A stretch of 64,000 nt of DNA from Anodontia alba (Eukaryota; Mollusca; Bivalvia; Lucinida; Lucinidae). A model generated the notes under the pieces. That model worked only from the letters and a program-made list of their open reading frames with translations. It did no database searches and had not been told where the DNA came from. The stretch lies in contig OZ024831.1 of the NCBI GenBank assembly GCA_964016985.1, positions 78,284,263 to 78,348,262 of the forward strand, given 5' to 3'. Positions 1 to 64,000 of the stretch are shown piece by piece (within the stretch, counting starts at the first letter, position 1; each line of letters starts with the position of its first letter). The position numbers were made by a program, and so were the translations under genes.

Positions 1-132
1 AGAATGTGCACAATACTGGTTAACCACTTAGAGGACTAAGCCTGCCCAGTAAATGTGTGGTTAGGTAAACTGACCGCGCTCGACATGATCCCATTGGGTT
101 GACTGGGCCGTAAAACCTCAACACAAACAAAC
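1..132 (+). repeat. SINE-A copy, 3' part, cut by window start
   Basis: This is the 3' two-fifths of the tRNA-derived SINE seen complete at 58020-58325, here in plus orientation. It ends in CCTCAACACAAACAAAC. Immediately after it a mariner transposase frame is open, so the SINE appears to have inserted into that transposon. Its tRNA head and the left target duplication lie outside the window. Confidence 0.8.
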
Positions 133-800
133 CAGGAGCAAAAGACACAATGCCTTAAATGTGCCCGGGAACTTTTGAAAACATACAAAGGCTGTAATGG
201 TCGAGTTATTTCTAACTTGCTAACAGGTGATGAAACCTGGGTGCACATGTTTGAAGGGCTGATAATAAGCATTGGAAGTGAAAAGATCAAAAATGCCCAT
301 GTATTGCAAAGAGAACCATAAGTTCGAAAAAGATGTTGTATGCAATTTTCTTTAATTCAAGTGGGACAGTCGTTCAAGTGCCTTGTCCATCTGGTCATAC
401 AGTCACTGGCCGATTCTACAAGATCTGTACTGAAGAAAGTGAAAGAGTTTTACAATAAGAAACAACCAAGCAAAGGATGGCCACCTTTTACATGTCAACG
501 CCTCCTCCCATAAGTGTGAGGTTGTCAAGTCTTTTTTGGCTTCTGAAAAGGTGAAAGTTTTAAACCATCCACCTTATTCACCTGACCTGAGTCCCTGTGA
601 CTTCATTTTTATTTCCAAGCCTTAAGAAAATGCTTTCTGGAAATAAGTATACGTCTAGAAGTTCTCTTGGCAGTGCTATTTATCAGTGTCTCCAACAGAT
701 ACCAAAAGAAGACTATTTATCTGCTTTTCGCGACTGGGTAAAAAGGTTAAAAAAATGTGTTTCAGTAAAGGGGGAATACTTTGAAGGTTTGTAATAAAAA
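133..800 (+). pseudogene. mariner-family transposase remnant (family M1)
   Basis: Broken transposase of a mariner/Tc1-superfamily DNA transposon. Reading across frames gives a linker before GDETWVHMFE (first catalytic Asp at 229-231), then H-V-N-A-S-S-H at about 493-513, then PYSPDLSPCD (573-602) and SLKKMLSGNKY up to a stop at 792-794. The spacing from the second to the third catalytic position is 34 residues, as in DD34D mariners, but the second Asp codon is now GTC (Val). There is a one-base insertion in the T-run near 605 and stops upstream. The 5' end is cut by the SINE at 1-132. A second, more decayed copy lies at 43430-44240. The element cannot make active transposase. Confidence 0.75.
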
Positions 801-980
801 TATGTATGATAAAATGTAGCACTGAAGTAATCCGAACCCAGTGACAAAACTTTTTACAGGACCCTATTACTCTATTTTCAGAATGACTCTAAATGAGCTT
901 AGTGATCATGAAGGACCAGAAATATAAACTACATAAAAGTAAAGTACAGGGATACTTTTTACCTCTCCTACTGGCATTAC
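801..980. other. mariner 3' flank and intron, no clear feature
   Basis: AT-rich sequence following the mariner stop; the first 80 bases match the 3' flank of the second copy near 44160-44240 (AATAAAAATATG-like then TGATAAAATG). The remainder is intron downstream of the FYVE exon donor. I see no terminal inverted repeat that I can pair. Confidence 0.4.
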
Positions 981-1119
981 CTTTCTAAGTGTGAAAGAAA
1001 ACTCGGCATTACAGCCAAGACAATTTGTGACTATGTTATTGTCCATCCACTTCTCTGTAACATGGAGTTTGTGTTGGTGTGCAAGGCGGTCTGTCTTCTG
1101 CCATAAAGTATCCTTCTCT
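981..1119 (-). CDS. FYCO1: FYCO1-like exon: start of FYVE zinc finger
   Basis: A 139-base exon, acceptor TTTACAG at 1120 and donor GTAATG at 980. It opens with one base completing a lysine codon, then 46 codons: EKDTLWQKTDRLAHQHKLHV, then TEKWMDNNIVTNC, LGC, NAEFSFTLRK. The CxxC pair and EFSF-T-RK are the first zinc-ligand pair and following strand of a FYVE domain. The conserved RHHCRxCG should start the next exon, beyond position 1, and the exon stops exactly where that would begin (phase 0). FYVE domains bind PI3P on endosomal and autophagic membranes. The usual WxxD motif here reads W-M-D-N, so the acidic residue is one place early. The incoming phase matches the exon at 29554-29672. Confidence 0.85.
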
Positions 1120-1564
1120 CTGTAAATATATTTGTACTTCTTTATTCTCAGTAACTGCAAAAGGAACTTCAGAAGATTGAGATAACTGGGCATATTTGAT
1201 GACAATTTTGTAATTGTAGTTTATGCAAAACTTTTATTCTATAATACTGCTTCATTATAGACCGGTAGAACTATTTTATTCTTATAACTGACTGAGTTCA
1301 AATACTATAAGATACTATAATTATATGGTATTCGCTGGGTTGTTGATGGGCAGCTGTGTACTTTGTGTATTAGACAAAGCTTGCTGGTCAAACCACAGGT
1401 GGGTGGACTGGCACTGATTGGTCAAGGCACACTGTCAATCATGTGGTCAATACACAGAGAAGCTGCAGTCCAGCTAATTTCTTTGGATAAGGAGAAGCAA
1501 ACATTAGTGCAATGCTGGAGAGCTCATCCCACCCACCATCCCCAGCAGCACCACATTATTTATT
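1120..1564. other. intron sequence, nothing recognised
   Basis: Unique-looking AT-rich intron. There is no reading frame with family resemblance and no repeat with another part of the window that I can see. Confidence 0.4.
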
Positions 1565-2831
1565 TACAAGGGCAAGTCAATAAGTAACCAGCCTATCCCA
1601 TTTCCAATTGACAGAGACACCCAAGATTTTCATGCCTTGTTTCAATACATGTTTTAGGCCTGAGGGCAAAATTGCACCCTTATCGTGTCATTCACTCATA
1701 AGATATTGAATGTCAAACATGGCTAGCGATGCAAAAGTAAGATTTTTGTCAAAAGTTGAGTACCATGCTGTAATTCAGTACTTGTATTTGAAAGGAAAAA
1801 CAGGTCAGGAAATACATTGCGAGTTGACCAATGTTTAATGGGTCTTCTGCACCATCGTATGCACAAGTTAAATTCTGGGTTGGGGAATTCAAACGCAGTA
1901 GAACGTCTTTAGAAGATGAAACCAGGTCTGGATGCCCATCAGATGCCACCGATGAAGAAATGTGTAACAAAGTACGGGATCTGGTGTACTCTGATAGGCA
2001 AATGCATTACACATTTCACATGGTAGCGTTTCAACAACTTTACATGATCGCTTGGGTATGCACAAGCTAACAGCCCATTGGGTCCCAAAATCCCTTAGTG
2101 ACGAGCAAATGGCAACCAGAGCATCAGTATACAGCGCATTGTTGAAGCGGTTTAGGTCAAAGGAAGATGATTTCCTTTCACGTCTGCTGGTGACTGTAGA
2201 TGAGACCTGGGTCCATTATTATGAGCCAAAGAATAAAGCTCAAAGTTGCCAGAGTGTAGGGCCAGGGTCTCCGAAGCCAAAGAAGTTCAAAACGCAACCC
2301 TCTGCTGGCAAGGTGATGGCAACTGTATTTTGGGATGCGCAAGGCGTTATGTTGGACTTTCTAGCAAAGAAAAGTACAATAACAGTTGCGTATTATGCAA
2401 ATTTGCTCGACCAAATGAGAACTGTGATCCGTGAAAAACACCGAGGTAAACTCTCCAAAGGGATTCTGCTCCAACAGGACAATGCGAGAGTCCACACTTG
2501 CAAAACTGCAATGGATGCTGTTGAGCGGAATGGGTACGAGCTAATACCGCACCCCGCCTATTCTCCGGACTTAGCTCCTAGTGACTATTTCCTATTCCCA
2601 AACTTGAAAAAGGATATCCGTGGACATCATTTCCGGTCCAACGAAGAAGTCGTGGCGGCAGTTGAGGAGTGGGTCAGAGACAAGAACCCTGGCTTCTTCA
2701 GTTCTGGGTTGATGGCACTGGAACACCATTGGTCCAAGTGCATCATTCTAGAGGGCAATTACATTGAAAAAGAAGAGATCAATCTGACCCAGAAATAAGT
2801 TAGGCTGGTTTTATATTGACTCGCCCTCGTA
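1565..2831 (+). mobile_element. mariner DNA transposon (family M2) with TIRs and TA target
   Basis: A complete-length mariner of about 1.27 kb. The left TIR at 1567-1596 starts CAAGGGCAAGTCAATAAGTA; the right TIR at 2797-2829 read inverted starts CGAGGGCGAGTCAATATAAA, and both continue with AACCAGCCTA. Both ends are flanked by TA (1565-1566, 2830-2831), the duplicated target of this superfamily. The single transposase frame fills the inside. Confidence 0.9.
1719..2798 (+). pseudogene. mariner transposase, frameshifted
   Basis: Starts MASDAKVRFLSKVEYHAVIQ, the N-terminal DNA-binding region. A one-base insertion near 1834 (GTTTAATGGG) breaks the frame; a second break near 2002-2015, apparently with loss of several codons of the linker, separates DLVYSDRQ from the ISHGSVSTTLHDRLGMHKL region. 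From 2052 to the stop at 2796 the frame is open for 248 codons. It holds TVDETWVHYYEP (first Asp), LQQDNARVH (second Asp) and YSPDLAPSDYF (third Asp), 34 residues between the last two: DD34D. The catalytic triad is intact, so only the N-terminal half is damaged. No other mariner of this subfamily is present in the window. Confidence 0.88.
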
Positions 2832-2970
2832 ATATTGTTGTAGCCAATTTTAATATAATGTATATATTATGTCCATATATATGTAAATAGTTTTATTACA
2901 TTGGGGTTGTTCACTGAGACCAGTCCACTCAAACAGCCTTCTTGACTCCCCCCAAAACAGACCACCTTGC

Positions 2971-3142
2971 AGGACTGCTGTCTGTTATCAATCTGTGTGC
3001 CATATTGTTGGGGAGTTAGAAAGTCGAGCAGCCTGACATTACTTAATCATTCACGGTAGGACTGCTGTCTGTTATCAATCCATTGCCATATTGTTGGGGA
3101 GTTAGAAAGTCAAGCAGCCTGACATTACTTAATCATTCACGA
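2971..3142. repeat. two-copy 87-bp direct tandem duplication
   Basis: AGGACTGCTGTCTGTTATCA starts at 2971 and again at 3058; the units run to 3057 and about 3142 and differ by a few bases and a 2-base length change. The last bases (AATCATTCACG) close both units. Confidence 0.85.
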
Positions 3143-3360
3143 AGGTCAAGTGAGTAGCCCCCAGGAAAAGAGCCAAATATTTTTATAAATTTTTTATGTT
3201 ATATAATAAACATGGAACAGCCATATTCTTATGTTTTGTATAAAACAACATTAAAGGCCCATAGTACCATATTTACCCTAAATATTGGGACATCTTAATG
3301 CATTACCATACCTGTTCTAAAATTCAAACAAATCCAGTTAACTACCTGATGATGTGTCTA
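3143..3360. other. AT-rich spacer, nothing recognised
   Basis: Intron sequence between the duplication and the next repeat cap. I see no coding or repeat signal. Confidence 0.35.
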
Positions 3361-6300
3361 ACAAGAGGGCCCACAGGGCCCTAATTCACTAACCTGAGTG
3401 TCATTGTCTCTAGGTATTCTAAAAGACTATGGTTTCTCTTCATAGGACTATGTATGTTTAAAATTTGTTGAAAATGAATGTTTTCAGATGACAGGCTGGA
3501 GGTTTAAGAACTGTGTTAGGGAGGAATGTGATGGTGCTTGGCACAGATAAAAGCATGTTGGCTTGTACAGTATTATAGGCCTGGGGGAATGGGAGGGGCT
3601 GGTGCTTGACAGAAGCAAGATCCCATGGTACCTTAGTTTTTTTTTCTTTTATTTTTAGCTCTGGCAGCCATCTTGTTCAGCAGAGCAGGATGGTTTGAGC
3701 AATTTTGGTAGAGGATGACCCAAGGAACATTCTTGTGAAATTATTGAAAAATTTGTCTTGCAAAGGAGAAGTTTTTTAAAGCAAAAGTTGCAATGTATGC
3801 ATGTTAACTTTTATGGAAAATCAGCCCCTCTTATGGCGTTTGAAAGCCTGATGAATAGAAGGACAAATGGATGAATGAATAAACAAACAAATGGAGGGGA
3901 ATTTGGATACTTTGGATTGATATCCAACATCATACCAAATATTAACTAGATCCATTATTTTGTTAGAAAAATATGAGCTCTTTAAATATTTTAACATAAA
4001 AGTTATGACACAAAAACTCGAAGTGTTTTTCGTAGACCTTAAAGTCATGGGCATTGGTAATAATAATCTACGGCATTTTTCTTATTTCTGCTTCAATACT
4101 TAGAATGGGGCCATCCTATATAAGTCTATGTAAAACAAGAGGGCCCCAGGGCAGGCCATTTTTTACCCCAGGGCTATAATTTGAACAACTTCAGGAGAGG
4201 TCCATTGGACGAGGCTACATACCAAATATCATGGACCTGGGCCTTCCAGAAAATTTTTAAAGGTTTTCCCTATATAAGTTTATGTAAAACATATGGGGCC
4301 CTGGGCAGGACCATTTTTGGCCCCAGGGCTATAATCTGAACAATCTTGGCAGAGGTTCACTAGACAAAGCTGTGTACCAAATATCAAAGGCCTAGGCCTT
4401 CTGGTTTCAAACAAGAAGGTTTCCCTATTTTAAGCAATGTAAAACAAGTGGGCCCTGGGATGGGGCCATTTTTGGCCCCAGGGCTATAATTTGAACAATC
4501 TTGGTAGAAGTCCACTAGATGAAGCTACATATCAAATCCTTCTGGTTTCAGACAAGATTTTTAAAGGTTTTTCCCTATAAGGGTCTTTGTATAACATGTG
4601 ACCCCTAGGGCAGGGCCAATTTTGACCCCAGGGCTATAATTTGAACAATCTTGGTAGAGGTCCACAAGACAAAGCTGTGTACCAAATATCAAAGGTCTGG
4701 GCCTTCTTGTTTCAAACAAGAAGATTTTTCAAGGTTTCCCCTATATACTCATAAGTCCATGTAAAACATGTGGGCCCCTGGGTGGGGTCAGTTTTGGCCC
4801 CAGGGGTATAACTTAAACAATCTTGGCAGAGGTCCACTAGACAAAGCTGTGTACCAAATATCAAAGGCATGGGCCTTCTGGTTTCAAACTAGAAGCTTTT
4901 TAAAGGTTTTTCCCTATAAGGATCTATGTATAACATGTGACCATTAGGGCAGGGCCAATTTTGACCCCAGGGCTATAATTTGAACAATCTTGGTAGAGGT
5001 CCACTAGACAAAGCTGTGTACCAAATATCAAAGGCTTGGGCCTTCTGGTTTCAGACAAGAAGATTTTTAAAGGTTTTTCCCTATAGGGGTCTATGTAAAA
5101 CATGTGACTCCTAGGGCAGGGCCAATTTTAACCCCAGGGCTATAATTTGAACAACTTTGGTAATGGTCCAATAGGTGAAGCTACATACCAAATATCAAAG
5201 ACCTAGGCCTTCTGGTTTCAGACAAGAAGATTTTTAAAGGTTTTCCCTATGTTAGTCTATGTAAAACATCTTGGCCCCTGGGCAAGGCCAATTTTGGTCC
5301 ACTAGATGAAGCTACATATCAAATATCAAACACCTTGGAATTCTTGTTTCAGACAAGAAGATTTTTTAAAGGTTTTCACTATGTTAGTCTATGTTAAACA
5401 GTTTGGCCGCTGGGCGGGGCCATTTTTGGCCCCAAGGCATTAATTTGAACAATATTGCTAGAGATCCTCTAGATGAAGCTACACACCAAATATCAAAGAC
5501 CTGGGCCTTCTAGTTTCAGACAAGATTTTTAAAGGTTTTTCCCTATAAGGGTCTATGTATAACATGTGACCCCTAGGGTGGGACCAATTTTGACCCCAGG
5601 GCTATAATTTGAACAATCATGGTAGAGGTCCACTAGACAAAGCTGTGTACCAAATATCAAAGACCTGGGCCTTCTGGTTTCAGACAAGAAGATTTTTAAA
5701 GATTTTTCCCTATAAGGGTCTATGTACAACATGTGACCCCTAGGACGGGGCCATTTTTGGCCCCAGAGCTATAACTTGAACAATCTTGGCAGAGGTCCAC
5801 TAGACAAAGCTACCAATTATCAAAAGACGTGGGCCTTCTGGTTTCAAACAAGAAGATTTTTAAAGGTTTTTCCCTATGAGGGTCTATGTATAACATGTGA
5901 TCCCTAGGGGGGTGGGGGCTACATACCCAAGCTACATACCCAAGCTTCCCTATAAGGGTCTATGTAAAACATGTGACCCCTAGAGCAGGGCCAATTTTGA
6001 CCCCAGGGCTATAATTTGAACAACTTTGGTAATGGTCCAATAGGTGAAGCTACATACTAAATATCAAAGACCTTGGCCTTCTGGTTTCAGACAACAAGAT
6101 TTTTAAAGGTTTTCCCTATAAGGGTCTATGTAAACTATGTGACCCATAGGGCGGGGCCAATTTTGACCCCAGGGCTATAATTTGAACAAATTTGGTAATG
6201 GTCCATTAGGTGAAGCTACATACCAAATATCAAAGACCTGGGCTTTCTGGTTTCAGACAAGAAGATTTTTAAAGGTTTTTGCTAATTTTCACCTATTTGT

Positions 6301-6505
6301 TGCCATGGCAACCAGATTTCTGCTTGGATTCCAAATTTTTGAACAACTTTCAGTTAGTACCTCCCAAGCATCATTCTAGTGAAGTTTGGTCCAAATTGGC
6401 CCAGTGGTTTAGGAAGAGATGTCAATTGTTGACTGATGAGGGATGCCGGAGAACTGGCCCATCAGAATTTCTCACCGAGCACTATGTGCTCAGGTGAGCT
6501 AAAAA
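3361..6505. mobile_element. capped tandem-array element, about 3.1 kb
   Basis: The left cap (ACAAGAGGGCCCACAGGGCC, then ACCTGAGTGTCATTG) is nearly the same as the one at 54867. The right cap is a hairpin-like CACCGAGCACTATGTGCTCA followed by GGTGAGCTAAAAA. The body begins with a module shared with 49.8-50.2 kb (CTCTGGCAGCCATCTTGTTC at about 3660) and continues as the tandem array below. No coding capacity. I take both caps as ends of one element because of shared layout with others in the window; two adjacent truncated elements cannot be excluded. Confidence 0.6.
4120..6290. repeat. tandem array, unit about 160 bp, about 13 units
   Basis: Each unit contains GGGCTATAATTTGAACAA (at 4169, 4328, 4484, 4630, 4806, 4970, 5138, 5602, 6004 and 6172 or close to these), then TTGGTAGAGGTCCACTAGA, a run ending ATATCAAAGGCCTGGGCCTT, CAGACAAGAAGATTTTTAAA and TCTATGTAAAACATGTGACC. 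Units differ by substitutions and deletions; one near 5880-5950 is rearranged. The GAACAATCTTGGTAGAGG and GACAAGAAGATTTTTAAA motifs recur in the 35.5-38.3 kb array, so the arrays are related. Confidence 0.9.
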
Positions 6506-6940
6506 CTAGTGAATGAGTGACAAAAGTTGTAAACCCTGATCAGATGCTTGTTTGCTCAGGCCTGTTTGTCCTAATTCTAAGGTTAAGTGTGGTTTGTACA
6601 TGTTTACAGTCTGATCATGGCCTTAGCTGTTTAACAATATAGACTTCAGTATCCATGACTGTCACAGGGAACAGTGATCACTGAACAACTTCTCAGGTTG
6701 ACCTTGCCTATCACTATCTATGAATATGTCAAGGACCAATCTGCTCATGTAATGACTCCTACATTAACAGGGAAGATCCAGTCTAGCTGATATATTCCTT
6801 AGCTCATGATCTCTACTAATCTCTATATACAGTCTATACAATTCTACAAAATCCTTTATACATAACCAGAATATGTTTCATACAGATTATATCAATGTAA
6901 TGTATCTTTTTATATTGCAGACAGGTAAACATTATATTAA
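6506..6940. other. intron spacer, nothing recognised
   Basis: It contains one short phrase (GATCAGATGCTTGTTTGCTCAGGCCTG-like) repeated at 19530 and 28200, so part is an old interspersed repeat. No coding signal. Confidence 0.35.
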
Positions 6941-7601
6941 AAAGAGGACTATGATGGTCCTATATCACTCACTTGAGCTAACAGATTTGCATACTTAATA
7001 TTGACATTTCACACAAGTAGATTGCTTTAAGATTTTTGTATAAATTTTAAGTTCAAGAGTGACTTTATGTAAAATAAGTGAACACTGGGGCGGTGCCATT
7101 TTTGACCCTAGGGTTATAATTTTAACGGTAAAGGCCCATAAGTTATATGCCAAATATCCAAGGCCTGCCAAATAAAATAAGCCCTGTCCCCTAACACTCA
7201 TGTTTTTGGACGATTCATGATGGCTTGAACAATCCTGACATGATGGCTTGAACAATCCTGATAGAGGACCACCAAAGAAACATTTCTGCCAAATTATATT
7301 GCAGTTGCTGACAAGAGGATTTTCGAAGTTTTCTATAGAGATATATAAGGAAAATAAGCCCTAACCCCTGGCAGCCATTTTTTTTTTTTTTTTTTTTTGA
7401 CGAATCATGACGGCTTGAACAATCTTGGTAGAGGATCTCCAAAGGAACATTTCGGCCAAGTTATATTAAAATCAGTCCAGTGGTTTCTGACAAGATTTGT
7501 AAAGTTTTCTACATAGATATATAGGGAAATTGAGCACCACCCTCTGGTAGCATTGATCAATCACAACAGCTCACCTTGAGCACTTCTCGCTCAGGTGAGC
7601 G
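6941..7601. mobile_element. short capped element, about 660 bp
   Basis: The left cap is AAGAGGACTATGATGGTCCT then CACTCACTTGAGCTAACAG. The right cap is GATCAATCACAACAGCTCAC, CTTGAGC and GCTCAGGTGAGC. In between lie about two and a half units of the same family that fills 35.5-38.3 kb. It is a compact version of the larger capped elements. Confidence 0.7.
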
Positions 7602-7789
7602 ATTAGTCTTTGAATGTGCCTGTGGTCTGACGAATGGAATTCATGTTAAATGTCGGGACTAATTTTCAAAAGGAGCAGAGAATGTTAAGGGTTTTGTCCG
7701 CGGGTATTTAATGAAATGATAAAATGATGACAAGAAAGCCTGATATCCATATCCTATATCGCATTACATCACCATCCTTCATTCTCTTG

Positions 7790-8260
7790 TTTTCTAGTTA
7801 TCTCACATCTTAATCATTCTTCTTAAAATGTTTAGCAAGCCACAACTGAACTGATTCTATTACCAGACTTAAATTTAACTGTATTTGAAATCATGGATCT
7901 ATAGCCCTTGATAGTACTGATTTGACATTTTTTTCTCAGAAAAAAGGTATATAAGGAAATCAGCTATGACAGGTAGAGAGGCCATGACCGGATTAACCTT
8001 CTTTCTATGACAATAACTGAAATTTGAAATCATGGATCTATAGCCCTTGATGGTACTGATTTGACATTTTTTTCTCAGAAAAAAAGGTATATAAGGAAAT
8101 CAGCTATATCAGTAAGAACTTAACCTTCTTTCTTTGTCAACAACTGAAATATATAACCCATCGTGCATCACAGACTTTCTGAGTAGAAACTCTTCTTGAT
8201 TTTGAGACAAAATAGAATCTGCAACGTTTTGCAAAAATATTTTACCTTTAATTTATTGCT
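7790..8260 (-). pseudogene. DIRS tyrosine recombinase, N-terminal part
   Basis: The minus strand continues from pol with LQNVADSILSQN, a decayed linker, then ADFLIYLF-SEKK followed by QISTIKGYRSMIS and (S)NTVKFKSG. This is the N-terminal core-binding part of the recombinase that DIRS-type elements use for integration, as I know it from mollusc DIRS elements. The catalytic Arg/His/Tyr half is absent. The domain is interrupted by frame changes and by an internal duplication (7888-8160). Confidence 0.65.
7888..8160. repeat. two-copy direct duplication, about 139 bp, inside recombinase remnant
   Basis: GAAATCATGGATCTATAGCC begins at 7888 and again at 8027. The copies share the TTTGACATTTTTTTCTCAG and ATATAAGGAAATCAGCTAT blocks and differ by a short indel. 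The junction phrase CTTCTTTCT(A/T)TG(A/T)CAA-AACTGAAAT closes both. Confidence 0.85.
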
Positions 8261-10100
8261 TGATAACTCCCAAGCCTGAAGGGCAAGCGTAGGAAGTTAT
8301 GTTAAACTTTCCCTTTGCTTGTCTTAGTAAGTTTTGAAAATATGGAAGTTGGGGCTGAAACTAGTAGCTGTAACACATCAGAGAACTAAGAATGTTGAGG
8401 CCAAAGAGGAGCAATTACAACTATTCTGCAATGAGATTGACAGATTTTGGTGAGAATAGGTGATATCAGAACTGTTGGTGGAAATGCATAAGCATAGATT
8501 GTTCCAGTTCATGGATAAGGCATCTATCACAATAGCTTGATTGTCCGGAACTGGAGAATCATATAATAGGAGTTTGTGATAGAACCGAGTCGCAATGTAT
8601 TGAGAGGTTTGTCTAATCTTGCAACTGTCTGCAAGAATGTTGAATTTCTCTGGAATGTGACAAATTCTGAGAACTGGGAGAATGTGCTTCTCTTTGTTTG
8701 TTGATATATGAGACTACTCTTGTGTTGTTGGTGGATATCATAACACAAGAGAGGTGTATGTACTGTATGTCCTTTTTCAACGCAAAACAAATCTCCATTA
8801 TTTCTAGCATATCAATGCAGAGCTGGGATTGGTCTTCAGTCTAGCAACTATGAAAGGATAGTCTCATCGGTTTGAGATGAGCACCCATGACCACCCTGGC
8901 ATCCATAAATAAGGAATGCATTGGGATCTGGAGGATGGATGCATGTTCCCTGAACAAAGCATTGGGGGCCATCCACTACTTCAAATGAAATGTGATCATA
9001 CTCGTGATTGAAATTTGATGATCCAATGGAAGTATATGAGGTCTCCAAACTGACAACAGACACATTTGGGGTGGAAGTCAGCCTAGAATTACTAAGTCTT
9101 CTGCAGCACTGAGTTTGCCCATAACAGAAAGGGAAGTTCAAGCCGAAACTTGTGTCCAAGTTAGAAATTGTTTGATTGTCAAGAGTAGGGATTCCACATG
9201 ATTTAGTGGTACTCTGACTGTATTTTGTTGTGTCAGGAATTCCATAACTATAAAAGTGAATTGCTGAGTTGGAATCAAATCTGACTTTTTTAGATTTGAA
9301 ATGAATCCTAGACTTTGCATAGTTTGGAGACAGTATATTGTGTGGGATATTAGTCTGCTGCGTATAAGATCTCTTATGAGCCAATCATCTAGGTAAGGAA
9401 AAGGTGAGATGGCATGTTGATGCAGATGAGCAGCGATTTATATGACCATCAGTTTGGTGAAAATCCAAGGACTTGGGGACAATCCGAAAAGTAGTGTGGT
9501 GAATTGGAAGACCTGATTATCGAAAATGAAGTGAAGGTACTTCCTTGATTGCAGATGAATTGGAACATGTAGATAGGCATCCATTAGATCTATGGAGACA
9601 GCCCAGTTGTAGATCAATATCGACTGACGATCTGACTTGGTTGTCTCCATTTTGAAAGGTTGTTTTCTTATATACAGGTTTAAGGTGGAGAGATCTATCA
9701 CGGGACATAACTTTCCATTTTTTTGGGTACAAGAAATAGCCGGGAGTAAAAACGGGAGTCCCCGGATCTGATACCCTTTCCACTGCCTGTTGCTGGAGAA
9801 GTTCTTTTATTTCTTCTCTTAATAACAGGGAGGAAGACTGACTCAGAACTATAGGAACTGTAGATAGAGGGGGAGGCAAATTGAATGGGATCCTGAAACC
9901 TTCTTGGATGATAGAGAGGACCCATTTGGTTTGAGTTGATTCTCCCCACTGTTCCACATAGTGGACCAATTTTCCTCCCACTGGAATGTCTGGACGTGGT
10001 AAGATAGGCAGTGGAAAGGGTTGGCTTTCAGAATTTTATGGAAGACAAGGCTGGGGAACTGTCTTAAATTACTACTCTTTTTAGAAAAGTCCTTTCTATA
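8260..10100 (-). pseudogene. DIRS reverse transcriptase / RNase H, broken frames
   Basis: Minus-strand blocks in order: the end of gag; GKLVHYVEQWGES; WVLSIIQEGFRIPFNLPPPL; LLREEIKELLQQQAVERV; FYSRLFLVPKK; VIDLSTLNLYI; SIDLMDAYLHVPIHLQSRKY (catalytic Asp); FGLSPSPWIFTKLM; YLDDWLIRDLI (catalytic Asp pair, about 9384-9400); SLGFISNLKKSDLIP; FVQGTCIHPPDPNAF; then the RNase H-like stretch and PLNTLRLGS. Several single-base shifts and stops split it into at least five frames. The template-copying core is therefore recognisable but dead. Compare copy B at 25540-26390. Confidence 0.85.
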
Positions 10101-10102
10101 TT

Positions 10103-11654
10103 CTACTCAAAGTTTACTAAGCACCAAAAGTTTGACGTGTTATTTGGGAAATTGTTTCTAACATTTTTGTGAGATTTCCTTTTGATATGAAGCATTATTA
10201 TTTTGAGACGGTCCCCTGTGTGTATACTAGCCCAACTGAACAGCAGTAATTTTGTGCAAGGCATGGAAAGTGGGTTACCCTTCATTTTCATGCCATTTGA
10301 CGCTCCTTGTTAGAGTACCTAACACGTGTTGAAGGGCAAATTTTCAATTCAGGTATGTAACCCCTGGGTAATTGATTTAATATGGCTAATGTAAATGTAA
10401 GACGACATCTGTCTGAAGCAGAAATGTGGCGAGCTGTGGGAATGGTGGAGCAAGGGGCAATCCACCGTCAAGTAGGGGACGTCTGATGTGCACCACACTG
10501 TGATAACCAGAGCCAGGTCAAGGTTTCAGCGGTATGGCACACCAGTCAGACGTCACGGTGGTGGCAGAGAAAGAGCTACATCTGCAGCGCAAGACAGGAT
10601 TTTAGTGATTCAAGCACGCAGAAACTGTTTTTCAACAGCATCCCAGCTTCTAATTGACCTTCAGAAGGTCTCCGGGGTCAATATTTTGACTCAAACCATT
10701 TGGTCAAGGTTACATGAAGGTGGTCTGCGCTCGAGAAGACCTTGCATATGCATCCCATTGACTCGGAATCACCGCAGAGTATGGTATGAATGGGCCATGG
10801 ACCATGTTCCTTGGACTCTTGGCAACTGGAGGCCTGTCCTTTTTACAGACGAGTCTCGATATTGCCTTGACTTCACCGATAGGCATGCTAGGGTGTGGCG
10901 AAGACCAGGAGAGAGGCTATATGCAGACAATATTGCTGAGCAAGACTGTTATGGAGGGGGCTCAGTGATGGTTTGGGGCCGAATCAGTTGGGATGGGAGT
11001 ATTGACCTCTGTGCCCTTCACCGTGGCACATTGACCACACAACAGTATAGGGATGACATTCTGGATGTCCACATAAGGCCGTATGCAGACGCAATTGGAG
11101 ATCCCTTCATTCTAATGGATGATAACACCCATCCTCACACTGCCCATGCCATCCAGGAGTATCTTGAAAGGGACGGTATCGAGCGTCTTGACTGGCCCGC
11201 TCACTCTCCAGACTTAAATCCTATTGAACACATCTGGAATAGCTTACAGACTGCAATATCAGCTCCTCAAGTCCAACCAAGAAGTATTCAAGAGCTTGGT
11301 GCCATGCTTGTTCAAGAATGGGACAATATGACACAAGCGTCCATTAGAAACCTGACAGGAAGCATGTTATTGATAGCAATGGGTCACATACCCAATATTA
11401 AAGCAAGATTAGGTCTCCTCTTCAAGTTTTAAACTGATTTCGACTTTTTCACTCTCTATTAAAAACACACATTTTCTGTGTTGTCATAATCAAGGGTTAA
11501 AAGCAACAATAAAACCGTAACAACATCTGAAATACCAACCAGAATCATCAAAGATAAGATCAAACTATTACATATCCAAATTTCAACTCTTTATCCCAAC
11601 CAAAACTAAAATTATGAATCCATCATCTTTTGGTGCTTAGAAAACTTTGAGTAG
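10103..11654 (+). mobile_element. Tc1-like DNA transposon inserted in DIRS copy A
   Basis: 28-bp terminal inverted repeats at 10103-10130 and 11627-11654, each reading CTACTCAAAGTTTWCTAAGC then ACCAAAAG from outside in, with one mismatch. A TA flanks the right end; the left target is now TT. DIRS gag sequence lies on both sides, so this insertion is younger than the DIRS copy. It carries one transposase gene. Confidence 0.88.
10382..11432 (+). pseudogene. Tc1-family transposase, one frameshift
   Basis: Starts MANVNVRRHLSEAEMWRAVG, a helix-turn-helix N-terminus that stops at TGA 10484. Two bases appear to be missing there; the second part then reads open from about 10488 (HHTVITRARSRFQRYGTPVR) to TAA at 11430. 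Motifs: VLFTDESRYCL (first Asp), ILMDDNTHPH (second), HSPDLNPIEHIWN (Glu), with 34 residues between the last two: DD34E, typical of Tc1. Apart from the single shift near codon 34 no damage is visible, so this is one of the youngest coding elements in the window. Confidence 0.9.
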
Positions 11655-12730
11655 TATATTATTAGACATAGAGGACTGACTGATTCTTAGACCTATATGG
11701 TTGATTTTGTTTAGGTTTAGACTATTTAGTAGGCAGTCTAGGTTTTCTGAAAGGACCTATAGCTGTATAAGATGATTTCTGAGGTTGCATAGTCAGATTA
11801 TTGGCAGAAGAGGCCAAAAATCTATGTTGTTGTGCTTCGAGATTAGATTTTGCCATTTCCTTAATCTTACTGTCAAAGAGTAATTGAGAATTAATTGGAA
11901 CATTTCTCAGTGCATGACTAGAATGATCCACAAGAAATTTTGAGGAGGCTATAGCTGCATCGTGTCAAGCCTGAAACAATTTACTCTATGGCCAAGATAG
12001 TGGATATAGCTGTAGCATGCTTGATAGAGATGGCCACCGCTTCCAAGTGTCTGGACAAAGCATTAACTGACAAAAACTCTTGTTGCAGACATTGGTAAGC
12101 TGCAGAAGAAAAAAGATATGGGAATTAACTGCCACTAGACTACAAGCTTTTTTCCCATACTTCCATGTTCTTAATTGGAACAGAATATTTGCCCCTGCTA
12201 GAAATATCTATTTGGGAAACATCAGCATCTAGAGGGGGAATATTTTGAGTAGGAAAATATTGTGATTTACTCTTGTAATATCTAAGAAGAGCCAAAGATT
12301 TGACAGACTGTTTAGGGCATGTCCAATCCTGAGCAAGTTTATCCTATCTAATTTGCTTTGAATATACCTGATGGTATTTTCAAACAGCTTAGATTGAGAG
12401 AGAACTGGTAATGGAGTTGTACAAGACTGCATAAGAAGTTCAATTCCTGAGAAAGGTTTGGAGGCAGTGTGATCTTCAGATGGTGTAGGACACATCTCCT
12501 CCAGGAGTAATCAGAAGACTTCATTGATAGCTTTATCAAAGGACCAGGACTCCTGTTCAGAATCAGATCCTGAATCCTTAGATATTTGATGCACAGAATT
12601 TCTGATCCCATGTGGAGATTGGAATGGCCATGTAGGCTGTGCAGGCACTGGATATAGGGAAGTGCAGGGTGGGATGGGGTATGGCAGGCCTGAACCAGAT
12701 GTTGAGGGTAAGGGTGAGAGAACCCTAGAG
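11655..12730 (-). pseudogene. DIRS gag, central and 3' part
   Basis: Minus-strand text in order includes QISKDSGSDSEQESWSFDKA, CPTPSEDHTASKPFSGIELL, SKLFENTIRYIQSKLDR, AAYQCLQQEFLSVNALSRHL, SHALRNVPINSQLLFDSKIK, then EMAKSNLEAQQHRF and KSSYTAIGPFRKPR. The last two blocks recur at 34465-34960, showing they belong to one repeated gene. Frames are broken several times. In DIRS elements gag packages the RNA template; no zinc knuckle is visible here. The LINE insertion at its upper edge separates it from the rest of gag. Confidence 0.72.
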
Positions 12731-13309
12731 TATAGTATGCTCTAGCATTCAACCTGCTTCTTGGGAACACATGTTTCAAGAAAAGTGACAGCCACCTCAT
12801 CACGTACAAGTCAGGAAATGCAGCCATGCAGACAGACTTCATCCTTTTCCTTAGGACCATGCACAAACTTGTCACAGATGTAAAAGTGATCCCTGGCGAG
12901 GAAGTAGCCCTGCAACATCAGCTTCTAGTAAGTGACATGAGGATTGATGTGCCATCAAATACAAGTGCAAGTTCATCCCTTGCCTTAAAGTTTGGAAGCT
13001 TAAAGACCCTCAGTCTAGCAATCATTTCCAGGAGGTCTTCAACTTGCATGTGAGTGCTTCTGCAGGTGTAGTTGATGCTGCTACTGAGGATATCTGGAAC
13101 AACATCAAGACTGGCCTGCTTAAGACAACTGAGGAGGTGTGTGGCACAACTCGGCTCCACTGTTGGCATCGTGAAACCTGGTGATGGAATGAGCACGTGG
13201 AAAAGGCCATTGCTGCCAAGCAGAAAGCTTTTAAGGCCTGAAAGACTGGTAAAGGCACTAGGGCATCATATGATGCAGCCAAACACATTGCCGGACATGC
13301 AGTGCACCA

Positions 13310-13627
13310 TGCTTGTCAAGAATTGTTTGTGTTGAGGTTTTACGGCCCAGTCAACCCAATAGGGTCATGTCGAGCGCAGTCAGTTTACCTAACCACACGT
13401 TTACTGGGCAGGCTTAGTCCTCTAAGCGGTTAACCAGTATTGTGCATATTCTTTCGCCAGAAACTGACAACTGCCCTTCTTGAATCAGCGGAAGGGAGAG
13501 AATGACCGTAGAAAATATTTCATGATCAATCTCCACGAAAGAATGTTGCCGACCTCGGCGGGGGTTGAACCCACGGCCTCCTGGTCTCCAGTTGGACGGC
13601 GCATCCAACTGACCTGCTTGTCAAGAA
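13310..13627 (-). mobile_element. SINE-A copy in LINE 1 with 13-bp target duplication
   Basis: The insert 13323-13614 is flanked by TGCTTGTCAAGAA at 13310-13322 and 13615-13627, a perfect 13-bp duplication of LINE sequence. Minus orientation: the A-rich tail is at the left, the tRNA-like head at the right. The head is short: it ends at CCAACTGACC, lacking about 12 bases present in the copy at 58020-58325. The B box (GGTTCAACCCC on the minus strand) is present with one change. Confidence 0.95.
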
Positions 13628-14359
13628 GCCGACAAGAAGGTCTACGAGAATACTGATCCCAAGTCAGATGTCTACCACCTTGCTAACCAGTTTAGAAGAG
13701 AGAAAGTTGATGTTGTTGGTGACAAACCTGTGAAGACTGATGCTGGGAAGATGTCAATGAGAGAAGTCTCAAAGCAGAAGGCCTGGTTAGAGCACTACCA
13801 AAGGCTTCTCAATGTTGAGACCCAGACCATTTGTCTGAAGAACCACAAGTGGAAGGCCCACCCATCCCAATCACCACTGATATGGTTAGGATGGCTATCT
13901 CTCAGATGAAGATGGGCAAAGCATCTGAGCCATCAGACATAGTGGTGGAGATGATACGAGCAGCCAGTGACACGGGCACCTCCATGACCCATGACCTCGC
14001 AGTTGCAATCATTTCCGATGGCAAGGTACTCTCTGACTAGAAGCAGAGTTTCACTATCTGCCTCTACAAGGGTAAGGGGAATGCATTGGAAAGGGGCAAC
14101 TACCGCTGTCTCGAGCTTACAGAGCAGGTCATGAAAGTCCTGAAGAGGATTGTGGACAGCCTCATCAGACAGTTGTTGTCAATCAATGATTCCCAGTCTG
14201 GCTTCATCCCAGGCAGAGGCACAACAGACGCAATCTTTGTTGTCAGGCAGCTGCAAGAGAACTATCTAGCTGCCAATAAGAGACTCTACATGGCTTTCAT
14301 AGACCTGGAAAAGGCATTTGATTGAGTGCCTTGGAAGGTCATCTGGTGGGCACCGAGAT

Positions 14360-14674
14360 AACTTGGTGTGATTTATTGACTGAGTTGGGGGTTTAACGAC
14401 ACGTCAACCCTTGTGGGTCATTTTGTGTCGTCTCCCAGAGAAAGGGAGAAGAGAGATTAAAGAGATAGTAGAGGAGATAAAAGAGAGGGACAGGGGAGAA
14501 AGGAAAATGCAGGAAAGTGAAGAAACAGAAGAAATAAAAACCTTCTGCCCTCTACCCTTCCCTGCTACAAGGATAGCAGGCCTTGCCCAGCTGTAAGCCA
14601 ATATCAGTTGAATGCCCCGGTGATGTAAGCTACACGACACCTTTGTCTCACCCAACCGCCCCCAACTTGGTGTG
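14360..14674 (-). mobile_element. SINE-B copy in LINE 1 with 11-bp target duplication
   Basis: The insert 14371-14663 is flanked by AACTTGGTGTG at 14360-14370 and 14664-14674, splitting the codons of the RT region between AFD and EEWIVRL. SINE-B is about 290 bp. On the minus strand it starts GGGCGGTTGGGTGAGACAAA and ends in a tail reading GGGTTGACGTGTCGTTAAAC then CCC. Other copies are at 16864-17156 and 59249-59545. I cannot identify tRNA promoter boxes in its head with confidence. Confidence 0.93.
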
Positions 14675-15041
14675 GAGGAACGGATTGTGCGACTGGTGCA
14701 GGTGATGTATGCCAATGTGCTGAGCCGTATCTGTGTTGGTGAGGAATTTGAAGTGAAGGTCGGTGTTCACCAAGGTTCGGTACTCAGCCAGCTGCTCTTC
14801 ATCATTGTGCTTGAAGCCTTTTCATGTGTCCCACTCTTGGGTCCCCAGGGAGGACCTCTATGCTGATGATCTTGTTATCATTGCTGAATCGCTCGAGGAA
14901 TGTATCAGGAGGCTCTTGACTTGGAAAGAAGCAATGGAGTAGAAAGGACTGAGAGTAAATGCAGGAAAGACGAACATCATGATCTGTGGTATGGGCCTCG
15001 ATATCGATCAGGACCTTCTGCAGAGTTCAGGAGAGTTTCCA

Positions 15042-15170
15042 TGTGCTGTCTGTCGCACTGAAGTGGGCAGCAACAGCATCTTCTGCAATGGCTGCAAGCA
15101 CTGGGTGCACAAGAAATGCAGTGGGCTCAAGTGCTTGACAAAGGACCCTGATTACAGATGTACACGGTGC
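15042..15170 (+). other. PHD-like C4HC3 zinc finger encoded inside LINE 1
   Basis: Spacing C-x2-C-x10-C-x2-C-x4-H-x2-C-x13-C-x2-C, with CAVC, FCNGC, WVHKKC and YRCTRC. It lies after the RT motif GLRVNAGKT and before FCYLGDML. The same finger is encoded at 18335-18463 and, on the minus strand, at 51916-52036. C4HC3 is the ligand order of PHD fingers, which usually read histone tails; a role here (chromatin targeting or RNA binding) is unknown. Confidence 0.8.
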
Positions 15171-16090
15171 CAGGATACTGCATGCCCCTTGGACGGCAGA
15201 GCACAGTGGGAAGTCCCTTGGACCTGACAAGCTGAAGGTGGTAGCTTCCTTTTGCTACCTAGGAGACATGCTCTCAGCAGCCAGTGGCTATGAACTATCA
15301 ATCACAACACATGTGAAAACCGCCTGGAAGAAGTTCAAGGAGCTGCTACCAGTTTTCTCTTCCCGCCACTTCTCTTTCAAGACACATGGCTGCGTGTGCA
15401 GCTCTTGTGTGCTGAGCGCAATGCTCCATGCAAGTGAGACTTGGTCACTGATAAAGCCAAACCTCCAACGTCTGCAGGGGAATTACAGGGCAATCATCAG
15501 ACTGATCTGCTATGTCAAGCTGCAAGACATTGTCATCACCAGATCCAATGAGCTACTTGTGCAGCTTGGCATCGAGGATCTGGACCTCATTCTGAAGGAG
15601 AACAGGCTCCGCTAGTATGGACATGTGGAAGGCTCCAATAGTGTAGTCAAGACAGCCTTTGACATACGGATTGATAGAAAGCGTGAACCTGGGAGGCCCA
15701 AGATGACATGGATGCAGCTGACAGAGGGATAGCAGAAAGTTGAAGCTCTCCGATTTGGACCCTCATGATAAATATACCTGGAGATCTGGTGTGAGATCTG
15801 CCATGCGTGCAGCAAGCCAGCTACCTGGAAGGAGGCCCACTGATATGGATGTTGGCCCTGTACCTGCATGTTAATAAAAATCCCATGATGATGATGATGA
15901 TAATGATGATGATGAAGAAGAGGGAGATTGGTGTTTCCTCTTCTTATGAGAATGTTTTGACTTCTTTGATTTCCTACTTCTTTTAGGCAAAAACAAAGAC
16001 GAAAAAGAAGAGGAGGAAGATGAAATGGAACTATATCTTCTCCTCTTTCTGTGTTTAGATTTAGGTAGATCTCTTCTACTAGAGTGTTTC

Positions 16091-16194
16091 TGAGAAACAG
16101 ATCTATTAGATTTCCTAGTATTGAAATCTCTCTGTTTATTCATGAGAAACAGATCTATTAGATTTCCTAGTATTGAAATCTCTCTGTTTATTCA
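16091..16194. repeat. perfect 52-bp tandem duplication in gag
   Basis: TGAGAAACAGATCTATTAGA begins at 16091 and again at 16143; the two 52-base units are identical. 52 is not a multiple of three, so the event breaks the gag frame. The identity suggests a recent event or an assembly artefact. Confidence 0.92.
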
Positions 16195-16257
16195 TGGAGC
16201 ACTGAAGTTCATTAGAAATTGATTGCTCTAAGCACAAAGAATGTCTATAATCAGCTA

Positions 16258-16565
16258 CCTGGTACCCGGTGCCTAAAGATTGATGGCCGGTACCTTGTGC
16301 CTGGTGACCAGTGACTGGTGTCCGGTGACTAGTGCCTGATGACCGGTGACCGGTGAAAAAGTCAACTGCAATGTGACTGGTGCCTGGTGACCAGTGTCTG
16401 AAGGTCCATACTCATTGACTGGTGCCCGATGACTGGTGACTGGTGCCTGGTGTCCTATACTCAGTGACCGGTACCTGGTGTCCTACACTCAGTGACCAGT
16501 GACTGGTGACAGGTGTGTGGTGCCTGGTGACTGATGAAGTTGATGTCCTGGTGACTGGTGACCGA
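16258..16565. repeat. degenerate short repeats (GACTGGTGCCTGGTGACC type) within gag
   Basis: Irregular units of about 7 to 14 bases built from GACTGGTG, CCGGTGAC and GCCTGGTG run for about 300 bases. On the gag strand they read as mixes of CACCAGTCAC and would encode a His/Gln/Pro/Ser/Thr/Gly-rich stretch. A 20-base phrase (GGTGTCCTA-ACTCAGTGACC) occurs twice at 16449-16495. Confidence 0.8.
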
Positions 16566-16849
16566 TGCCTGGTGGACTTACGCTTTGAATGATTTGCCCA
16601 TTCTTAGAGCTGCCACCTTTATGGGTTTTTTACCCCTGGCAGTAAAGCCATGTGGGCTGGTGATCCAATTATCCTTTGAAGCAATGTCTTTAGATAATTC
16701 TGAGTTGACATTATTCTTCTTCAGCTTAGACAAAGTTTTTGTCTTTGTCATGGTAGTATGTCTAGAGCAGTATAATCTTCTCTTATCTGCTAATTCCCAT
16801 GTAGAACCAGGTCAATTTATACACACCAGATATGTAGAATATCTAGAAC

Positions 16850-17170
16850 AAGAAGAACAAGAATTGATTGATTGTGTTGGGGTTTAACGACACGTCAACC
16901 CTTGTGGGTCATTTTGTGTCGTCTCCCAGAGAAAGGGAGAAGAGTGATAGAAGAGATAGTCGAAGAGATGAAAGAGAGGAACAGGGAAGAAAGAGGAACA
17001 GGAATGAAAGTGAAGAAACAGAAGAAATAAAAACATTCCCCCTCTACCCTAACCTGCTACAAGGATAGCAGGCCTTGCCCAACTGTAAGCCAATATCAGT
17101 TGGACGCCCCGGTGACATAAGATACACGACACCTTCGCACCACCCGACCACACCCAAAGAAGAACAAGAA
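16850..17170 (-). mobile_element. SINE-B copy in DIRS 5' leader with 14-bp target duplication
   Basis: The insert 16864-17156 is flanked by AAGAAGAACAAGAA at 16850-16863 and 17157-17170. Minus orientation, tail ATTGATTGATTGTGTTGGGG at the left. It closely resembles the copy at 59249-59545, including the CAGAAGAAATAAAAACATTC block. Confidence 0.95.
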
Positions 17171-17494
17171 AGACAATTAGTATGATTGTCCAATAACCCT
17201 TTGAGATGACCACAATCACCTCTAATGGGCAGTATCAATAGTCACAGAAAGTTATGACAATAGTGACAAATCAATAATATCATAAGATCGAACAAGAGCC
17301 ATTCAACTTCTTCAAGTATTGCCACAGTAACTAGGACACAAAGACCATACTGTAAAAACTCAAAAGTCATCCTAGTATCATCATTTGAACAAACTTAATA
17401 GACTTTGAGTCTCAGATGCTGTATACCAAGATTAAGCCTCAAAGCTTTCTTAGTTCTAGAGAAGAATATCTTTAAGTGTTTTACCATATATATT
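17171..17494. other. DIRS edge, then interspersed repeat module
   Basis: About 110 bases after the SINE may be DIRS 5' sequence. From about 17300 the text matches 20930-21060: CATCATTTGAACAAACTT, then ACTTTGAGTCTCAGATGC, CCAAGATTAAGCCTCAAAGC and TTTTACCATATAT. This module continues at 19182 after the LINE, so the LINE landed in it. Confidence 0.6.
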
Positions 17495-19180
17495 AATCAC
17501 CATTGATATGGTTAAGAAGGCTATCTTTCAGATGAAGGCAGGCAAAGCACCGGGCCCATCAGGCATAGTGGTGGAGATGATACGAGCACCCGGTGACATG
17601 GGCGCCTCCATGATCCATGACCTCGCAGCTGCAATCATTCGTGATGGCAAGGTACCCTCTGACTAGGAGCAGACTTTCATTGTCTGTCTCTACAAGGGGG
17701 ATGCATTGGAAAGGGGCAACTACCGCGGTCTCAAGCTGACAGAGCAGGTATGAAAATCCTGGAGAGGATTGTGGACGGCCTCATCAGACAGTTGGTGTCA
17801 ATCGACGATTTCCAGTTTGGCTTCGTCCCAGGCAGAGGCACTACAGACGCAATCTTTGTTGTCAGCAGTTGCAAGAGAAGTATCTAGCTGCCAACGGCTT
17901 TTGTAGACCTGGAGAAGGTGTTTGATCTGGTACCTCGGAAGGTCATCTGGTGGGCGCTGAGAAAACTTGGTGTGGAGGAGTGGATTGTGCGACTAGTGCA
18001 GGGGATGTATGCAAATACGCGGAGCTGTGTCCATGTTGGTGAGGGGTACAGTGAAGTATTTGAAGTGAAGGTTGGTGTTCACCAATTCCGAACTCAGCCC
18101 ACTGCTCTTCATCATTGGGCTTGAAGCCTTATCACGAGAGTTCTGCTCTGGGGTCCCCTGGGAAGACCTCTATGCTGATGACCTTTGTCGCTGAATTGCT
18201 TGAGGAATGTGTCAGGAGGCTCTTGACATGGAAAGAAACAATGGAGAAGAAAGGACTGAGAGTAAATGCAGGAAAGACAAAGATTATGATCTGCGGTACA
18301 GGACTGGACCTCCTGCAGTTCAGGCGAGTTTCCATGCGCCGTCTGTTGCACTGGAGTGGGCAGCAACAGCATCTTCTGCAATGGCTGCAAGCACTGGGTG
18401 CATAAGAAATGCAGTGGGCTGAAGCGCTTGAAAAAAGACCCTGACTACAGATGTACACGGTGCCAGAGAACTGCACGCCCCTTGGATGGCAGACCATAGA
18501 AGGAAGTCCAGGTTGGGCCTGACAAGCTTGAGCTTCCTTTTGCTACTTAGGAGACATGCTCTCAGCAGCAGGTGGCTGTGAACTTTCAACCACAACATGT
18601 GTGAAAACCGCCTGGAAGAAGTTCAAAGATCTGCTACCAGTTCTCTCTTCACGCCACCTCTCTTTCAAAACACGTGGCCGTGTGTACAGCTCTTGTGTGC
18701 GGAGCGCAATGCTCCATGCCAGTGAGACTTGGCCATTGACAAAGCCAAATCTCCAGCATCTGCAGCGAAATGACAGGGCAATGATCTGACAGATTCTGCA
18801 ATGTAAGACTGCAAGACATTGTCACCACCAGGTCCAATGAGCTTCTTGTGCGGCTTGGCACCTGGACCTCATTCTGAAGGAGAGAAGACTCGGATGGTAG
18901 GGACATGGTATGGACATGTGGAACGCTCCAATGGTGGTCAAGACAGCCTTTGACATACAGGTTGATGGAAAGCGTGGGTCTGAGAGGCCCAAGATGACAT
19001 GGAAACAGCTGACAGATAGGGATTGCAGAAGCCCTCGGCCATCAACCCTCATGACAGACATACCTGGAGATCTGGTGTGAGATCTGCCATGCAGTAAGCC
19101 AGCTATCTGGAAGGGGGCCCACTGGTGTGGATGTTGTACCTGCATGTTAATCAAAAATCCGATTATGATATATTATGATG
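17495..19180 (+). mobile_element. LINE copy 2, 5'-truncated, inserted in interspersed repeat
   Basis: Begins at AATCACCATTGATATGG inside the RT domain (GKAPGPSGIVVEM follows) and ends with CTGCATGTTAATCAAAAATC and an ATTATGATGATG tail. RT: NYRGLKLTEQV, FGFVPGRGTTDAIFVV, VPRKVIWWALRKLGVEEWIV. The YADD region is damaged by a deletion (LYADD then FVAEL). The finger is at 18335-18463, then GDMLSAAGGCELSTT and SCVRSAMLHASETW. At least six shifts or stops. The host text TTACCATATAT...GGGCATGGCAGCC is split by it. Confidence 0.85.
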
Positions 19181-19181
19181 A

Positions 19182-19650
19182 TGGGCATGGCAGCCATCTT
19201 GTTCAATGGTACAGAACTATTTTGACAAATTGTCAACATCCTTTGGACAGAAGGCCCCATGTGAAATCTGGTGAAAATTGTTTGAGCGGTTTCAGAGAAG
19301 ATGTTTAAAGATTTCATGATTTTATACATGTACATAGCCCAGGGGCAAGGGCAGAGAACCCCGAAAATTTTGATGGCAGCTAAATAGTTTTACTACTTTA
19401 GTCATATGCTGCAAGTTTCAGTCATTAGTCTTTAATACAAATTGAGACAAGAGCTGTCAGCAGACAACACCTGGAATTGGGGTGATACTGGAGTGTCAGG
19501 GTGTCAGGGTGCTCTTTAGGACCAGTCTGATCTGGGTCTGCACTGTTTGCTTAGGTCTATCTGTCCCAATACTTAGAATCATTATAATAAGAGGAAATGT
19601 TATGGCATTTTAGCTCTTGATAGGATTTCTTGTGCTATGGTTTGGTCATT
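19182..19650. repeat. interspersed repeat modules
   Basis: 19182-19340 continues the GGGCATGGCAGCCATCTTGT module (also at 21077, 50970, 53890). 19320-19440 (CCCAGGGGCAAGGGCAGAG, TAGTTTTACTACTTTAGTCA) matches 20775-20900. No coding signal. Confidence 0.6.
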
Positions 19651-20767
19651 TGTTGTCATAAATTTGACATTATCAGGGATTAATTATAAAATTTCTGTGA
19701 CCTTGCCTCTACCAAATATTATCAAAATATGTCTGAGGGTATCAAAGTTATGCAGCGCACAAGATTTTGACTTCAAAGGAGATAATTACATAACGAAGAA
19801 AGTGAGAGTTGCTTGCGAAAGTGAGAGTTGTCTCTTGCACGTGACATGCCTACAGGTCCTCCTCTTCATTTCTATCAAACATTATCATATTATCTCAAAC
19901 AGTATGGGAGTTATTGCCTGCACAAGATTTTGGCTTCAGGGAAGATAACTACTTAAATAAGAAAGTGACAGTTGTCTCCCTTGCATGTGACATGCCTACT
20001 GGTCCGCCTCTTCATTCCTACCATATATTACCAAAATATGTCTAAAGGTATCAAAGTTATGGAATGCACAAGGATGAGTACAATTTCTGCTTCAGGGGAG
20101 ATAACTACATAACAAATAAAGTGAGAGTTGTCTCTCTTGCACATGACACACCTACTGGTCCTCCTCTTCATCCCTGCCAAATATTATCAAATTATCTCAA
20201 ACAGTATGGGAGTTATGGCCTGCACAAGATTTCAACTTCAGGGGAGATAACTACATAATGAAGAAGTGAGAGTTGTCTCTCTAGCATGTGACATGCCTAC
20301 TGGTCCTCCTCTTCATTCCCACTAAATATTACCAAAATATGTCTAAGGGTATCAAAGTTAGGGAGTACACAAGGATGAGTCTACAACTTCTGCTTCAGGG
20401 GAGACAACTCACAACGAATGAAGTGAGAGTTTCTCTCTTGCATGTGACAGGCCTACTGGTCCTCCTCTTCATCTCTACCAAATATTACCAAATTATCGCA
20501 AACAGTATGGGAGTTATGGCCTGCAAAAGATTTCGGCTTCAGGGGAGATAACTACATAATGAAGACAATGAGAGTCGTCTCTCTTTCATGCCACACGCCT
20601 ACTGGTCCTCCATTACATTCCTACCAATTATTAGCGAAATATGTCTAAGGGTATCAAAGTTATGTCTAAGGGTATCAAAGTTATGGAGCGCACAAGGACG
20701 TGCGTCTACGGACGGACAGACGCCATGCCTATCGCTATATCCCCTGAACCTATTGGTCAGGGGATAA
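19651..20767. mobile_element. tandem array element, unit about 150 bp, with terminal hairpin
   Basis: About seven units, each with TACTGGTCCTCCTCTTCAT, ACCAAATATTATCAAA, GGCTTCAGGGGAGATAAC and AGTGAGAGTTGTCTCTCTTG. It ends with TCTACGGACGGACAGACGCC, then the hairpin CCCCTGAACC / GGTCAGGGG and ATAAAAA. The same family fills 30236-32047. The left end is not clear here. Confidence 0.8.
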
Positions 20768-21413
20768 AAATTACACAATTTTATACATCTATATCACCCA
20801 GGGGCAATGGCAGATAACCCCCAGGGTACAAAATTTTGATCGTATCTAAACAGTTTTACTACTTTAATCATACTTCCCCTATTAGTCTTTAATAAATTTT
20901 GCCATACAAATGTATGAGGGCACAAATTTGACCTTGCTGTAAAAAGGTCAAAGATCAACCTAGGACCATCATTTCAAAACATTTGGTAGACCTTGAGTCC
21001 CCAATACCAAGATTCAGCCTCAAAGCTTTCTTGGTTCTGAAGAAGAAGATTTTTAAGTGTTTTTTTACCATATATGGGCATGGCGGCCTTCTTGTTCAAT
21101 GGCGTGAAACCATTCAAACAAATTGTCAATACCCTTTCAACAGAAAGCCCCATGTGAAACCTGGTGAAAATTGCTTCAGCGATTTCAGAGAAGAGTCCTC
21201 AATGCTATATACCAAGATTCAGCCCCGAAGCTTTCTTGGTTCTGGAGAAGAAGATTTTTAAGTATTTTTACCTTATATGGACATGGCGGCTTTCTTAATT
21301 AACAGATAGTGACCATTTGTACAAATTTTCAATCCCCCTATAACAGACTGCTCCACATGAAATTTGAAGAAAATTGGTCCAGTGGTTTCAGAGAAGTCAT
21401 TCAAAGAAAGGAT
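20768..21413. repeat. interspersed repeat module, host of the hAT insertion
   Basis: CCTCAAAGCTTTCTTGGTTC and TATATGGGCATGGCGGCC modules occur twice (21020-21110, 21210-21290). After the hAT element the sequence continues from 25021 to a right cap at 25262, so both sides probably belong to one capped element. Confidence 0.6.
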
Positions 21414-22198
21414 GTTTGTACTAGGGCTCTAGAAAACCGGAAAATAGCTGGTCTGGACCAAAAATAAGAATCCCGGACTGGTTTTATACACCCAAAAATG
21501 CTAATAATTCGGTCCAACAGGTTTGTGCCTTGAACCCCATTTTTTCCCCAACCAACCAATTTTCACGAATGATGTCTAAGAAATCACAAACGGTCAAGCC
21601 TTCCCAAACTGATAATGTCCACACACCTTTTAAATGCAACATTATGGTAGTTAAACAGTGATAAACAGTTACTTGGCATGTATATAGGAGAGGTCAGATG
21701 AATAACAGCAACCTACCGCAACACAAATTAATTACGTCATTATCCAAACATTGTCAAAAAATCAACACTTCACTTTCCTTTTTGCGGTAAACAAGCGATT
21801 AACACGAATTATCAGTGATTATGATAGTCCAATAATTAATCTGTTTGTGTAACACGTGTGAATACACTGACGCTGCAAAACACCAGGTGCAGTCGATGTG
21901 TCCAAAAGATCAAAGGTCGCTTTAATCCCAACTGAGAGTGATTAAAGAATGCGCCCACTTGAATGCAACTGTTTTCTTCCTCTTCTTTTTTTTTTTTTTT
22001 TTTTTTTGTTCAACACAGTTTGCGGTTTGTTGGTCCCAGATTAGATAAATTAATTCCCATTAACCGTGTAGGTCTTGATCAGATGTCGCATACAACGGCG
22101 TCTGATCTGGATCTTATTGTTGTTTTGTTTTGTTTTGTTTTTGTTTTTTTTGATGGTCGTAACACGCGAGTGTAAATCAAAGTAGATTTCAGAGTAAA

Positions 22199-24207
22199 AA
22201 CAAGCAAATTCCATAGGGAATTTATGTCCCCCGCCTTATTTTTATTTGAGCTGTTAAAAATGGGTAAGTTAACCAGAGGACCATTGGTCCTGTATCACTT
22301 ACCTAAGTATTGAAGCAGAAACCAGTGATAAAAAATAATTTCAGGATTCTGAAAGAACCACAGGCATATCTTCAGACCATCCTTAAAGCACCTATAAAGT
22401 TTCAAAATGATCAGCTTAAAACTGTGGTAGGAGTTAAGGGGACAAGGTACCTACTCCCTATACGCTTCTGTAGTATTAGAACTCAAAAAATGTCTAAGAT
22501 AAAAATGCGGAAAAAGTGATAAAAGATTATTTCAGGATTCTGAAAAATCCACATGCATATCTTCAGGCCATCCTAAAAGCCCATGTAAAGTTTCAAACAG
22601 ATCGGCCAAAATCTGTGGGAGGAGTTAAGGGGACAAGGTACGTACTCCCTATACACTTCTGTAATATTAGAACTCAAAAAATGTCTAAGTTCAAAATGTG
22701 TAAAAAGTAATAAAAAATAATTTCAGGATTCTGAAAAAATCACATGCATATCTTCAGACCATCCTTAAAGCACCTGTAAAGTTTCAAAAGGATCGGCTTA
22801 AAACTGTGGTAGGAGTTTAGGGGACAAGGTACCTATTCCCTATACGCTTCTGTAGTATTAGAACTCAAAAAATGTCTAAGTTAAAAATGCGGAAAAAGTG
22901 ATAAAAAACTATTTCAGGATTCTGAAAAAATCACATGCATATCTTCAGGCCATCCTTAAAGCCCATGTAAAGTTTCAAAAGGATCGGCCAAAAATTGAGG
23001 GAGGAGTTAAGGGGACAAGGTACCTACTCCTTATGCACTTCTGTAATATTAGAACTAAAAAAATGTCTAAGTTAAAAATGCGGAAAAAGTGATAAAAAAA
23101 TATTCCAGGATTCTGAAAAATCCACATGCACATCTTCAGGCCATCCTAAAAGCCCATGTAAAGTTTCAAAAGGATCTGCCAAAAACTGTGGGAGGAGTTA
23201 AGGAGACAAGGTACCTACTCCCTATAGACTTCTGTAATATCAGAAATCAACAAGCAAATTCAGTGAATTTTTGTCCCCCGCCTTTGAATTTTGTTTTGAG
23301 TGGTATAATTTCTAGCAGATAAAAAGAAACTAATTATTTATTATTATGTCTCTAAGTTAAAATGTGGAAAAAGTGATAAAAAATTATTTCAGGATTCTAA
23401 AAAATCCACATGCATATCTTCAGGCCATCCTAAAAGCCCATGTAAAGTTTCAAACGGATCGGCCAAAAACTGTGGGAGGAGTTAAGGGGACAAGGTACCT
23501 ACTCCCTATACACTTTTGTAATATTAGAACTCAAAAAATGTCTAAGTTAAAAATGCGGAAAAAGTGATAAAAAATTATTTCAGGATTCTGAAAAATCCAC
23601 ATGCATATCTTCAGGCCATCCTAAAAGCCCATGTTAAGGTTCAAAAGGATCTGCCAAAAAATGTGGTAGGAGTTAAGGGGACAAGGTACCTACTCCCTAT
23701 AGACTTCTGTAATATTAGAACTCAAAAAATGTCTAAGTTCAAAATGTGTAAAAAGTGATAAAAAATAATTTCAGGATTCTGAGAAAACCACATGCATATC
23801 TTCAGACCATCTTAAAAGCCCCTGTTAAGTTTCAAAAGGATCAGACAAAAACTGTGGGAGGAGTTAAGGGGACAAGGTACCTACTAAAAATTCGGAACCA
23901 CGCACCACGGAAAACCGAAAACAGTGTCCCTCTGCTTTTCTTCGAAATGGCGGGGGGACAAAAAATGTCTAAGTTCAAAATGTGTAAAAAGTGATAAAAA
24001 AAAATTTCAGGATTCTGAAAAAAAACACGTGCATAAATTCAGACCATCTTAAAAGCCCCTGTTAAGTTTCAAAAGGATCGGACAAAAACTGTGGGAGGAG
24101 TTAAGGGGACAAAGTACCTACTAAAACTTGGGAACCAGGCACCACGCGCCACGCAAAGCCGAAAACAGTGTCCCTCCGCTTTTCTTCCAAAATGCGGGGG
24201 ACAACAA
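22199..24207. mobile_element. tandem array element, unit 191 bp, nine units, nested in hAT
   Basis: The left end has the small hairpin AAATTCCATAGGGAATTT followed by ATGTCCCCCGCC; the right end is AATGCGGGGGACAACAAG, so TGTCCCCCGC and GCGGGGGACA are inverted. Units start at about 22326, 22516, 22707, 22898, 23089, 23372, 23563, 23754 and 23993, each with ATTTCAGGATTCTGAAAAA, GGCCATCCTAAAAGCCCATG and GGGACAAGGTACCTACTCCC. A second left-end sequence (AAATTCAGTGAATTT, GTCCCCCGCC) at 23250-23285 and a second right end near 23950 show a smaller copy or recombination inside. Confidence 0.85.
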
Positions 24208-24429
24208 GTAATGTATCACTTGTGCTAGACAAAGATTGGTCAGTGCTTAAAATTTAAGCAGTCTGGTCAGATCTTGAAACATCAAAAACTGCAAAACCGC
24301 CCGTGGCACAGGCCTTTTTTATACGAGCTGATTAGGTCCATAAAAGTCATTTCGTTTCCTGTTTCCCGCCCTCTTTGGGCATACTCACAAGACGGGCATC
24401 AGTTATTTATAAATACTTATTTCGGAAAA

Positions 24430-24725
24430 CCCTGCTGAGGTCCCGTGGGCTGGGTGGCCTAGTGGTTAGTGCACTCGACTTTCAAGCGGGATATCGTGGG
24501 TTCGAATCCCGCTCGGGTCGAGACAATTTTCAGTCTATTAGTATTCATGCCCTGGGTTGAGTATAAAGTGGACAGGGTGGCGCTTGGTGACAGACAGCAG
24601 CACCAAGTGTGCATGGGTGATCCATGAAAGCAAGGCTGTACAAATACATGTACATAACAATCACCGCTGCCTAGGGTGCCTGGTAGCGTTAAAAGTCTGT
24701 AGAACAACAACAACCCAGCAGAGGT
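24430..24725 (+). mobile_element. tRNA-Glu-like SINE (SINE-C) with 12-bp target duplication
   Basis: The insert 24442-24713 is flanked by CCCTGCTGAGGT and CCCAGCAGAGGT (10 of 12 identical). The head has an A box (TGGCCTAGTGG) and a perfect B box (GGTTCGAATCC); a CTTTCAA anticodon-like loop gives TTC, as in tRNA-Glu. The acceptor arms do not pair, so it is not a functional tRNA. The tail is GTGCCTGGTAGCGTTAAAAG, TCTGTAGAACAACAACAACC. The tail alone recurs at 63147-63175. Confidence 0.88.
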
Positions 24726-25020
24726 GAAAATTACAAAATGGTCCGTTTTTTTTTGGTTTTTTTTCCTATCTTTTTACATCCTGACTGTATTTTTTGATGA
24801 CCCCAGCTTTGATCATCCTCGTTATATCCGGACGTCCATGATATAACGGAGTTGAGGTGTATTATGTAAAAGGATTTATAATTTATAGGATTGCTAATTG
24901 TTATTAGTTTTCGTAACAGGTGATATTATATTTTCACTTTGGAAATTGGCTTATTGATGGCGATATCGTCATCGGCTGGACCGATTCAGGTTTCAGAATT
25001 TCTAGAGCCCTGGTTTGTAC

Positions 25021-25262
25021 ATATGGACATTTGTTAGATAGTACAGTGTAAATGTTTTGGCTCAAAATACCCAACAAGATGCCCAAATACTCAATAAGTG
25101 CCTCAAATTTATTGGGTACTATTTTTGGACACTAATAGAATTAATAGCAAATACCCTATTCACGGCTACCAAATATATGCCCATTCGTTGGCTCGGACAG
25201 ACGAGGGACTACAGATGGCAAGTGATCACAATGGCTCATCCTGAGCCTTCAGCTCAGGTGAG
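25021..25262. repeat. right part of capped element
   Basis: Continues the element split by the hAT insertion. It ends with CGGACAGACGAGGGAC, AGTGATCACAATGGCTCAT, the hairpin CTGAGCCTTCAGCTCAG and GTGAGCTAAAAA. Confidence 0.65.
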
Positions 25263-25535
25263 CTAAAAATTAAAAGAGAAAGTGTGGTCTGTGAAAAGAA
25301 TAATAAATTAACATAAGAATACCAGAAAATAAATATCCTAGAGAAAAGAAAGAAAATTAGAATTTTTTTCACCCAAAAGAAAATTCCTGGATTTATTTCT
25401 TTGTCCACTGAAAAGAAACCAAACACGTGATCAACGGGAAAGGTGACATCACAAACCTTAAAAGGACTTTCTGGATTAAGACTAAAGCCGTTTTTCTGTG
25501 GAAGGTTTAAGTATAGAAGAGAATAGCACATTACC
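25263..25535. other. A-rich flank of DIRS copy B
   Basis: No coding signal. The phrase CTGTGGAAGGTTTAAGTATA to TATGTATTATGAAGTTAA near 25497-25560 is matched at 42327-42396, so it may be a DIRS terminal sequence. Confidence 0.4.
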
Positions 25536-25539
25536 TATA

Positions 25540-26390
25540 GGTTTATGTATTATGAAGTTAATTTTTTTTATCTCTAATTGACTGCTTGATAACTCGCAAG
25601 CTTGAAGGGCAAGAGTTGGGAGGTTTTGATGTTGAATCTTTCCTATTGCTTGTGTTAGTAATTTTGGAATGTATGGAAGTCAAATTGAGGCTAATACTAG
25701 TAGCTGTAACACCTCTGAGAACCAAGGACACTGAGGACAAAGAGGAGCAATTAGACCTATTCTGCACCGAGATTGACGGATTTTGGTAAGAACAGGTGGT
25801 AACAGAACAGTTACTGTTGGTGGAAATGCATAAGCATGTAGATTGTTCCAGTTCATGGATAAGGCATCTGTGGCAAAAGAGCTTGATTATCTGGAACTGG
25901 TGAAAACATACAATGGGAGTTTGTGATTGAATTGAGTCACAAACAAATCCTCATTAGGAAATCTGAGCATTTGAAAATTGCAATTTGCCACCGTTTGATC
26001 CAAGGACCATTCCATATTGAGAGGCTTGTCTAATCTCGAGAGATGGTCCACAAGAATGTTGAATTTCCCTGGAATGTGACAAATTCTGGTAACTACATCA
26101 TGTTCCAGGCACAAATTGGGGATTTCCCATAATTCTATGCATAGATTAGGATAATGGGTTTCTCTTTGTTGATATATGAGACTACTGTTCTATTGTTGGT
26201 GGATATCATAACACGAGAGGTGTATGTACTGTATGGCCTTTTTCAACGCAAAACGAATGGCCATTATTTCTAGAATATTGATGTGGAGCTGAGTCTGGTC
26301 TTCAGTCCAGTGACCATGAAAGGATAGTCTCATTGGTTTGAGATGAGCACCCCATCCATCATGGCTGGCATCCATAAAAACCTATATCTA
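25540..26390 (-). pseudogene. DIRS-like pol fragment, copy B (RNase H to C-terminal part)
   Basis: Minus-strand text: DASHDGWGAHLKPMRLSFHG, HWTEDQTQLHINILEIMAIR, FALKKAIQYIHLS, CLEHDVVTRICHIPGKFNIL, DHLSRLDKPLNMEWSLDQTV, FNHKLPLYVFTSSR, then a region opposite 25560-25770 related to copy A at 8290-8440. This is the RNase H-like and downstream region of a DIRS polymerase. Truncated at both sides: the RT is absent, and the high-coordinate edge ends in a 27-bp duplication. Frames are broken in at least three places. Confidence 0.82.
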
Positions 26391-26418
26391 TCTGGCATCC
26401 ATAAAAACCTATATCTAT
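26365..26418. repeat. perfect 27-bp tandem duplication
   Basis: CTGGCATCCATAAAAACCTA begins at 26365 and again at 26392; both 27-base units are identical. The second unit overlaps the start of the MITE below. Confidence 0.9.
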
Positions 26419-26958
26419 GTTGAAATACATAAGATGCTAAAATTCCCAAGCATTTGTTCAGGGGACTGTAATATTTGTGCCAAATATAACTTACAAGGCG
26501 GATTACCCCTTACTGGAGCATTAAAAAGCCTATACATCACAAGGCAATTTTTACAGCAGTAAAATGAAACTTCTATATGAATTTGCTCAATTAAGAACTT
26601 AAAATATATGCAAACGTGCCATATCAGAACCCCGTTGACACATGCTTTCTCATTTGCAAAACCTTTCATGGTGTTTGATTGTTTATATGTAAATCATAAA
26701 ATGGAATATTCTGAAACTGGTTTGGTCTAAAATCTGCATGTTTTTAATGTGGGACATTCTGATTATGGCTAATGTTATGTTCCCATAAGGGATAATCAGG
26801 CCTTATAATCAGACATCTGACAATTGGCTTTCTTGTCCCCATAAGGGTTAATACCCCCTTATAGGGTAAGCAGCCTTGTAAGTCATATTAGGCACAAATA
26901 TTTCAATCTCCAGAACAAATGCTTGGGAAATTTAGCATCTTATGTATTTCAACATAGA
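26414..26958. mobile_element. MITE or fold-back element with about 100-bp inverted ends
   Basis: TCTATGTTGAAATACATAAG at 26414 is matched inverted at 26939-26958. The arms stay similar inward past CCCAAGCATTTGTTC, ATATTTGTGCC and CTTACAAGGC, about 100 bases, with scattered differences. No coding. No clear target duplication. Confidence 0.8.
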
Positions 26959-27766
26959 CAAAGGTTGCAATACATCTTATTTGATATGTTAAATAAGTAT
27001 TTCTAGCCCAGATAGCTGAAAATACCTTCTTTTTGCAGTGGAAAAAAGTCAAAACATGAATAACAGACTACCCTTCTCAGGGTGAAATCGAATTAAAAAT
27101 AAGCTGTTTGTTTTTTCAAGCCCACAACTATCGTTTCTGGCGCAGAAATGAAAGCTGTTGGGAATAGCAGTGTCTGATTTTTCAAAATATGTCTCTGAAA
27201 TTGACAAAAAATCAATACTGTTTGACATTTAGGTGTCTTGTTAGTCATGGCCGGAAGTTCATGTAAAGATTTTGAGTGCATAACCACCGGCTACCCCTTA
27301 CGAGATTACCAGGTGTGCAAGAGGAGCTAATTATATCTTTTAGATAAGACACCTTCAGAAAGGAGATAGAACAATTTTGACAGAACTGCTATCCCTTAAG
27401 ACTGTGTGCAAAGTGTGCAGATTATAATCAAACTGTGCAGGTACATCTCATGTGAGCATTCAGTAAATGTCCTGAAATTTGGAACACTTCTTCCATACTC
27501 TTGTGCCTAAATTTTGCTTTTTATGTGTTTCAAAGCAAAATACTTCCTGGAATGGAAAACAGGGCAGACACTGATCAGACTTTATTCTTCAGGAAGAGTC
27601 TGATCTAGGTCTACACTGTTTGCATAATTATGCCATTTTGTCAGATAATTTGCTGCTCAAAATTACATCATATTTTGGTGCTCAAAACTCCACCATATCC
27701 ATTTCACATAAGCCCACAGAACCATTTTAGTTATATGGGCCCTACAATATGTACCCTAATTATTTA
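26959..27766. other. intron spacer, nothing recognised
   Basis: AT-rich, no reading frame of note, and only a short phrase (GTCTGATCTAGGTCTACACTG) shared with 19528. Confidence 0.35.
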
Positions 27767-28102
27767 CAGTCGAACCTCGTTATCTCAAACTCGCTTATTT
27801 CGAATTACCAGCTTATCTCGAAGTGAAAATCTGGTCTCTGATTTAACATGAAACTATGACAACAGGTAACAAAATAATGTGGAAAAGAGGAGAAATTGCT
27901 CCAAAGGAGCAATTTCTCCTCTTTTCCACATTATTTCATATATATATTTCTAACTTCAGGAGTCAAATTACATATTCATTTGTTCAATGTGGTTGTTCAA
28001 TTTATTGTTTTCCTCACTCTCTCAACTCTGATATGTTGAGGTACGGATATCTCGAAGTGTTTCAGTGAGTCCCTTGGAATTCGAGATAACGAGAGTCAAC
28101 TG
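27767..28102. mobile_element. pogo/Tigger-like MITE with internal perfect palindrome
   Basis: The left end CAGTCGAACCTCGTTATCTC and the right end inverted, CAGTTGACTCTCGTTATCTC, are terminal repeats; TA flanks both (27765-27766, 28103-28104). Further homologous sub-terminal phrases (TATCTCGAAGTG) occur near both ends. These ends are typical of pogo-related non-autonomous elements. No transposase. Confidence 0.85.
27872..27936. repeat. perfect hairpin, 31-bp arms, AAA loop
   Basis: The left arm 27872-27902 (AAATAATGTGGAAAAGAGGA...) and right arm 27906-27936 are exact reverse complements separated by AAA. Confidence 0.95.
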
Positions 28103-28295
28103 TAGATATTTTAACTCCTTATCATACTTATCCTCTTTGAACAAGTTCATTTTACTAACTCTGAAAACAATGTAGACCCAGATCAAACAGCTCCTTCAGT
28201 TTGATCTTGTCTACACTTGTTTGCTCAGGCCTGTTTGTTAGAAATATTTAGGTTAAATAGGTGCAGCTTTTCATCAGTTTTCTGGAGCTAATGAA
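28103..28295. other. spacer
   Basis: No signal beyond the TTTGCTCAGGCCTGTTTGTT phrase shared with 6550. Confidence 0.35.
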
Positions 28296-29545
28296 ATACT
28301 AGAGCAAATGCCCAGAGGGTCACGAATATCCCCAGCAGGCACCATTTCTAAATTATAAAATACTTTTAAGTCAATGACAATGACGTAAGGCAAAAATCAA
28401 TGGACCATGAAATATAGGTCACTGACCGACATATGGTTTACAAGGTCAATCTCTGAGTGACACTGACCTATCAACCCAAGTACAAATTTTCTCTAGTAAA
28501 TCGTCTTCAAGATATGGAGCAAAATTGCTGGACCATAAAATATAGGTCACTAACCTACATATACTTGAGAGGTCAATCTGATGTGTCAAAATGATCTTTT
28601 ATACCAACTATGATGATAATCCATTAAAAAATCTAGAAGATATTAAGCAAAATCACCAGACCATGAAATATATGCTGACATATTTACTTTGAGGTCAGTT
28701 TGGGTCACACTGTGTCATTATCTGTAAATATGACACTTGGCCATCAAATAGTGGGACATTAAGACAACATCACTGGGCTCTGAAATACAGGACACAATGA
28801 CCTACATTTATTTTGAGATAAAATGCTGTGTCACACTGACCCATAATCCCAAACTATGATAGTCATACATCAAGTTGTCTTCAAGCTGTAACATAAAATC
28901 ACTGAACCATGAAATAAAGTAACCTACATTTACTTTTTTAGGTCAACTGTCAGACCATACTGATTCATAATCCCAATTATGGTGTTCATACAGCAAGTAA
29001 CATTCAAGATCACTGGACCATGAAATATAGGTCAAGGTGACCTACATTTATTATGATGTCAACGGTGGTGTCACAAAGAACCAATATCCAAAGTATCACA
29101 TTAATCCATGAAATAGTCTTCAAGGCAAAATCACTGCAGCATAAAAATTAAGACACAATGACCTTGACCTTATTACACTGAATGTTGATGTGATAAAAAT
29201 GTCTGATGCCCATCCTTCTTTATTAAGAAGTTGTTTGTATAAACAAACTGCATTATACTACTTTATTGACGTGTCCTAGATTTTGACCTCTAGCCCTGCC
29301 CCTAGACATGACCCAGAATGTAGAATGGAAGAGAACCCTCCCAGGTATCTCCGTACTGAATATGAATAGTTTCTGATACGTGGATGCAGAGATATTTGTA
29401 ATTAAAACTTCAAAGTAAAATTTGGTTAAAGCAGGTGTTAATGTATAGAATCACTTCCGGAGGGAAGGACAGAAGGACAGATGGACAAAACTGACAAAAA
29501 CTATATACCCCATTGGCATACTTTGTATGCGGGGGGTATAATTAA
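28296..29545. mobile_element. tandem array element, unit about 120 bp, hairpin end beside an exon
   Basis: Five to six units built on ACCATGAAATATAGGTCAC, CTACATTTACTTTGAGGTCA and TGTCACACTGACC. It then has GGACAGAAGGACAGATGGAC and a terminal hairpin: TATACCCC / GGGGGTATA around GCATACTTTGTATGC, ending AATTAAAA at about 29545. The exon at 29554 begins nine bases further. Confidence 0.75.
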
Positions 29546-29553
29546 AAACTTAC

Positions 29554-29672
29554 TTGATAAGTTTAACAAGTTTCTTCTTGAGCTGGTCTAAATCTTCTCT
29601 TAGTTCTTCTATCTCTCTGTCTTTTTCCAGTATTGTCTCTTCTACTTTCTGTTTTTCACCTTCTAAGTCATG
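29554..29672 (-). CDS. FYCO1: FYCO1-like exon: coiled coil before FYVE
   Basis: A 119-base exon; acceptor ATTTACACAG and donor GTAAGT. Translation in phase 0: HDLEGEKQKVEETILEKDRE, IEELREDLDQLKKKLVKLI plus two bases of a lysine codon. Charged heptads without Pro or Gly breaks point to a coiled coil. It ends in phase 2, which fits only an exon entering in phase 2, as the FYVE exon at 981-1119 does; the joined KLIKEKDTLWQK is FYCO1-like. Both splice sites are squeezed between repeats: an array hairpin starts 12 bases into the downstream intron, and the CCTCTTGT next to the acceptor is the end of another repeat cap. Confidence 0.85.
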
Positions 29673-29683
29673 CTGTGTAAATT

Positions 29684-30036
29684 ACAAGAGGACCATGATG
29701 GTTCATATCACTCAACTAAGCTAACAGATTTAAATACTTAACATTGAAGTTTCATGCAAGTAGACTACTTTAAGATTTCTGTATAAATGTTATATTATGT
29801 TCAAGTGTGACATGATCATTCTATAAAATGGAATAGCAATGCCATATATGGCAAGGTGTGCCTCTTTTTAATCCCATCTCTGAACAACTTTCAAAGACCA
29901 CCCAATTCTGGATCATTCTACCCAAGTTTGGTCAAAATCCATATAATAAAGGGATTATTGTTGGACAGACGGACAATGAAAGGGATGGTGACTGATCACA
30001 ATATCTTACCACAAGCACATTGTGCTCTGGTGAGAT
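29684..30036. mobile_element. short capped element, about 350 bp
   Basis: The left cap ACAAGAGGACCATGATGG with CTCAACTAAGCTAACAG; the right cap GATCACAATATCTTACCACA, GCACATTGTGCTCTGGTGAG. Between them are one unit of array-like text and TTGGACAGACGGACAATG. Its left cap starts 12 bases from the exon's acceptor. Confidence 0.7.
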
Positions 30037-30235
30037 GACACATGACCCCTGGGGCAGGGCCAGGTCCTCTAGATGTAGCTACAAACCAAATATCAAAGGC
30101 CTGGATCTTCTAGTTACAGACAAGATCTCTAAAATTTTTCCCATATCAGTCTATATAAAACCAATGTCCCCTGGAGCATGACCATTTTTGACCCACAGTT
30201 ATAATATGTAAAATAGCCATCAGAGGAGATGGCAA
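30037..30235. repeat. fragment of the 4.1-6.3 kb array family
   Basis: Contains GACCCCTGGGGCAGGGCC, ACCAAATATCAAAGGCCTGG and TTACAGACAAGATCTCTAAA, as in units at 4.1-6.3 kb. Confidence 0.7.
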
Positions 30236-32047
30236 ATCCCCTGACCAAACCACCATTTCTAAATTTAGTGTATTTGAATCGATATCATCGATATATTGAA
30301 CAAGAGCAAAGTAATGTGAGCATGAGACACATCTACTGTTTGATACCAATGCCTCTACCAAATATTATCAAAATATGTCTAAGGGTATCAAAGTTATGGA
30401 ATGCACAAGATTTTGGCTTCAGAGGAGATAACTACATAATAAAGAAGAAAGTGAGAGTTGTCTCCCTTGCATGTGACACACCTACTGGTCCTCCTCTTCA
30501 TCTCTACCAAATATTATCATATCATCTCAAACAAGATTTCGGCTTCAGGAGTGATAATACATAATGAAGAAAGTGAGTGTTGTCTCTCTTGCATGTGACA
30601 CACCTACTGGTCCTCCTCTTTTTTTCTACCAAACATTATCAAAATATGTCTAAGAGTATCAAAAATATGGAGTGCACAAGATTTTGGCTTCAGGGGAGGT
30701 AACTACATAATGAAGAAAGTGAGAGTTGTCTCTCTTGCATGTGACACCCCTACAGGTCCTCCTCGTCATTTCTACACAACATTATCAAAATACGTCTTAG
30801 AGAATCAGTTATGGAATGAACAAGATTTTGGCTTCAGGGGAGATAACTACATAAAAAAAGAAGAAAGTGAGTTGTCTCTCTTGCATGTGATATGCCTACT
30901 GGTCCTCCTCTTAACCTCTAGCAAATATTATCAAATTATCTCAAACAGTACGAGAGTTATGGCCTGCACAAGATTTTGGCTTCAGGGGAGATTATATAAC
31001 GAAGACAGTGAGAGTTGTCATTCTTGCATGTGACATACCTACTGGTCCTCCTCTTCATTCCTACCAAACATTATCAAAATATGTCTAAGGGTATCAAAGT
31101 TATGGCATGCACAAGATTCCTACTTCAGGGCAGACAACTATGCAAACAATAAAGTGAGAGTCATCTTTCTTGCACGTGACATGCTACTGGTCCTCCTCTT
31201 CATCCCTACCAAATATTATCAAATTATCTCAAACAGTATGGCAGTTATGGCCTGCACAAAATTTCGGCTTCAGGGAAGATAACTATATAAGGAAGACAGT
31301 GAGAGTTGTCTCTCTACTGGTCCTCCTCTTCATTCCTACCAAACATTACCAAAATATGTCTGAGGGTATCAAAGTAATGGAGCACACAAGGATGAATACA
31401 ATTTCTGCTTTAGGGGAGATAACTACATAATAAATAAAGTGAGAGTTCTCTTGCATGTGACACACCTACTGGTCCTCCTCTTCAACCCTGCAAAATATTA
31501 TCAAATTATCTCAAACTGTATGGGAGTTATGTCCTGCACAAGATTTTGGCTTCAGGGGGGATAACTATATAACAAAGACAGTGAGAGTTGTCTCTAGTGC
31601 ACGTGACATGCCTACTGGTCCTCCTCTACATTCCTACCAAATATTATCAAAGTATGTCTAAGGGTATCAAAGCGCACAAGGATGAGGCTACAATTTCTGC
31701 TTCAGGGGAGGTAACTATATAATGAATAAAGTGAGGGTTGTCTCTCTTACACCCAACACACCTACTAGTCCTTTTCTTCATCCCTACCAAATATTATCAA
31801 ATTATCTCAAACAGTATGGGAGTTATGGCCTGCATAAGATTTCAGCTTCAGGGGAGATAACTACATAATGAAGATGGTGAGTTGTCTCTCTTGCACGTGA
31901 CATGCCTACTGGTCCTCCTCTATATTCCTACCAAATATTATCAAAATACGTCTAAGGGTATCGAAGTTATGGAGCACACAAGGATGCGTCTACGGACGGA
32001 TGGACACCATGCTAATCGCTATATCCCCCGAAATTGGTCGGGGGATA
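30236..32047. mobile_element. tandem array element, unit about 145 bp, about 12 units
   Basis: Near the left end ATCCCCTGACCAA (30236-30248) is the exact inverse of the hairpin arm TTGGTCAGGGGAT that ends the sister element at 20767; here the right end has ATTGGTCGGGGGATAAAAA. Units carry TACTGGTCCTCCTCTTCAT, TATGTCTAAGGGTATCAAAG and GGCTTCAGGGGAGATAACTA. The end has TCTACGGACGGATGGACACC before the hairpin. Confidence 0.85.
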
Positions 32048-32699
32048 AAAATCTTGTTAGAGGTCAACAAGATAAAACTACATACCAAATATCAAAGTTT
32101 GGCCTTCAAATATCAGTCAAGAATATTTGATGAAGCTACATACCAACTTCAAAAGGCCTTGGCCTTCTAATTGCAGAAAAGAAGATCTTTAAAAGTTTGA
32201 AAAGAAGATCTTTAATCCTTGTCCTGCTGAATAAATTAAGATGCCACACCCACTTCTAATTTTCAGCCAATCAGATTACCTGAGCTGTGTTGTTTCTATA
32301 AATTCAAATACTTAATGGCAATCTCCAGAAGCCAACTAATCTTGATCTACACTGTTTTCAAAGGCAGGGTTTATCTGGGTTCAGCAGGACAAGGGTTAAA
32401 ATTTTGCATATATGAGTCTATGTAAAATAAGTGATCCCCAAAGCAGGGCCATTTGACCCCAGGGCCATAATCTGAATGATCTGCATAGAAGTCCACTGGA
32501 TGAAGCTGCATACCAAATTTAGAAGTCCTGGGCCTTCTGGTTTCAGACCAGAACTGTCGGAGAATCTGACTATACCCCCGCTGTATAATAACAGCCATTT
32601 TGGTCATGTGCCCTAGACCACTGGGATAGCATTTCCTTCTCCTAACCCATGTAAGCTTCTTATGGAATAAAATTTTAATTAGCCTAGTAGTTTCTAAGA
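32048..32699. repeat. fragments of array families and unique sequence
   Basis: 32048-32200 and 32400-32600 resemble units of the 4.1-6.3 kb array. 32205-32395 looks unique (it contains CAAGGGTTAAAATTTT and its near-inverse AATCCTTGTCCTGCTGAA at 32213, so a small fold-back of about 180 bp may be present). Confidence 0.5.
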
Positions 32700-34464
32700 A
32701 CAAGAGGCCCATGGGCCATGGCTCGCTCACCTGAGTGACAGAGCCACTGCAGATATGCAGATGTTATGCAACATTTTTCCAATCCTATCATTACAACTAA
32801 AGAAAAGATCATCATTTAAGCAGTTCTTAGTTTTGAAGAAGAATATATGAGCATGACAGTCAGTGGAGTGTGATTATTTGAACAAACTCTTAATTACATT
32901 TCAACAGTAGGATTAATGTGAAATTTGGTGGAAATTTGCTTCTGAAGAGTTGTTTAACAAATCATGATTTTATACATGTAAACAGCACAGGGGCAGGGAA
33001 ATATAATAAATGTTAAAAAGACTGCCTTTGGAAATGAAGAACTCACTATGGATTAGAAAATGGGAGTCTAGGTTTTATTGAGACTCTTCATAAGCAGTAA
33101 TAAAGTTTGCAACATTGCTTACTGTGGTTTTGGAGGAGCTGTCATTTAAAAAATTCATTTTTTTTTTTAAATTTAAAGTTACCATGACAGCCAAACAAAA
33201 TGGTCACTGGCAATAAAACACATAAACTGGGTAGACAATCATCCAATAATCATAACTGACAAATATGGTTCACATCACTTCACTGGTTATGGAGAAAATG
33301 CAATTTAACCACTTTCTCATTATGTATATGGGAGTTTTCTGTTGCCATGGCAACCAAACCAAGAGGACGATTGGCAGACTTTTAGCTCTTTTCAATTGCC
33401 CTTACCCATTTACTATTTGCAGTAGTCATTAATTTTTTATTTTTTTTTTAAATTTAATGTTGCCATGGAAACCAAACAAAATGGCCACTGATCATGAAAC
33501 AAACAAATTGGGTAGATAATCATCAAATGGTCATAATTGCTAAATATGGTTCACATCACTTCACTGGTTATGAAGAAAATGCAATTTAACCAGTTTTCCA
33601 TTATAAGTCTATTGGAGCTTTCTGTTGTCACGGTAACCAAGCCAAGAGGCAGATCACCATAATTTCAGCTATTTTGAATTGTCTTTACCCAAGCAACATT
33701 TGTACAAAATTAGAGTAAAACTGCTACAGTAGTTTTGGAGGAGATGTCATTTAAAAAATTCCTTTATTAAAATTTAATGCTGCCATGGCAACCAAATAAA
33801 ATGGCGATTGGCCATAAAACACATAAACTGAGTAGACAATTATCATAAGTGCCAAATATGGTTCACATCACTTCACTGGTTACGGAGAAAATGCACTTTT
33901 TGTGTTGAGGTTTTATGGCCCAGTCAACCCAATGGGGTCATGTCGAGCGCGGTCAGTTTACCTAACCACACGTTTGCTGGGCAGGCTTAGTCCTCTAAGC
34001 GGTTAACAAGTATTGTGCACATTCTTTCGCCAGAAACTGACAACTGCCCTTCTTGAATCAGCGGAAGGGAGAGAATGACCGTAGAAAATATTTCATGATC
34101 AGTCTCCATGAAAGAATGTTGCCGACCTCAGCGGGGGTTGAACCCGCGACCTCCTGGTCTCCATTCGGACGGCGCATCCAACTGAGCCACCGAGGCCGGC
34201 AATTTAACAATTTTCCCATTATGTCTATGGGAGCTTTGTGTTGCCATGGCAACCAAACCAAGATGCAGAGCATCATTATTTTAGCTATTTTTAAAGGCTC
34301 CTTATCAAGCAACATTCTTACTAAGTTGGGGACAAATTGCTTCAATGGCTTTGGAGGAGTTGTCGTTTGAAAGTATTAACAGACAGACAGACAACCGGAC
34401 GGATGGACGACGGACAAAAAGTGGTCACTATAGCTCATCCTGAGCATAGCACAGGTGAGCTAAA
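32700..34464. mobile_element. capped element split by a SINE
   Basis: The left cap ACAAGAGGCCCATGGGCC, GCTCGCTCACCTGAGTGAC, close to those at 49585 and 61730. The body has three to four copies of a unit with GCCATGGCAACCAAACCAAG, GGTTCACATCACTTCACTGG and GAGAAAATGCAATTTAACC. The end has ACAGACAGACAGACAACCGG, CACTATAGCTCATCCTGAGC and ACAGGTGAGCTAAAAA. Confidence 0.8.
33895..34196 (-). mobile_element. SINE-A copy
   Basis: Minus orientation, with the tail TTTTGTGTTGAGGTTTTATG at the left and a complete tRNA-like head (ACTGAGCCACCGAGGCCGG) at the right. It sits inside the unit phrase ATGCAATTTAAC; a short GCA-TTT target duplication is plausible but decayed. Confidence 0.88.
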
Positions 34465-34960
34465 AAGGACTTTAAAAAGATTCACTGAATGACCTTGATC
34501 TATCATATATCTCTGGTGGCGGCTGAGAAAAGAAGAAGTCAGCTTTCTAAAAGAACCCGTAGAAGCATAGGATGACTTCATACATTGCAAAAGAGGACTG
34601 TTGGCGGCAGATGCTGAGCATCTATGTTGTTGAGTCTCGAAATTAGATTTAGCTACTTCCTTGATCTTATTATCTAACAGCACTTGAGAATTAATCAGGG
34701 TGTTTCTAATGTTTGCTTAGAGTGATCCAGTAGAAATTTGAGGAGGCTACAGCTAAATCACGTCAAGCCTGAAATAATTCTATGGCCAAGATTGTAGACA
34801 GAGCGAAAGCATGTCTGACAGACTTGGCAGCTGCTTCCAGGAGTCTGGACATAGCCTCTTGATGAAGACATTGATAAGCAGCCAAAGAAAATAGATCTGC
34901 ATGATCTATTATAAGTTTAGAATCCATAAGCATAAGTTTAGAATCCATATATGAAATTTC
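34465..34960 (-). pseudogene. DIRS gag fragment
   Basis: Minus text: YQCLHQEAMSRLLEAAAKSV and LSTILAIELFQA, a gap, then LLDNKIKEVAKSNFETQQHR and KSSYASTGSFRKLTSSFLSR. It matches the gag blocks at 11700-12100 and adds SRHQRYMIDQ. The upper end has a small duplication of GAATCCATAAGCATAAGTTTA-type text at 34919-34950. It abuts the right cap of the preceding element. Confidence 0.75.
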
Positions 34961-35388
34961 AAAACATTAGCATACATGATTCTAAAGTTATGCTAGGCAC
35001 AAGAAAGCGTGACCAACTGACAAATGAACAAACAAAATAACTCTAAAATGGGAGATAATTTGGATAAGAAAAAAATACAGGTCACCTATTTTTTCATGAG
35101 GAATCCATACATGAAATTTCAAAACATTAGCATACACGGTTCTAAACTTACGCTATGCACATGAAAGCAACAAGATTAAACAGCCAGCAAAGGGCCATAA
35201 CTCCAACAACATTTCATTTAATTGGTTGAAAATTTAATCAGGTGATCTCTTCCTCAGTCTCAATGAGTGTATTAAATATCAAGGCTCTAGCTCAAATACT
35301 TTTTGAGATACGCTTGCTAACGAGATTTCAATGTTATTTTATTACAAGGGAAATAACTCTAAAATGGGAGATAGTTAGGATAAGAAAA
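34961..35388. repeat. interspersed repeat, also at 38579-38665 and 42060-42320
   Basis: Phrases AAAACATTAGCATACATG, TTCTAAAGTTATGCTA, GGGAAATAACTCTAAAATGG and AGGAATCCATATATGAAAT occur here two or three times and in the other places. The capped element at 35389-38578 has inserted into this repeat. Confidence 0.75.
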
Positions 35389-35479
35389 ACAAGAGGACCA
35401 TGATGGTCCTATAACGCTCACCTGAGCAAACAGCTTTGCATACTTACTGTTGAAGTTTCAGCCAAGTTCACTGCTCTAA

Positions 35480-38320
35480 GATTTTTGTATAAATTTTAAA
35501 GCCCTGCTCCCCAGCGGCAATGTTTCTTTCAAGCATCATGATGGTTTGAACTGAATCTTGAAAGAGGGTCACCAAAGAACAATTCTGCCAAGTTATATTG
35601 AAATCGATCCAGTGGTTTCTAACAAAAAGATTTTTAAAATGTTTTATATAGCTATATAGGGAAAATAAGCCCCACCCCCTAACAGCCATGTTTTTTGACG
35701 AATCATGACAGCTTGAACAAACTTGGTAGAGGGTTACCATAGGAACATTCCTGCCAAGTTATATCGAAATCGGTTCAGTGGTTTCGGACAAGAAGATTTT
35801 TAAAGTTTTCTATTTAGATATGTAGGGAAAATAAGCCCCACCCTTAGCAGCCATGTTTTTTGACAAATCACGATTGCTTGAACAATCGTGGTAGAGGGTC
35901 ACCAAGGAAACATTCCTGCCAAGTAATATTGAAATCAGTCAGATGTTTCTGACAAGAAGAATTTTAAAGTTTTCTATACAGATATATAGGGAAAATAAGC
36001 CCTGCCCCCTGGCGACCATGTTTTTTGACGTATCATGAGGGCGCGAATAATCTTGGTAGAAGGTCACCAAGGCGACATTCCTGCCAAGTTAGAATGAACT
36101 CGATCCAACGGTTTCTTACGAGAAGATTTTTAAAGTTTTCTATATAGATATATATAGAAAATATGCCCCGCCCCCTAGCGGCCATGTTTTTTGACGAATC
36201 ATGATGGCATATACAATCTTGGTAGAGGGTCACCAAAGAAACATTCCTGCCAAGTGATATTGAAATCGGTCGAGTGGTTTCTGACAAGAAGATTTTTAAA
36301 CTTTTCTATATAGATATATAGGGAAAATAAGCCCCACCCCCTGGCGGACATGTTTTTTGACAAAACATGATAACCTGAACAAGCTTGGTAGAGGGTAAAC
36401 AAGGGAATAGTTCTGCTAAGTTATAATGAAATCGGTCCAGTGGTTTCTGACAAGAAGATTTTTAAAGTTTACTATATAGGGAAATATAGCGCCACCCCCT
36501 GGCAGTCACGTTTTTTGATGAATCATGAAGACTTGAACAATCTTGGTAGAGGGTTACAAAAGAAACATTCCTGCAATGTTATACTGAAATCGGTCCAGTG
36601 GTTTCTGACAAGAAGATCATTAAAATTTTCTATATAGATACATAGGGAAAATAAGCCCCGCCCCCTAGCGGCCATGTTTTTAGACAAATCATGACGGCTT
36701 GAACAATCTTGGTAGAGGATCACCAAGAAAACTTTTTTGCCAAGTTATATAGAAATCAGTCCAGTGGCTTCTGACAAGATGATTTTTAAAGTTTTCTATA
36801 TATATAGATATATAGGGAAAATAAGCCCCGCCCCCTGGCGGCCATGTTTTTTGACGAATCCAAATGGCTTGAACAATCTTGGTAGAGGATCACCAAAGGA
36901 ACATTTCTGCAAAATTATATGGAAATCGGTCTAGTGGTTTCTGAGAAGAAGATTTTATAAGTTTTCTATATAGATATATAAGGAAAATAAGCCCCGCCCC
37001 CTGGCGGCCATGTCTTTTGACGAATCCAACTGGCTTGAACAATCCTGGTAGAGGAACACCAAAGGAACATTTCTGCAAAATAATATGGAAATCGGTCCAG
37101 TGGTTTCTGACAAGATGATTTTTTAATTTTTCTATATAGATATATAGGGAAAATAAGCACCCCTCCCCCCTCCACGCCCCCCCCCCCCCCCCCCCCCCGC
37201 CATGTTTTTTGACAAATCCTAATGGCTTGAACAATCTTGGTAGAGGATCACCAAAGGAACATTTCTGCAAAATAATATGGAAATCGGTTCAGTGGTTTCT
37301 GACAAGAAGATCTTTTACGTTTTCTATATAGATATATAGGGAAAATAAGCCCCGCCCCCTGGCAGCCATGTTTTTTGACGAATCCAAATGGCTTGAATAA
37401 TCTTGGTAAAGGATCACCAAAGGAACATTTCTGCAAAATAATATGGAAATCGGTTCAGTGGTTTCTGACAAGAAGATTTTTTAAGTTTTCTATATAGATA
37501 TATAGGGAAAATAAGCCCCGCCCCCCTGGTGGCCATGTTTTTTTTTTTGACGAATCCAAATGGCTTGAACAATCTTGGTAGAGGATCACCAAAGGAACAT
37601 TTCTGCAAAATTATATGGAAATCAGTCCAGTGGTTTCTGACAAGATGATTTTTTAAGTTTTCTATATAGATATATAGGGAAAATAAGCCCCGCCCCTGGC
37701 AGCCATGTTTTTTGACGAATCCAAATGGCTTGAACAATCTTGGTAGAGGATCACCAATGGAACATTTCTGTAAAATTATATTGAAATTTGTCCATTGGTT
37801 TCTGACCAGAAGATTTTTAAAGTTTTCTATATAGATTATATAGGGAAAATAGGCCCCGCCCCCTGGCAGCCATGTTTTTTTAACGAATCCAAATAGCTTG
37901 AACAATCTTGGTAGAGGATCACCAAAGGAACATTTGTGCAAAATTATATGGAAATTGGTTCAGTGGTTTCTGACAAGAAGATTTTTTAAGTTTTCTATAT
38001 AGATATATAGGGAAAATAAGCCCCGCCCCCTGGCAGCCATGTTTTTTGACGAATCCAAATGGCTTGAACAATCTTAGTAGAGGATCACCAAAGGAACATT
38101 TCTGCAAAATTATATTGAAATCGGTCCAGTGGTTTCTGACAAGAAGATTTTTAAAGTTTTCTATACAGATATATATGGAAAATAAGCCCCGCCCTCAGGC
38201 GGCCATGTTTTTTGACGAATCCAAATGGCTTGAACAATCTTGGTAGAGGATCATCAAAGAAACATTTCTGCAAAATTATATGGAAATTGGTCCAGTGGTT
38301 TCTGACAAGAAGATTTTTTA
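35480..38320. repeat. tandem array, unit about 170 bp, about 17 units
   Basis: The unit contains TCTATATAGATATATAGGGA, AAATAAGCCCCGCCCCCTGG, CGGCCATGTTTTTTGACGAA, TGGCTTGAACAATCTTGGTA, GGAACATTTCTGCAAAATTA and TCGGTCCAGTGGTTTCTGAC. Later units (36.8-38.3 kb) are more alike than earlier ones, suggesting recent spread from that side. One unit has an interrupting C-run of about 20 bases at 37176-37198, and another a T-run at 37540. Confidence 0.93.
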
Positions 38321-38492
38321 AGTTTTTAGCTTAAAAATCTATGTTTAGCTCCTGTGACCTAGATATGCAATGGACTGGAACCATTTGAACAACTTTGAAA
38401 GAGGACCAACCAAGGACCATTCCTGTGAAGTTTGGTCAAATTCCAATCAGTGGTTTAGAAGGAGATGTTGTTTAAAGATTGTGGACGGACGG

Positions 38493-38526
38493 ACAACGAC
38501 GACGACGACGATGACGACGACGGACG
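38493..38526. repeat. GAC microsatellite before the right cap
   Basis: ACAACGACGACGACGACGAT and GACGACGACGGACGG follow GGACGGACGG. The same position in sister elements carries other GGAC-type repeats. Confidence 0.9.
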
Positions 38527-38578
38527 GTGAGTGATCACAATACCTCACCTTGAGTCTTCGGCTCAGGTGAGCTAAAAA

Positions 38579-40900
38579 CACCTATTTTTTCATGAGGAAT
38601 CCAGATAAGAAATTTAAAAACATTAGCATACATGATTCTAAACTTATGCTATGCCCATGAAAGCAACAAATGGCCAAAAAGGGCATCTTTCATTTCTGCC
38701 CATGCATGGATTTTCCTGAAACTTTGTATAATAATAACTAGGTATATGCAACCTATGAAAATGTGCTTATTAAATTATATAATAAAAAGTTGGACTCAGG
38801 ACGCAACCTTGACTCACTCCCCCCATGAGCTGATACCTGTCTCCAAATAAGTATGTCACACATCTTAAGTTTAATTTAGTTTTAAGATTTTCGCACCTTG
38901 CTGAATGGTGAACACCATAGTAATTCTATTGGTACCACAAAACATTTATATTTAATTAAAATTAACATTTTCTGATAAATTGATTATAAAAAATCCGAAT
39001 TTTTTACCAAAAAATGAAAAAAATATCAAAATTAAACTTTCAAAATTAATATGTTATAGTCTTTGTCAAGATTTCATACTACCAGGAAAATTTGCTACAT
39101 AGATCCTCTATAGCTGTGCCAAATATCATAAAAAATCAAAACTGGTAACATTGTCATTTTAGGCCTTGAATGGATATAGGTCGATTTTTACAAAATTAAC
39201 TATATTGTTACATTGATAAAAAACAGTAGAGAAAGGCAGTGTTATCAAACACTTCTAACACTTAACAAATCAAAGAGAGTTTAGACAACTCGGAATGAAT
39301 ATATCTTGAGCTACCCATTAAATTTTCATGACTTTCTATTACTTGCCTTCTATTTATATGGACTTTGACTAACCAACTATTACAAATGTAGACAGTATAA
39401 CAACTTAAATCTAAAGAAATTCTAATTAACAAATTAGGCTTAACAAAATCTTACGCTTTAATTCATGTCAGCAAATCATTGAGCATTTTGTATAATTACT
39501 TCCCAAAAGGCATAAAAATAATAGGTGTAAAACAGGGGTATCCATTCTCACCATTAAAAAAATAGGCATAAAACAGGGAGATCCATAATCTCCATTGTCA
39601 TATTAAGAAGATGTGCAAATGTACTATTGCAAGTAGTTGTTGTTTGTTTGTTTGTTTGTTTTGAAGAATTTGCATCCCCATCAACAGATTTTAGGATTTT
39701 TGGAGATTTGCTTCTGGACTGGTGAATTCTAACCAAACTAAGAACACTTGAATAGAAAATAATACCTATAGACTTAACTTCTGATATATCTGTAGCTTGC
39801 TTGCAAGCCTATATTGTATTTTGAAATTATGAACACTGGATTTCTTGTCCTGTAACATGTTCAAATGTGCCACTTCAATCGGTATTTCCTGCGATCGAAT
39901 TGACAGTGACACTGGAGTTTTTCTCTTTGTTTCAACAGTTATCTTTGATGACAGCAGCACAGAATACTGTTTATGTGGTCTTAACTTTTGCTATCAGAAA
40001 AGCAGATCTATCCTTTCTTCCTTACAGTAAGCATATATGAAATTGTTTCTGTTCTGCATGAGTTCTATTCTAGTGCACATAGTTTGACTTAAACAACAAA
40101 TTGGTGTTCTGTAGTTCTTCATGTTAAAGCTTTAAGATTTTTCCAAAGGTTGTATGACATTCATATTTTAGTCATTTGCCTAAGGACTTCCATACTAGTT
40201 TGAAACTCCGCCATATGTTAATTAACACAGGAGTTTAAAACAGCTAACTTGTATGATCTTAATGTGAATCTAAAGGATGTATTGAGTTTTTGAACAGTTT
40301 TCATTCATTTGGTTGCTGGCAGTTTTATGTATTTAATTAATTCTATTTTCACCTTGTCTCTGTTTTTTTGTGTTGAAATACATTTTGAAAGGTGGCGTTT
40401 AGTATTCAAGTTTTGTTTTAGTTCTTATACTTAAATTCTTTCTTCCACTGAATATTTTAGCTGAATATAATTTCATTCTTCTTAATACCAACTGCTCTTA
40501 CTTTCTTTGTTGTTCTTCGCTGATCATATTTCTGAAAAGTGATTCTTTCATTTTAGAAAGAGTACTAAAGTATTTGGTCAGCAAGTGCATAGATCTTACC
40601 TAAAGAAACAGTACTAAGCTTGCATGTGTCCATGTGACACAGACTTTAGTTGTTCATTACTGATTGTATTTAAGCTGTAGTGTTTTTTTCCAATATTGAG
40701 TGTCTTCGTGTGTTTTGTACCAGCTGTGAAATCTTCTGCTGTGGTTTTGACAATATTGTGCTTTTTTGTATTTACTAAGCGTGAACAAGTAATCACAGTA
40801 TTGCCTGTTTATATCAATTCGTTTTGTTACTCTATTATTTTTTAGGCATTTATCCAGTTTACACCAAAGTTTATAGTTGATTTTTGGACAAGAAGTCCAC
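38579..40900. other. mostly unrecognised intron with LINE RT scraps
   Basis: 38579-38665 continues the host repeat. At 39515-39548 and 39565-39600 the plus strand reads IGVKQGYPFSPL and IGIKQGDP-(stop)-SPL, two adjacent versions of the RT motif G-x-x-QGDPLSPL of jockey/CR1-type LINEs. No other RT block is readable. The rest is AT-rich, with no gene I can support. Confidence 0.4.
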
Positions 40901-42320
40901 ATTGTTGTATTTACTCATAAATCCATTGAAGATTGACAATTCTGAATGTTGAAATCAACAGACATGGACCCTGAAGATTTTAATCAGGTGTCCTAGGATA
41001 GTAATCATTATATGGTAAGCAAGTTGTGCCCACCATGCCTATCTGCCTGAACGAGTAACTTTAAAGCTAGACCCAGGTTTCATAATCATCATCATCAGTT
41101 ACAAGACTGTTATCTGCTTTTTATTATCTGATAAATACTTCCACAGTCAAGTATTCGAAGTGGAATCCTATATATACAGATACAAAGAACTTGGACTTAG
41201 TGTCTGCATGGTCCAGATCATGTAAACGAAAAGTGTTTTTTTTTTTTGGACATGGTGTTCAACAAGGTGCAATTCAGTCAACTGGCTATAAATGAATATG
41301 TACAATTATGGTATCAACTTCTTATACAAATCATACTATATCATGGTAATCCAAATTGAAAGCTATTGATAATTTGACTTTACACGATACTACTTATACA
41401 TGAGTATTGGGTAATTTCATATTTTGCCGACTTAGGACTATATGTATTCAGGCTGTTCAAAAAACATGTTACCGGTCTTCAGTTTTTATGAAATTTCATG
41501 TGTTTATTCCTAATACATATGGAATTTTTTTATGCTGAAATGGTGTCTTGACAAGAATTGGAACATGGTAAAATTGCAGATAATATCTGGATGAATACAT
41601 AACCTGCAGCTGAAATATGGGGCTACCGTTCAACTTCCGTTATTGCTCCAACACTATTGCTAAGTACATGAAGTCATCCATAGTATCAAAACATGTACTA
41701 ATGATGGCCTTAATTAATAAAATATTCCAGCATCTGAAAAATGAAAATCTGTTTACTGTACAAAGGTTAATATTAGGGCACCCCCTGATTTGGTAGTGGC
41801 TGCGTACAAAACACCATAAATTTACGATGGAACTACATTTAAAAGCCAATGCCTCATAATCATCAGTGTTATACCCTAGGCAACCATTGTGCAGAAATTC
41901 ATCCAATTCCAAGCGTGGGCAGAAACCGATGTAAATTTCCTATACCGTGTAAGAGCCCCTTTCAAAGATGAAAATAAAATTTCATTAAATTGGTTGAAAA
42001 TTAATCAGGTTATCTCCTCCTCAGCCCCAAATATCAAGACTCTAGCTCAAATACATTTTGAGACATCTTGCTAACAAGATTTTAATGTTATTTTAGTAAA
42101 AGGGAAATAACTCTTAAATGGTAGATAATTCGTATAAGAAAAAAAATACGGGTATGAGGAATCCATATATGAAATTCAAAACATTAGCATACATGGTTCT
42201 AAAGTTATGCTATGCACAAGAAAGCATGACAAATGAATGAATAAACAAACAAATGAACGAACAAACGAATGGACAAGCAAGAAGCAATATGCCCCCCCAA
42301 TTTTTTCAAAGTTGGGGGCA
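40901..42320. other. unrecognised, ending in a hairpin-terminated repeat
   Basis: 41890-42320 matches the repeat at 34961-35388. It ends with AAATGAACGAACAAACGAAT, a hairpin ATGCCCCCC / GGGGGCAT around CAATTTTTTCAAAGTT, and AAAAAT. Before that I see no coding or repeat signal that I can name. Confidence 0.45.
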
Positions 42321-43280
42321 TAAAAATTCTGTGGAAGGTATAATGAAAAGAAGGAAATAGTTTATTATCCAAAGGTTAATGTATTATGCAGTTAAAATCA
42401 CTGGGTCATGCTGACTTTCACTTCATGAGCTACAAGTCAATATCACAAGCTTGATCGATGTCTGACCAAGTACCTAAGTTATTTTCATAATAGAAAAGTA
42501 AAAAAACAAACAATTTTTACATGTGTCCTAGTTTTTTACCCACAGCCCAAACCCAGGGCATGGTCCTAGGGTCTGAGTTCATGGATTGTAAGCCGACCCC
42601 ACAGGGTACTTATGGCTCAAATATGAATGCTTTCTGATAAGCAGTTGTTTAGATATAAACCAAATCCATCACAGGCTTGTAAAATCTTTGAAAATGTAGT
42701 TCCGCTCATGTATAAGTGAGAATGCGTAAGCAGGGTTGCAAACTTCATTACTGCTTATGAAGAGTTTCAATAGAACTGAGGCTCCCATTTTCTAATCTGT
42801 AATGTGCTCTTTGTTTCGAAGGGCAATCTTTCTGATGTTTATTTTACTACACTGGTGTTAGTACCATGTGGCAGCCATTGAATGTCTCCCCATACTTCAC
42901 AATAGTACAGATTATATTTCATTTCCTTTGGGATCATTGTGCCCATTATGGTATCTTTGAAAATGAAGTACTGCTCAGTATATGCTAGAGGATGTAAGTA
43001 GTGTTGCAAAGTTCATTACTGCTTATGAAGAGTTGCAATAAAACCAAGGCTCCAAGTTTCTGCTCTGTAATGTGTTCTTTGTTTCCAAGGGCAATCTTTC
43101 TGAAGTTTATTGTACATACTGAAGACCTAAAAACTTTAATGTAATCATTCTTTCCCCCTGCCTGTGAAATATGATAAGAATTTGCTTCACAGCTTCAAAG
43201 GGAAAGTCATTTGGAAATGTTAACAAACGGTCGACATATATATGCCTTTACTATAAGCCTATTCTGCTCAGGTGAGCTAA
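42321..43280. repeat. interspersed repeats ending in a right cap
   Basis: 42327-42396 resembles the flank of DIRS copy B. 42700-43110 has two copies of a unit with TGCAAACTTCATTACTGCTT and TCTGTAATGTGCTCTTTG, inverted relative to 33005-33120. It ends TTCTGCTCAGGTGAGCTAAAAA. Confidence 0.6.
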
Positions 43281-43429
43281 AAATTGCATGTTAAATTCTT
43301 AGATCTAAAGGAGAGCTTTCTGTAAGACAATACAAGTGTCCACAGTTGTAAATTTTCCATGGATACTGTAGTGATAGGTTAAGAAATAATACCATATCCC
43401 ACCTATTTACCTGATTTGGCATCTAGTAA

Positions 43430-44240
43430 TACAAAATCTGTATTAGCTGGGTTATTTCCAACTTGCTCACAGGTGACAAAACTTTGTGCACATTTGAACC
43501 ACACAGAAAGGATGACAACAAGCAATGGAAATGAAATGATCAAGCATGCCTATGTATTGCTAAGTGAGCAGTACAAAGAAAATGGTATGAGCCATTTTCT
43601 TGAATTCTAGCTGGACATTTGAACCACACAGAAGGGATGACAACAAGCAATGGAAATGAAATGATCAAGCATGCCTATGTATTGCTAAGTGAGCAGTACA
43701 AAGAAAAAGGTATGAGCCATTTTCTTGAATTCTAGCTAGTCAGTTGTTCAAGTACCTTGTCCATCCGGTAATACAGTCACTAGACACCTCTATAGGAACC
43801 ATTAGTTGAAGAAAGTGAAAAGGTTTTACAATAAGGTGCATCCAGGCAAAGGATGGTCAGGGTCCATCTGATTCATGACAATGCTTCCCCTCACAGTTAT
43901 GAGGATGTTATGGCTTTCTTGGAATCTGATAATGTGCACATTTTAAACCATTCCCCTTACTCACTGAACTGAGACCATGTGACTCTTTTTTATTTCCAAG
44001 GCTTAAGAAAATACTTTCCGGAAAAAAAATATGTAAAGTTCTCTTGCCAGTGATATATTCCAGTTAGAACAGATACCAAAAGAAGACTTTCTAAGTGCAT
44101 TTCATGACTCAGTTACAAAAATATGTTTTGGTAAATGGGAAATACTTAAAAAATTTGCAATAAAAATGTTTCTGATAAAATGCTATACTTAAGAAATCTG
44201 GCCACAATGATATTATGTTTTTAAAGACCCTTGTACTAGC
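43430..44240 (+). pseudogene. mariner M1 second copy, heavily decayed
   Basis: Aligns with the copy at 133-890: CAACTTGCTCACAGGTGACA (near the first catalytic Asp), CAAGTACCTTGTCCATCCGG, CATGACAATGCTTCCCCTCA (HDNAS, with the second Asp kept here), ACCATTCCCCTTACTCACTG, TATTTCCAAGGCTTAAGAAA. A 125-bp internal duplication and many indels remove any frame. Confidence 0.78.
43490..43739. repeat. 125-bp tandem duplication inside mariner remnant
   Basis: ACATTTGAACCACACAGAA begins at 43490 and 43615. The units differ at two or three bases only, so the duplication is much younger than the transposon. Confidence 0.93.
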
Positions 44241-44429
44241 TGTCATAGTTTGTTTACTCTACCTCTTAGTGTCATTGGTAGGTTATGTTCAGCAAGTGTA
44301 GCACTTCCTGGACATCTTCTTTTTATATCATGAAAACTTAAAACAAAGGCCCAGAGCAATTCAAATGCAAACTCACCTGGATATGCTAACTCCCAGTAAT
44401 GATCAGTGATTGATTGTTGGAAGTAACAA

Positions 44430-47400
44430 ATAGAAGTAACTTAGCAATTCAGTGCCAACTCACTGGGATACTCTGAGATCTATGAACTTAGCTATGAACT
44501 TAGCAAACCAATACAAACCTCAACTAGACTCTCTGAGATCTATATGCTTAGCAATCCAAGACAAACCTCAACTTGACTCTGAGATCTATATACTTTGCAA
44601 TCCCAGACAAACCTCAACTGGACTCTCTGAGATCTATGAACTAAGCAATCCAATACAAACCTCACCAGAACTCTCTGAGAGCTATGAGCTTAAAAATTCA
44701 AATACAAAGCTAAACAGGTATCTCTGAAAGCAATGAGCTAAGCAATTCAATGCAAACCTCACAAGAACTCCCTGAGAGCTATGAGCTTAGCAATTCAACA
44801 GAAGCCTCACCTGGACTCTCTGAGATCTATGAATTTAGCAATTCAATACATATGGACTCTCATAGAGCTATGAGCTTAGTCATTCAATAGAAACCTCACC
44901 TGGACTCTCCGAGAGCTATGAGCTTAGCAATTCAATAGAAACCTTACCTGGACTATCTGATATATATGAATTTAGCAATCCAATACAAACCTCAAATGGA
45001 TTCTCTGAGAGCTATGAGCATAGCAATTCATTTGAAAACTCACCTAGACTATGAGCTTTGCAAATCAATACATGTACAAACCTCATCTGGGCTAACTGAA
45101 AGCTATACATTTAGCGATCCAATACATACCTCCCTGGACTGTTAGAGAACTATAAGCTTAGCAATTTAATAGATAGCTCACTTGGGCTCTCTGAGATCTA
45201 TGAGTTAAGCAATCCAATACAAACCTCTCCTGGACTCTCTGACAGCTATGAGCAAGCAATTAAATAGAAACCTCACCCAGACTCCCTGATATTTAGGAAT
45301 AAGCAATCCAGTATAAACCTCTGAGATCTATGAATTTAGCAATTCAATACATATGGACTCTCATAGAGCTATGAGCTTAGCCATTCAATAGAAACCTCAC
45401 CTGGACTCTCTGAGAGCTATGCGCTTAGCAATTCAAAAGAAACCTCACCGGGACTATCTGATATATATGAATTAAGCAATCCAATACAAACCTCATATGG
45501 ACTCTCAGAGAGCTATGAGCTTAGCAATTCAATAGAAACCTCACCTGGACTATCTGCAAGCTATAAACTGAGCAATCCAATATGAACTTCACATGGATTC
45601 TCTGAGAGCAATGAGCAAGGCAATTTAATTTACACCTCACATGGACTCTCAAAGAGCTATGAGCTTTGCAATTCAATACAAACTTCACCTGGACTGAGAG
45701 CCAGGAGCTTTGATATTCAATAGAAACCTCACATGGACTCACTGAGATCTATAAATTTAGCAATCCAAAACAAACCTCACCTGGACTGTCTGAGAGCTAT
45801 GAGCTTAGCAATTCAATAGAAATCTAACCTGGACTCTCTGAGAGCTATGAGCATAGCAATTCAATGCAAACCTCACCTGGTCTCTCTGAGAGCTTTGAAT
45901 TTAGCAATTCAAATGAAAACTCACCTGGATTCTCTGAGATCTATGAATTAAGCAATCCAATATAAAGCTCTCCTGGATTCTCTGAGAGCTACCAGCTAAG
46001 TAATTTAATAGAATCCTCACCTGGACATTTTTTTTCAACAATTTAGCAATTCAATGCAAACCTCCCCTGGACTCTCTGGGAGCTATGAGCTTAGCAGTTC
46101 AATAGAAACCTCACCTTGATTTTCTGAGAGCTATTAGCTTAGCAAATCAATGCAAACCTCACCTGGACTCTCTGAGATCTATAAATTTAGCAATTCAACA
46201 GACACCTCACTGGACTAAGATCCATGAATTTAGCAATCGTGTACAAACCTCAAATGGACTTTCTGGGAGCTATGAGTTTACCAGTTCAATAGAAACCTTA
46301 TCTGGACTCTCTGAGAGCTAAGTTTTCAACAGAAACCTCACCCCAATTCGCTGAGCTATGAATTTAGAATTTCAATAGAAACCCCGCACACATTCTCTGA
46401 GATCTATGAATTTCACAATCCAATAAAAACCTCACCTGGGCTCTCCAAGAGCTATGAACTTAACAGAAACCTCACCTGGACTCTCAGAGATCTACAAATT
46501 TAGCAATCAAATATAAAGCTCACCATGACTCTCTGAGATCTATAAATTTAGCAATCCAATACATAACTCATTATGATGTTAGCAATTCAAGACAATCCTT
46601 ACCTGCACTCTCTGACAGTTATAAGCTTAGCAATTCAACAGAAACCTCACATGGACTCTCTGAGATCCATGAATGTAGCAATCCAATACAAACCTCAAAT
46701 GGACTCTCTGAGAGCTACGAGCTTAGCAATTCAATAGAAACCCTAATCTGGACTCTCTGAAAGCTATGAGCTTAGAGATTCTATACAAATCTGACATGAA
46801 TTCTTTGATAGATATGACCTTAGCAATTCAATACAAACCTTACCTGGACTCTCTGAAAGCTATGAGCTTAGCAACTGAATACAAAACTCTCCTGGACTCT
46901 CTGAGAGCTATGAGCTTAGCAACTGAATAAAAACCCCACCATGACTATCTGATAGCTATGAGCTAAGAAATTCACTAAAATCCCTACTTTGACTCTCTGA
47001 GAGTTATGAGCTTAGCAATTCAACAGAAACCTCACCTTAACTCACTGATATCTATGAATTTAGCAATTCAATACATACCTAACCTAGATTCTCTGGGATC
47101 TAGAAATTTAGCAATCCAAAACACAAATCACTGTGAGCTTAGCAATTCAATACAAACCTTACCTGGACTCTCCAAGAGCTAAGAGTTCAGCAATTCAATA
47201 GAAAACTCACCTGGACTCTCTGAGATCTATGAATTTAGTTATCCAATACAAACCTCACATGGACTCTCTGGGAGCAATGAGCTGGACAAATTCAGTAGAA
47301 ACCTCACCTTGACTATCTGAGATCTATGAATGTAGTATTCCAATCCAAACCTCAATTTTACTCGCTGAGAGGTATGTGTTTAGCAATTCAATATAAACCT

Positions 47401-47499
47401 TACCTAGACTCTCTGAGATCAATGAATTTAACAATCCAATACATACCACACCTTGACTCTCTGAAAGCTATGAGCTTAGCAATTTAATAGGTACCTCAC
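44430..47499 (-). repeat. 48-bp tandem array derived from an exon/intron junction, about 60 units
   Basis: On the gene strand a typical unit is 18 bases equal to the end of the adjacent exon (AGCTCTCAGAGAGTCCAG) followed by 30 bases that copy the start of its intron (GTGAGGTTTCTATTGAATTG, then CTAAGCTCAT). At least five units outside the exon keep the 16-base junction GAGAGTCCAGGTGAGG exactly, and many differ by one or two bases. Two unit types alternate irregularly (GCTCATAGCTCTC and TTCATAGATCTC). Every typical unit holds an in-frame TAA if read through from the exon. The array touches the exon's donor directly. Confidence 0.9.
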
Positions 47500-47547
47500 C
47501 TGGACTCTCTGAGAGCTCTCTTGTTCTTTTTGTAACTTTGCTTCTAT
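47500..47547 (-). CDS. FYCO1: FYCO1-like exon: 16-residue coiled-coil segment
   Basis: A 48-base exon with acceptor GATTATTTCAG and donor CAG/GTGAGG; translation IEAKLQKEQESSQRVQ, phase 0 on both sides, a coiled-coil composition. It fits between the phase-0 ends of the exons at 61598-61669 and 29554-29672. The donor is the first of some 60 similar sequences stretching 3 kb into the intron (44430-47499). Identification rests on splice signals, phase and composition, as the peptide is too short for a family match. Confidence 0.75.
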
Positions 47548-47726
47548 CTGAAATAATCAGTATGTTGTTTTAAAGTATCACTGATACAGACTAATCACAA
47601 AAATGTTTGGCATCCAAAAGCTTCACTTCACAAGAATCCTATCTATGGAAAGGATTTCAAACAGATCAAATATAAAAGAACAAGTCTTCACTTTCTTTAG
47701 TGTGTTCTTTGCAAAAAAAAACAAAC
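47548..47726. other. intron upstream of the 48-base exon
   Basis: Unique sequence; it holds the presumed branch region and acceptor of the exon. No repeats seen. Confidence 0.4.
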
Positions 47727-48960
47727 AAACTAGAAATGTGTCAATATGACACAGATTCCCCCGCCCAGGGCCATCCTCACCTACACTCAGTCATTTTGCA
47801 AAAAATGAAGTTGAAAAAAAGGGCCATAACTCTCATAATAATTGGCAGATTTTACCCAAAATCGAACTTGACCTATATTTTATGATAATATATCTGTGTA
47901 TAGAATATGAATCCAATACACTAATCTTCTTTAAGAAAATATTGAAAGGAAAACATTTTTTGAAGGTGAAAAAGGGCCATAACTCCCATAATAATGGGTG
48001 GTTTTTACCGTAAAACAAATCTTACCTCTATCTTATGATTATATACCTGTGTATTAAATATGAATCCAATACACTAATGTTTTCAAAAGATATCAAATGG
48101 AAACTATTTTTCAACGTTGAAGAAGGGCTATAACACAAAAAATTGTTGGTAAATTTTAAACTTAATTGAACTTGACCTATATTTTATGATTATATGCTCG
48201 TGTATAAGATATTAATCCAATTCACTAACCTTTTCAAAAGCTATGGAACGGAAACCATTTTTTGAAGCTGAAAAAAGGGCCATAACTCCCAAAATAGTTG
48301 GTGGATTTTACCCTTAATTGAACTTGACCTACATTTTATGATTATATACCTGTGTATAAAATTTGAGTCCAATATACTAATTTTTTTAAAAGATATTGAA
48401 CAAAAACCATTTTTTCAACTATTTATCAATGTTGAAAAAGGGCCGTACCTCTAAAAATAATTGGTGGATTTTACCCTAAATCGAATTCGACCTACATTTT
48501 ATAATTATATTCTCGTGTATAAAATATGAATCCAATACACTAATCTTTTCAAAAGTTAGGGAATGGAAACCATTTTTCAAAGTTGAAAAAGGGCCATAAC
48601 TCCCAAAATAATTGGTGGACTTTACCCTAAATCAAACTTTACCTATATTTTATGATTATATACCTGTGCAGAAAGTTTGAATCCAATACACTAATCTTTT
48701 CAAAAGATATTGAACGGAAACCATTTTTCAAAATTGAAAATTTTTCAAAGTTGAAAAAGGGCCATAACTCCCAAAATAATCGGTGGATTTTACCCTAAAT
48801 TGAACTTGACCTACATTTTATGATTATATACCTGTGTATAAAATTTCAATCCAATCTTTTCAAAAGATATCGCATGGAAACCATTTGTGTTACAAATGGG
48901 ATGGATGGACAACAGTGATACTATATGCACCCATTGAAAATGGCGGGGGCATAAAAAAGG
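47727..48960. mobile_element. tandem array element, unit about 152 bp, about 7 units
   Basis: The left end ACTAGAAATGTGTCAATATG, ACACAGATTCCCCCGCCC; the right end ATGCACCCATTGAAAATGGC, GGGGGCATAAAAA, so CCCCCGCC and GGCGGGGG are inverted. Units: AAAGGGCCATAACTCCCA, GGTGGATTTTACCCTAAAT, TGATTATATACCTGTGTATA, ATCCAATACACTAATCTTTT. A GGATGGATGGACAACAG microsatellite precedes the end. Confidence 0.85.
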
Positions 48961-48972
48961 AACCCTTAAAAT

Positions 48973-49584
48973 AAGACCAGGGCCATGATGGCCCTGTAAT
49001 GCTCACCTGAGTATCATAACACTTAGCGAACCTGACCATAAGCTAGAGCGGACTCTGGACCCCGAGGACCGCGATATATTGGAGCTACACTATATTAACA
49101 AGTAAGACAAAATAGCATGTTAATGGACTGTGAAATAGAGGTCAATGTCAAATATGGATGACTGCACTCAAGAGGCCATGCTAAGATGTATGCTTGTGCT
49201 AAGTATCACTGGCTGTAGGAGTAATAGTTACCAAGAAACTGACCCAAACACAAACACTTCACAAGTGCCAAATATCACTCTGTAGGACCAATAGTTACTG
49301 AGAAACTGACCTAAACAAAAAAACTTAAGAAAGTCACTGGACCATGAAATATAGGTCATAAGTGACCCGGTTCCAAACATCACCTAGAAATCATCAAGAC
49401 AAACATTTTGAGCAAGATTCATGATGATCCCTTCAAAAATTTGACCTCATGAGTATTAAAAAGGTTTTTGCTTTGATTTGGCCTGGTGACCTAGTTTCTG
49501 ACTCCAAGTGACCAAGTTTTGAGCTAGACCTAGAAATCACCAAGACAAACACTCTGAGCAATTTTCATGATGATTATTTAAACA
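48973..49584. repeat. left part of a capped element
   Basis: The left cap AGACCAGGGCCATGATGGCC, TGCTCACCTGAGTATC. The body has ACCATGAAATATAGGTCAT and CTAGAAATCACCAAGACAAA phrases shared with 28.4-29.1 and 54.1-54.7 kb. Cut by the next element at 49585; its continuation is 54065-54750. Confidence 0.65.
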
Positions 49585-51214
49585 AGAGGCCCACGAGCCA
49601 CAACTCACTCACCTGAGTGAAACCGCCACTGCAGATATGCAGACGGCATGCAACATTTTTCCAATACTCTTATGACAAGGCAATGGCTTAAACAGTTTTT
49701 GAGATATCTTGCTTACAAGGTTAAAATGCTGAAATTTTCAAAACGTCACAAGCAAAAAAAAAAAAAAAAAGCAGATATTTTTCAGAAGTCATTTGGTTCA
49801 TCTACTTATCTTGTCCTTTAAAGGTTTTTTTTTTTTTCTATTTTTAGCTCTGGCAACCATTTCGTTCAGCCGAGCAGAACCATTTTAGCAATTTTGGTAA
49901 AGGGCCATAAGAGGAAACCTTCTGTGAAATTACTTTGAAATCAGGACACTGGCTGCAGAGATGTCTTTTAAAGGTTTTTCTTTTTTTAGCTCTGGCCGCC
50001 ATTTTGTTCAGCCAAGCTGAGTCATTTTAGTAATTTTGGTTGAGAGCCATTGGTAAAATACTTCTGTGCAAAGTCAGGCCATTGGCCAAGGAAGAGATGT
50101 CGTTTGAAGATTTTATATTTTTCAGTTCTGGCGGCCATCTTGTTCAATGGAGCAGAACCATTGTGGCCATCTTGGATTTTCGAACAGCATAATTTCAGCT
50201 TGTTTCGATCCAGAAGTCATTCTGTTGCTACAGAGCAAGTTTCGGCTCAAAGCAATCTAAGATTTGAGAAGTCGAAAATTGGTTTTCAAGATGGCGGCTG
50301 TGGTGGCCATCTTGGATTTTTCTATTGACTCATTTAGCTATTCTGTGTCTCATAAGTGCACTTATGCTCATCATCAAGTTTCGATTCAACTGGATTATAG
50401 AGGAGATGTCCAAAATCTGAATTCTCAACATTTTTTCCCATATAAATGTAAAGGGCCCATACAAATGCATGGGAAGCAAATTTGACCTTGCCGTAAAAAG
50501 GTCAAATGTCAATGTAGGACCATCATATTAGCAATTTTGGTAGATCTCCCATCCCCAAGGATTAGTGCAAAGGTAAGGCCCAAGTGCTTATTTGGTTCTG
50601 GAGAAGAAGACTTTTAAAGGTTTTTACCATATATGGGTATGGCAGCCATCTTGGTCAATGGACTGCGACCATTTTAGCAATCTTACTTCCCCCAACCTAA
50701 GGAGGCTCAACATGAAATTTGAGCAACATGGGCCCAGAGGCTTCAGAGGAGAAGTCGTTTGAAATTCTCAACATTTTTCCCATACAAATGTATGGTGCCC
50801 ATACAAATGCATAGAGAAGCAAACTTGACCTCACCTTAAAAAGGTCAAATGTCAATGTACGCCCATCATTTTAGCAACTTTGGTAGACCTCCTGTCCCTG
50901 ATGATTTTTGCAAAGATTCAGCCCCAAGGCATCCTCCGTTCTGGAGAAGAAGATTTTTAAAGGTTTTTACCATATATGGGCATGGCGGCCATCTTGGTCA
51001 ATGGACCGCAACCATTTTAGCAATCTTTCATTCCTCCAACCTAAGGAGGCCCCGCATGAAATTTGACCAACATTGGCCAAGAGGCTTCAGAGGAGGTCAT
51101 TTGAAATTCTCAACAGTTTTCCCATACAAATGTATGGTGCCCATACAAATGCATAGGGTAGCAAACTTGACCTCGTAATAAGGTCAAATGTCATCAAATC
51201 ATAATCAGATTTTT

Positions 51215-53668
51215 GATTAACGTGCAGGTACAGGGGCGACATCCACATCAGTGGGCCCCCTTCCAGACAGCTGGCTTGCTGCACTTCTCACACCAGATCT
51301 CCAGGTACGTCTATCACGAGGGTTGATAGCCGAGAGCTTCCACTCTCTGCAATCCCTCTCTGTCAGCTGTTTCCATGTCATTTTGGGCCTCCCAGGCCCA
51401 CGCTTTCCACCAACTTATATGTCAAAGGCTGTCTTGATTGCACCACTGGAGCGTTCCACATGTCCATACCATCGAAGTCTTCTCTCCTTCAGAATGAGGA
51501 CCAGATCCTCAATGCCAAGCCGCACAAGTAGCTCATTGAACCTGGTGGTGACAATGTCTTGAGGCCTGACATTGCAGATCTGTCTGATCATTGCCCTGTC
51601 ATTTCGCTGCAGATGCTGGAGGTTCGGCTTTGTCAATGGCCAAATCTCGGTGGCATGGAGCATTGCCCTCTGCACACAAGAGCTGTACACATGGCCACAT
51701 GTTTTGAAAGAGAGGTGGCGTGAAGAGAGGACTGGTAGCAGATCCTTGAACTTCTTCCAGGCGTTTTTCACACGTGTTGTGGTTGAAAGTTCACAGCCAC
51801 CTGCTGCTGAGAGCATGTCTCCTAGGTAGCAAAAAGAAGCTACCACCTCAAGCTTGTCAGGTCCGACCTGGACTTCCTTCTGTGGTCTGCCATCCAAGGG
51901 GCGTGCAGTTCTCTGGCACCGTGTACATCTATAGTCAGGGTCCTTTTTCGAGCCCACAGCATTTCTTGTGCACCCAGTGCTTGCAGCCATTGCAGAAGAT
52001 GCTGTTGCTGCCCACTCCAGTGCAACAGACGGCGCACAGAAACTCGCCTGAACTCTGCAGGAGGTCCAGTCCCGTATCGCAGATCATAATCTTTGTCTTT
52101 CCTGCATTTACTCTCAGTCCTTTCTTCTCCATTGCTTCTTTCCATGTCAAGAGCCTCCTGACACATTCCTCAATCTATTCAGCGATGATAACAAGGTCAT
52201 CAGCATAGAGGTCTTCCCAGGGTAACCAGAGCGGAACTCATGATAAGGCTTCAAGCACAATGATGAAGAGCAGTGGGCTGAGTTCTGATCCTTGGTGAAC
52301 ACCAACGTTCAGTTCAAACTCTTCACTGTACCCCTCACCAACACGGACACAGCTCTGCGCATTTGCATACATCCCCTGCACTAGTCGCACAATCCACTCC
52401 TCCACACTAAGTTTTCTCAGCGCCCACCAGATGACCTTCCGAGGTACTCGATCAAACGCCTTCTCCAGGTCTGTGAAAGCCATGTAGAGTCTTCTCTTGC
52501 AACTACTGACAACAAAGATTGCGTCTGTAGTGCCTCTGCCTGGGACGAAGCCAAACTGGAAATCGTCGATTGACACCAACTGTCTGATGAGGCCGTCCAC
52601 AATCTTCTCCAGGATTTTCATAACCTGCTCTGTCAGCTTGAGACCATGGTAGTTGCCCCTTTCCAATGCATCCCCTTTTCCCTTGTAGAGGCAGACAATG
52701 AAACTCTGCTCCCAGTCAGAGGGTACCTTGCCATCACGAATGATTGCGAGGTCACGGATCATGGAGGCGCCCATGTCACCGGCCGCTCTTATCATCTCCA
52801 CCACTATGCCTGATGGGCCCGGTGCTTTGCCTGCAGTCATCTGCGAGATAGCCTTCTTAACCATATCAATGGTGATTGGGATGGGCGAGCCTTCCACTGG
52901 TGATTGATATGAAAGGTGGTCTGGGTCCCAGTCAAACTCAACATTGAGAAGTCTTTGGTAGTGCTCCAGCCAGGCCTTGTGCTTTGAGTCTTCGCTCATT
53001 GACATCTCTCCTGCATCATTCTTCACAGGTCTGTCACCAACAACATCAGTGTTCTCTCTTCTAAACTGGTTAGCAAGGCAGTAGACTTCTGAAGACTTGG
53101 GGTCAATATTCTCGTAGACCTTCTTGTCAACTTCTTGATGAGCATGGTGCACTGCATGTCTGGCATTTTGTTTGGCTGCATCGTATGATGCCCTAGTGCC
53201 TTTACCAGCCTTCCAGGCCTTGAAAGCTGTCCGCTTGGCAGCAATGGCCTTTTCCACGTGTTCGTTCCACCACCAGGTTTCATGATGCCAACAGTGTGGC
53301 CTAGTTGTGCCACATACCTCCTCAGTTGTCTTGAGCAGTCCAGTCTTGATGTTGTTCCAGATATCCTCAGTGGCCCCATCAGCTACACCTGCAGATGTGC
53401 TCACATGCAAGTTGAAGACCTCCTGGAAATGACTGCTTGTTTGAGGGTCTTTAAGCTTCCAAACTTTGAGGCGAGGGGTGAACTTGCGCTTAGATTTTGC
53501 AGGCACATCAATCCTCATGTCACATACAAGCAGCTGATGTTGCAGAGCTACTTCCTCACCAGGGATGACTTTTACATCTGTGACAAGTTTGCGCATGGTC
53601 CTACGGAAAAGGATGAAGCATCTGTGTGGCTATGTTTCCAGACTTGTATGTGATGAGATGAGTGAGTT
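51215..53668 (-). mobile_element. LINE copy 3, 5'-truncated, flanked by a long direct repeat
   Basis: Minus strand from about 53665 (end of the endonuclease domain) to the 3' tail CTGCACGTTAATCAAAAATC, TGATTATGAT at 51215. The flanks share 59 identical bases (51100-51158 and 53670-53728) and similar text for about 40 more, consistent with a target duplication near 100 bp. It is the least damaged of the three copies. Confidence 0.9.
51230..53620 (-). pseudogene. LINE copy 3 polyprotein (endonuclease end, RT, PHD-like finger, C-terminal domain)
   Basis: One frame is open from 53596 to 52238, about 450 codons. Blocks: MRKLVTDVKVIPGEEVALQH, TAGKAPGPSGIVVEMIRAAG, FIVCLYKGKGDALERGNY, FGFVPGRGTTDAIFVV, YMAFTDLEKAFDRVPRKVIW, GVHQGSELSPLLFIIVLEAL. 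A small deletion then gives a stop at EALS; LYADDLVII follows in another frame near 52210, then GLRVNAGKTKIMI, the C4HC3 finger (51916-52036), and FCYLGDMLSAAGGCE to LRWYGHVERSSGA in a third frame down to 51415. All catalytic motifs survive, spread over three frames. Confidence 0.88.
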
Positions 53669-54064
53669 GTTTGAAATTCTCAACAGTTTTCCCATACAAA
53701 TGTATGGTGCCCATACAAATGCATAGGGAAGCAAATTTGACCTCGCAGTAAAAAGGTCAAACGTCCATGTACAACAATTATTTTAGCAATTTTGGTAGAC
53801 CTTTAATTCCCGATGATTTATGCAAAGATTAAGCCTCAAGGCATTCTTGGTTCTGGAGAAGAAGATTTTTAAAGGTTTTTACCATATATGGGCATGGCGG
53901 CCATCTTAGTCAATGGACAGTGATTATTTTAGCAATCTTTCATTCCCTAACCTAAGGAGGCTCGATAGGAAATTTGAGCAAAATTGGCTCAGCGGCTTCA
54001 GAGGAGAAGTCGTTTGAAAATGTTAACGGACGGACAGACGCACGTAGCTCAGGTGAGCTAAAAA

Positions 54065-54866
54065 TTAGACCTCTGGATTCTTTATCAAGGTTTTCCTCTG
54101 ATTTGGCCCTGTGATCTACTTTTCGACCCAAAGCGACCCAGTTTCCAACTTGACCTAGAAATCATCAAAACAAACATTTTGACCAAGATTCATGATGATT
54201 GCTTGAAAAATGTGACTTCTAGAGTGTTAACAAAGTCAGCCTTTGATTTGGCCCCATGACCTTGTTTCTGACCCAAAGTGACCAAGCTAAGACCTTGGCC
54301 TAGAAATCATCAAGACAAACATTTTGAGAAAGATCCATGATGATTGCTTCAAAAATGTGACCCCTAGTGTGTTTACAAGGTTTTATGCTGATTTGGCCTT
54401 GTGACCTAGTTTTTGACCCCAAGTGATCAAGTTTAAAACGTGACCTAGAAATCACCATAACAAACATTTTGAGCAAGATTCATGATGACTGATTCAAATA
54501 TGTGACCGCTAGAGTGTTAACAAGTTCTTCCTTTGATTTGGCCTGATGACCTAGTTTTTTATCCAAAGTGACCCAGTTTTGAACCTGACCTATCAGTACA
54601 AATGTTTTGAGCAGGGTTCATGATGACTGCTTCAAAAATGTGCCTACTAGAGTGTTAACAAGGTTTTCCCTTGATTTGGCCTGGGGACCTAGTTTCTGAC
54701 CCTAAGAGACCCATTTTTGAACTTGACCTAGAAATCATTAAGAGAAAGACCCCAGGGGCATGGTTGGCAGGTTTAATGTAGGGTAACACTAACATTGCTA
54801 CATACTAAATATATAATCTGTAGGCCTCATGGTTTAAGAGAAGATTTTCTTAAGGTTTTCCCAATA
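54065..54866. repeat. array with about 145-bp units
   Basis: About five units with GATTTGGCC, GTGACCTAGTTTCTGACCC, TGACCTAGAAATCATCAAGA and CATTTTGAGCAAGATTCATG. The same phrases occur at 49360-49560, before the capped element, so that element probably inserted into this array. Confidence 0.75.
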
Positions 54867-56085
54867 CAAGAGGACCCAGAGGGCCCTAATTTACTCACCT
54901 GAGTGTCATTGTCTCTAGTATTTTCTAAAAGACTATGGTTTCTCTTCATAGGACTATGTATGTTTAAAATTTGTTGAAAGTTAACGTTTTCAGATGACAG
55001 GCTGGAGGTTTAAGAACTGTTATACAGACCTTGGGAGGAATATGATGGTGCTTGGATTTCGGATCAAAATGATTTTAGTTATTTTTGATCTACAAGTCAT
55101 CCCAATGCTTCCTCTACCAAGTTTCCAGTCAACTGGCCTTTTGCTTCAGGAGAAGAAGTGAAGAATAGATTTTCAAGATGGCAGCCATGGCGGCCATCTT
55201 GGATTTCCAATTGGGATGATTTTAGCTATTTTTGATCTACAATCACCCCGATGCTTCCTACCAAGTTTCAAGTCAATAAGCCTTAGGAGAAGAAGCGAAA
55301 AAATAGATTTTTAAGATGGCTGCCATGGAAGACATCTTGGCTTTTGGATCAGAAAGATTTTACCTATTTTTGACCCATAAGTCACCCCGATGCTTCCTAC
55401 CAAAGTTTCCAGTCAATTGGCTTTTCAGTTTAGGAGAAGAAGCGAAAAATAGATTGTCAAGATGGCTTTTGGATCAGAAAGATTTTACCTATTTTTGATC
55501 TACATGTCACCCCCATGCTTCCTACCAAGTTTCAAGTCAATTGGCTTTTCAGTTCAAGAGAAGAAGCGAAAAATAGATTTTCAAGTGGGCCGCCAGGGGC
55601 TTGACTGGCAAGATTTATGTATGAGACCACTAAACACAGCTACAAACTTACTCTGTTACCTCTGGGTCTCATGGTTCACAGAAGAAGAATTTTGAAGGTT
55701 CTTTAGGTATATAGCTCTATATAAAATAATGACCCCCTGTGGTGTGGCCAGTTTGGAGCCCAGGCGATTGATTGGCTGGATTTGCTACATAATAAATATA
55801 TAAACTGTGGGCCTCATGGTTTCAGAGCAAAAGATTTTTTAGGTTTTTCCATTATAAGACTATGGGAGCTAATGACCCCCGAGGCATGCCAGTTTCGACC
55901 CCAGAGGCTTGATTGGCAGGATTTATGTAGGAGACTACTAAACATAGCTACATACATATGTAGAGGACCACTACACATTGCTACATACTAAGTAAGCTGT
56001 GGGTCTCATGGTTTCAAAGAAGAAGATTTTTTAAGGTTTTTCCATTATAAGTCTATGGGAGCTTATGAGCCCCACCAACACACAC
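54867..56085. mobile_element. capped element, right end unclear
   Basis: The left cap ACAAGAGGACCCAGAGGGCC, CACCTGAGTGTCATTGTC, nearly identical for 180 bases to 3361-3540. The body has units of about 120-150 bp with AAGATGGCAGCCATGGCGGC, CTTCCTACCAAGTTTC and GAGAAGAAGCGAAAAATAG, then units with CTTGATTGGCAGGATTTATG. It ends near a CACACACAC run (56077-56095). Confidence 0.65.
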
Positions 56086-57798
56086 ACACACACACCACCC
56101 CCAAGGAGTTTACTGGCAGGATTTTTGATGACAGTGATGAGTCTGACATGTCCTCTGCACTTCCAACAGTTTTAAACAGAATTTTAGAATAATGACACTT
56201 TTACCTGTTAGATCAGAACACATTTCAGTTTAATATGTGTGTTTTGTTGTTTTCTAGATAGACATATCCCATATTTAGATATCATTTTAAATGAATCTAC
56301 TAAATTTCCCATAATAAACAGCGGTCTTTTTGGTGGGTAGCATGAACGTGACTAACCATATTCATCTCATTCAACTGCTCAACAGTATACCTACTTTTTA
56401 CATAGTTCTGTTCATGAACATTCATAAAATCAATATGACCTGATGGGTGACATGGTACATGTAGTTGCTAACCAATCATAAAGGCATATATAAAACTCCC
56501 ATCTATCCACTATACATTTATATTGCACTCCCACATCTTTATGTTTTTGTAATTGTGATACTGAAGTATTTCTTCAGTGATGCAGGTGATGCTGTGGCAA
56601 TCATTTGAGATGAAGTTTTGGTGTTTAATGAGGTTGATAAATCTAGAAATCGTTGGATAATGCTGTTTGTGTTCTGTTGTGGGTGATTGTATGTTATCTG
56701 TGTGTCTTGTGAGTAATATTTTTTTTTCTTTTAAATGCAAATGACAGCTACTATAGTAACTGATGCTTTTGAGGGGTAAATTTCAGTGAGTCTTTGTTTT
56801 ATAGCATGTTACAGAGTCTTGATTTTCACAAGAATGCTGATGATGTTAGAAGGGTCGAATATGTTGTATTGAGGGATGAAGTTGGCATGGTATTTTTCTC
56901 TTGAATCTGATGCAATAATCATTTGTTTACTAATGTTTGAAAAATAAGCTGCAACAAACTGACAACATTGTCTTCTAACTATGTCATAAATATTCATTGA
57001 GTGGATAATTCTAAATCTTGAGACAACAATAAGTACACGTATACAAATAAATTGTTGTACCCATGTTGGTGCCTGGTGATGTTGTATATGTACAGTGAAA
57101 CCTCACTGTTTAGACCACTCAAATGTAAAACCACTTGCAAAACAAGAAAATATGCCTTATCATTGAATGACTAAATTTGCAACCATAGTGTTAACAAGTC
57201 GCCTGTGAAATCAACACCCTTGTAATCCCTACTTTATATATAGTAAACTGGGATTGACATGGGTAAACGTTACTTTTTTTATTTCTGTTCCAAGACATAG
57301 ATTGTGGGTACTTGTATTTGCCTCAGTGAGGCAGTTCGAATTAGCACCCTCAACCTACTAGGAAAAATTTCTAGATTTTTCAACAGAAAAATATTAGTTC
57401 TTCAGATATAAAAGAGGCTGTTTAAGCACATGAATGTGTTATCAAAATGACTATTTGACCTGACATGAGAGACTAAATGACAAATGAATGTCTTAAGAAC
57501 TGAAAACTGTACTCCATTCGGCATTCACCAGACACACCACATTTTCAACATAATAATCGACACTCTGAAAAGAGATTTTGTTGGGGATAGATTTGCTTGT
57601 ATAATGTTTTTTGCATTTCCTTATTAGAAAAATAAAAATGTTAAACTATAATACCCCTCCATTCAGACAGGTAACTTTGTCAAAATTTGATGAAATTTGC
57701 CCATTAACAATCCCAAACCAGATTTCCACAAGATCAATGCACAGACCAAGTTTGGTGGAAATCTGTTGATGTTTACTCAAGTTATCATCCAGAAACGA
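56086..57798. other. intron sequence, nothing recognised
   Basis: AT-rich and apparently low-copy in this window. ACAGTGAAACCTCACTGTTT at 57091 resembles the end of a pogo-type element, but I find no matching right end. No gene supported. Confidence 0.4.
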
Positions 57799-58007
57799 AC
57801 AAGAGCTCCGCCAAGCAGGGCATTATACGCCTGTGGCAAGTAAAAAGATGTTGCACAAAAACTGGCTCCTGTATAATTCAGTGCTCTGGATATAAACTGT
57901 AAGTGGAATTACAAAAAAAAAAAAAAAAATTAAAAAATTTCATTGGGGCATATCCCCGCTGATATTTGGTGAACTGTAACCTAAGCGACCAAGCTGGCCC
58001 AGGAATT

Positions 58008-58337
58008 AAGGAAGAAGTGTTTGTTTGTGTTGAGGTTTTACGGCCCAGTCAACCCAATGGGGTCATGTTGAGCGCGGTCAGTTTACCTAACCACACGTTT
58101 ACTGGGCAGGCTTAGTCCTCTAAGCGGTTAACCAGTATTGTACACATTCTTTCGCCAGAAACTGACAACTGCCCTTCTTGAATCAGAGGAAGGGAGAGAA
58201 TGACCGTAGAAAATATTTCATGATCAATCTCCACGAAAGAATGTTGCCGACCTCGGCGGGGGTTGAACCCGCGACCTCCTGGTCTCCAGTCAGACGGCGC
58301 ATCCAACTGAGCCACCGAGGCCGCAAAGGAAGAAGTG
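58008..58337 (-). mobile_element. SINE-A, complete copy, 12-bp target duplication
   Basis: The insert is flanked by AAGGAAGAAGTG at 58008-58019 and 58326-58337. Minus orientation: the head at 58325 has an A box (TGGCTCAGTTGG), a B box (GGTTCAACCCC) and a tRNA-like length between them; the body is about 230 bases; the tail is CCTCAACACAAACAAAC. This is the reference copy for the family. Copies at 1-132, 13323-13614 and 33895-34196 are 85-95% alike by eye. Confidence 0.95.
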
Positions 58338-59234
58338 ACTTCTCCCTCCTGGGAAAATAGGGAGAAGTTTGCTGCTTCTAGGGAGAAGTGCTTTCTGATG
58401 GAGGACACACCACAGAAGCATGACTATATTATAAGCTCATATGAGCCTTTGGCTGATTTGTTTTTCCTATACTTCAATATCCAACCAAACAATAACAAAA
58501 CAAAAATAAACAACCAGAAAAAAAAATGCTGCAAGAATTTTTTTTGTAAACCTTTAACTTGTTTAATACTGATTTTATTTTTGTTCTTCAAGGGAGCCAA
58601 ATCAGTAGAGTATTAAAAAAAAAAAAAAAAAATATCCAAAAAGAATTATGTATTCATAAAGATTTAATAATGGCAACCTTTCCTTGCAAATCTAATAAAA
58701 GAAGAAGAAAACAAACAAAAAATCAATATCTTGCCCATATGACCAAAACTTTAGTTATTTGCAAAAAATATATCCATTATAAAATAAAATTTGCACACTA
58801 TTGCCTCTAAACAATATGCTGCAAAAAGTTTACAAAAACTTTCAAAGGGGCATCAATCTGCAAATATTTGGTGCACTGTAACCTCGAAATAATATGTGCT
58901 GCTCCACATCATCGTGTAACTATTTATGAAGTTTCAGCTTGATCGGATGTAAACTATAGAAGGAATTAGCCGGAAACAAAAAATTAATAGAAATTAATAG
59001 AAATTTTCAACGGGGTTTGACTCTGCTAATATTTGGTGGACTGTAATCTTGAAACAATATGCGCTACTCCACATCATGGTCTAACTACAAATAAAATTTC
59101 AGCTTGATAGGATGTAAACTGTAGGAGAATTAGCCGGAAACAAAAAGTTTACTGAAATTTTCAAAGGGGCATAACTCTGCTAATATTTGGTGGATTGTAA
59201 CCTCGAAATAATATGTGCTGCATCACATCATGGT

Positions 59235-59559
59235 CTAACTGTATATGATTGATTGTGTTGATTGTGTTGGGGTTTAACGACACGTCAACCCTTGAGGGTC
59301 ATTTTGTGTCGTCTCCCAGAGAAAGGTAGAAAAGAGATAGAAGAGAGAGTAAAGGAGATGAAAGAGAGGGACAGGGAAGAAAGAGGAACAGGAAAGAAAG
59401 TGAAGAAACAGAAGAAATAAAAACATTCCCCCTCTACCCTTACCCACTACAAGGATAGCAGGCCTTGCCCAACTGTAAGCCAATATCAGTTGGACGCCCC
59501 AGTGATGTAAGATACACAGCACCTTCGCACCACCCGACCACCCCCCTAACTGTATATGA
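59235..59559 (-). mobile_element. SINE-B, complete copy, 14-bp target duplication
   Basis: CTAACTGTATATGA at 59235-59248 and 59546-59559 flanks the insert. Minus orientation; its tail (GGGTTGACGTGTCGTTAAAC, CCCAACACAATCAACACAAT) resembles the SINE-A tail (GGGTTGACTGGGCCGTAAAA, CCTCAACACAAACAAAC). Confidence 0.95.
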
Positions 59560-60144
59560 AGTTCCAGCTTGACTGGGTGTAAACTGTAGGGGGAATTAGC
59601 CAGAAACTAAAAATTAATAGAAATCTTCAAAGGGGTATAACTCTGCTAATATTTGGTGGACTGTAACCTTGAAATAATATGCACTGCTCCACATCATGGT
59701 CTAACTACAAATCAAGTCTCAGCTTGATCGGATGTAAACTGTAGGAGGAGTTAGCCAGAAACGAAAAGTCAACTGAAATTTTCAAAGAGGCATAACTCTG
59801 CTAATATTTGGTGGACTATAACCTCAAAACAATATGTGCTGCTCCACATCAAGGTCTAACTATATATGAAGTTTCAGCTTGATTGAATGTAAAATGTAGG
59901 AGGAGTTAACCGGAAATGAAAAGTTTACAGAAATTTTCTAAGGGGCATAACTCTGCAAACATTTGGTGGACTGTAATCCTGAAATAATATGTGCTGCACC
60001 ACATCATGGTCTAACTATATACCAAGTTTCAGCTTGATCGAATGTAAACTGTAGGAGGAGTTAGCCGGAAACGAAAAAGTTTACGGACGGACGGACGCCA
60101 TACCCCGTAACATAATACGTCCCGTTTTTTCAAACGGGCGTATA

Positions 60145-60256
60145 AAAACGAATGGACGTATGACTGACGGATGGACGGATGCACAGATGGATGGACAGAC
60201 ACACGGACGTCCAACATGAAACCATAATAATCCACCACTATCATGTGGCGGGGTAC
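60145..60256. repeat. right end of another hairpin-terminated repeat
   Basis: ACTGACGGATGGACGGATGC and GATGGATGGACAGACACACG, then CCACTATCATGTGGCGGGGT and ACAAAAA: microsatellite, hairpin, A-run, as in the sister elements. The corresponding body is not obvious. Confidence 0.6.
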
Positions 60257-61597
60257 AAAAATCCGTAAATGACTATAAAGCTATGAAACACCACAAAATT
60301 CCACCAGGAAATCCGTCTGGATCTTTACATTGTTTCAACTGAAATGTAGAATGTTGCAAACCATGATTTTTTTTTTTTTTTTTTTGATGGGACAAGGTCT
60401 ATCAAAATTCTCAGTATTTTTTTGAGTATTGTAAGAATCAGTGTTAGAACCTTCTGTTGAAATGATAGTTGTTTTGTTTTTATTTAGTTTTAACAGCTCT
60501 ATTTCTGCTGTGCATCAGTTCAGTGCCATTAAAGTAAAAACTGAGCTACTGTTGGAAACTGTTTAAAGCACTTATTATTACTAATACAATCATTATACAT
60601 GAAAAATAAGTGAAAACTACATTTTTATAAAAAGAAAGCAAGGGGACTATTTTGGGGGCTATGCTTATATCTGCAGCTATTTTTTTTGGGTATGGCTGAT
60701 ATACCAGATATTTTTTGGGGGTATGGCTGGTAAACCCTATACATGTATATTTGGGGGGTAAACACTAGATGCTGGGGCCAGTCTATGCGGCAGACAAAAT
60801 TCAGAGTACCCGCCCTGGGAATGTAAACAGTGACTGCAATTTTAAAGCTGAGATTGGCATTTTTATGTCTTTTCTTATTTGCCATTTAAAGATTTGTTTT
60901 TATTTTCATTTAAATTGTTGACAACTCTACACTGTCTTTTCTCTCTTTAACAGTTCTTGTCACTTTTTCAAAGTGCACAGCACTTACAGACATGACTTCT
61001 TTCCACTGTTTGTTTTTGAAAAGTATGCATTATAGCAATCTGTGATGTAGGTTTTTTTTCTGGATCGTATATTGTAGATTGTAGATATATTACATTTTAT
61101 CAAAATATATGTAAATCAATAATAAATATTAAAACTAATCAGCAAAATATGTTCAAGTAGGCTTCTTGCACTCATTTCTTGGCACATTGTTATGCTTATT
61201 AGTGAGACCCAAATCTGTGAAATAGTGGTATAATTTAGTCCGCCCCAGTCAGTTTCTGCCAACTTCCAGTGACCACTTCTGGGAAGAAAATGGAAGAAAA
61301 TTGATCAAAGCAATTTCTGCTGAAAGTATATGTCATTGTATGTTATTTTTCCTTGATCATATTCCCTACCATAGAGCTCACTTCGTTCTTGACGCACTTC
61401 ACGAACTGTGCTTGCTATGACTGGAAATACAATTCTGTTTTACAAGTGGCTGGTGAGCATATGCAGTGTAGCATTGTTCATGAATACACCAATGAAACCA
61501 GGTCTGTTATTTTCAATTTACTGATGTGTACCTTGCTTCCAAAGGATCCATATTTACAGAGAATATTGAAAGACCACAACCTCTTCTACACACATAC
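60257..61597. other. intron, nothing recognised except short repeats
   Basis: 60655-60790 has three imperfect copies of a TTTTTTGGGGGTATGGCTG phrase. The rest is AT-rich with no gene or repeat I can name; the reading frame opposite the exon at 61353-61604 has no family resemblance. Confidence 0.4.
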
Positions 61598-61669
61598 CTG
61601 TTGAAATTTATCTTGAAGGGACGTGTTTCTGGCTTCTTTTTCCGCTAACTCTTCTTCTAATGTTTGTAT
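61598..61669 (-). CDS. FYCO1: FYCO1-like exon: 24-residue coiled-coil segment
   Basis: A 72-base exon; acceptor TCTATTTTAG, donor CAG/GTATGTG. Translation IQTLEEELAEKEARNTSLQD then KFQQ, phase 0 at both ends, a coiled-coil pattern with hydrophobics at a/d spacing. It is the most upstream exon found here; those before it lie beyond the window or were missed. As with the 48-base exon, the assignment to the FYCO1-like gene comes from strand, phase, composition and order. Confidence 0.75.
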
Positions 61670-61729
61670 CTAAAATAGACCAAAAGTAACTCATTGGTTT
61701 GATGTTTCAACTATCTTATTATAGGTAAC

Positions 61730-62110
61730 AAGAGGTCCACTGGCCACTGCTCGCTCACCTGAGTGAAATAGCCACTGCAGATAAGCAAATGTTCTGCAAC
61801 ATTTTTTCAATCCTCAGTGTAACTAATCAAAGTCTTAGGATCATCATTTTGAGCAGTTCTTGGGTTTGAAGAAGAAGAATGTGTCTTCTATCATTATTTT
61901 TTACCATATATGGACATGATAGTCAATGGAACATGACCATTTGAACAAACTCTCAATCCCGTTTCAACAGTAGGATCAACATAAAACAGTGAAAATTGGC
62001 CAAATGGTTTCAGAGACTTGTTTAATAATATCAAGATTTTATATGTATACAGAACAGGGAACTCTTGCAAAATAAAATTTTGATGGTAACAAAGCTTTTG
62101 TTACTTCAAT
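61730..62110. repeat. left part of a capped element
   Basis: The left cap ACAAGAGGTCCACTGGCC, GCTCGCTCACCTGAGTGAAA, GCCACTGCAGATAAGC, close to 32700 and 49585. The body resembles 32760-33000. It starts 60 bases upstream of the exon acceptor. Confidence 0.75.
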
Positions 62111-62164
62111 CATATATTGTAAGTTTTTGACATTTCACCTCTTTTTTGTGTGCTCACTGCTCTC

Positions 62165-62530
62165 AAGGGAAGAAATGCGGGGATATTGTGATACCCCCGT
62201 CCGGCTGGCTGGCCAGCCGTCTGTCATCCGTACGTCCATCTGTAATGTCACACCATTACTCCTAGACCATTTAAGCTAGAATCTCAAAACGTTCACAGGC
62301 AATAGCCCTATGGATGAGGACTGGAGGAAAATTTTCTTCTCTGATGTAACCCCTTGGGGCAGGGCCAGTGGGTGTGGCCCCAAAGTGTCCAAAATCCATT
62401 TTGTACAAACATAGTCATGTTGCATATCAAATCAATGGTAATGAAGAGTAAAATACAGTGGTGCAAAAATTTTGTCCCTGGGGCATGTATGGGGGTCACC
62501 AGAGGTTAAAAAGTAGGATTTCATATCGAG
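62165..62530. repeat. hairpin-terminated repeat in the opposite orientation
   Basis: Begins AAATGCGGGGATATTGTGAT, ACCCCCGTCCGGCTGGCTGG, CATCCGTACGTCCATC: the terminal hairpin and GGAC-type microsatellite of the other elements, but inverted. The body has CCATTTAAGCTAGAATCTCA and GGGGCAGGGCCAGTGGGTGT. Confidence 0.6.
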
Positions 62531-63140
62531 AACACGTCTTATCTTTTTGGACCCCGAATAACCTTTCACTGTGCCTGAACTGGAAGGAAAGTCGGGTCCA
62601 GATGGTGCAAATTATACGGCTGTAAAAATATTAGGATCTGCCTTGCGTTATCAGTTGATTGCGCAATTTTCTGGCAGTGACCAGTTGTTATCTCTTATTC
62701 CCGTAATTAACGAATAGAGTTAAAAAATCAAACTTTTTTCATATTCAAAATACATTAATTTAAATTTCAAATTCAATATCTACGCAAAATCTTAATTGAA
62801 ATCGATGTTTTAATCTGTTTTCTACGTGCGTTATTAATGATTTTTTGCCGTAAAGAAAATAATGCCGAGACGGGAACCAGTTAGGAAAAACGATTGTTAC
62901 TAAGCCGAATCACTCCTTCCGCTGTAGTCAAATATAGTCCCGCAGATTTCTAATTATTATTTATTCCAAGCCTCAAATTATGAACTATAAAAAGTAAATT
63001 TACAAATCTTATATAATTCTAAATGGAGATCAGACGATTAATTGGGTTTTATCTAATTGACTTGTAAACATGTGGTCGCATATTGATACTATTATTTTGG
63101 TCTAAAGCTCGCGCCTAAAACCGCGCTGCCTCTATGTGAC
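62531..63140. other. intron, nothing recognised
   Basis: AT-rich, no repeats visible in this window, no coding signal. Confidence 0.35.
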
Positions 63141-63146
63141 TCAGTT

Positions 63147-63180
63147 GCCTGGTAGCGTTAAAAATCTGAAAACTGAACTG
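63147..63180 (+). repeat. SINE-C tail fragment
   Basis: TTGCCTGGTAGCGTTAAAAA then TCTGAAAACTGAAC matches the 3' end of the SINE at 24442-24713 (GTGCCTGGTAGCGTTAAAAG, TCTGTAGAAC). The body before it does not match. Confidence 0.6.
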
Positions 63181-63602
63181 AACTGCCATACTTCTAATCT
63201 CGGGGGTTGGAGGGGGGGTGGGGGGTGAAGGTAACTAAGGGGTAATTTTGGTACGGGTGTGCGAGCCAGTATTTCAAAACCTACCCCATTCATATACCTG
63301 GCCTTTGAAAAAACGGACTCATTCATATACTTGATCATTCAAAATGTTGACCTATTCATATACTGCCCTTTGATTTTTTGTACCCATTTTTTGTTGGTTG
63401 TTACACAAGTATCACGGTCAATTCATGTAATACCAAGAGGATAAGCAGCCTCGAAAAATATCTGAGCGAAAAATATGTGCATATACCAGGATGTCAGAAA
63501 AATGGGGCCTTTCACATAGAAATCCAGAAAACTCGGGCATTTTCGTAAAAGTGCTCTCCGATCCCGGATTACTGGTGAACTTTGCTGGATGGGGAAAGGA
63601 AG

Positions 63603-63940
63603 TCGGCCATTCTAGATTAGCATGTGCATCCGCGCATTCTGATCTTGTTCGTTGCTGCTCGTCCATACATTGTTTCATTCAATACGATCTGCCGTCACTC
63701 AGGCACATCATATTCTAATATTTGAATACCGAGTGCTATAAAATGTGACATTCTAGATAAGCATGTGCATCCACGCATTAAATCTGGTTCGTTACTGTTC
63801 GTCTCTACATTTTTTTTTCGATATGATCTGCTGTTACTCCGGTGATGTGCCATGTGTAACGGCAAATCGTATCAAATAAAACAATGTACGGATGAACAGC
63901 TACGAACCAGATCAGAATGCGCGGATCACCGGGTGATATT
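63603..63940. repeat. fold-back repeat: two direct and one inverted copy of about 85 bp
   Basis: Block CATTCTAGATTAGCATGTGC to CAATACGATCTGCCGTCACT at 63610-63700; a second direct copy at 63748-63838 (ATTCTAGATAAGCATGTGCA, GATATGATCTGCTGTTACTC); an inverted copy at 63858-63935 (CGGCAAATCGTATCAAATAA, GAACCAGATCAGAATGCGCG). A further TTCTAATATTT phrase recurs three times at the window's end. Confidence 0.8.
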
Positions 63941-64000
63941 TTCGCATTTAATCTTCTAATATTTCGCCTTCTAATATTTAAATGCTATAAATGCGAAACT

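Follow-up and report, generated by a model that had tools for sequence, protein, structure and literature searches.

How does a presumed splice donor come to be repeated some 65 times within the intron that it opens, and do the copies matter for splicing? The question is posed by a 48-bp minisatellite on the minus strand of a 64,000-nt stretch of the Anodontia alba genome, here called the window, whose first copy coincides with the end of a predicted coding exon. We consider it probable that this is a locus-specific minisatellite that arose by repeated tandem duplication of the exon's 3′ end together with its 5′ splice site, that it has since decayed neutrally, and that the donor next to the exon is the one in use. 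An earlier note on this DNA had read the array as a local amplification of the exon's own donor junction and had suggested neutral slippage, a splicing-factor sponge or an unproductive-splicing switch for an autophagy adaptor as its basis. The features of the array and exon are as follows, a slash marking an exon/intron junction here and below.

44355..47517, minus strand: 48-bp minisatellite (TRF, cyclic profile parse and sequence-only model)
47500..47547, minus strand: predicted 48-nt exon, phase 0/0, IEAKLQKEQESSQRVQ (sequence and exon-candidate scan)
47494..47502, minus strand: presumed true 5′ splice site CAG/GTGAGG, 8.38 bits by an approximate donor matrix
47181..47228, minus strand: copy 6, donor CAGGTGAGT, 8.91 bits, GT at 47210 (parse and donor matrix)
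45895..45942, minus strand: copy 34, second array copy with CAGGTGAGT, 8.91 bits, GT at 45924
45330..45514, minus strand: copies 43-46, one half of the clearest block duplication
44829..45013, minus strand: copies 54-57, the other half of the clearest block duplication

Geometry of the array and the predicted exon

Parsing with a cyclic profile and affine gaps divided the array into 68 copies running from 47517 to about 44355, of which 65 are regular (copies 0-64, 47517-44494); degenerate array fragments extend beyond copy 64 down to 44355. TRF found the 48-bp period that had been claimed, as two arrays (44490-46570 and 46572-47517), and a sequence-only model of the unit gave 67 matches inside the array. 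The array starts at 47517, 18 nt before the predicted exon ends at 47500, and continues into the intron. The parse confirmed that, as proposed, each unit combines 18 bases from the end of the exon with 30 from the start of the intron. Copy 0 (47517-47470) comprises the exon end and the first 30 intron bases, with the exon's last 18 nt (47517-47500) doubling as its first 18 positions, and it is identical to the consensus of one of two subtypes, A (described below), at 45 of 48 positions. The consensus unit includes CAGGTGAGG, the donor sequence of the predicted exon. GAGAGTCCAGGTGAGG occurs six times, once at the exon and five times further on, which bears out the claim of at least five unchanged sites. 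The clearest block duplication pairs copies 43-46 with copies 54-57 at a mean identity of 0.948 (best non-overlapping four-copy block pair, 0.859), and copies 46 and 57 have a 7-base deletion in common.

On the minus strand the exon reads TTTCAG/ATAGAAGC...GAGAGCTCTCAGAGAGTCCAG/GTGAGGTACC, with the translation IEAKLQKEQESSQRVQ in phase 0/0, and ends at the junction AGCTCTCAGAGAGTCCAG/GTGAGG; both the junction sequence and its coordinates are as previously claimed. It was evaluated with an exon scan combining a coiled-coil residue model with splice-site matrices; the donor, acceptor and coiled-coil residue tables of the scan were all approximate. A first scan with stricter splice-site cuts retrieved none of three exons (29672, 61669 and 47547), because their weak acceptors fell under the cut. 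The later scan used looser cuts and a softened acceptor matrix, set with the claimed exon coordinates already known, and the accompanying shuffle test applied the same looser settings to real and shuffled sequence. With these settings the 48-nt exon was the best phase-0/0 candidate in the 31.9 kb between 61598 and 29672. Its score was 25.4, the runner-up had 15.2, and the maxima of 60 dinucleotide-shuffled versions of the interval all fell short of 25.4 (mean 11.7, highest 19.0). The exons at 29672-29554, 61669-61598 and 47547-47500 ranked 1, 2 and 4 on the minus strand over 134 kb. Over 334 kb of that strand the 48-nt exon ranked 17th, most of the candidates above it being parts of the gene's giant coiled-coil exon or of its other exons.

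The 48-nt exon is in frame with both neighbouring coiled-coil exons. Together, the best-candidate score and the shuffle result make it very likely that the predicted exon is real; 47500 is presumed from the sequence to be both the exon end and the donor in use. The possibility that the exon's first 30 nt are themselves a diverged repeat unit was rejected, as an ungapped comparison gave 7 of 30 identical positions, the chance level.

A probable FYCO1-like host gene

The exons assigned to the host gene are listed below; negative coordinates and those above 64000 extend the window numbering into the flanks.

133903-129026, minus strand: 4.9-kb coiled-coil exon (in-frame join)
109213-109076, minus strand: further exon (in-frame join)
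61598..61669, minus strand: preceding coiled-coil exon, 72 nt, phase 0/0 (rank 2 candidate in 134 kb)
29554..29672, minus strand: following coiled-coil exon, 119 nt, phase 0 to 2 (rank 1 candidate in 134 kb)
981..1119, minus strand: exon with the juxta-FYVE stretch and the first part of the FYVE zinc finger (sequence, Pfam)
-34719 to -34792, minus strand: second FYVE exon, outside the window (in-frame join)

An eight-exon join, whose first junction is an assumption, gave 1985 codons without a stop between window coordinates 194086 and -34792. The resulting layout is a long coiled coil followed by a FYVE finger, the latter recognised by Pfam with E = 1.6e-15 in a translation that linked the 981..1119 exon with the 29672 exon on one side and the next exon beyond the window on the other. 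The three joined exons had no Pfam family over its cut-off among the 25 matches listed, and no convincing match to solved structures (best E = 0.052). Over 47 residues, the juxta-FYVE stretch and first FYVE part are 45% identical to a human FYCO1 end. A candidate exon at -92125 with EDRFHVISDEEI carries an F-x-x-I acidic motif resembling the FYCO1 LIR, whose residues F1280/I1283 are named in PMC10472876, which also gives the domain order of FYCO1 as RUN, coiled coil, FYVE, LIR and GOLD. Because it combines a coiled coil with a FYVE finger, the juxta-FYVE similarity and the candidate exon with the F-x-x-I motif, the host gene is probably FYCO1-like. The suggestion of an autophagy adaptor is supported in the form of an autophagy-adaptor-like gene, with its in-frame coiled-coil exons and FYVE finger.

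Identity as EEA1 is possible; of the 15 solved-structure chains that matched the FYVE part, EEA1 came first (E = 5.7e-15) and none was from FYCO1. The candidate LIR exon at -92125 matched neither a Pfam family nor a solved structure. When the corresponding LIR and GOLD segments of human FYCO1 were searched for, they gave zero matches in 334 kb, and a search for GOLD residue patterns down to -130000 gave no match. Genome-wide there are five RUN domain matches, none of them on the gene's contig (C12), in a search that split exons may escape. Matches to GOLD_2, possibly not the model for FYCO1, were found on contig C3 only.

Probable local origin and decay of the copies

The genome searched comprised 1,862,613,979 bases in 317 contigs, and the match counts are lower bounds. 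A 20-mer spanning the exon end, donor and intron (two mismatches or fewer) had at least 31 matches, 30 of them within the array, and a reversed-pattern control had none in the genome. The remaining match is a single site on contig C15; about 6 matches are expected by chance in a random equiprobable sequence of genome size, and this site therefore needs no special explanation. An intron-side 22-mer had at least 22 matches, with 22/22 in the array and 0.45 expected by chance. A 548-base query matched at the array locus only, with one candidate place scored. Over 334 kb, the unit model, built from 26 of the 68 copies, placed 67 of 68 matches (E up to 1) in the array, the other being marginal (E = 0.19). 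These results (30/31 and 22/22 near-matches in the array, plus the 334-kb model) led us to reject a dispersed genome-wide satellite family. The relationship that the earlier note had set against its own reading, a 48-bp satellite elsewhere in the genome, was thus looked for and not found. Since nearly all near-matches in the genome lie within it, the array was very likely made at this locus, and both the geometry and the genome-wide patterns support a local amplification of the exon's own donor junction.

Copies 1-64 have a mean identity to the consensus of 0.85 per position. Among copies 0-64, pairs are on average 0.706 identical, and this identity does not change systematically with the distance between them (lags 1-24). 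A near-star tree would give such a pattern, which points to a burst followed by decay. Nor was there a gradient of divergence along the array (Spearman 0.13, P = 0.29). Linked variants at unit positions 27, 33, 42 and 43 (0-based) define two subtypes, A (38 copies) and B (27 copies). Over the 25 positions formed by the 18 exon bases and GTGAGGT, neither subtype consensus differs from the exon. The subtypes alternate more often than in shuffles (39 changes against 31.4 ± 3.9, P = 0.034), and TRF scores a 96-bp period above the 48-bp period over 44490-46561; the lag profile has no clear period-2 pattern, and the signal of an A-B dimer is weak. The mean mismatch to the subtype consensus is 0.124 (JC 0.136), corresponding to an array age of about 14 to 136 million years if 1e-8 to 1e-9 changes per site and year are assumed. 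A structured RNA family was considered and rejected, one tRNA being the only match in the window at Rfam thresholds.

Copy 0 matches the consensus at 25/25 positions over the 18 exon bases and GTGAGGT, as does just 1/52 of the other regular copies that are gapless there. Its remaining 23 intron bases carry 4 changes from the overall consensus (Fisher P = 0.046) and 3 from its own A consensus (P = 0.10), so that the contrast between the exon/donor side and the intron side within copy 0 is weak. The intactness of copy 0 would be expected if the exon and donor were in use and under purifying selection; its statistical weight is modest.

The 18 nt that exon and array have exactly in common would be predicted by either direction of origin, including one in which an older array supplied the exon with its 3′ end and donor, making this a satellite-derived exon end. 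We regard this order of events as unlikely. The product of site identities over the 25 positions is 0.021, meaning that a random copy at present divergence would match 25/25 with a probability of about 0.02, in keeping with the single such copy observed. These chances, about 50 to 1 against the capture of a copy with present-day divergence, argue that the exon seeded the array, although an exon end captured from a very young array may give the same pattern. The exon end also continues the coiled-coil pattern (judged by eye), and outside the array the genome contains no relatives of the unit except the one chance-like site. A different possibility is that the array is a coding repeat of the plus strand, where the consensus reads as an open repeat of 16 residues and the frames that run through the array reach 98 codons, the exon then being incidental. 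We rejected it on mismatch rates that are equal by codon position (0.125, 0.127 and 0.121); with 25 of the 30 indels in copies 0-64 not being multiples of three, it appears extremely improbable.

In the history that we favour, a stretch of 18 exon and 30 intron bases would have been duplicated in tandem, two subtypes would have arisen, and the array would have reached about 65 copies, some of this growth perhaps being in the form of A-B dimers. At least one block duplication would have followed, the copies otherwise decaying independently at neutral rates. The whole array would be intronic and the exon-proximal donor used, with selection keeping only the exon and donor bases of copy 0 and the later donors persisting as tolerated leftovers. 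Mistaken use of a later donor would lead to truncation at a TAA eight codons into the first copy and to RNA decay. Of all this, the sequence itself shows the geometry, the uniqueness, the pattern of decay, the reading frame and the stop; that the exon gave rise to the array, which donor is chosen and what becomes of mis-spliced RNA are inferred.

Donor content, splicing and known parallels

Over the donor, 58 of the 68 copies are gapless, and 41 of these keep GT. Donors of at least 6 bits are present in 23 of the 58, true donor included and hence 22 in the array, and 13, again counting the real one, score at or above its 8.38 bits. The presumed true donor is outscored by two array copies and equalled by ten. 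A previous count of about 60 donor-like sites was overstated. A stronger GTGAGT reported near 47207 is present as CAGGTGAGT, with its GT at 47210, and is not the only one, as the same sequence is found at 45924 and in a distal-edge fragment of the array at 44376. Sense-strand donors of at least 6 bits occur at 7.38 per kb in the array (true donor included) and at 0.23 per kb on the same strand of the rest of the window, with none on the array's other strand; the roughly 30-fold difference follows from the origin of the unit.

The donors are no better kept than the rest of the unit. The full donor 9-mer survives in 17.5% of copies, ranking 43 of 48 windows, and its columns vary independently of one another. 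Its substitution rate of 0.159 compares with a base-matched null of 0.142 ± 0.020, with 79% of null sets as low or lower. Without base matching, the donor 9-mer has a rate of 0.158 against 0.116 at other positions, and unit positions 0-24 (exon and donor) 0.138 against 0.107 for the rest, excluding the four subtype sites. Since 21% of base-matched sets are as high, we do not read the donor excess as selection against array donors, mild selection of this kind being possible. Donor positions in the repeat copies thus decay no slower than others, and a maintained sponge or switch of the type proposed is therefore not supported, whereas neutral slippage or exchange fits the decay pattern.

Read-through from the exon meets TAA as the 8th codon, in the first copy, as had been predicted. 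The stop is not preserved in each unit, contrary to the earlier description: only 44 of the 64 copies gapless there keep one. This leaves the argument unchanged, as the TAA of the first copy already truncates any read-through. The product of any array donor would likewise be truncated, so that no leakage should be seen in steady-state protein and the cost should fall on RNA alone.

A human precedent bears on these donors. The human gene IFI6 (6-16, G1P3) has a length-polymorphic minisatellite with in-frame products, whose unit of 12 bases departs little from the donor consensus itself and is repeated in about 26 copies that start near the end of a coding exon. According to PMC4526556, the repeat units of IFI6 serve as splice donors. 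This minisatellite was reportedly described by Turri, Cuin and Porter in 1995 (Nucleic Acids Res 23:1854), a paper cited in PMC4526556, PMC2572611, PMC2915984 and PMC3618361. The earlier statement that no case with this geometry had been described is thus contradicted by IFI6, as portrayed in PMC4526556, and the clam array becomes a striking further example of a kind already known. In both, the units carry splice-donor sequence and place tandem donors after the first, the use of these donors being putative in the clam. Unlike the IFI6 array, the clam array, found once in a single assembly, has a 48-bp unit that includes 18 exon bases, about 65 copies that average 15% from the consensus, and an in-frame stop in the first copy.

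By analogy with IFI6, U1 might engage several array donors, some transcripts becoming unproductive through the stop and lowering or tuning gene output. Such use would work without selection having kept the donors, and the necessary elements are present: the 22 array donors of at least 6 bits, the in-frame TAA of the first copy, and the human units reported as donors in PMC4526556. Two of the array donors lie within exon-definition distance, one at 47307 with 7.55 bits and one at 47210 that, with 8.91 bits, outscores the true donor, and this proximity makes low-level leakage plausible. We nevertheless find this rather doubtful as an account of the array, because the donors are not preserved and none of the first three array copies has a donor that reaches 6 bits, unremarkable as that is at the array-wide rate. 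A quite unlikely variant is a tolerated old ladder of about 20 usable donors, all of them yielding truncated messages, whose copy number and decay would set a standing level of unproductive splicing of the FYCO1-like adaptor; if true, gene output would be under a natural control that varies with the length of the ladder. A maintained U1 sponge, or a U1-binding platform that shields a long intron from premature polyadenylation, could draw on the dense sense-strand donors and on the 17.8-kb length of the intron from 47500 to 29672. Donors ranking 43/48, with a rate slightly over the base-matched null, give no sign of the purifying selection that maintenance would entail, and some 20 sites in one gene are probably few for a cell-wide effect; we judge this very unlikely. 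An array of neutral leftovers with a used proximal donor, our preferred reading, may still have a function as a splicing side effect, to which the decay pattern would lend no support.

Ordinary single-locus minisatellites form by tandem duplication and unequal exchange. The clam array resembles them in unit size, local origin, block duplication and copy decay, and differs in that the duplicated segment straddles an exon/intron junction, so that the first copy is partly coding and apparently pinned. Effects of minisatellite-sized repeats on splicing are reported for TERT VNTR6-1, with a 38-bp unit (PMC11830802), and for the MIR137HG VNTR, with two novel 5′ splice donors in exon 3 (PMC6692358). 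These likewise lie in spliced genes, and the portions of the two papers concerned do not describe their units as copies of the adjoining exon's own donor. Among the literature matches listed, in the parts available, there was no second donor-overlapping minisatellite besides IFI6; as far as those parts go, DDX3Y MSY2, MIR137HG and MUC1, considered as further cases, are different things.

The locus is in effect a natural experiment on the choice among near-identical tandem 5′ splice sites, which differ in strength by single substitutions in the same context, with a stop in the first copy to mark any splicing mistake. Use of the array donors, if real, would make the locus an independent second case alongside human IFI6, and a larger one. 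That some 20 strong decoy donors close to a 48-nt exon have apparently decayed neutrally suggests that the choice of donor depends on position and not on strength alone.

Candidate exon and donor at the 48-bp array

Two features of the minus strand lie in or beside the 48-bp minisatellite that adjoins the 48-nt exon:

45925-45981, minus: candidate cryptic exon within the array (57 nt, phase 0/0, without a stop)
44355-44387, minus: short and degenerate repeat unit on the array's distal edge, carrying CAGGTGAGT

The cryptic exon candidate has CAGGTGAGT at its end, and its total (the combined candidate-exon score) of 13.4 is unremarkable against dinucleotide shuffles of the surrounding interval. 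In the degenerate unit, CAGGTGAGT, with its GT at 44376, is a strong predicted donor immediately beyond the regular array.

Other tandem arrays

The 48-nt exon has arrays on either side, since a tandem array with a unit of ~151 bp, unrelated to the minisatellite, occupies 47806-48855 in the preceding intron, starting ~260 bases upstream of the exon. Further arrays, with units within ~122 to 237 bases, are found at:

4115-6279
19817-20664
22324-24204
30405-31973
35514-38326
54082-54738
59546-60077

By eye, the arrays at 19817-20664 and 30405-31973 have a similar unit in common.

Possible mobile-element frames and tRNA calls

Long open frames:

1998-2798, plus
10476-11432, plus
52238-53629, minus

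By eye, these frames resemble transposases of the mariner-like and Tc1-like kinds, along with a reverse transcriptase.

tRNA genes called by ARAGORN:

24448-24520, plus: tRNA-Glu(ttc)
34121-34198, minus: tRNA-Ser(gga)
58246-58323, minus: tRNA-Ser(gga)

Only tRNA-Glu(ttc) reaches the Rfam threshold among these three calls, neither tRNA-Ser(gga) passing it. The peptides around both tRNA-Ser(gga) calls are alike, so the pair may lie inside a dispersed repeat.
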